Virus record (IMG/VR): IMGVR_UViG_3300049432_000105
Coordinates: 1 to 21,965 of that record
Direction: 5' to 3' (one strand)
From: a virus
Length of the DNA: 21,965 nucleotides
In this document: in pieces, positions 1 through 21,965 of the stretch
Layout: each line of letters begins with the position of its first letter
How positions within the stretch are numbered: the stretch's first letter is position 1
Position numbers and translations under genes: made by a program
Notes under the pieces: model-generated
Databases searched by the model: none
Told to the model about the DNA's origin: nothing
Seen by the model: the letters and a program-made list of their open reading frames with translations, nothing else

Positions 1-2
1 CC

Positions 3-581
3 TCAAATCCGGATTTTGCGCCGGCGATGATTACGCAGGGGCTCCACTTAAGAAAACAACGCGGGGAAAAAATCTACACCGGCGCTTACATGATCTCGGC
101 GCCTTCCGAAAAGGGCGCGGACAAGCAGGCCTATATCGCCGAGGTCGTCTGCGGCGAGCTATGGCGCCGGCGGGAGATTTTCGCCAAGCACTTCGCCGGC
201 ACGCCGACGCTGCAGCGGACGCATGAACTGATCACCCGCTCCAACGGCTGGGGCCCGTTCATGGCGTACCAGGCGGTCGTGGACATGCGCTACACGGCGC
301 TGCTCGACAGGGCCGACGATCTCGCGAGCTGGGCGGCGGCCGGGCCCGGCACCTTGCGCGGCCTGAATCGATTGCACGGCCGCGACAAGGATGCGGCGCT
401 GTCGCAGGGGCAGGCGCTGACCGAAATGCGCGCGATCTACCGCGTGGTGCAGCAAGAGACCAATGTCGCGATGGATTTTTCCGACGTTCCCAACATCCTG
501 TGCGAGACGGACAAGTATCTGAGGGAGCAGAGCGGCGAGGGCCATCCGCGCACCCGCTATGTCGCGGGCAGGGGTTTTTGA
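3..581 (+). CDS. 5-hmdU DNA kinase helical-domain-like protein, 5' end missing
   Basis: The frame is open to the left edge, so the gene probably starts outside the window; an internal ATG at 27 would give 184 aa. The visible part has the pattern I associate with the helical domain of phage 5-hydroxymethyluracil DNA kinases and the related alpha-glutamyl/putrescinyl-thymine pyrophosphorylases: KIYTGAYMIS, then GWGPFMAYQAVVDMRY, then AAGPGTLRGLNRLHGR, ending with DVPNILCETDKYLREQSGEG. That family, described computationally and tested in phages with hypermodified thymine, acts on modified pyrimidines in DNA and has a helix-hairpin-helix glycosylase-like fold. No P-loop kinase domain is visible; it could lie upstream or be absent. 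The next gene starts in a TGATG overlap. Family assignment is from remembered motifs, and the exact activity is not known. Confidence 0.65.
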   Translation, partial: SNPDFAPAMITQGLHLRKQRGEKIYTGAYMISAPSEKGADKQAYIAEVVCGELWRRREIFAKHFAGTPTLQRTHELITRSNGWGPFMAYQAVVDMRYTALLDRADDLASWAAAGPGTLRGLNRLHGRDKDAALSQGQALTEMRAIYRVVQQETNVAMDFSDVPNILCETDKYLREQSGEGHPRTRYVAGRGF

Positions 582-1102
582 TGGCCGCGCCGCTCCCGAC
601 ACACCCGACGCTGCCCGATTACGCCGACGTGGTGCGGATCTACCAGGGCTCGGATGGTGAAGCCACCAAGGCGCTGTATCGCGAGCTGGAACAGCTGGGC
701 CGGATCGGCGCCATCGCGGTCAATCTGTTTCGCGCCACCAAGTGCTCGGAGCGCGCCAAGATGTACCGCCGTGGACGCGGCTACAAGACCGCGGCCTATG
801 AGCGCAAGGACTGGAGCATCCGCAACCTGGCGACGGCGCTGCATGTGCAGCACGCGCAGGTGTTTTTCGATCTGAAATGGGGCTGGGCCGTCGACGATGG
901 CTTGCGCGAGCGCGGCGATCCGCACCATCACATCCTCTATCTCGAGCTGCCGACCGGGCAGGTCAGCTTTCACACCGGCGCGCGGGGTGAAGGCCCGGAC
1001 TACGCAAGAGAGTGGGACGGCGTGCGCGGCGCTGCGGCGGAGCGGGTCTGCCACTGGGTTGCAAGCCTGAGGCATCAGGAGGTCGCGCATGCCGACGCCT
1101 GA
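581..1102 (+). CDS. conserved phage hypothetical protein
   Basis: This 173-aa protein starts at the ATG that overlaps the stop of the modification-type gene (TGATG); an earlier in-frame ATG at 500 would overlap that gene by 80 bases and is less likely. The middle carries LFRATKCSERAKMYRR, and the C-terminal half carries KWGWAVDDGL, HHHILYLELPTGQVSFH and a GPDYAREWDGVRG segment. I recognise this last block as one that recurs in phage and plasmid hypothetical proteins, but I know of no function. There is no signal peptide or membrane segment, so it is probably cytoplasmic. Its coupling to the upstream gene suggests co-expression and perhaps a shared DNA-modification role, which is inference. 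Confidence 0.8.
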   Translation: MAAPLPTHPTLPDYADVVRIYQGSDGEATKALYRELEQLGRIGAIAVNLFRATKCSERAKMYRRGRGYKTAAYERKDWSIRNLATALHVQHAQVFFDLKWGWAVDDGLRERGDPHHHILYLELPTGQVSFHTGARGEGPDYAREWDGVRGAAAERVCHWVASLRHQEVAHADA

Positions 1103-1301
1103 CGCCCTGGCCATCGATCAGGCCGCGGTCGACGCGCGCAAGCCTACGGCACGCCCGCTGGTCGAGCCTGCGGAAGCCATCGCGATCGCGCTGTCCCTGG
1201 TGCGCTGGACTCCGGGCCGGCTGCACGCTCCGGATGATCGCGTCGTCAGCTTTGTCCTGAAAGCCATTAACGACGCCGGCTGGAAGTTCGAGCCGCGCTG
1301 A
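1089..1301 (+). CDS. small hypothetical protein
   Basis: This 70-aa protein begins at an ATG 14 bases before the end of the preceding gene. A purine-rich CAGGAGG at 1077-1083, inside the upstream gene, is a strong ribosome binding site about 5 bases ahead of this start. The N-terminal 30 residues are rich in Ala, Asp, Pro and Arg and look disordered. The rest ([20 protein letters not shown] to DAGWKFEPR) could form a small helical unit. I do not recognise a family. Close packing in the operon and the good binding site support it as a real gene. Confidence 0.7.
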
Positions 1302-1360
1302 GATGTCCCGTGTTGCGTTTGTTGCGCCCCTTAAAACTCAAAACCCTTCGGAGAAGCGCT

Positions 1361-1642
1361 GTGGATGCGCATGCCCAGACCTCTGCCGCCGCCCGCGAAG
1401 CGCCTTCAACCCGCTTTGCCAAGGATCAGCTGCGCTCGATCATCGAGCGGATCGAGCGGCTGGAGGAAGAGAAGAAATCCATCGCCGATGACATCCGCGA
1501 CGTCTACGCGGAAGCCAAGGGCAACGGTTTTGACGTAAAGGCGCTGCGCAGCATCGTGCGGCTGCGCAAGCAGGATGCCGGCCAGCGCGCCGAACAGGAA
1601 ACCATCCTGGAGACCTACATGCAGGCGCTGGGGATGCTGTGA
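1361..1642 (+). CDS. GapR-family DNA-binding protein (DUF2312)
   Basis: The 93-aa product has the GapR/DUF2312 pattern end to end: [20 protein letters not shown], then [20 protein letters not shown], then [10 protein letters not shown]. GapR proteins are small, alpha-helical, dimeric or tetrameric proteins almost confined to Alphaproteobacteria; in Caulobacter GapR binds overtwisted AT-rich DNA, affects replication and helps topoisomerases ahead of forks. The GTG at 1361 is chosen because GGAG at 1350-1353 sits 7 bases ahead and the resulting length matches the family. An upstream in-frame GTG at 1310 would add a basic 17-residue extension not typical of GapR. A phage copy near replication genes could help phage replication or shape DNA topology; that role is inference. 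Confidence 0.92.
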
Positions 1643-1917
1643 TGGGCGCGGGTCGCAAAATCACAGTTGAAATCGAGATCGGGAAACTCGTTCCCGTGAC
1701 ATCGAACGATGGCGGCTATTTGGGGCGATGCTGCTTGCTGTGTGGCGTCTCGGGCTGGGACGGCGGCAGCTCCATCGGATTCCGCGCCGATACGCCAGAG
1801 ACGGTCAACGGCAAGCGCCTGATTGGCATGCGACACGCAAAATCCTGCCAGCTCAATGAATTTATTGACGGGAACACTGGCCGCATCTTCGAGGAAGCAA
1901 TCGGGAGGAAACAATGA
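1642..1917 (+). CDS. small hypothetical protein with cysteine cluster
   Basis: The 91-aa protein starts at an ATG overlapping the gapR-like stop (TGATG); a GTG three bases earlier is also in frame. It has a basic start and an acidic beta-like stretch (KITVEIEIGKLVPV), then GRCCLLCGVSGW and a later HAKSCQ. The CxxC-type pair plus His and Cys could bind a metal, but spacing alone does not prove it. The gene looks less GC-rich than its neighbours, which fits an accessory phage gene that joined the operon separately. I do not recognise a family. The next gene overlaps its stop by four bases (ATGA). Confidence 0.7.
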   Translation: MGAGRKITVEIEIGKLVPVTSNDGGYLGRCCLLCGVSGWDGGSSIGFRADTPETVNGKRLIGMRHAKSCQLNEFIDGNTGRIFEEAIGRKQ

Positions 1918-2426
1918 CGACAACGAGCGAGCCTACACAAGCCGACTTCGTCAACGCGTGCCAGCTCGCTGCCGACCGGTTGTGGATGCACCGCAGGAAG
2001 CTGCGCCGCGCCGCGGTCAAGATCGGCTTTTGGCCGACCGGCATGGTGATCTCCGCCAACATCACCGCGCGGAACGATGACGAAATGGCAGCGGCCCTGC
2101 CGCCGCAGGTAATCCCGTGGGATCAGGTCGCGACGATATCCATCGAGGGGATCCTCGCTATCGTCGATCTGGTCTGTGACCCGCTCTATCCGGCGCTCGG
2201 CATATCGCGCGAGGAAAAAGCGCCGGTTGCGATGATCGCGCTTGGCCGCAAACCGGAGCAGGAAATCTGGATCGAAGGCCTGCCGGCCGAAGACATCGGC
2301 ATCCCCACGGTCGCACTGTCCGGCTACCTCGAAGGCTTGGGATACATCACGCCGGACCGCGCCGATGCAATCGCCGACGGGCTGCAACGCGCGGCGCGGC
2401 GGGCACGCGGCGAGGCTGCGGCATGA
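1914..2426 (+). CDS. hypothetical protein
   Basis: This 170-aa protein starts at ATG within an ATGA overlap, preceded by GGGAGGAA (1903-1910), a good ribosome binding site. The N-terminal third (DFVNACQLAADRLWMHRRKLRRAAVKIG) looks helical and basic. The centre is a mixed alpha/beta region (MVISANITARNDDEMAAALP), and the last 40 residues (VALSGYLEGLGYITPDRADA) look like a helix-turn-helix-sized helical bundle ending in an Arg/Ala tail. I do not recognise a family and do not assign a function. Coupling to the genes on both sides supports its reality. Confidence 0.75.
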   Translation: MTTTSEPTQADFVNACQLAADRLWMHRRKLRRAAVKIGFWPTGMVISANITARNDDEMAAALPPQVIPWDQVATISIEGILAIVDLVCDPLYPALGISREEKAPVAMIALGRKPEQEIWIEGLPAEDIGIPTVALSGYLEGLGYITPDRADAIADGLQRAARRARGEAAA

Positions 2427-2686
2427 ACCTGACCGACCGAACGCTCCACGTGGATGTCGGTGATGGCGCCTTCATGACGTTGCCGCGCCCGGATTGGCTC
2501 TGGCCGCTCATCCATACCCGACCCGAGCCTGATCGCGGCACGCACTGCGACGACCGGATGCTCGCGGCCGGCGTGCTGCAAAGCTATCTCTATCTCGTTC
2601 AGAGTTGCACCAAGGAAGAGGCATGGCGACGCATCAAGTTGATGCGCGCCGCTTTGGATGCAAACAGCAACGCGTGGGTGTCATGA
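2423..2686 (+). CDS. small hypothetical protein
   Basis: This is an 87-aa protein in an ATGA overlap with the preceding gene and another ATGA overlap with the helicase-like gene that follows. The first half (LTDRTLHVDVGDGAFMTLPRPDWLW) is probably beta-rich. The second half (MLAAGVLQSYLYLVQSCTKEEAWRRIKLMRAALDA) is probably two helices. No family is recognised. Continuous four-base overlaps over three genes suggest translational coupling. Confidence 0.72.
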   Translation: MNLTDRTLHVDVGDGAFMTLPRPDWLWPLIHTRPEPDRGTHCDDRMLAAGVLQSYLYLVQSCTKEEAWRRIKLMRAALDANSNAWVS

Positions 2687-3594
2687 ACGCCGCGCCTCCC
2701 ATCGACGGCGCAACCGACGACGACGCGCTGCTGCGTGCCGCCGCCGCGCTGGCGTGGCGCGACGATCATGCCGCGGTGTCGCTGCCGACCGTGCTGACGC
2801 GGCCGCCGCTGGAGGGCGCGGTCGGGATGCTGGATTATTCCGAGCCTGAGGATCCGAACTCGGCGGCGTGGCCGCGCTGGAACATCACCGGCTCGTCGCA
2901 CGCCATCATCATGGCGAAAAAACTGTTCGGCACCGATTCCATGGCCAGCGACGGCGGCGGCAAGTCGATCTCGTTCCCGGCCACGCTGGGCTCGTTCGAC
3001 GAGCTCCTGATGGAGGCGGAAGCGATCCGCCAGACCCGGCGCGCCACCGCGCTGGCAAAGCTGCCGGCGGTGATCGCGTTTTTGCGCGGCTTGATGGAGG
3101 CCGAGGAGCCGACGCTGTGCTTCCTGCACCATCACGCCGTCACCGACGGCATCCTCGAGGCCTTGGAAGAATTTCGTCCGGTCTGCATCACCGGCCGGCA
3201 GGACAAGTCGCAAAAGGACGAGGCGGTCACCGCGTTTTCGCGCGGCGATACCAATCTCTGCCTGATCTCGCTGCGCACCGCGACCGGGATCGACGGCCTG
3301 CAAGCGCGCGCCCGCGTCGTGGTGTTCGCCGAGCTCGACTGGTCGCCGGCGGTGCACCGCCAGGCGGAAGACCGCGCCCATCGCATGGGGCAGCGCGACA
3401 GCGTGCTGGCGTATTACTTGGTCACAGACCTCGGCACCGATCCGTTCGTGATGATGACGCTGAACCTGAAGGCCAGCCAGTTCACCGGGCTGATGCAGGA
3501 CCGCGGCGAGAGCGATGACGACCGCCGCGATGCCAAGGATGCTGCCAAACAGCACATGGAAGGCGTGCTTTCGATGCTGCGGGGCCGGAAATGA
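2683..3594 (+). CDS. SNF2-type helicase, C-terminal lobe only
   Basis: This 303-aa protein carries the C-terminal RecA-like lobe of superfamily 2 SNF2/Rad54 enzymes: PTLCFLHHHAVTDGILEAL (motif IV region), VCITGRQDKSQKDEAVTAF, then LCLISLRTATGIDGLQAR around residues 190-207 (motif V) and HRQAEDRAHRMGQ at 225-237 (motif VI with the arginine finger). The N-terminal lobe with Walker A and DExH motifs is absent here, and none of the five upstream genes supplies it. Residues 1-120 show no clear motif. The start is the ATG in an ATGA overlap; an in-frame ATG at 2605 lies inside the previous gene. Alone it should not hydrolyse ATP normally, so it may partner another protein or be a remnant that still has an open frame. 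Confidence 0.85.
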   Translation: MNAAPPIDGATDDDALLRAAAALAWRDDHAAVSLPTVLTRPPLEGAVGMLDYSEPEDPNSAAWPRWNITGSSHAIIMAKKLFGTDSMASDGGGKSISFPATLGSFDELLMEAEAIRQTRRATALAKLPAVIAFLRGLMEAEEPTLCFLHHHAVTDGILEALEEFRPVCITGRQDKSQKDEAVTAFSRGDTNLCLISLRTATGIDGLQARARVVVFAELDWSPAVHRQAEDRAHRMGQRDSVLAYYLVTDLGTDPFVMMTLNLKASQFTGLMQDRGESDDDRRDAKDAAKQHMEGVLSMLRGRK

Positions 3595-3743
3595 GCGCAG
3601 GCTTTTCCACAGTCGCATCGTGCCATGCCGGCGTCCCGTCGTCGCCTCGCGAGCGTGATTTTGCGCTGCGTTGTCCCCGTTATGCGAGTTATCCACAGGG
3701 CTTCGCCCTCTGGGCTACGCCCTGCAAGCAGGTGGTCTCTTGA
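3591..3743 (+). CDS. possible 50-aa ORF over the origin-like region
   Basis: An ATG in an ATGA overlap with the helicase-like gene opens a 50-codon frame that ends in the TGA overlapping the TTG start of the initiator gene. The peptide (MSAGFSTVASCHAG to TPCKQVVS) has no recognisable feature. The frame may only serve to carry ribosomes to the initiator start, or may be accidental; the same stretch holds DnaA boxes and hairpins. Low confidence as a protein. Confidence 0.3.
   Translation: MSAGFSTVASCHAGVPSSPRERDFALRCPRYASYPQGFALWATPCKQVVS
3603..3697 (+). promoter_or_regulatory. two DnaA boxes before the initiator gene
   Basis: TTATCCACA at 3689-3697 is an exact match to the strict bacterial DnaA box. 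TTTTCCACA at 3603-3611 fits the relaxed form TTWTNCACA. Both are on the + strand, 86 bases apart, in the only stretch of the left module without a convincing gene. They may bind host DnaA for origin opening or for control of the initiator gene. Confidence 0.55.
3698..3723 (+). repeat. tandem GGGCTWCGCCCT hairpin repeats
   Basis: GGGCTTCGCCCT (3698-3709) and GGGCTACGCCCT (3712-3723) are two 12-base units with a 14-base period. Each is an inverted repeat GGGC-3 nt-GCCC. They abut the DnaA box and end 16 bases before the TTG start, so they could be an autoregulatory operator, an origin iteron pair or an mRNA structure controlling initiation. Confidence 0.55.
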
Positions 3744-4984
3744 GCGGTCCGCGCCTCTCCATCATCCCGGCCGGAGCGGTCACCGACCGCTCGCTGGAGC
3801 CGCGCGACCTGCAGGTGCTGTGTCTGCTGGGCCGTCATACCGACAAGGCCGGCTGGTGCGTCCGCAGCCAGGTCAAGATGGCCGGCGAACTGGACTGCTC
3901 TCGCTCGTCGGTGCAGCGCTCGCTCGACCGGCTCTATGAGGCCGGCTGGGTTGAGAAAAAGCGCCGCGACATTGCCATGGGCGCGTCCGATGCAGGGCAG
4001 CCGTCGGCTTCCTATGCGTATCGCGTAGTGCTCGACCGGGATGATTTTGCCTTCGAAACCGCCATCCGTGGCGCCGAAGAGGAGACCGACGAGAGCTATG
4101 CAGAAACTGCATCTGAGGAGGGGGGGTGCCCACCTGTGGGCACCCCCTCCGGCACCAATTCCGGCACCAATTCCGACGCGCCGGCAGGGCCGGAAAAGGC
4201 GGCCGAGGGTGCCCACACAGACGGGCACCCGGGTGCCCAGCCATACGTGGGCACGGGTGCCCAGCCATACGTGGGCACCAAGAACGTCCCCTTAGAACGA
4301 TCCCACCTTGAACGTGAGAGAGATGCGCGCGCGCGGGATCGAAGAGCGAGATTTCTGGTTTCGTTCGAGGCGAGGTGGCCGACGGCGGCTGCCGACGACC
4401 GCCAGCGCACGGCTTACGCGGCAGGCGCCTTGAGCGAAGCGGAAGAGCAAGCGGCACTCGCGGGCATCGGACCGTTCCTCGAAAATCTCAAGCGGCTCAA
4501 GCGCAGCAATGTTCCGGCCGGCTGGAACTATCTCGAACAACGACGCTGGACGCTGCTGGAAGCGCAGAAAGCGGCCGGCGTTGCGGTCGCGGCGGTGTTC
4601 GCGCGCGACACGGTCGAAGCCAAAGCGCTGGCGGTGCTGCACGAGATCGCGGGCGCCGGCGATGGATTCCGGAAAATCTATCGCTCCCCCGATGGTTCGA
4701 TCAGTTACCGCCTGCCGATGACGCCGCAACTGATGGCGCTTGCGCAAGCGGCGCCGCAAACCGAATGGGTTGCGCTGAACCGCAACCAGGCCGGCGCCTG
4801 GGAAGGCCTGCTTCGCGACGCGGTCACGATCGTGATCCGAAAGCACCTCAAGGAAGGCGAGCGCGCGCCATGGCCATGGCCGCCATCGGCCGAGGGCAAG
4901 GTCTACAGCTCGGCGACCGGCCCGCCGGACACGCTGATGAGCGAACAGGACGAGGCGGATTTTGCCAACGAGGGAACGCGATGA
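3740..4984 (+). CDS. winged-helix replication-initiator-like protein
   Basis: A 414-aa protein. Residues about 15-75 (DLQVLCLLGRHTDKAGWCVRSQ, then CSRSSVQRSLDRLYEAGWVEKK) form a winged helix-turn-helix of the type in phage O-like initiators and RepA proteins. Residues about 100-190 are a low-complexity linker encoded by palindromic repeats (GTNSGTNS at 138-145, then GAQPYVGT twice at 165-180). The C-terminal half (about 195-414) is helical and probably binds replication partners. The TTG at 3740 is chosen over a GTG at 3671: it overlaps the preceding stop as TTGA and has AGGTGG at 3730-3735 ahead; a longer form would add 23 residues without a domain. Layout and position between helicase-like and late genes suggest initiation, but a transcriptional role is possible. 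Confidence 0.78.
   Translation: MSGPRLSIIPAGAVTDRSLEPRDLQVLCLLGRHTDKAGWCVRSQVKMAGELDCSRSSVQRSLDRLYEAGWVEKKRRDIAMGASDAGQPSASYAYRVVLDRDDFAFETAIRGAEEETDESYAETASEEGGCPPVGTPSGTNSGTNSDAPAGPEKAAEGAHTDGHPGAQPYVGTGAQPYVGTKNVPLERSHLERERDARARDRRARFLVSFEARWPTAAADDRQRTAYAAGALSEAEEQAALAGIGPFLENLKRLKRSNVPAGWNYLEQRRWTLLEAQKAAGVAVAAVFARDTVEAKALAVLHEIAGAGDGFRKIYRSPDGSISYRLPMTPQLMALAQAAPQTEWVALNRNQAGAWEGLLRDAVTIVIRKHLKEGERAPWPWPPSAEGKVYSSATGPPDTLMSEQDEADFANEGTR
4122..4147 (+). repeat. perfect 12-base inverted repeat
   Basis: GGGGGTGCCCAC (4122-4133) and its exact complement GTGGGCACCCCC (4136-4147) are separated only by CT. It shares the core GGTGCCCA with the repeats 60-130 bases downstream, within the same linker of the initiator gene. 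Confidence 0.85.
4151..4174 (+). repeat. 12-base exact tandem repeat (GGCACCAATTCC x2)
   Basis: GGCACCAATTCC occurs at 4151-4162 and again at 4163-4174, encoding GTNS twice. The AATT steps are among the few AT-rich patches here, between the first GTGCCCAC palindrome and the main repeat cluster. Confidence 0.8.
4207..4278 (+). repeat. three 24-base palindromic units, iteron-like (candidate origin)
   Basis: Three units of 24 bases follow each other. Each starts GGGTGCCCA and ends in GGGCAC: 4207-4230, 4231-4254 and 4255-4278. The last two are identical; the first has the same outer half-sites but a different centre (ACACAGAC). Each unit is an inverted repeat GTGCCC...GGGCAC with an 8-10 base spacer, so with 4122-4147 there are eight half-sites. 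The 24-base period keeps the reading frame and gives GAHTDGHP, GAQPYVGT, GAQPYVGT. A related pair of AGAACG sites follows at 4281-4299. By analogy with lambda ori within gene O, this is a candidate binding array for the initiator. Confidence 0.75.
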
Positions 4985-5655
4985 AAGCAAACCTGAAAAA
5001 GGGCCAAGTGGTCGACTATGTCGATGCTCCGAAACAAAGGCCGCCGCGGTCAGCGGACGCATTGCGCATCTGGCATCTGGTGAACGTCAGCGACGGGCTG
5101 GATCAAGATGGCGTGGATTTTCTTGACCGGCTGCGGATTAAATTATACCAGCCGTTGATGCGCATCATGAAGCCGGTGCCGCGCGACCGGCTGTCACATT
5201 CGCAGCGCAAGTCGGCGCTCAGGCCGATGCGGGAAAAGATCGAACCGTTCTTTCCAGGCTACGCCTTTGCCGACTATTCCGAAGCCGGCGACCGGTGGCG
5301 TGAAATCTTCAAGATGAAACATATCCGCGGCCTGTCCTGCAACAACAACCAGCCGGTGCAGGTGCCGTGGAAGATGATCGCCGAAATTCAGGGCCTCGAG
5401 GTGGACGGTGCGATCCCGGGCGTGACAAAACTGTTCGAGATGCCGTTCATGCTCGGCGAACGGGTGCGCGTCGCCAAAGGCGCGTTCGCGTCGTTTCCCG
5501 GCACCATCGAGCAGTTACCCACATTCAATGCGGAAGCGATGGGCAATCTGTCGCTGGAAGAGCTTGACGACTCAGTACGCGTGCATCTATTGGTCGACAT
5601 CTTCGGACGTTCGACGCCAGTGGCATTGTCGATTTCGGATATCGAAAAGTTCTAG
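4981..5655 (+). CDS. NusG/RfaH-like transcription elongation factor
   Basis: This 224-aa protein starts at an ATGA overlap with the initiator gene. Residues about 28-130 resemble an NGN domain: RIWHLVNVSDGLDQDGVDFL, an aromatic/proline-rich segment IKLYQPLMRIMKPVPRDRL, and EPFFPGYAFADY, the classic FPGYvF signature, followed by WREIFKMKHIRGL. Residues about 158-180 (FMLGERVRVAKGAFASFPG) match the KOW motif of the C-terminal domain, and the tail ends DIFGRSTPVALSISDIEKF. NGN domains bind the RNA polymerase clamp and suppress pausing, and specialised paralogues such as RfaH or LoaP act on chosen operons. It is the last gene before the late operon, with terminator-like structures between them, so a role in late-gene antitermination is likely but inferred. 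Confidence 0.85.
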   Translation: MKANLKKGQVVDYVDAPKQRPPRSADALRIWHLVNVSDGLDQDGVDFLDRLRIKLYQPLMRIMKPVPRDRLSHSQRKSALRPMREKIEPFFPGYAFADYSEAGDRWREIFKMKHIRGLSCNNNQPVQVPWKMIAEIQGLEVDGAIPGVTKLFEMPFMLGERVRVAKGAFASFPGTIEQLPTFNAEAMGNLSLEELDDSVRVHLLVDIFGRSTPVALSISDIEKF

Positions 5656-5731
5656 CAGCCATCGTCGAGCCATCCCGCAGCCATCCCATAACCAGCCGGG
5701 CTGCCGCCGCATTGGAATAGAATTTTTGAAG

Positions 5732-5766
5732 CGCCGTTCGCAGCAATGCGGGCGGCGTTTTCGTTT
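5732..5766 (+). terminator. rho-independent terminator with GCAA tetraloop
   Basis: An 11-pair stem (5732-5742 with 5747-5757, including two G-U pairs) closes on the tetraloop GCAA at 5743-5746 and is followed by TTTTCGTTT at 5758-5766. It lies 77 bases after the NusG-like gene and would end the early operon transcript. Confidence 0.75.
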
Positions 5767-5776
5767 GCATAGGGTG

Positions 5777-5795
5777 CGCGGTAGCGCTCGCGCTA
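5777..5795 (+). promoter_or_regulatory. ops-like element overlapping a TAGCGC/GCGCTA palindrome
   Basis: GCGGTAGCG at 5778-5786 equals nine contiguous bases of the E. coli ops element that recruits RfaH to paused polymerase; the flanking first G and the T two bases later do not match. The same bases form a small hairpin, TAGCGC-TC-GCGCTA (5782-5795). Position between a NusG-like gene and the late operon makes it notable; a chance match is possible in GC-rich DNA. Confidence 0.35.
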
Positions 5796-5831
5796 TCGAA
5801 GCCCTCGTTGGGCGTTTCCTCCCTAAGACTT

Positions 5832-5869
5832 CGGGGCCGTTCGTTGGTGCCCTCCCGCGAACGGCCCCG
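5832..5869 (+). terminator. long leader hairpin, possible attenuator
   Basis: CGGGGCCGTTCG (5832-5843) and its perfect complement CGAACGGCCCCG (5858-5869) enclose a 14-base loop. Only a short CTTT follows, so it is not a standard intrinsic terminator. It ends 17 bases before the first late-module start and could act as attenuator, pause site or transcript-stabilising 5' end. Confidence 0.5.
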
Positions 5870-5886
5870 CTTTAGGATTTTCAAAA

Positions 5887-6075
5887 ATGTGCCGATGCGC
5901 CGAACGCAAGGATGCCCTGCAGCGCGCCGCCTCCGCGTTCGGGCGCGGCGAGCGAAGTTCGGCTGCGCAAGACGTGCGCTTCGTCGCGCGCAGTCTGGTC
6001 GAGGATGCGGAATTCGCGGCGCGGGCGCGGCTGTCGCTGCTGCGCGCCACGCTGGGGCGCGGGATCCGGCGATGA
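5887..6075 (+). CDS. small hypothetical protein (first late-module gene)
   Basis: A 62-aa Ala/Arg-rich protein beginning MCRCAERKDALQRAASAFGRG, with helices in the second half (VRFVARSLVEDAEFAARARLSLLRATLG). The N-terminal CxC is the only notable motif. Its stop overlaps the start of the GPZ-like gene (ATGATG). No clear ribosome binding site precedes the ATG: the sequence is AGGATTTTCAAAA, with AGGA about 10 bases upstream. I know no function. It may be a small phage structural or regulatory protein. Confidence 0.6.
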   Translation: MCRCAERKDALQRAASAFGRGERSSAAQDVRFVARSLVEDAEFAARARLSLLRATLGRGIRR

Positions 6076-6647
6076 TGTTTGGCCGCTCGCTCAACATCGA
6101 GCAGATCGAGCGGCTGGTCGACCTGCGCCGCGCGCTGCCGAAGGTGGCGATGCGGGCGCTCAACCGCACCGGCGCCAAGGCGGGCACGCAGGTGGTGCGG
6201 GCGCTGACGGATCAGACCGGGCTCGCGCGCAAGACCATCAAGCGCGCGGTGAAGTCGTATCGCGCCAGCGAGCGCAATCTTTCGTTTGCCTTGAAGACGC
6301 GCGGCGGCAACATCAACCTGCGCTTCTTCAAGGCGCGCGAGACGCGGGCCGGCGTCAGCGCCGCGCCGCTCGGCAAGCGGACCGTGGTGCCGCACAGCTT
6401 CATGAAGGCCGGGCGGTTTCCCAAGCGCGTGCGCTTCGACAGCCGCGGCAAGGGCAAGGGCATGCACGGCAACGTGTTCGTGCGCCGGGGCAAAGGCCGG
6501 TTGCCGATCGAGGGCGGCCGTTCCGGCGTCTACATCCCGACCGAGATGCTGCAGGGCCGCACGCTCGCCGCGTTCGACACGATGGTGGCGACCGACCTGC
6601 CGGTCCAGGTCGAGCGCGCCATCAACGACGCCCTTCGCGGCCACTGA
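6072..6647 (+). CDS. prophage minor tail protein Z-like (GPZ family)
   Basis: A 191-aa basic protein. It has the layout of the lambda gpZ/prophage minor tail protein Z family: an N-terminal helix (VDLRRALPKVAMRALNRTGA), the segment VRALTDQTGLARKTIKRAV, a beta region with LSFALKTRGGNINLRFF and AGVSAAPLGKR, then HSFMKAGRF...VFVRRGKGRLPIE and a final helix. Family members help complete the tail and join it to the head. ATG at 6072 or 6075 is possible; 6072 overlaps the upstream stop. Its place ahead of the terminase genes, far from the other tail genes, is unlike lambda, where Z follows FII. Confidence 0.72.
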   Translation: MMFGRSLNIEQIERLVDLRRALPKVAMRALNRTGAKAGTQVVRALTDQTGLARKTIKRAVKSYRASERNLSFALKTRGGNINLRFFKARETRAGVSAAPLGKRTVVPHSFMKAGRFPKRVRFDSRGKGKGMHGNVFVRRGKGRLPIEGGRSGVYIPTEMLQGRTLAAFDTMVATDLPVQVERAINDALRGH

Positions 6648-6809
6648 TTGTTGTTGTGCAGCCACACCCCCCCCCTTTAGGGACCGTGTTTTTTGATCGT
6701 CACCTATACGGGCATAAATGCTCGCGGCATTTTCCTAGTTGATCGGCTGGAAAGCGGTACACGCAAACACGTGTTCCTACACGTGAGTTTTGCACGGATC
6801 GGCACGTGA
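6648..6809 (+). other. intergenic region before terminase, candidate packaging start
   Basis: A 162-base gap in an otherwise packed cluster. It contains nine C (6667-6675), a short dyad CCCTTTAGGG (6673-6682), T6 at 6689-6694, and three CACGTG sites nearer the terminase start. A weak sigma70-like pair (TTGATC then TAAATG, 16-base gap) can be read at about 6694-6721 but is poor. Phages with this terminase class usually have cos just upstream of the small-subunit gene, so this is the natural place for it; no cut site can be fixed by eye. Confidence 0.4.
6766..6808 (+). promoter_or_regulatory. three CACGTG sites before small terminase
   Basis: CACGTG occurs at 6768-6773 (inside the 10-base palindrome AACACGTGTT, 6766-6775), 6780-6785 and 6803-6808, at spacings of 12 and 23 bases, about one and two helical turns. 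The last ends one base before the ATG. They could bind the small terminase subunit at cos, or a repressor. Another CACGTG lies at 16122-16127 before the sheath gene. Confidence 0.45.
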
Positions 6810-7424
6810 ATGGATGACGGCGAGTGGATATCGATCACGGATGCGGCGGAGCGGTTGGGTAAGGCCGGAGATTTTGTCGATCGGTCGACGCTGTCGCGCT
6901 ATCTCAAGCAGCACTCCGAGGCGTTGCCGTTGCGTCGCGAAGGCAAGTCGAACCTGGTTGAATTCGGCGCGCTGGCCGCACATCGCGCCGAAAACGTGCG
7001 GCTCCGCAAGCCGGCCCCGTTAACGACGCCGCCTAGCACGGCAATCGGTGCTGAGAGCCGGTTCAAGGGCTCGCAATCCGACGGGGCGGCGCGTAAGGCG
7101 CAGGCCGATGCCGAGATGCGGGAGATGGACCTCGCCGAGCGGCGTGGCGAACTGACGCTCGTCGTCGAGGTTGACCAGAGCGCGCGCGACGCGATTGCGC
7201 TGATGCTGAGCGCGTTCGATCGGGCCATCGACACCGAGGCTGCATCGGCTTCGGTGAAGTACGGCTGGGATGAGCGCATCGCGCGTCTGGTGCTCAAAGG
7301 CTTTGCGCGCAAGGGGACCGATATCTTTCATCAGGAGATGCTGAAGCAGCTCGATGCGATCGACCGTGCCGACATGGCCGCGGGGCATGGTGATGACGAT
7401 GCTGTCGAAGCGGCGCTGCAGTGA
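6810..7424 (+). CDS. small terminase subunit
   Basis: A 204-aa protein placed directly before the large terminase, which starts in a GTGA overlap. Residues about 6-60 (WISITDAAERLGKAGDFVDRS, STLSRYLKQHSEALPLRREG) form a winged helix-turn-helix like lambda gpNu1, which binds cosB. A variable linker follows, then helices (AQADAEMREMDLAERRGELTLVVEVDQSARDA) typical of terminase small-subunit assembly regions. It recognises phage DNA and loads the large subunit for packaging. The start lacks a strong ribosome binding site (GGATCGGCACGTGA precedes), so expression may depend on upstream translation or on the CACGTG region. The call rests on domain layout and gene order. Confidence 0.8.
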   Translation: MDDGEWISITDAAERLGKAGDFVDRSTLSRYLKQHSEALPLRREGKSNLVEFGALAAHRAENVRLRKPAPLTTPPSTAIGAESRFKGSQSDGAARKAQADAEMREMDLAERRGELTLVVEVDQSARDAIALMLSAFDRAIDTEAASASVKYGWDERIARLVLKGFARKGTDIFHQEMLKQLDAIDRADMAAGHGDDDAVEAALQ

Positions 7425-9526
7425 GCTTCCATGATCCTCGCCTGCGGTTTCCGTTACTGCCGTCCGGCGCCAAACTTCTGTTCAGCGGTCTCGCCGCGGC
7501 GACACGGCCGACCGAGGATCTAACGATCAGCGAATGGTCGGACCGCTACCGCATGGTGTCGGCGGAATCCGGCTCCCCCTGGCCGGGACCATTTCGCACC
7601 GACCGCTTCCCGCCGCTGCGCGAGCCGCAGGATTGCCTGCATCCGGATCACCCGGCGCGTCGGGTGACGGCGCGATGGGCCGCGCAGCTCGGCAAGTCGA
7701 CCGCTATCGAAAACTGGTTCGGCTTCATCGTCGATCGCTCGCCCGGCACCATGATGATCGTGCTGCCGACGCTGGAGGAGGCAACGAAGTTCAACCGGGT
7801 CAAACTTGACCCGACGATCGACGCCTCGACTGCTTGGAAACATAAGGTAGCGCCGGTCAACAGTCGTGATGAAAAGGCCTCGACCACTGCCTACAAGCGG
7901 TACGCTGGCGGTTTCTGTGTCATCGTCAATGCGGGCTCTTCCAAGGGCCTGCAGATGGTCTCGATCAAGAACCTCGCGATGGACGAGGTCACCGGCTATC
8001 CGCGTGACGTCGATGGTCGGGGCAGCCCGCGCGATCAGGCACGCGCGCGGCAGAAGGCTTACGGTGATCTAGCCAAGGAATGGCAAGGCTCCACGCCGGG
8101 GCTTGCTGGCGAATGTGCGATCACCGCGGATTTTGAGAACGGCGATCAGCGCCACCTCTACGTGCCGTGTCCACATTGTCGCGGCTACCAGCTGCTGCTC
8201 TTCGAGCAGCTACGGTCAGCCGACGAAAAGTTGCCGGCGCATATGCGCTGCCTGTCATGCGATGGCGTCATTCTCGACGGCCACAAGCATGAGATGTTGG
8301 CCGACAGCATATGGATTGCCCGGCGTGTCAGGGACGACGCAGAGCCGGTGCCGGACGTTATCAAGCCGGTCGATCTGGATCGCTGGCGTTGTTCTCCATG
8401 TGAAGGCCGCTGCAGCGAATGGCAGCCAAGCTATCATCTGTGGGCGGCTTACGCGCCGCGCGAGCGGTTCGGCGATATCTGGCAGCGCTGGGAGGATGCG
8501 CAAGGCGACACCACCAAGCTGCGGGTGTTCTTCCAGCAGGATTTAGCTGAGCCCTATGATGCCGGCGGCGTAGCGATCGAATGGGAGAAGGTCACCGAGG
8601 CGGTTCGCGCGCAGCCCTATCCGCGCGGCAAGGTTCCGTCCGAAGCGGGGTTGATCGTTTCGGCCGCGGACGTCCAGGGTTACGCCATCAAGTGGGTGGT
8701 TTATGCGATTGGGCCTCGTGGCCAGCGCTGGCTCATTGACCGCGAAGTGTTCGAGGGTGCCCCGGATCAGGTCGATGATCCCTGGATCGCGTTGGCGGAT
8801 GCGCTCGGCCGCAAGTACGAGACGGCGGGCGGAGGCCAGGTAGGCATCGATCTGAGTGGCGTCGATTCCGGCTTTGCGACGGATCGGGTCTATCGCTTCT
8901 GCGCCAAACGGCCGAACGTCTACGCGCTCGATGGGCGGCACTCACCAGGTCTGCCGTGGCTCGGCACGCCGGTGAAGAAAGATATCAGGGATCAGCGCAA
9001 GCGCATCATCGCCAAGGTGCTGCTGTACCCCGTTGGGAACTACGACGTCAAAACAGAAGTCGTTGCCGGTCTCGCCAACATGCTCGAGGGACCGGACAAA
9101 GCCGGACGCTGGCCACGCAACACGCTGCATTTGACGCCTGATCTCTGCGACGAAGAATTCGCAAAGGAGATCACCGCCGAGCGTCTGGTCGATCCCGATG
9201 AGGAGGCGCGCGCGACGATCAGCCGGCGCGCCCGCCGGCTGATCCGGCCAAATGCCCCGCGCGAATGGAAGCGCATCGTCGGCCGGCCGAACGACTGGTT
9301 CGACGCGACGGTCTACGCATATGCATTGGGCTGGCATCTCGAACATAAACGCCGCCTCAACGAGGCGCGCTGGGCGGACCTGCTGATGACCGTGCACGGT
9401 CAGGACAACGAGCCTGATCTTTTCGAAGCGGCGGCAAGCCCGTTCGAACGGAAGTCGCCGATCCCTGCCGCCGAGCGCGAACAGCGCAAGGCCGCACGTC
9501 GCGACAAATGGAAAAAGCGCAAGTGA
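7421..9526 (+). CDS. large terminase subunit (lambda gpA family)
   Basis: This 701-aa protein is the packaging motor and nuclease. The ATPase part shows SEWSDRYRMVSAESGSPWPGP, a Walker A-type RWAAQLGKST (about residues 84-93) and Walker B LAMDEV (about 184-189). Two cysteine pairs, CPHC (250-253) and CLSC (277-280), suggest a zinc knuckle. The nuclease part contains SAADVQGYAIKWVVYAIG near residue 416, GIDLSGVDSGFATD near 477 and GRPNDWFDATVYAYALGWH near 625, giving the acidic residues expected in the RNase H-like fold. Length matches the GpA family (PF05876). It starts at GTG in a GTGA overlap with the small subunit. The C-terminal tail is highly basic (KAARRDKWKKRK). Confidence 0.96.
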   Translation: MSFHDPRLRFPLLPSGAKLLFSGLAAATRPTEDLTISEWSDRYRMVSAESGSPWPGPFRTDRFPPLREPQDCLHPDHPARRVTARWAAQLGKSTAIENWFGFIVDRSPGTMMIVLPTLEEATKFNRVKLDPTIDASTAWKHKVAPVNSRDEKASTTAYKRYAGGFCVIVNAGSSKGLQMVSIKNLAMDEVTGYPRDVDGRGSPRDQARARQKAYGDLAKEWQGSTPGLAGECAITADFENGDQRHLYVPCPHCRGYQLLLFEQLRSADEKLPAHMRCLSCDGVILDGHKHEMLADSIWIARRVRDDAEPVPDVIKPVDLDRWRCSPCEGRCSEWQPSYHLWAAYAPRERFGDIWQRWEDAQGDTTKLRVFFQQDLAEPYDAGGVAIEWEKVTEAVRAQPYPRGKVPSEAGLIVSAADVQGYAIKWVVYAIGPRGQRWLIDREVFEGAPDQVDDPWIALADALGRKYETAGGGQVGIDLSGVDSGFATDRVYRFCAKRPNVYALDGRHSPGLPWLGTPVKKDIRDQRKRIIAKVLLYPVGNYDVKTEVVAGLANMLEGPDKAGRWPRNTLHLTPDLCDEEFAKEITAERLVDPDEEARATISRRARRLIRPNAPREWKRIVGRPNDWFDATVYAYALGWHLEHKRRLNEARWADLLMTVHGQDNEPDLFEAAASPFERKSPIPAAEREQRKAARRDKWKKRK

Positions 9527-11163
9527 CACTGCTGGATCGTATGATGGGACGTTCTGCCAAGCCGGCCGCGGATTTGCGGCCGCCGAAGGCACGGGCCGGC
9601 TATCTGCGCGATACAAAGTCACGCGTGATGTCGATGCGGTCGTCGGCGTTGCGCGAACATCGCGATGACGTCCGGATTGCATGGCGCCGCGCGGCAGGCT
9701 TGGCCATGGACCTGATCCAGAACTCGGGGAGGCTCCGCGGTGCGGCCGACCAGGTGATTGCCGACACGGTCGGTGTCGAACTGGTATTGAACCCGCAGCC
9801 GGATCTCGCGGGCCTCGGCTATAGCGCCGACGAAGCCGCCGCGTTGGTGCGCACCATCAAACAGCGATGGAAGCGATACGCCTGGTCGCCGCGGGAATGC
9901 GACTTGCGCGGCAAGTTCAACCTGCCGCAGATGGTCGATATCGCGTTGCGATGGGACATGGTCTACGGCGAAGCGCTCGGCGTGATGAGCTACATGAGCC
10001 CGGCGCAGCGCCGGCAGTACGGCATCACGTCAGGCACCAAGATGTGCATGGTGACGCCGACCAGGCTTGTACAGGACACCAACGAGATCGAGGGCCTGTT
10101 TCAGGGCGTGATCCACGATCCCAACGGCCGCCCCGTAGCCTACCGGATCGAGGAGAAAGAAACCGGGATCAGGGTCAAGCGCGACTACAAGGCTTACGAC
10201 CGCGCCGGCCGCCAGCTCGTGACCCACGTATTCGATCCGCTTGACGCCGGCGATGTCCGCGGCATCAGCCGGATTGCTTCCGCGTTTCGCCAGCACATCC
10301 AGCATGAGATTCTGGTCGACACCACGATCCAGACCGCGATTTTGCAGACGGTGTTTGCCGCGGTGCTTACCAGCAAGACGCCCTCAAAGGAGGCTTTCGA
10401 GGCGATCGAGGCGATGAGCTCGGATGACCCGTTGCCGGCCGGCAAGTCATCCTACGGCGACGAGTATCGCGACTATTTTCTCGCCGCGCTCGATCGTGCG
10501 GCGGAAGGCGAGATTGCGATCAGCGATGCGCCGCAGGTGTCGCACCTGGCGCCGGATGAGGATCTGAAACTGCTCACGACCAAGACGCCGGGACCACAGT
10601 TTCTGCCGGTCAGCCGTGAGCTGTCGCGCGATATGGCGCGAGCGATCGGAATCACCTTCGGCGGGCTGACGATGAACCATGAGAATGCGACCTATTCGTC
10701 GACCCGCATGGAGAATTCCTCGATCTGGCCGGTCGTCACGCGCCGCCGCGAGCGCATCGCGGCGCCGCCGTGTCAGGCGGTGTACGAGAATTGGCTCGAC
10801 GAGGAAGTCGGCGAGGGCCGGATTGCGATCAAGGGAGGCTATGACGCCTTTGACGCGAACCGCGAGCGGTTGACGTGGGCGCTGTGGCAGGGGCCGGCGA
10901 AGCCGAGCGCCGACGATTTCAAGAGCGCGAAAGGATCGAGCGAGCGGCTTTACAACGGGACCACGACGCTGGCGGACGAGTGCGCGGAAAACGGCAAGGA
11001 TCCGGATGAGGTGTTCGAGACGCGGGTGCGCGAGCACAAACGCTATACGGACGCCGGGCTGCCCTCGCCGTTCGTGCGCAATCCGAACGCCAAGCCGGAT
11101 GATGCTGCTGCTGTCGCCGAAGAGCCGCCGCCGCGGAATCGAACGCAGCGCGAGGATGCCTGA
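9523..11163 (+). CDS. portal protein (lambda gpB family)
   Basis: A 546-aa portal protein, forming the dodecameric ring at the capsid vertex through which DNA is packaged. The sequence has the pattern of PF05136: IQNSGRLRGAADQVIADTVG, CDLRGKFNLPQMVDIALRWD, a GEALGVM segment, KMCMVTPTRLVQ, RGISRIASAFRQHIQHEILV and FGGLTMNHENATYSSTRMEN. GTG at 9523 forms the GTGA overlap seen throughout the cluster, with GGAAAAAG upstream; an ATG at 9508 would add five residues and is the alternative. The C-terminus (KPDDAAAVAEEPPPRNRTQR) is disordered. The next gene starts in a TGATG overlap. Confidence 0.93.
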   Translation: MTLLDRMMGRSAKPAADLRPPKARAGYLRDTKSRVMSMRSSALREHRDDVRIAWRRAAGLAMDLIQNSGRLRGAADQVIADTVGVELVLNPQPDLAGLGYSADEAAALVRTIKQRWKRYAWSPRECDLRGKFNLPQMVDIALRWDMVYGEALGVMSYMSPAQRRQYGITSGTKMCMVTPTRLVQDTNEIEGLFQGVIHDPNGRPVAYRIEEKETGIRVKRDYKAYDRAGRQLVTHVFDPLDAGDVRGISRIASAFRQHIQHEILVDTTIQTAILQTVFAAVLTSKTPSKEAFEAIEAMSSDDPLPAGKSSYGDEYRDYFLAALDRAAEGEIAISDAPQVSHLAPDEDLKLLTTKTPGPQFLPVSRELSRDMARAIGITFGGLTMNHENATYSSTRMENSSIWPVVTRRRERIAAPPCQAVYENWLDEEVGEGRIAIKGGYDAFDANRERLTWALWQGPAKPSADDFKSAKGSSERLYNGTTTLADECAENGKDPDEVFETRVREHKRYTDAGLPSPFVRNPNAKPDDAAAVAEEPPPRNRTQREDA

Positions 11164-11435
11164 TGCCGACGATGATCGAGATCGACGGCATCGTCATCGA
11201 CATGGACGATCCATGCGCGGTCGTCGGTGCCTTGCGCGCGGCCGAGTTGAAGATAACGATCAGCGGCGGCGTGGTGATGACCCGCTTCAGTGAGCACAAT
11301 GAGGTCCGATGGGGACGGGCACATCTCGATGCATTGGCTGATCTGATCGCGGGGTATGAGCGGCTGTGCGAACGGAAATCCGGGCGGCGGTCTCGTTTCG
11401 CCAAGCGCATGCGTTTCGTCGGGGAAAGGTGCTAG
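11163..11435 (+). CDS. gpW-like head-tail joining protein
   Basis: A 90-aa protein. Residues about 18-65 (AVVGALRAAELKITISGGVV, then a charged beta hairpin and HLDALADLIAGYERLCERK) follow the helix-hairpin-helix pattern of lambda gpW: a first helix, a beta hairpin with SGG, and a second helix. gpW caps packaged heads so that tails can join. The N-terminal 15 residues (MPTMIEIDGIVIDMDDP) are extra compared with lambda gpW, and the tail is basic. In lambda W lies before the portal gene; here it lies after. The assignment rests on a short pattern and position, so it is moderate. Confidence 0.5.
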   Translation: MPTMIEIDGIVIDMDDPCAVVGALRAAELKITISGGVVMTRFSEHNEVRWGRAHLDALADLIAGYERLCERKSGRRSRFAKRMRFVGERC

Positions 11436-11437
11436 GG

Positions 11438-12358
11438 ATGTCGCTTGCCCACAGCCGACTGTGCAGCATGCTGTTCGAACAACCGCTGTTGTACCATCCG
11501 CGCAAGGCGGAGACGGTGGTTCGCATGCTCGGGCCGCGCCTGACCGGCCACTCCATCACCGTCTTGAACGGCGAGGGCGGTGCCGACCATTTGGCCTTTG
11601 CCGGCGGTCGCGCCTCGGCCGGCGTGATCGGCGACCGCATGGGCCGGGCCTACGATAGCGCCGGTGTTGCACCTTTCGATATCGTCGAGGGGGTCGCGAT
11701 CGTCGCCGTTGAGGGTACGCTCGTGCAGAAGGGCGCGTGGATCGGAAGTGAATCCGGCGAGACGTCGTATCAGGGTCTGCAGACGCAAATCGCCCGCGCA
11801 CATCGTCCCGATATCAAGGGCGCGGTCGTCGAGGTCGACTCCTTCGGCGGTCTGGTCAACGGCGCGTTCGAGACCGCGGCGGCGCTGAACAGTCTCTCGA
11901 AGGCCAAGCCGACCATCGCTATTCTTACGGATTTTGCCTATTCCGCGGCCTATCTGATCGCGAGCCAGGCGCGGCAAATCGTCATGCCGGAATTCGGAGG
12001 CGCCGCGAACATTGGTGTGGTGATGTTGCACGCAGATTATAGCGGCAGCCTTCAGCAGGAAGGCATCAAGGTAACCATCATCAAGTCCGGTGCTCACAAG
12101 ACGGATGGAAATCCCTACGAGGCGCTGCCGGAAGAATTGCTCGCACGCTGGCAGGTGCAAGTGGATACGATCCGTGACCGTTTTTGCGGCGTGGTTGGGC
12201 AGGGGCGCGGCAAGCGCATGACCAAGGCCCGTGCGCTGAAGACCGAGGCGCAGGATTTTGGAGCTGCCGAGGCCCTCGAGCTCGGCCTGGTCGACGCTGT
12301 CGGCGACGGGCAGGAGGCGTTCAGCGCCTTCATCAAGGAAGTCAACCGGAGATCCTGA
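11438..12358 (+). CDS. S49-family head maturation protease
   Basis: This 306-aa protein resembles the protease part of lambda gpC and the SppA/S49 family. VEGVAIVAVEGTLVQKG opens the fold, and VVEVDSFGGLVNGAFETAA follows. The nucleophile is Ser169 in DFAYSAAYLIAS, and the general base is probably Lys221 in KSGAHKTDGNPY (Lys216 is the alternative). It cuts scaffold and capsid proteins during head maturation. ATG at 11438 is chosen: it follows the previous stop by two bases and has AAAGG about 10 bases upstream; earlier in-frame starts lie inside the gpW-like gene. Unlike lambda C, the scaffold portion is a separate gene downstream. Confidence 0.93.
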   Translation: MSLAHSRLCSMLFEQPLLYHPRKAETVVRMLGPRLTGHSITVLNGEGGADHLAFAGGRASAGVIGDRMGRAYDSAGVAPFDIVEGVAIVAVEGTLVQKGAWIGSESGETSYQGLQTQIARAHRPDIKGAVVEVDSFGGLVNGAFETAAALNSLSKAKPTIAILTDFAYSAAYLIASQARQIVMPEFGGAANIGVVMLHADYSGSLQQEGIKVTIIKSGAHKTDGNPYEALPEELLARWQVQVDTIRDRFCGVVGQGRGKRMTKARALKTEAQDFGAAEALELGLVDAVGDGQEAFSAFIKEVNRRS

Positions 12359-12360
12359 CG

Positions 12361-12879
12361 ATGTCCAGAAGCCTATTGGCCGCGGTCCACAACGCGGTCC
12401 ACGACGTCCTCGATGAGGGCGAAACCGGCGCCGCGGCGCTCAACGCAAACCAGACTGGAGGCAAGATGTCGACAGATACTCAGCCCGGCGGCGGCATTCC
12501 TGCCGGCATTTCGCAGGCCACCCATGACGCGGCGGTTACCTCCGCGCGCACCGAGGGAAAGGCCGACGGCGAGAAGGCGGCAACCGAACGGTTCAACGCC
12601 GCGCTTGGGGCCGACGGCGTCAAGGGCGATGCCGGACGCATGGCGGCCGCGCTCGACCTCGCCGTAAAGTCGCCGGCAATGGCCGGTGCCGACGTGGCCG
12701 CGTTCGTTGTTGCCAACGTTGCCGCGGCCGCCGCCGCGGCACCATCCAAGAGCGGCGCCGAAAAATATTCGGCGGAGCGATCGTCTGCAGCCGGTCTGGC
12801 TCAGCCGCAGCCGGGCTCCGACAAGGGCGACAAGTCCGCGCTGGCGTCCGCCGTCGCGACCACCAACAAGCGCCGGTAA
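12361..12879 (+). CDS. putative capsid scaffold protein (gpNu3-like)
   Basis: The 172-aa product begins two bases after the protease stop, with GGAG at 12348-12351 placed 9 bases ahead. It is Ala/Gly/Ser-rich and low in aromatics: a helical start (LLAAVHNAVHDVLDEGE), a flexible segment, then HDAAVTSARTEGKADGEKAATERFNAA and alanine-rich helices (ADVAAFVVANVAAAAAAAPSK). This matches the C-terminal scaffold part of lambda gpC/Nu3, the substrate that shapes the procapsid. An internal ATG at 12466 preceded by GGAGG could give a 137-aa form. No specific motif proves the role; position between protease and decoration protein does most of the work. Confidence 0.7.
   Translation: MSRSLLAAVHNAVHDVLDEGETGAAALNANQTGGKMSTDTQPGGGIPAGISQATHDAAVTSARTEGKADGEKAATERFNAALGADGVKGDAGRMAAALDLAVKSPAMAGADVAAFVVANVAAAAAAAPSKSGAEKYSAERSSAAGLAQPQPGSDKGDKSALASAVATTNKRR
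12457..12468 (+). promoter_or_regulatory. internal ribosome binding site and second start in scaffold gene
   Basis: GGAGG at 12457-12461 precedes an in-frame ATG at 12466 by four bases, inside the scaffold gene. Translation there would begin MSTDTQPGGGIPAG. Both this and the first start have recognisable binding sites, so two scaffold forms may be made, or the internal one may be the main start. Confidence 0.45.
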
Positions 12880-12891
12880 GGAGGCCGCAAC

Positions 12892-13572
12892 ATGACCGTT
12901 TTGATTGAAGACCTCGCCCGCACGGCGGGCTACATCGTCTCCGAGGCGAGCGGCTACCGCTCGCGCGAGCAGATCATGATCGCCGGCGGTTCCGGCATTC
13001 TGAAGCCCGGCGCTGTGCTCGCCAAGCTGTTGGCAAACAGGGGCGCAGTGACCGTCGGCGCGGCCGTGTTCGCCGGCACCGGCGACGGCGCCTTCACCCC
13101 GGCCAACCCCGCCTATGGCGCTGGCGTGCAGGAGGGGGACTACAAGTTCCAGCTGGTTGATGAGGGCGCCAACGCCGGTGACTTCGCAGTGGTTCGTCCG
13201 GACGGCACGATCGATGGCTTCGCCTCTGTCGGTGTGGCCTATGTCGGCCAGGTAAGGGCGACCATCGCCGACGGCGCGGCGGACTTTGCCTCCCCGGCGG
13301 TCTTTACCGTGCCGGTGACGATCGCCGAACTGGCCGACGTCGGAAAATACGTGCCGCTCAACCCGGCGGGCGCCAATGGAAGCGAGATCGCGAGGGCGAT
13401 CTTGTACGAAGGCTGCGACGCGACCGATCCCGCGGTCGACGTTCGCCGCACCATCACTGCTCGTGACACGGAGGTGGTGGCGGCCGAGTTGCGCTACGCC
13501 GACGGCGTGACGGGCGATCAGAAAACCGCTGCGCTGGCCTCCCTGGCCACGTTTGGCATCATCGGCCGCTAA
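12892..13572 (+). CDS. head decoration protein (lambda gpD-like) with internal insert
   Basis: A 226-aa protein preceded by AAGGAGG. The start (VSEASGYRSREQIMIAGGSG, then ILKPGAVLAKL) and the end (AILYEGCDATDPAVDVRRTI...AELRYADG) have the pattern of HDPD/lambda gpD, which trimerises on the expanded capsid to stabilise it. Lambda gpD is only about 110 aa. Here the two parts are separated by about 90 residues (roughly 50-145: GAVTVGAAVFAGTGDGAFTP to DGAADFASPAVF), a Gly/Ala-rich beta-type insert that would project from the capsid surface. It is followed 14 bases later by the capsid gene. Confidence 0.88.
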   Translation: MTVLIEDLARTAGYIVSEASGYRSREQIMIAGGSGILKPGAVLAKLLANRGAVTVGAAVFAGTGDGAFTPANPAYGAGVQEGDYKFQLVDEGANAGDFAVVRPDGTIDGFASVGVAYVGQVRATIADGAADFASPAVFTVPVTIAELADVGKYVPLNPAGANGSEIARAILYEGCDATDPAVDVRRTITARDTEVVAAELRYADGVTGDQKTAALASLATFGIIGR

Positions 13573-13586
13573 GGAGGGCGCAAGCA

Positions 13587-14615
13587 ATGGCACTCGTCAC
13601 CGATATCTTCACCCAGAACGCATGGACCGCGATCGAATTCCACGAGGAAGTCGTGGAGAAGGTCGACTTCAAGCCGCAGCTTCTGGGCTCGCTCAACCTG
13701 TTTGAGCCGATCTATTCGCGCTCGCGCACCATCGCGATCGCGAGCAAGGAAGGCACCCTGTCGCTGATCCCGACATCCGAGATGGGCGCCCCGCCGGAAG
13801 AGTTGATTCCGAAGGGCTCCAAGCTGCGCAAGTTCGATGCCGTCCGTCTCGCCAAGGGCTCAACGATCTATGCGATCGAGATGGCCGGCGTGCTGGCGCT
13901 GCCATTCGATCAGCAAACCAAGGACATTGCGCAGGAGGTTACGGACCGCACCGGTCAGATCCTCGATGATATGGAATTGACCTGGGAGTTTCACCGCTTC
14001 GGCGCGATCCTGGGCAAGGTGTTCGACGCTGACGGCGTCACGGTGCTGTACGACTGGTTCGTTGAGTGGGGCATCGCCGAACCTGCCGAGATCAACTTCA
14101 ATCTCAATGACCCCGCGACCGACGTTCGCAAGAAATGTCGCGACGTGAAGCGAACCATGAAGAGGAAGGCGAAGGGCGTCTGGTCTCCCAGCACCCGCGT
14201 CGGCGCTCTGGTCGGTGACGAGTTCTTCGATATGCTGGTGAACCACAAGCAGATCAAGGAAACCAAACTCGGTACCGAGAAGGCACCGTTGCTTGAGGAC
14301 ATTGAAGGCTTTTCTTCGATCGAGATCGAAGGCATCACCTTCATCAACTATCAGGGCACCGACGACGAAACCACGATCGCAATCGGCAGTCAGAAGGCGC
14401 GTTTCTTCCCGATCGGCGCGCGCGGTGCCTTCAAGGTCGGCTGGGCGCCGGCCAGCGAGTTCAAGCCCTACGTCAACCGGCGTGGGCAGGAATATGTCGG
14501 GTTGGTCCTTGAAGACAAGTCCGGTCGCGACGAATGGGATCGTGTCGAGCTCTACAGCTACCCGCTGTTCGCTTGCACCCGCCCGGAGATGCTGCTGCGC
14601 GGCAAGCAGCAGTAA
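13587..14615 (+). CDS. major capsid protein (lambda gpE family)
   Basis: The 342-aa product matches PF03864 in length and pattern: an N-terminal arm (ALVTDIFTQNAWTAIEFHEE), SRSRTIAIASKEGTLSLIPT, RKFDAVRLAKGSTIYAIEM, then GALVGDEFFDMLVNHKQIKE, and a C-terminal GQEYVGLVLEDKSGRDEWDR with ELYSYPLFACTRPEMLLRG. It forms the HK97-fold shell. Ribosome binding is strong (AAGGAGGGCGCAAGCA before the ATG), as expected for the most abundant virion protein. A perfect palindrome follows the stop. Confidence 0.95.
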   Translation: MALVTDIFTQNAWTAIEFHEEVVEKVDFKPQLLGSLNLFEPIYSRSRTIAIASKEGTLSLIPTSEMGAPPEELIPKGSKLRKFDAVRLAKGSTIYAIEMAGVLALPFDQQTKDIAQEVTDRTGQILDDMELTWEFHRFGAILGKVFDADGVTVLYDWFVEWGIAEPAEINFNLNDPATDVRKKCRDVKRTMKRKAKGVWSPSTRVGALVGDEFFDMLVNHKQIKETKLGTEKAPLLEDIEGFSSIEIEGITFINYQGTDDETTIAIGSQKARFFPIGARGAFKVGWAPASEFKPYVNRRGQEYVGLVLEDKSGRDEWDRVELYSYPLFACTRPEMLLRGKQQ

Positions 14616-14636
14616 GGTAGTTTTCGTTTTTGGTAC

Positions 14637-14664
14637 AGAGCCTGCGCCAATTGGCGCAGGCTCT
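14637..14664 (+). repeat. 28-base perfect palindrome after capsid gene
   Basis: AGAGCCTGCGCC (14637-14648), AATT, then the exact complement GGCGCAGGCTCT (14653-14664). No T-run follows in either direction; on the + strand a TTTTCGTTTTT lies before it. It probably protects or partly terminates the capsid transcript so that downstream genes are made at lower levels. Confidence 0.8.
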
Positions 14665-14688
14665 CGACAATCATGGAGAGCGAGTTGA

Positions 14689-15084
14689 ATGCCGACGCCG
14701 TTTGAGAGCGCTGCAAAAAATGCGTCAGCTGCAATCGATGCGGTCTTTGGCGAGACCTTTACCTTCATCGGTATGAAGGCGGGCGTCGATCGCGGATCGC
14801 CGAAGGTGCTGGATGCGGCGCGGCCGAAGTTCGATGTCATTGGTGGCTATGTCGATCCGGCGAAGACGGCATTTCCGACCGCACGCGGCACGGCGAATAA
14901 TTACACGCAGCGCCACGTCGTCACCGAGCCGTTCGTTTCGGTCGACAATACCGGGATGCAATGGCCCGCCGTCAGCGGCGACCGCGTCACCCGCATCAAG
15001 ACCGGCGTGCAATACGAGATCGCGCGGCCGATGCCGGATGGTGTGGCGCGCACGCTGTATTTCCTGACCGGAAAGACCGCCTGA
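14689..15084 (+). CDS. head-tail attachment protein, lambda gpFII-like (tentative)
   Basis: A 131-aa protein with GGAGAG at 14675-14680 placed 8 bases ahead. It opens with a helix (FESAAKNASAAIDAVFGETFTF) and continues as beta strands: ARPKFDVIGGYVDPAKT, a Thr/Asn-rich loop, then PAVSGDRVTRIKTGVQYEIA and TLYFLTGKTA. Lambda gpFII has a similar size, an N-terminal helix and a beta barrel with a (V)xxGDxhxhxxxxYxh pattern near its end, and it sits after gene E. The match is in layout rather than in unmistakable residues, so an alternative connector or stopper protein is possible. Confidence 0.55.
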   Translation: MPTPFESAAKNASAAIDAVFGETFTFIGMKAGVDRGSPKVLDAARPKFDVIGGYVDPAKTAFPTARGTANNYTQRHVVTEPFVSVDNTGMQWPAVSGDRVTRIKTGVQYEIARPMPDGVARTLYFLTGKTA

Positions 15085-15085
15085 A

Positions 15086-15856
15086 ATGCTGGCCCGCACC
15101 GCGCTGCGCCTGATCACGGTCGCCGCCCTGGCCGGCCGGACCATCGCGGCCGGCCGGGTCGACGACAGCCGGCTCTCGGACCTCGCCCCGGAAAGCGTGC
15201 CCGAAGACGGCCTGCCGGTGCTCATGGTGATCTGCGACGACGACGACGGCGACGCCTGGTCGGAGCAGAACGGCGGGCCGCCGTTCGACCGCATGATTGA
15301 TCTCAACATCGAGATGGCGATGGCGTCGCGGGTGCAGTATGTCGATCCCAACGATCCGGCGAGCTCGGTCTATGTGGTCGAAGCGCCGGACACCGATGCG
15401 CGGCTGGAAGCCTCGCTGGATTTTCTGGAATTCCAGAGTATCCGCGAACTGGCGTTTGGCGTGACGCCGTTTGCCGTCATGTTCCGCATGCTGGCGAGGA
15501 TCACGCACCGCGCCTGTCATCGCGCCGCCAGCGATGACGGGGTCAAGATCGCAGCGCGGCTGCTGACGCTGCGCTGCCGGGTCAATGACGACGAGATCGA
15601 GACGCTCGACGTCAGCGCGCCGGCGCCGGCCGGGCTCGATGCGCTGCCGGAGCCGCTGCGCTCGGTTGCAAAGCTGTTGCCGCCGGACTCCTCCGGCGGA
15701 GTTATCTGCGCGGCGCTGGCGGCGAAGCTGACGCAGATCACGGCCGGCGTGGCGCTCGAAGGCTTCGATTTCCGCGCCGACGCCGGCGACGCGGTGAAAA
15801 CCCTGCTTCCCGACGATCGCGAAGTCGTGGTCACGGTCGACCTTCCGCAGAATTGA
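15086..15856 (+). CDS. putative tail terminator/completion protein (Mu gp37 position)
   Basis: A 256-aa acidic protein that begins one base after the previous stop. No recognisable catalytic motif. The first half contains VLMVICDDDDGDAWSEQNGGPP and SRVQYVDPNDPAS, suggesting an alpha/beta fold. Helices follow (FLEFQSIRELAFGVTPFAVMFRMLARITHRA). The last third has LTLRCRVNDDEIETLDVSAP and a final strand VVVTVDLPQN. In Mu the gene just before the DUF2635 and sheath genes encodes gp37, the likely tail terminator, and size and place agree here. This is assignment by order, not sequence. Confidence 0.5.
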   Translation: MLARTALRLITVAALAGRTIAAGRVDDSRLSDLAPESVPEDGLPVLMVICDDDDGDAWSEQNGGPPFDRMIDLNIEMAMASRVQYVDPNDPASSVYVVEAPDTDARLEASLDFLEFQSIRELAFGVTPFAVMFRMLARITHRACHRAASDDGVKIAARLLTLRCRVNDDEIETLDVSAPAPAGLDALPEPLRSVAKLLPPDSSGGVICAALAAKLTQITAGVALEGFDFRADAGDAVKTLLPDDREVVVTVDLPQN

Positions 15857-15873
15857 CCAGGAGAGATCATCAG

Positions 15874-16116
15874 ATGATGGACACGGTTTACGTCAAGCCG
15901 CGCGAGGGCGGCAGGATCCGCCAGCCCGAACGCAACGGCAAGGTGATGCCCGATGGCGGCGCGCCTGTGCCGCGCGACAGCTATTACGAGCGGCTGCTCA
16001 TTTCAGGCGACGTCGTCGAGACCGATCCGCCGGCCAACACGAAAATCCCGGCAATGGCGACGGCTGGCGCAGAGGCGAAACCGCTGCGGCCGCCGCCGCC
16101 AGCCCGTAACGATTAA
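15874..16116 (+). CDS. DUF2635 tail protein (Mu gp38-like)
   Basis: An 80-aa protein: MMDTVYVKPREGGRIRQPER, then GGAPVPRDSYYERLLISGDV. The pattern (VKP, Pro-Glu-Arg, VP..SYY.R.L..GDVV) is that of DUF2635, found just before the sheath gene in Mu-like phages. The ATG at 15874 is chosen because AGGAGAG at 15859-15865 lies 8 bases ahead; an in-frame TTG at 15853 is weaker. The C-terminus is Pro/Ala-rich. The role is unknown, though it is linked with tail assembly by position. Confidence 0.82.
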   Translation: MMDTVYVKPREGGRIRQPERNGKVMPDGGAPVPRDSYYERLLISGDVVETDPPANTKIPAMATAGAEAKPLRPPPPARND

Positions 16117-16184
16117 CGATACACGTGGTGGCTGATCCCGCCTCTTAAAACAAATCCCGACTCGCCAAAAAAAGGATTGATCCG

Positions 16185-17684
16185 ATGTCCGTCGCCTTCA
16201 ACCAGATCCCCTCCAACATCCGCGTGCCCTTCGCCTATTTCGAGATCAACGCCGGTCAGTCGCCCTATCTCGCCGCCAGCCGCACGCTGCTGATCGGCCA
16301 GAAGACCGGCGCCGGCACTGCTCCGGCCAATGCGCCGATCCGGCTCGACGGCGATCCGACCGTGCTGTTCGGCGCCGGCTCGATGCTGTCGGACATGGCG
16401 GTCTATGCCCGGCAGGGGTTTCCGCTCGGTGAAATCTGGGCGCTGCCGCTGGCCGATCCCGCCGGCGTCGCCGCCATCAAGACGGTGACCGTCAATGTCG
16501 GCATTCTGGGCAATACCGGCGCGGTCACGCTGTACATCCAGGGCGAGCCGGTCTCTGTCGCGGTCGCCGCGATCGACGTCAACAGCGACGTCGCAACCAA
16601 TCTGGCCGCGGCGATCAACCAGGGCTATTTCAAGTTCGGCCGCAAGCTTTCATTCCCGGTTGTAGCGACGGCGGCGGCCAACGTGGTGTCGCTGACCGCG
16701 CGCAATGTCGGCGCGCTCGGCAATGCGATCGCGGTCGACAAGGATCTGATCGGCAACGAAGGACCGCTGGCGCAATACCTCACCATCGCCGCTCCGACCG
16801 CCGGCACGCTGGTGCCGTCGCTGGCGGCCGGCTTGGCGGCGCTCGGCGACCAGGAATACGACTGGATCGCCGCGCCCTATGCCGACACCACGTCGCTCAA
16901 TGCGGTGCAGGCGTTTCTCGCCGATCGCTGGTCGCCGATGCAGCAGACCTACGGCAATTGCGCGACTACCCTGTTCGACAGCTTCGGAAACCTTGCGGCC
17001 GCAGGTGCCGCGCGCAATGATCCCAACGCGGAAATCATGGGCGTTCCGGAATCCTCGTCTCCGCCATGGGTGTGGGCTGCGGCGATTGCTGCGGCGGTGG
17101 CGCAGGCGAAAAACCTCGCGGGTCCGGTCGACCAGGCGTATCAGATCTCAAGGCCGCTGCAGACGCTGGAACTGATCGGGGTCAAGCCGCCGAAGTCGCG
17201 CCTCAACTGGTTCACCAAGACCCAGCGCCAGCAGCTCTATCTCGACGGCATTTCCGGGTTCACCGTCGATCCGGACGGCACGGTGCGGATCGACCGCCTG
17301 ATCACCACCTACCAGAGCAATGCCGCGGGCCAGCCCGACATCACCTGGCTCGACGTCGATACGCGGGCGCAGATGGTGTATTTCGTGCGCTACATGCGCC
17401 AGCGCATCGCGCAGAACTATTCGCGATGCTCGCTCGCCGACGACAATCCCGGCAACAAGCCGACCATCGTCACGCCGGCGATCCTGAAAGCCGAGTGCAT
17501 CCACATCTACAAGGAACTGGAGCAGGGCGGCCTGGTCGAAAACTCCGCGCTGTTCGCGCAGCGCCTGGTGGTGGAGCGCTCGGCCGATCCGAACCGCGTC
17601 AACGCCTACCTGCCGGTCGACGTCATCAACCAGCTGCGTATCTTCGCCGCCAACGCCACCACCTTCCTGCAATTCCCGGCGTGA
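16185..17684 (+). CDS. contractile tail sheath protein (Mu gpL-like)
   Basis: This 499-aa protein is the tail sheath. It opens VAFNQIPSNIRVPFAYFEIN, then SRTLLIGQKTGAG; the middle includes EYDWIAAPYADTTSLNAVQAF and an SSPPWVWAAAIAAAVAQAKN helix. The C-terminal part (QQLYLDGISGFTVDPDGTVR, ITTYQSNAAGQPD) and MVYFVRYMRQRIAQNYSRCS match the conserved sheath core used for strand exchange between subunits. This is the pattern of PF04984 in Mu. AAAGGA at 16171-16176 lies 8 bases before the ATG. Its presence shows that the tail is contractile. Confidence 0.95.
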   Translation: MSVAFNQIPSNIRVPFAYFEINAGQSPYLAASRTLLIGQKTGAGTAPANAPIRLDGDPTVLFGAGSMLSDMAVYARQGFPLGEIWALPLADPAGVAAIKTVTVNVGILGNTGAVTLYIQGEPVSVAVAAIDVNSDVATNLAAAINQGYFKFGRKLSFPVVATAAANVVSLTARNVGALGNAIAVDKDLIGNEGPLAQYLTIAAPTAGTLVPSLAAGLAALGDQEYDWIAAPYADTTSLNAVQAFLADRWSPMQQTYGNCATTLFDSFGNLAAAGAARNDPNAEIMGVPESSSPPWVWAAAIAAAVAQAKNLAGPVDQAYQISRPLQTLELIGVKPPKSRLNWFTKTQRQQLYLDGISGFTVDPDGTVRIDRLITTYQSNAAGQPDITWLDVDTRAQMVYFVRYMRQRIAQNYSRCSLADDNPGNKPTIVTPAILKAECIHIYKELEQGGLVENSALFAQRLVVERSADPNRVNAYLPVDVINQLRIFAANATTFLQFPA

Positions 17685-17696
17685 GATGAAATGATT

Positions 17697-17713
17697 GCCG
17701 GGTCAAGCCCGGC
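17697..17713 (+). repeat. GCCGGG/CCCGGC hairpin, REP-like
   Basis: GCCGGG (17697-17702), TCAAG, CCCGGC (17708-17713), preceded by ATT, lies between the sheath and tube genes. ATTGCCGGGTCAAGCCCGGC is a common dispersed palindrome in Bradyrhizobium-type chromosomes as I remember them. Here it may be a mobile REP unit or an mRNA stabiliser between two abundant structural proteins. Confidence 0.6.
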
Positions 17714-17756
17714 GGCTCTGCCTCTCCCAATTTTCTAAACGCAACAGGAGTCCTTC

Positions 17757-18149
17757 ATGCCCACCACCAGCGGCCGCGTCTCGATGGTCGTCGCCGGCGT
17801 CCCGTATTCGGCGCGCGGCGAGATCAACCTCAATCCCTCGAATATCTCGGTCGAGGCCAAGTCCAACCCGGACGGTACGCTGTACCGTACCGTCACGGCG
17901 AAACCGCGAACGGCGGAAATCACCTTCGACAAGGGCTCGGTGCTGACCGCGCCGGACGGCACGCCGATGAAGTGGGATGAATCCATGATGGCGATCGTCG
18001 ATCTGCCGGTCACCTTCACCGAAATCGACAATCGCGGCAAGCAGCACCTGCTGACCGGCGCGTTCTTCACCGGCGATCCGCAGCAGAACCTGGCGACCGG
18101 AGAAATCTCCGGCCTCGGCATCGCTGCCGAAAGTTATGAGAGCGTGTGA
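17757..18149 (+). CDS. tail tube protein (Mu gpM-like)
   Basis: A 130-aa protein with AGGAG at 17746-17750 ahead of the ATG. Sequence: SGRVSMVVAGVPYSARGEIN, SKSNPDGTLYRTVTAKPRTA-like strands (here VEAKSNPDGTLYRTVTAKPR), ITFDKGS, WDESMMAIVDLPVTFTEIDN, LLTGAFFTGDPQQNLATGEI and SGLGIAAE. This is the pattern of PF10618 tail tube proteins, which stack as hexameric rings inside the sheath. It follows the sheath gene as in Mu and P2, and the next gene overlaps its stop. Confidence 0.92.
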   Translation: MPTTSGRVSMVVAGVPYSARGEINLNPSNISVEAKSNPDGTLYRTVTAKPRTAEITFDKGSVLTAPDGTPMKWDESMMAIVDLPVTFTEIDNRGKQHLLTGAFFTGDPQQNLATGEISGLGIAAESYESV

Positions 18150-18466
18150 TGGGCGAGACCATCACCATCACGCTGAAAAAGCCGATCAAGGGACCGAACA
18201 ATCTCGAGGTCAAAGCCGTGATCATCCGCGAGCCGATGTTTGATGACGTGATCGAACTCGGCGATCCCTACATGATCGCGGTTACGGCATCGAAAGTGCC
18301 GTTCCAGGTGGAGAATTCCGAAGTGATCCGGGCCTATCTGGAGCGCTGCATCGTCGAGCCGAAGGATCCGGCGCTGCTGGCGCAGGTCAATGGCCGCACC
18401 GCGATCGAGATCAAGGACCGGTTCCTGAATTTTTTCCAGCCCGACGCGCCGGCGAACGCGGAATAG
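18149..18466 (+). CDS. tail assembly chaperone, zero-frame product (Mu gp41-like)
   Basis: A 105-aa acidic protein: ITITLKKPIKGPNNLEVKAV, then IREPMFDDVIELGDPYMIAV and LAQVNGRTAIEIKDRFLNFF. The pattern (T..L..P......V..l.lREP...D....) is that of Mu gp41/phage tail assembly chaperone families. It binds the tape measure while the tube grows. ATG at 18149 overlaps the tube-gene stop; a GTG at 18146 is also in frame. A slippery heptamer near its 3' end lets some ribosomes continue in the -1 frame. Confidence 0.88.
   Translation: MGETITITLKKPIKGPNNLEVKAVIIREPMFDDVIELGDPYMIAVTASKVPFQVENSEVIRAYLERCIVEPKDPALLAQVNGRTAIEIKDRFLNFFQPDAPANAE
18430..18436 (+). promoter_or_regulatory. programmed -1 frameshift site TTTTTTC
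   Basis: T TTT TTC in the zero frame (TTT at 18431, TTC at 18434) fits the X XXY YYZ slippery rule. Shifting back one base gives TTT TTT and opens a frame free of stops to 18594. It lies 30 bases before the zero-frame stop, as usual for phage tail chaperone pairs. Confidence 0.85.
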
Positions 18467-18597
18467 CAGACGCCGCCGACGATCTCGCCTTCGAATGCGG
18501 GGTCGACGCCGACGCCGTCGGGCGGCTGACTATCTCCAAACTATTATATTGGCAGGGCCGCGCCGTCGAGCGCAGCAAGCGCCGCCGCAACAGGTGA
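18436..18597 (+). CDS. tail chaperone frameshift extension (Mu gp41'-like)
   Basis: After the shift the reading frame adds 53 residues to the 96 encoded before it, for a fused protein of 149 aa. The added part contains ADAADDLAFECGVDADAVGR and LTISKLLYWQGRAVERSKRR. Short helical extensions ending in a W..RA pattern are typical of the second domain of such chaperones in Mu- and P2-type phages. There is no ATG in this frame between the site and the conserved part, which supports expression by frameshift. The stop lies nine bases before the tape-measure start, at the expected place. Confidence 0.82.
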   Translation, partial: PARRAGERGIADAADDLAFECGVDADAVGRLTISKLLYWQGRAVERSKRRRNR

Positions 18598-18606
18598 ATT
18601 TTTCGA

Positions 18607-21051
18607 ATGCCGAGCCGGATCATCGAAGCAAAGCTCAAGCTCACCGGCAGCGATGCCGGCGCCAGCGATGTGATCGACAAGGTGGCCAAGAAGCTCGGCC
18701 AGCTGGAGCAGGCGGGCAAGTCCGCGAGCGCAATCGACCGCATGGCGGCGTCGATCGATCGCGCCAAGCTGCAGATGGAAGCGCTCGACCGCTTCAACCG
18801 GGCCCGCGGCGGCTTTGCCGACGCGCGGACGCGGTTCCGTGAAGCGCAGATCGCCGTCGAGCGCCACGCCAAGGCGCTTGCCGCCGCGGAAGCGCCGACC
18901 CGGGCGCTGGAGATGGCGCATCGCAAGGCGGCTTCCGCGGTGTCGCTGGCGGCGAAGGCGTTCGAGCAGCAGAAGATCGAGGTGCTGTCCTCCAAGCGCG
19001 CGCTGGAGGGCTTCGGCGCGCCGGTCAAGAACGTCGCCGCCGAACAGGACCGGCTGCGCAAGTCGATCGAGCGGACCACGGCGGCGATGGCGCGGCAGAA
19101 GCGCAACGCGGTCCGGCGCGAGGAAATCGGCAACGCCGCTGGCCTGGTCGGCTTGATGGCGGCGCACAAGGTGGCGCATGCCGGGCGTGCGACGCTGGAA
19201 ACCTATCGCGAGTTCGACAAGGAGCGCCGCTTCGGCAAGGCGGTGATGGGGCTGACCGACGAAGAGCAGAAGCCGCTGGTCGAACAGGCGATCCACATGG
19301 GCGCCAAAACCAAGTTCAACGATATCCAGGTGCTGGAAGCCCAGCGCGAGCTCGCCGCGCGCGGTCTGAAGAAGGACCAGGTCATGGGCATGATGGAGCC
19401 CGCCGGCAATCTCGGCATGTCGATGGACCTGAAGCTGCCTGATGCCGTCAAGCAGTTGGAAGGCGCGATCTTCGGCTTCAAGAAGGACATCAGCACGCTG
19501 CCGGCGGCGCTGGCATCCGCCAAGCAGACCGCCGACCTGCAGGTCAAGGCCGCAAAAATCTCCGGCATGACGCCGGACGATATCAAGGCGGCCTACAAGT
19601 TCGGCGCCACGCCGTCGCGGATGTCGGGGGTGTCCGAGCAGACGCTGCTGGCGTTCGCCGGCATCGGCAAAAAAGCCAACATGGGCGGCGACGAGTCCGG
19701 CGTGGCGTTCCGCGCGCTGATGGCGGCGGCGCAATCGCCGACCCGCGGCGCCAAGGAGGCACTGCTGGCAAACGGGCTCAACTACAAGAACTATCAGAAG
19801 ACGCCGGACAGTCTGGCGCTGGATCCGTTCGTGCAGAACGTGGCGGCGCAATACGGCGTCAAGCTCGACAAGAAAACCCAGAAGGGGCTGGGCAAGATCT
19901 TCACCAACAAGAAGCTGATCAGCGACCCGGCGAAGTTCACCCCGGCGGTGATGAGCTTTCTTTCCGACAATCTCGGCGGCGACGACGCCAAAAGCAAGCG
20001 CAGCATCGCCGGGATGGCGAACCGCTACCGCGACAAGTCGATGGGCGGCATCGACGTCAATGCCTTCATCGCCGACCTGTTGAAGAAGATTCCGGGCAAC
20101 CTGCAGCTGGCCAATGCGGTGTTCGGCGCCAAGCAGGGCGGCCGGATCGCGACCGCGCTGGGCGATCCGGAAACCTTCAAGCACATGATCGAGGAATTGC
20201 TGTCCGGTTCGGAAGGCTACGCCAAGAAGATCGCCGACGAACGGATGGCCGGCTTCGATGGCGCGGTTTCGAAGTTTCAGGGCGCGGTCAAGAACCTCGA
20301 AACCGCGGTCGGGCGTTCGTTCGATAGAGACGGATCCGGCGGTCCGCTGACGTGGATTACCGACAAGGCCGCGACATTGACGCAGAGCCTTGCCGAACTG
20401 GATTCCAAGGTTGTGATGGTGGGCGCGTCGCTGGTCGGCGCCGGCGGGCTCTATGCCGGCATCAAGGGCATCATCAGCCTGAAGAACCTGTTCACCGGCG
20501 GCACCGCGCTCAACGCGTCGGCAGTGGCGCTGGATCACAGCGCGGCGGCGCTGACGGCGGCCGCGGTCAGGCTTGGCGCCGGAGGCGCCGCGGGAGGCGC
20601 TTTGGATGCGGCTGCAAAGGCGGCGCCGGCCGCCGCCGCCGCACCAGGGATGCTGGCGCGCGGCGCCGCGGCGCTGCCGTTCGCCGGTGCGATCGCGCTG
20701 CCCGCGGCATTGCTGGCAGCGTCGTATCCATTGACCAAGGACGCCGCCAATCCAGGCGCCGCAGAATCCCGCGCTGCGCGCGGCAGGTCGCTGCGCGGTT
20801 CGCGCGTTGCGCAATGGAATGAAGATCGCGATCGCATGGGCATTCCGCGGCTCGGTGACGGGAAAACCGAAATCACCGGCACGGCCGATGTGGATGGCAA
20901 GATGGAGGTCAAGGTCACGGTCGAGGACAAGCGCGTTACCGTGAAGGGCGACGATAGCGCACGGCTTTCCGGGCGCGTCAATCTCTCAGGCGCCGGCAGT
21001 GTCGGCAAATCGTCGCCGGACGCGCAGCCCGGCGCCAGCGGAGCTTGGTGA
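18607..21051 (+). CDS. tail tape measure protein
   Basis: The 814-aa protein sets tail length. Residues 1-180 are helical and charged, with likely coiled coil (VIDKVAKKLGQLEQAGKSAS, RFREAQIAVERHAKALAAAE). A central TP901-type region includes REFDKERRFGKAVMGLTDEE, ELAARGLKKDQVMGMMEPAG and a long helical part up to residue 570. Two hydrophobic segments (about 602-625, VVMVGASLVGAGGLYAGIKG, and about 688-709) could enter the host inner membrane during DNA delivery. A Gly/Ala-rich region lies between them, and a short beta-type tail (EITGTADVDGKMEVKVTVED) ends the protein. No ribosome binding site is visible before the ATG, so translation may be coupled to the frameshifted chaperone. Confidence 0.92.
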   Translation: MPSRIIEAKLKLTGSDAGASDVIDKVAKKLGQLEQAGKSASAIDRMAASIDRAKLQMEALDRFNRARGGFADARTRFREAQIAVERHAKALAAAEAPTRALEMAHRKAASAVSLAAKAFEQQKIEVLSSKRALEGFGAPVKNVAAEQDRLRKSIERTTAAMARQKRNAVRREEIGNAAGLVGLMAAHKVAHAGRATLETYREFDKERRFGKAVMGLTDEEQKPLVEQAIHMGAKTKFNDIQVLEAQRELAARGLKKDQVMGMMEPAGNLGMSMDLKLPDAVKQLEGAIFGFKKDISTLPAALASAKQTADLQVKAAKISGMTPDDIKAAYKFGATPSRMSGVSEQTLLAFAGIGKKANMGGDESGVAFRALMAAAQSPTRGAKEALLANGLNYKNYQKTPDSLALDPFVQNVAAQYGVKLDKKTQKGLGKIFTNKKLISDPAKFTPAVMSFLSDNLGGDDAKSKRSIAGMANRYRDKSMGGIDVNAFIADLLKKIPGNLQLANAVFGAKQGGRIATALGDPETFKHMIEELLSGSEGYAKKIADERMAGFDGAVSKFQGAVKNLETAVGRSFDRDGSGGPLTWITDKAATLTQSLAELDSKVVMVGASLVGAGGLYAGIKGIISLKNLFTGGTALNASAVALDHSAAALTAAAVRLGAGGAAGGALDAAAKAAPAAAAAPGMLARGAAALPFAGAIALPAALLAASYPLTKDAANPGAAESRAARGRSLRGSRVAQWNEDRDRMGIPRLGDGKTEITGTADVDGKMEVKVTVEDKRVTVKGDDSARLSGRVNLSGAGSVGKSSPDAQPGASGAW

Positions 21052-21965
21052 TGACGCTGGCGCGCGACTGGCTTACCACGCTGTGGCCGGCGTCCTACAA
21101 GGGCGTGCCGTTCCATGTGGAATCCGACGCCGAGAAGGGCGGCCGCCGCAAGGCGGTGCATCAGTTTCCCGGCCGCGACCATCCCTTCATCGAGGATCTT
21201 GGTGAGGACAAGCGCGAGTTCAGCGTCTCCGGCTATGTTGTCTCCGACGCGGCGGATATCGATGCCGCTGCGCTCGTGGAGAGGTTTTGCGGGGAAGCTT
21301 CGGCTGGAACGCTGGTATTGCCGTCGCACGGCCCGATCGAGGTGCAATGCCTGACCTGCAAGCGCGATCGCAAGGGCGACAAGCACGGCTACATCGCGAT
21401 CGAGATGGAATTCGTGCGCGACGGCGCGAGCCAGCCGCAGCCGTCGGAGCGCTCGCTGGCCAACCTGGTATTCGTCGCCGCGGACGGCTTGCAGGCGGCG
21501 ATCGCCGGCTTCTGCATCGACAGCGTCGTCGCGAAAGAGCAGCCGGACTATGTGGTGATGGCCGGCGTCGACGCGGTGCGTGACGCCGCCGCGCTGTTCG
21601 AATCCATCCGCACCACGGCGCCGGTCGACACTATCGTCAGCGCCGCGCAGCGCGGCGCCATCCAGGCGCTGCATGATGAGGCGCCGAGCCTGATCCATCG
21701 CCTCACCGGGGTCGACCCGGGATTGGGGCCGCGGATCGCCGGCATCGCCCGCGCGCTCGGCGACGGCATCGCAGCGCCCGCCGCGCGCGCGGCCTTGCTG
21801 CCGCTGCTGGATGCGCTGCCGGAGCTCGCGGTCGACCCGGCCGCAACGCTCTCGGCGCAGCGCGCGGACGGCAACCGCAACGCGGTGCACGCGGCAGCCC
21901 GGCTGGCGGCGCTGACCGTGGCGGCGGAGTCGGTGGCGCGCGACGCTACGATCTCGGACCGGCCC
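21051..21965 (+). CDS. DNA circularisation protein N-terminal type (Mu gp43/N-like), 3' end missing
   Basis: Starts at the ATG overlapping the tape-measure stop (TGATG) and stays open to the window end, giving 305 residues without a stop. The first 100 residues (WLTTLWPASYKGVPFHVESD, HQFPGRDHPFIEDLGEDKRE, FSVSGYVVSD, GTLVLPSHGPIEVQC) match the DNA_circ_N domain of Mu N/gp43, a tail-tip or baseplate protein despite its historic name. The remainder is an alanine-rich helical part, usual for the family. Gene order (tape measure, then this protein) agrees with Mu. Baseplate and fibre genes are expected to follow. Confidence 0.9.
   Translation, partial: MTLARDWLTTLWPASYKGVPFHVESDAEKGGRRKAVHQFPGRDHPFIEDLGEDKREFSVSGYVVSDAADIDAAALVERFCGEASAGTLVLPSHGPIEVQCLTCKRDRKGDKHGYIAIEMEFVRDGASQPQPSERSLANLVFVAADGLQAAIAGFCIDSVVAKEQPDYVVMAGVDAVRDAAALFESIRTTAPVDTIVSAAQRGAIQALHDEAPSLIHRLTGVDPGLGPRIAGIARALGDGIAAPAARAALLPLLDALPELAVDPAATLSAQRADGNRNAVHAAARLAALTVAAESVARDATISDRP

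Follow-up and report, generated by a model that had tools for sequence, protein, structure and literature searches.

The window, by which we mean the whole stretch of DNA analysed here, makes up the whole of one virus record, which is 21,965 bases long and is classified as linear; the phages concerned are soil phages. The features at its left end that matter to this account are as follows.

3–581, plus strand: stand-alone HMUDK_hel protein, 3' 192 codons (PF18723, phrog_2396, 13 invariant residues), with its 5' end beyond the contig end
581–1102, plus strand: ORF2, a HHHILYLELPTGQVSFH protein of 173 residues, a positional neighbour with homologues on contigs L018, L065 and L066
1089–1301, plus strand: ORF3, 70 residues, a small conserved early gene (tblastn 58–74% in L004–L007)
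1361–1642, plus strand: GapR-like nucleoid-associated DNA-binding protein (PF10073, E 2.8e-36; NF010247), context and not part of a system
2605–3594, plus strand: SNF2-type helicase without lobe 1 (PF00271), likewise context only

The frame at 3–581 is open from the contig's first bases and runs off its left end. Its 192-residue product matches the Pfam family PF18723 (HMUDK_hel) with an E-value of 5.7e-25 over profile positions 100–276 of 281, and the 88.7 bits scored against a curated cut-off of 25 put the match far above chance level; phrog_2396 also matches, with an E-value of 1e-31, and NCBIfam gave no match. The first-pass annotation had likened this gene to the helical domain of 5-hmdU DNA kinases and had asked for an HMM comparison with that family, which bears the likeness out. 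Full-length relatives are approximately 285 residues long and consist of the domain alone, one of them scoring 154 bits over PF18723 positions 7–278, and profile searches found no additional domain in the full-length close relatives. Judged by their length, the gene in the window lacks a 5' portion of some 95–100 residues. Nineteen residues are invariant in all three contexts in which the family occurs (cassette, chromosomal and orphan); 13 of these fall inside the fragment and all 13 are present, the other six belonging to the missing part. The family placement of the window protein is thus well supported.

The second gene had been described as coupled to the first and its product as conserved. 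Conservation holds, in that homologues with 58–77% identity occur on three other phage contigs, but the coupling is one of position alone: the ORF2 ATG at 581 overlaps the HMUDK_hel TGA by one base (TGATG), whereas L065 and L066 carry the ORF2 protein without HMUDK_hel, and L005, the closest relative of the window, carries HMUDK_hel without ORF2. Relative to L005, the window has ORF2 inserted after HMUDK_hel and before ORF3. A functional partnership was rejected because each protein occurs without the other, and ORF2 is an independent, unrelated neighbour. Its best candidate relationship, to WDGH (PF25311), reached only an E-value of 0.11 and 13.3 bits, below the cut-off of 27, and an AlphaFold2 model (pLDDT 84.6) found no structural match with Z of at least 5. 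ORF3, by comparison, lies directly 3' of HMUDK_hel in L005, L006 and L007. Of the context genes, a GapR-like gene also lies near the same region in L005, L007, L065 and L066; GapR is typical of alphaproteobacterial hosts. Compared with L005, the SNF2-type helicase is shorter by 942 bp in frame (lobe 1), with the junction at 3009/3010, so that the C-terminal lobe alone remains; the deletion may be real, or the assembly may have collapsed here.

HMUDK_hel proteins are found in three settings. In phage cassettes (M6, Pam3, RHph_TM26, Ab19 and many IMG/VR contigs) the gene lies between those for a P-loop kinase and a TS-type hydroxymethylase, with an amino acid:DNA transferase (ADDT) close by, and in a Bacillus phage the kinase (PF18748) and HMUDK_hel are fused in one protein adjoining thyA. 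The family is present in each of the sampled hypermodified-thymine phages, namely M6, PhiW-14 and those of Kuttervirus type. The proteins gp055 of Pseudomonas phage M6, Pam3_50 and PhiW-14 gp72, of a kind also annotated as aGPT-PPlase clade 1, share the Pfam family, full-length architecture and conserved residues of the window's protein, but M6-type genomes encode a dUMP hydroxymethylase, a P-loop kinase, ADDT and tailoring enzymes, none of which occurs in the window's close relatives. Similarly, the two-domain 5-hmdU DNA kinases of the Bacillus phages Goe26 and SP10 have a C-terminal domain of the same family, but whilst that of Goe26 is fused to PF18748 beside thyA, the orphan phages have the kinase neither as a domain nor as a gene. 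On chromosomes and plasmids a longer form is found with XRE/ImmA, TS-like or dCTP-deaminase-like enzymes and MazG_C, and another chromosomal set carries TIR, Nmad2, TS and a methyltransferase. These operons hold the same family as the orphan, and ADDT or a P-loop kinase was not noted alongside; the chromosomal proteins differ in forming a separate clade (100/100), in being longer, mostly through N-terminal extensions, and in having fixed nucleotide-metabolism partners. The third setting is the window's own: phage contigs that lack TS, kinase and ADDT, the partners that define a cassette.

A maximum-likelihood tree of 54 sequences places the window inside an orphan clade with support of 100/98, with L005 as its sister; the deeper order is uncertain because of long branches. 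Nearly all members of this clade lie on phage contigs. Two contigs labelled as cassette members in the tree for convenience, L091 and L172, both fall outside the clade, and the stretches searched in them held no TS, kinase or ADDT. In the orphan clade, none of the positions conserved among the cassette proteins has switched, and relaxation is confined to position 52. The median dN/dS is 0.16 and the maximum 0.29 across 161 pairs, values that are approximate as the synonymous sites are quite diverged, and the orphan gene is under purifying selection rather than decaying. Taken together, this selection and the retained conserved residues argue that the orphan protein keeps the family's own activity.

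Since the window is a whole linear record, the left neighbours of its HMUDK_hel gene are not directly readable. Genes for hmdU synthesis or transfer had been expected there if the phage DNA carries modified thymine, and profile searches of whole records found them absent from every close phage relative. With Pfam profiles, the TS-type dUMP hydroxymethylase (PF00303) was detected in none of 29 orphan-clade virus records and in four of four cassette controls, and the transferase (PF18724) and P-loop kinase (PF18748) each in none of 27 records and in all five controls (the kinase in control L062 scoring below the curated cut-off); of the orphan records, 13 span 40–67 kb, all are linear contigs that may be partial, and L004/L005, L019/L020 and L022/L023 are near-duplicates. 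As Pfam misses one chromosomal TS-like protein, family-specific HMMs were added. Built from cassette proteins and chromosomal forms and run against 20 orphan records, complete or almost so, translated in six frames, these gave no match for TS, kinase, ADDT, PLP, radical SAM, FAD or phage DNA polymerase, whilst on a control record the same HMMs recovered TS (2e-167), kinase (1e-91) and ADDT (6e-135). The window's phage-contig relatives with 53–77% identity likewise have no TS, kinase or ADDT within 8 kb, and no ADDT is present in any of four bacterial genomes in which an orphan HMUDK_hel occurs. Partner genes concealed nearby were rejected on the strength of the Pfam searches of whole records and by the family HMMs over 20 records with their positive control. 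For an alternative source of hmU, the Tet_JBP dioxygenase (PF12851), the count was 0 of 31, but the control was equally silent. A few orphan records contain isolated nucleotide genes, namely Nmad5 (G009), a dCMP deaminase (G025) and HD hydrolase-like genes (G007 and G027).

No conserved operon partner emerged in the orphan phages, either when all ORFs were clustered against one another or when the flanking genes were inspected. The genes upstream of HMUDK_hel vary by phage (DUF4031, HNH, dGTP_diPhyd_N, DUF2303, AAA+ and others), and the flanking genes often have 4-base overlaps. As for the window-related phages, HMUDK_hel is probably single-gene cargo in an early operon, and that it is an orphan in the phage records at hand is well supported. 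The first-pass annotation, in proposing a fragment of a hypermodification system, therefore placed the family correctly, but a system of the known type is not likely given that the partners are missing from every close phage relative. Its fallback, that the domain has some other use, becomes the better-supported branch for the same reason. What is known, then, is a protein from hypermodification cassettes; what is new is a constrained clade of it without partners.

A search by sequence found no solved structure for the HMUDK_hel family, and we considered its fold through an AlphaFold2 model of the L006 protein (mean pLDDT 94). Foldseek against the PDB gave weak matches (best E 0.08) in a list dominated by HhH DNA glycosylases, none at a significant E-value. 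VIA-align aligned the model with 8-oxoG glycosylase and similar HhH enzymes with Z up to 10.2 (4.0 Å over 183 residues), although with helical proteins a Z below 13 is not always specific, and it also scored the DUF2419 queuosine salvage enzymes; these and the HhH glycosylases appear to share the overall helical arrangement of the HMUDK_hel model at Z of 7–10. Against predicted viral proteins, Foldseek returned the family itself, the SP10 5-hmdU kinase and ADDT (E 2.5e-4, TM 0.53). ADDT (PF18724; M6 gp51; PDB 25qc and 8z2m) thus has a similar predicted fold, but there is no Pfam-level sequence match between the two families, and a catalytic role for HMUDK_hel is putative. As the structural matches are to HhH glycosylases and ADDT, a DNA-glycosylase-like, base-flipping fold is probable for HMUDK_hel, with a predicted similarity that is moderate. 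A profile alignment to E. coli endonuclease III gave no signal for the catalytic Asp, and by-eye reading of the pattern suggests that an invariant GPG occupies the position of that residue.

From these data we infer a biochemical role for the orphan protein. HMUDK_hel would be the DNA-engaging, base-flipping half of 5-hmU chemistry; in cassette phages it would offer 5-hydroxymethyluracil to a P-loop kinase that is fused to it or lies adjacent. In the orphan phages it would act alone on (hydroxymethyl)uracil or thymine in DNA, the base not being the phage's own product; a separate job on DNA is probable here because the closest viruses are without the rest of the machinery. The purpose would most likely be inter-phage exclusion or phage–host conflict, rather than modification of the phage's own genome. 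We therefore lean towards HMUDK_hel as orphan early-operon cargo, base-flipping, that acts alone in phage–phage or phage–host conflict. A role in conflict is favoured because the orphan phages appear to be without their own hmU, the predicted fold points to recognition of bases, and the chromosomal homologues belong to nucleotide-metabolism operons that also hold TIR or ImmA genes; the argument draws on the absence of partners and on homologues from another subfamily. One recent study counts a 5-hydroxymethyluracil kinase domain and a thymidylate synthase among the domains it reports as validated against phages (PMC13092281). The orphan and chromosomal HMUDK_hel proteins had no match in PADLOC-DB 2.0.0, a 2023 library of known anti-phage defence.

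More tentatively, HMUDK_hel could be an independent DNA-base reader which, used alone, might for example sense or block the hmU or hypermodified DNA of competitors. The 5-hmdU kinase of M6, when purified, is reportedly active on SP8 DNA (PMC6449724), which suggests that the kinase step may be independent of the helical protein. The literature searched, whose reach does not extend to the main thymidine-hypermodification biochemistry, yielded no function for the M6 helical protein, and the protein's role in the pathway appears undefined there. If the reader idea is true, the family would represent a reader joined to writers in some lineages, going beyond an accessory domain of a kinase. A partnerless clade with conserved residues separates the activity of the protein from the pathway, and so offers a single-gene test system. 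Should its target prove to be modified foreign DNA, phage–phage competition would have a small new element.

A further reading is that the orphan is a divergent relative of ADDT that alters the phage's own DNA with a host metabolite and without 5-hmU. The predicted fold common to the two proteins would fit, as would the early-operon position and the retention in the clade of R15, N44, R47, D50, K137, D190, C263, E264, K267 and R270. Plain thymine, however, is without a leaving group, no tailoring enzymes lie nearby, and the homologues in cassettes and on chromosomes mostly accompany TS-type enzymes, so we regard a single-enzyme modifier of this kind as doubtful. The resemblance to HhH DNA glycosylases raises instead the prospect of a glycosylase or repair protein that removes 5-hmU, lesions or the hypermodified bases of rival phages, comparable to the defence glycosylase Brig1. 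Glycosylases of other families have an established role in defence (PMC11078745), and phages that appear not to produce their own hmU would be suited to it. Yet the same conserved residues are found in phages with their own hmU derivatives, where excision would be suicidal, and the GPG seems to stand where HhH glycosylases begin a helix with the catalytic Asp; excision by this protein is accordingly unlikely.

The preferred reading, of cargo acting alone, presumes that the partners are truly missing. A complete thymine-hypermodification cassette could in principle lie to the left of the contig end, given that the same family sits in the cassettes of M6, Pam3, TM26, Ab19 and many IMG/VR contigs, and there is one exception within the orphan clade: L072, a bacterial MAG contig, has a cassette-type thymidylate synthase directly downstream of HMUDK_hel (L071 is likewise chromosomal-looking). 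Such a cassette is nevertheless very unlikely in view of the partner counts for the close virus records, 13 of them of 40–67 kb, and their positive controls. The DNA polymerase of cassette phages is equally missing, and in the sister phage L005 approximately 20 kb of the upstream side is known and contains no partner gene. That an ancestral cassette left the gene behind as a decaying remnant, now without function, is scarcely credible: the partners are gone and the clade may derive from cassette-borne forms, but a dN/dS of about 0.16, intact frames in some 30 members of one clade and the loss of no conserved residue speak against it, and we disfavour it together with the hidden cassette.

Several other observations were made in these genomes. 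At 4972–5655 of the window, shortly before the packaging genes, lies a gene for a NusG-like transcription antiterminator (PF02357, E 1e-4; phrog_6386, 2.5e-11), plausibly a late-gene regulator. Several orphan-clade phages have a DUF5131/Gp37-like gene, radical-SAM-type by reading, near HMUDK_hel (L013, 8558–9544; L014, 4947–6065; L030, 6341–7471), which HMM comparison found to be unrelated to the radical SAM proteins of cassettes. Upstream of a chromosomal HMUDK_hel, the protein encoded at 6610–7776 of L099 looks like a TS by motif reading and escapes every Pfam model. In L072, the stretch at 9731–12620 encodes an orphan-clade HMUDK_hel, then the cassette-type thymidylate synthase and then a dCTP-deaminase-like (DCD-like) protein in a bacterial setting, an arrangement that is a possible link between the phage and chromosomal forms. 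Finally, L105, L106 and L107 carry chromosomal clusters of TS, methyltransferase and HMUDK_hel, with Nmad2 and a ThsB-type TIR identified in L106, and these clusters look like an uncharacterised defence-type island.

Follow-up and report, generated by a model that had tools for sequence, protein, structure and literature searches.

Here we describe, in a virus record from IMG/VR, a diverged NusG-like gene beside a conserved leader that heads the late operon; the window denotes the whole stretch analysed, 21,965 nucleotides long. The order, in which a NusG gene is followed by one to three terminators, the CATAGGKTGT element, a hairpin, a suhB-type RNA and the late operon, recurs in viruses from soil bacteria related to Bradyrhizobium and is present in two named Bradyrhizobium phage records, and our comparisons establish its anatomy and conservation, a covarying hairpin, a strong link to diverged NusG-like genes and a constant place at the late-operon head. 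Judging by these sequence features, we consider it somewhat probable that the NusG paralogue and the late leader constitute a phage late-gene switch analogous to lambda pR'-6S-tR', in which the NusG-like protein would act as an antiterminator at the leader. The phage NusG and suhB leader arrangement was not described in print in the literature that we searched, and it suggests an unrecognised phage route to late-gene activation.

A diverged NusG paralogue ends the early operon

The first-pass annotation of the window had placed an NGN-KOW protein in the last early gene, a description that Pfam and phrog_6386 bear out for the NusG family and AlphaFold predicts for the KOW part. The protein scores 23.1 bits with the Pfam NusG family (PF02357; cut-off 22.2) and matches phrog_6386 ('transcription antiterminator') with an E-value of 2.7e-11; NusG is the only Pfam family that it matches, with no match to a Q family. 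Pfam KOW is not matched in the window protein; its AlphaFold model (pLDDT 84) nonetheless predicts an NGN and a beta-barrel KOW fold, and the predicted C-terminal barrel aligns with the NusG CTD (2jvv) at Z 8.6 and rmsd 1.6 over 56 residues with 45% identity. The CTD is modelled as beta strands in this single prediction, and a second, RfaH-like all-alpha fold is possible.

The NusG-like proteins are highly diverse, with a median identity of 25% among 34 of them. All 31 aligned proteins match the NGN domain (PF02357) at E 0.01 or better; Pfam KOW is matched by 6 of these 31, several apparently being devoid of a KOW domain and that of L090 showing no clear one. In INPHARED, tblastn yields two distant matches with identities near 20%, and BFVD holds phage proteins labelled NusG or RfaH, with low TM-scores, so that phage NusG-like proteins are not new per se. 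The NusG genes of such phages have been overlooked in record annotations; the record of ppBeUSDA76-1 (OP596613.1), which gives Bradyrhizobium elkanii USDA 76 as host, for instance, annotates its NusG-like gene (WAX24340.1) as an ABC transporter substrate-binding protein.

Table 1. Features of the early-late junction and late region in the window.
Feature	Position	Strand	Remarks
Replication-initiator-like gene	3671-4984		upstream; stop overlapped by the ATG of the NusG-like gene
NusG-like gene (NGN + KOW)	4981-5655	+	last gene of the early operon
Array of ~11-nt imperfect direct repeats	5655-5697	+	AGCCATCCC type; immediately 3' of the stop
Intrinsic terminator T1	5728-5765	+	15-pair stem, GCAA loop, TTTTCGTTT
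Conserved CATAGGKTGT element	5768-5777	+	CATAGGGTGC; candidate promoter -10 or loading/pause signal
Leader hairpin	5778-5799	+	8 pairs, 5779-5786/5791-5798; outermost G5778-A5799 broken
suhB/mmgR (RF00519, alpha-r8) type RNA	5794-5882	+	hairpin 5801-5804/5810-5813; GUUUCCUCCC at 5814-5823
First late ORF	5887-6075	+	small Cys/Arg-rich protein (MCRCAERK...)
Late genes block	6072-11163	+	Pfam/phrog assignments
Minor tail Z/Neck1	6072-6647	+
Terminase small	6810-7424	+
Terminase large GpA	7421-9526	+
Portal	9508-11163	+

Leader anatomy and a covarying hairpin

The repeat array that follows the NusG-like gene resembles a rut site. Its period of 11 is reached by 0.5% of 200 shuffles in the window (repeat D4), the array is seen in the clade to which the window NusG belongs, and of 34 leaders assessed for periodicity 6 stand at 1% or less versus shuffles. 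The GCAA-tetraloop intrinsic terminator proposed earlier to follow the gene is likewise confirmed: the T1 stem-loop (5728-5761) folds at -24.8 kcal/mol with a z-score of -4.6, a simple terminator scan of the window does not list it, and 28 of the 29 leaders with an anchor, the window among them, have a terminator where T1 lies, against a shuffled rate of 7%.

Downstream of T1, [TA]AGG[GT]T lies within 75 nt of the suhB core in 25 of 32 NusG leaders among the suhB-core matches listed, and TAGGK follows 8 of 11 leader terminators versus 1 of 24 terminators elsewhere. The constancy of bases at CATAGGKTGT arises partly by construction, because the pattern used to anchor the leaders requires AGG plus a following GC; 7 of 54 leaders are without the anchor. 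The adjoining hairpin covaries, with 256 of 280 cells pairing against 230 (sd 3.4) in shuffles and a maximum of 245 among 5000. These counts exclude anchor-less leaders and exact duplicates; the cleaner set comprises 35 leaders, and a 44-leader set includes leaders chosen by motif. Arm variants are compensated on the opposite arm and loop length varies widely among relatives, which disfavours a DNA operator in place of an RNA hairpin. The window loop is CUCG, and those of relatives differ in length and sequence, single ones (such as that of L010) being UUCG.

The 5' arm also contains the ops-like 9-mer GCGGTAGCG (5778-5786), an identity to ops that might be read as RfaH reads its target, in the non-template strand. 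The first-pass annotation was right that a nine-base match sits on a palindrome. The commonest hairpin arm is GCGGTAGCGC, and the top row of the structural comparison is RfaH at ops (Z 10.3). The 9-mer nevertheless is not the conserved part: it is exact in just 11 of 32 relatives among the suhB-core matches listed and 1 of 9 new protein-ascertained relatives, so that ops as the main conserved signal was rejected. Two further copies on the minus strand (7544 and 20023) bring the window to 3 against 0.33 expected, and the match is therefore weak taken alone. The compensated arms and highly variable loops, NusG rows less than 1 Z from RfaH and sequence scores that place NusG above RfaH all speak against an ops-reading paralogue, which we regard as improbable. 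The conserved unit is TAGGKTGTGCGG together with the covarying hairpin, and conservation of the leader element beside related nusG-like genes, set beforehand as a test, held for this unit.

The leader continues into an RNA that the RF00519 covariance model scores at 48.6 bits in the window, against a gathering threshold of 41, and at 62.9, 46.8 and 43.1 bits in L004, L003 and L002; in all other leaders suhB was assigned by core pattern only. The 12-base-arm hairpin noted earlier is real, and its inverted repeat (5832-5843/5858-5869) can now be identified as the 3' terminator arms of this suhB/mmgR-type RNA. The terminator tail is U-poor in the window. A general weakening of the suhB terminator in NusG leaders was considered and stays a hint: a T run of at least 5 occurs in 6 of 34 NusG leaders versus 29 of 70 other copies (exploratory Fisher p 0.026), and the tail score gives p 0.20.

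Recurrence of the NusG-leader arrangement

Sampling by the suhB core alone returned at least 119 records, not dereplicated, and the figures that follow hold among the matches listed. PF02357 at E 0.001 detects NusG in 48 of the 119 (two under the family cut-off), 32 near and 16 far, in scans of which one batch of 40 records also contained L004; our own profile added near NusG genes in L022, L067, L094 and L122, giving 36 in all. L010 is the record of L003, and L058 that of L002. Among the 106 assessable records, defined by the presence of 700 bases upstream or a NusG found (13 were not), all 30 that combine terminator and TAGG have NusG just upstream, versus 6 of 76 others (Fisher p 8e-21, records not dereplicated). 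A pattern check of the 16 far NusG genes found no such leader, and AGGTGTGCG in L137, one of these records, is a chance-like match.

The association also holds from the other directions. In protein-ascertained viral contigs, 24 of 27 loci have a suhB core within 1.2 kb of NusG; 12 of the records were previously unseen, 9 with the core and L259 with a diverged form. The search profiles were built from leader-linked proteins, and this sample is thus not fully independent. Motif-ascertained leaders are followed by a suhB-type core in 13 of 13 cases and accompanied by NusG in 12, L178 not being assessable. Scanning viral contigs with the A1 profile yielded no loci beyond the same three, and in a motif scan of genome contigs with 6 matches, L184, L185, L186 and L188 had neither suhB core nor NusG and were taken as chance. 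RNA-, motif- and protein-ascertained records together support the idea, raised from the window alone, of a NusG paralogue beside a conserved leader heading the late operon.

In Bradyrhizobium, the TAGGKT-hairpin-suhB pattern has 11 matches, 5 with NusG upstream and 6 with none nearby (the NusG-free upstream stretch being at least 7 kb for L196, L197, L199 and L201, 3 kb for L203 and 1.5 kb for L204). NusG accompanies 4 of 4 matches with terminator and TAGG versus 1 of 7 without, and 0 of the 6 NusG-free copies have terminator and TAGG. Conversely, the suhB core is absent at 4 of 11 high-scoring Bradyrhizobium NusG loci, the 'housekeeping' label of NusG loci resting on score: L212 looks like a leader deletion, and L208, L209 and L213 look like lost or degraded leaders. 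The leader hairpin can occur without NusG, and the leader-NusG link is not absolute.

These solo copies, with the absence of NusG just upstream in 70 of the 106 phage suhB records assessable among the matches listed, the RF00519 scores above threshold and a TTGACA-16-TATGGT just upstream of the solo copy L070 (by eye), would fit a leader that is no more than an autonomous gene between the two operons, its alpha-r8 sRNA working in trans on mRNA of host or phage while NusG acts elsewhere or globally. We hold this to be improbable as well, since it leaves unexplained both the 30 of 30 linkage and the constant position of terminator-TAGG leaders ahead of terminase genes.

Late genes and the proposed switch

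Large terminase genes lie downstream of the leader in 20 of 22 loci (15 phrog_9, 4 GpA and 1 Terminase_3, taken as disjoint), the 22 being drawn from 33 loci; of the others, nine extend less than 2.5 kb past the leader, and the sequence covered for L023 and L076 contains no large ORF. The 87 other suhB loci (47 assessed downstream, 49 upstream) give three phrog_9 matches, which may stem from leader-bearing records because the downstream set includes L009, L022, L063, L067, L084, L094 and L122. ORFs comparable to the first late ORF occupy the same place in L003, L004, L045, L069 and L076 (by eye), which an HNH gene takes in other relatives.

A strong late promoter after 5869, which the first-pass annotation had set against its reading, does not appear: the scan of window positions 1-20000 finds no promoter-like plus-strand site from 5869 to 9131, and its terminator-like sites number 16 against 15.9 expected. 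Nearer the leader, consensus scoring for sigma70-type promoters gives no signal over shuffles at NusG-near or solo suhB copies, with scores of at least 9 at 5 of 70 solo and 0 of 33 NusG-near copies, which makes the late start site a guess. This missing sigma70-like promoter near TAGGKT, the spacing of 6-19 nt between T1 and the TAGG that follows it in 28 of 29 leaders, and the two or three consecutive terminators seen by eye in several leaders would suit processive antitermination from the early promoter. There would then be no late promoter: NusG-modified RNA polymerase would pass both T1 and the suhB terminator, the leader would serve as a set of gates, and loading would be renewed at the hairpin. 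We judge this course unlikely: polymerase meets the conserved hairpin only after T1, too late to be helped past it.

In the late-leader switch that we favour, early transcription would end at one to three terminators past the nusG-like gene, and a separate late transcript would begin at or near CATAGGKTGT (predicted 5' end at CATAGGGTGT in ppBeUSDA76-1), opening with the conserved hairpin and the suhB/alpha-r8-type RNA. Without the phage protein, it would stop at the RNA's own terminator to give a short leader RNA. Once made, the NusG paralogue would join RNA polymerase where the hairpin is presented, either in the RNA or in the exposed non-template strand, and the modified polymerase would then ignore the suhB terminator and transcribe the terminase, head and tail genes.

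We more tentatively entertain a third solution to phage late control, possible rather than probable and distinct from both Q and dedicated late sigma factors or polymerases, in which very diverse NusG paralogues share one covarying hairpin and a fused alpha-r8 sRNA, serving as a terminated leader and possibly acting in trans; terminator read-through would then switch the phage from sRNA production to virions. Capsule, toxin, antibiotic and conjugation operons are the known settings of specialised NusG proteins, and a phage late regulator among these proteins would, if confirmed, widen the family's role. Such diverged proteins beside one leader architecture offer a natural series for studying how NusG paralogues choose targets, and the arrangement provides a setting for the suhB/alpha-r8 family and, in phages that infect nitrogen-fixing soil bacteria, a late switch amenable to testing.

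Comparison with known systems

Lambda controls its late genes through Q and pR'-6S RNA-tR', in the order regulator gene, terminated leader RNA and read-through into terminase and head genes. Here too a regulator gene precedes a late leader, which closes with a terminator-type hairpin and is followed by terminase genes, and a short terminated leader RNA with read-through is proposed; the regulator, however, belongs to the NusG family instead of Q, the leader RNA to the suhB/mmgR family, and the scan located no late promoter. With RfaH and ops the arrangement shares a specialised NusG paralogue and, in some members, a leader element with the ops-like 9-mer, whereas here the arm sequence is not conserved, the gene lies beside its presumed target and the KOW domain is a predicted beta-barrel.

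LoaP of Bacillus velezensis, which acts on the dfn and mln operons, is a NusG paralogue that requires a leader RNA hairpin and promotes read-through of an intrinsic terminator in vitro (PMC12691694). Both systems combine a NusG paralogue with a small 5'-leader RNA hairpin followed by an intrinsic terminator, but LoaP is a host gene serving antibiotic operons through a UNCG tetraloop hairpin, in contrast to a phage late operon with no fixed loop, the window CUCG departing from UNCG. In the Caulobacter gene transfer agent cluster, GafZ similarly brings a phage-like late cluster of an alphaproteobacterium under antitermination control; it acts together with host NusG, its proposed binding site lying between -35 and -10, and the text consulted does not term it a NusG paralogue (PMC11150451).

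Finally, the core hairpin, GUUUCCUCCC and terminator are those of suhB/mmgR (RF00519, alpha-r8), of which the literature searched offered no description in phages. Rhizobial reports portray it as an autonomous 77-nt Hfq-dependent sRNA (PMC7143759, PMC8401924, PMC12559287), whereas here it is joined to a 5' hairpin and positioned as a late leader.

The leader downstream of the NusG-like gene

The first-pass annotation had assigned the gene preceding the leader to an NGN-KOW protein, and its place in the NusG family is borne out: the gene narrowly passes the Pfam NusG cut-off, its product matches phrog_6386 'transcription antiterminator' (see table), and its AlphaFold model adopts a predicted NGN plus KOW fold (pLDDT 84). 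RfaH at ops tops the structural rows for the model (8phk; Z 10.3, rmsd 7.5, 153 aligned), effectively tied with NusG (1m1g; Z 9.4, rmsd 7.3, 150 aligned), and a profile built from 31 NusG-like proteins recognizes E. coli NusG (E 1.4e-30) and RfaH (E ~1e-18). The 12-base-arm hairpin described in the same reading is present but does not stand alone: together with the 38 nt preceding it, it constitutes a suhB/mmgR RNA (Rfam RF00519), a family that also has matches in the three nearest relatives, again 3' of the NusG-like gene. In rhizobia, mmgR is a 77-nt sRNA that depends on Hfq and belongs to the alpha-r8 family; the available portions of the sources make no mention of a phage location for it (PMC7143759, PMC8401924, PMC12559287).

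Features of the window, a virus record of 21,965 bases from IMG/VR, in and around the leader
Feature	Position	Evidence
PF18723-like fragment	27-581	E 2.3e-24
NusG-like gene	4981-5655	Pfam NusG 23.1 bits (cut-off 22.2); phrog_6386, E 2.7e-11
Direct repeats	5655-5697	11-12-nt period
Intrinsic terminator T1	5728-5765	-24.8 kcal/mol, z -4.6
Folded segment	5770-5885	-57.1, z -3.9
ops 9-mer	5778-5786	
suhB/mmgR RNA	5794-5882	RF00519, 48.6 bits (gathering 41)
Small Cys-rich ORF	5887-6075	no match in Pfam or PHROG

Alignment of the leaders by eye and script reveals a common order. After the NusG stop come between one and three intrinsic terminators and CATAGGKTGT, followed by a hairpin mostly starting GCGG and, in most cases, one T; then GCCC-loop-GGGC, GTTTCCTCCC and GACTT lead to a terminator hairpin and the late genes. 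TAGGK follows 8/11 strong terminators within leaders vs 1/24 elsewhere in the same loci, and the terminator stem ends 6-19 nt 5' of TAGG in 28/29 anchored leaders, against a rate of 7% after shuffling; the remaining leader (L090, a related locus) has, by eye, a terminator with a mismatch. In 35 distinct leaders ascertained via the suhB core, the conserved part of the RNA, or via the protein, the hairpin pairs in 256/280 cells vs 230 in 5000 partner shuffles (sd 3.4, maximum 245), a comparison that retains relatedness among leaders; sliding the partner by -1, 1, 2 or 3 yields 28, 24, 46 or 61% pairing vs 91% in register, and positions 4-8 show several pair types. Conservation beside related nusG-like genes differs between parts of the element first singled out: the leader with its hairpin recurs, but the exact ops 9-mer is found in only 11/32 suhB-ascertained and 1/9 new protein-ascertained leaders.

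Direct-repeat arrays directly follow the NusG stop in the window and in the related stretches L010, L045, L064, L074 and L077, where the unit varies between phages (AGCCACC, GATCACGA, GCGTCACG) and the period is constant. By eye, they accompany a VP(R/K)xxLSxxQR-like insertion in the NusG proteins (window, L004, L010, L058, L045, L064, L074, L077, L088, L097), and could serve either as rut-like sites for Rho loading or as an array to which a protein binds.

Linkage to NusG and to the head of the late genes

At least 119 virus records were collected by the suhB core pattern alone. Among the matches listed, PF02357 is present in 48 of the 119, a NusG domain in the same orientation finishes 311-969 bases upstream in 32 of the 119, and a purpose-built profile adds four more NusG-bearing records. 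By fixed criteria, NusG lies upstream in 30/30 records with a terminator followed by TAGG vs 6/76 without (106 assessable among the matches listed; Fisher 8e-21); L009 and L063 likewise have a terminator followed by TAGG and stand outside the count, since their upstream DNA ends too soon. The motif TAGGGTGTGCGGTAGCG marks 13 stretches of viral contigs, every one with a suhB-type core 3' (GGGCGTTTCCTCC, exact in 12/13, one change in L181) and 12/13 with NusG upstream, L178 not being assessable. Searching viral contigs with three profiles built from leader-linked proteins returned 27 loci, 24 with a suhB core within 1.2 kb; the core is found in 9/12 previously unmet records, a diverged form in L259 and none in the 830 bases examined of L247, and L260 is probably a remnant.

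Median pairwise identity among 34 leader-adjacent NusG-like proteins is 25%, Pfam KOW matches 6/31, and the KOW domain seems to be absent from several, so that a single leader architecture is kept next to widely differing paralogues and, judged from these sequences, the association would reflect more than kinship.

ORFs 3' of NusG-linked leaders encode HNH, small and large terminase, portal and neck proteins. Among the 22 loci where the DNA examined includes a large downstream ORF, 20 have large terminase downstream (15 phrog_9, 4 GpA/phrog_15, 1 Terminase_3; match sets taken as disjoint), and the largest neighbours of other suhB copies, in the part tested, are mixed (helicase, methylase, tail, endolysin). 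In the window, L003, L004, L045, L069 and L076, a small Cys-rich ORF (MxCxCxER-like) opens the late operon where other relatives have the HNH gene.

suhB/alpha-r8-type cores without NusG are common in phage contigs, in mixed positions (70 assessable records among the matches listed, including L070 and L112); by eye, TTGACA-16-TATGGT precedes the RNA in at least one, L070. No description of this spread was found in the literature searched. Elsewhere in the window, the match to PF18723, the 5-hmdU DNA kinase helical domain, is a hint that thymidine may be modified in the DNA of this phage.

Bradyrhizobium genomes and phages

A scan of 146 Bradyrhizobium genomes gave 11 matches to the full leader pattern, spread over 9 of them, and none to the reversed pattern. 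NusG lies upstream of only 5/11 copies (L194, L195, L198, L200, L202), and is absent for >7 kb upstream of L196, L197, L199 and L201, 3 kb of L203 and 1.5 kb of L204; it accompanies 4/4 copies with the terminator and TAGG vs 1/7 without. What the NusG-free copies are missing is the upstream terminator; their existence means that NusG need not accompany the hairpin and suhB RNA. Two map by coordinates to pUSDA76, one adjoining an ISRj1 transposase on this conjugative plasmid. NusG-free copies of TAGGKTRTGCGG-hairpin-suhB are seen in these six stretches and in stretch L237 (pUSDA76 15723-15790); by eye, an upstream TTGA(G/A)C stretch is common to all except L196.

The suhB core sits at 7 of the 11 best-scoring Bradyrhizobium NusG loci with flanking DNA; of the four without it, L212 has nothing left but the suhB terminator and the HNH gene, and at L208, L209 and L213 the leader seems to have been lost or degraded. 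It is found at 1/14 next-ranked loci (L216-L229) and 0/6 classed as housekeeping NusG by score.

Two named phages carry the leader, ppBeUSDA76-1 (OP596613.1; 68 nt, 100% to a composite query) and ppBdUSDA122-1 (OP596612.1; 79%), both with HNH, terminase and portal genes 3' of it. By the leader-NusG profile, their NusG-like genes are WAX24340.1 (L235 7998-8675, OP596613.1 15032-15709; 115.7 bits), whose label 'ABC transporter substrate-binding protein' is a misannotation, and WAX24288.1 (175.7 bits), labelled 'hypothetical protein'. Strain USDA 76 was included in a study of spontaneously produced phages, the available text of which lacks the terms NusG, antitermination and transcription (PMC10127595).

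A proposed late-gene switch

Reviews, in their available parts, list capsule, toxin, antibiotic and conjugation genes as NusG paralogue targets (PMC6391919, PMC7819879). Among the matches listed, open-licence papers on mmgR/suhB RNA, phage NusG and NusG paralogue antitermination yielded no description of a NusG-leader-suhB unit, and those on suhB RNA with Bradyrhizobium and prophage yielded the RNA only as a genome-table entry (PMC3091675).

We propose that the late transcript would start near CATAGGKTGT, that the NusG paralogue would load at the leader hairpin and that the suhB terminator would serve as the gate. Consensus scoring for a late promoter near the leader gave nothing above shuffles; if there is no such promoter, processive read-through from the early operon would take the place of a late start. 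The arrangement has its counterpart in lambda, whose late region follows the same order of regulator gene, leader, terminator and terminase; Q is the regulator there, whereas a NusG paralogue stands in its place here. Among biochemical parallels, LoaP is the best: according to the available part of the report, it depends on a hairpin in the leader and gives read-through of an intrinsic terminator (PMC12691694). RfaH is the other parallel.
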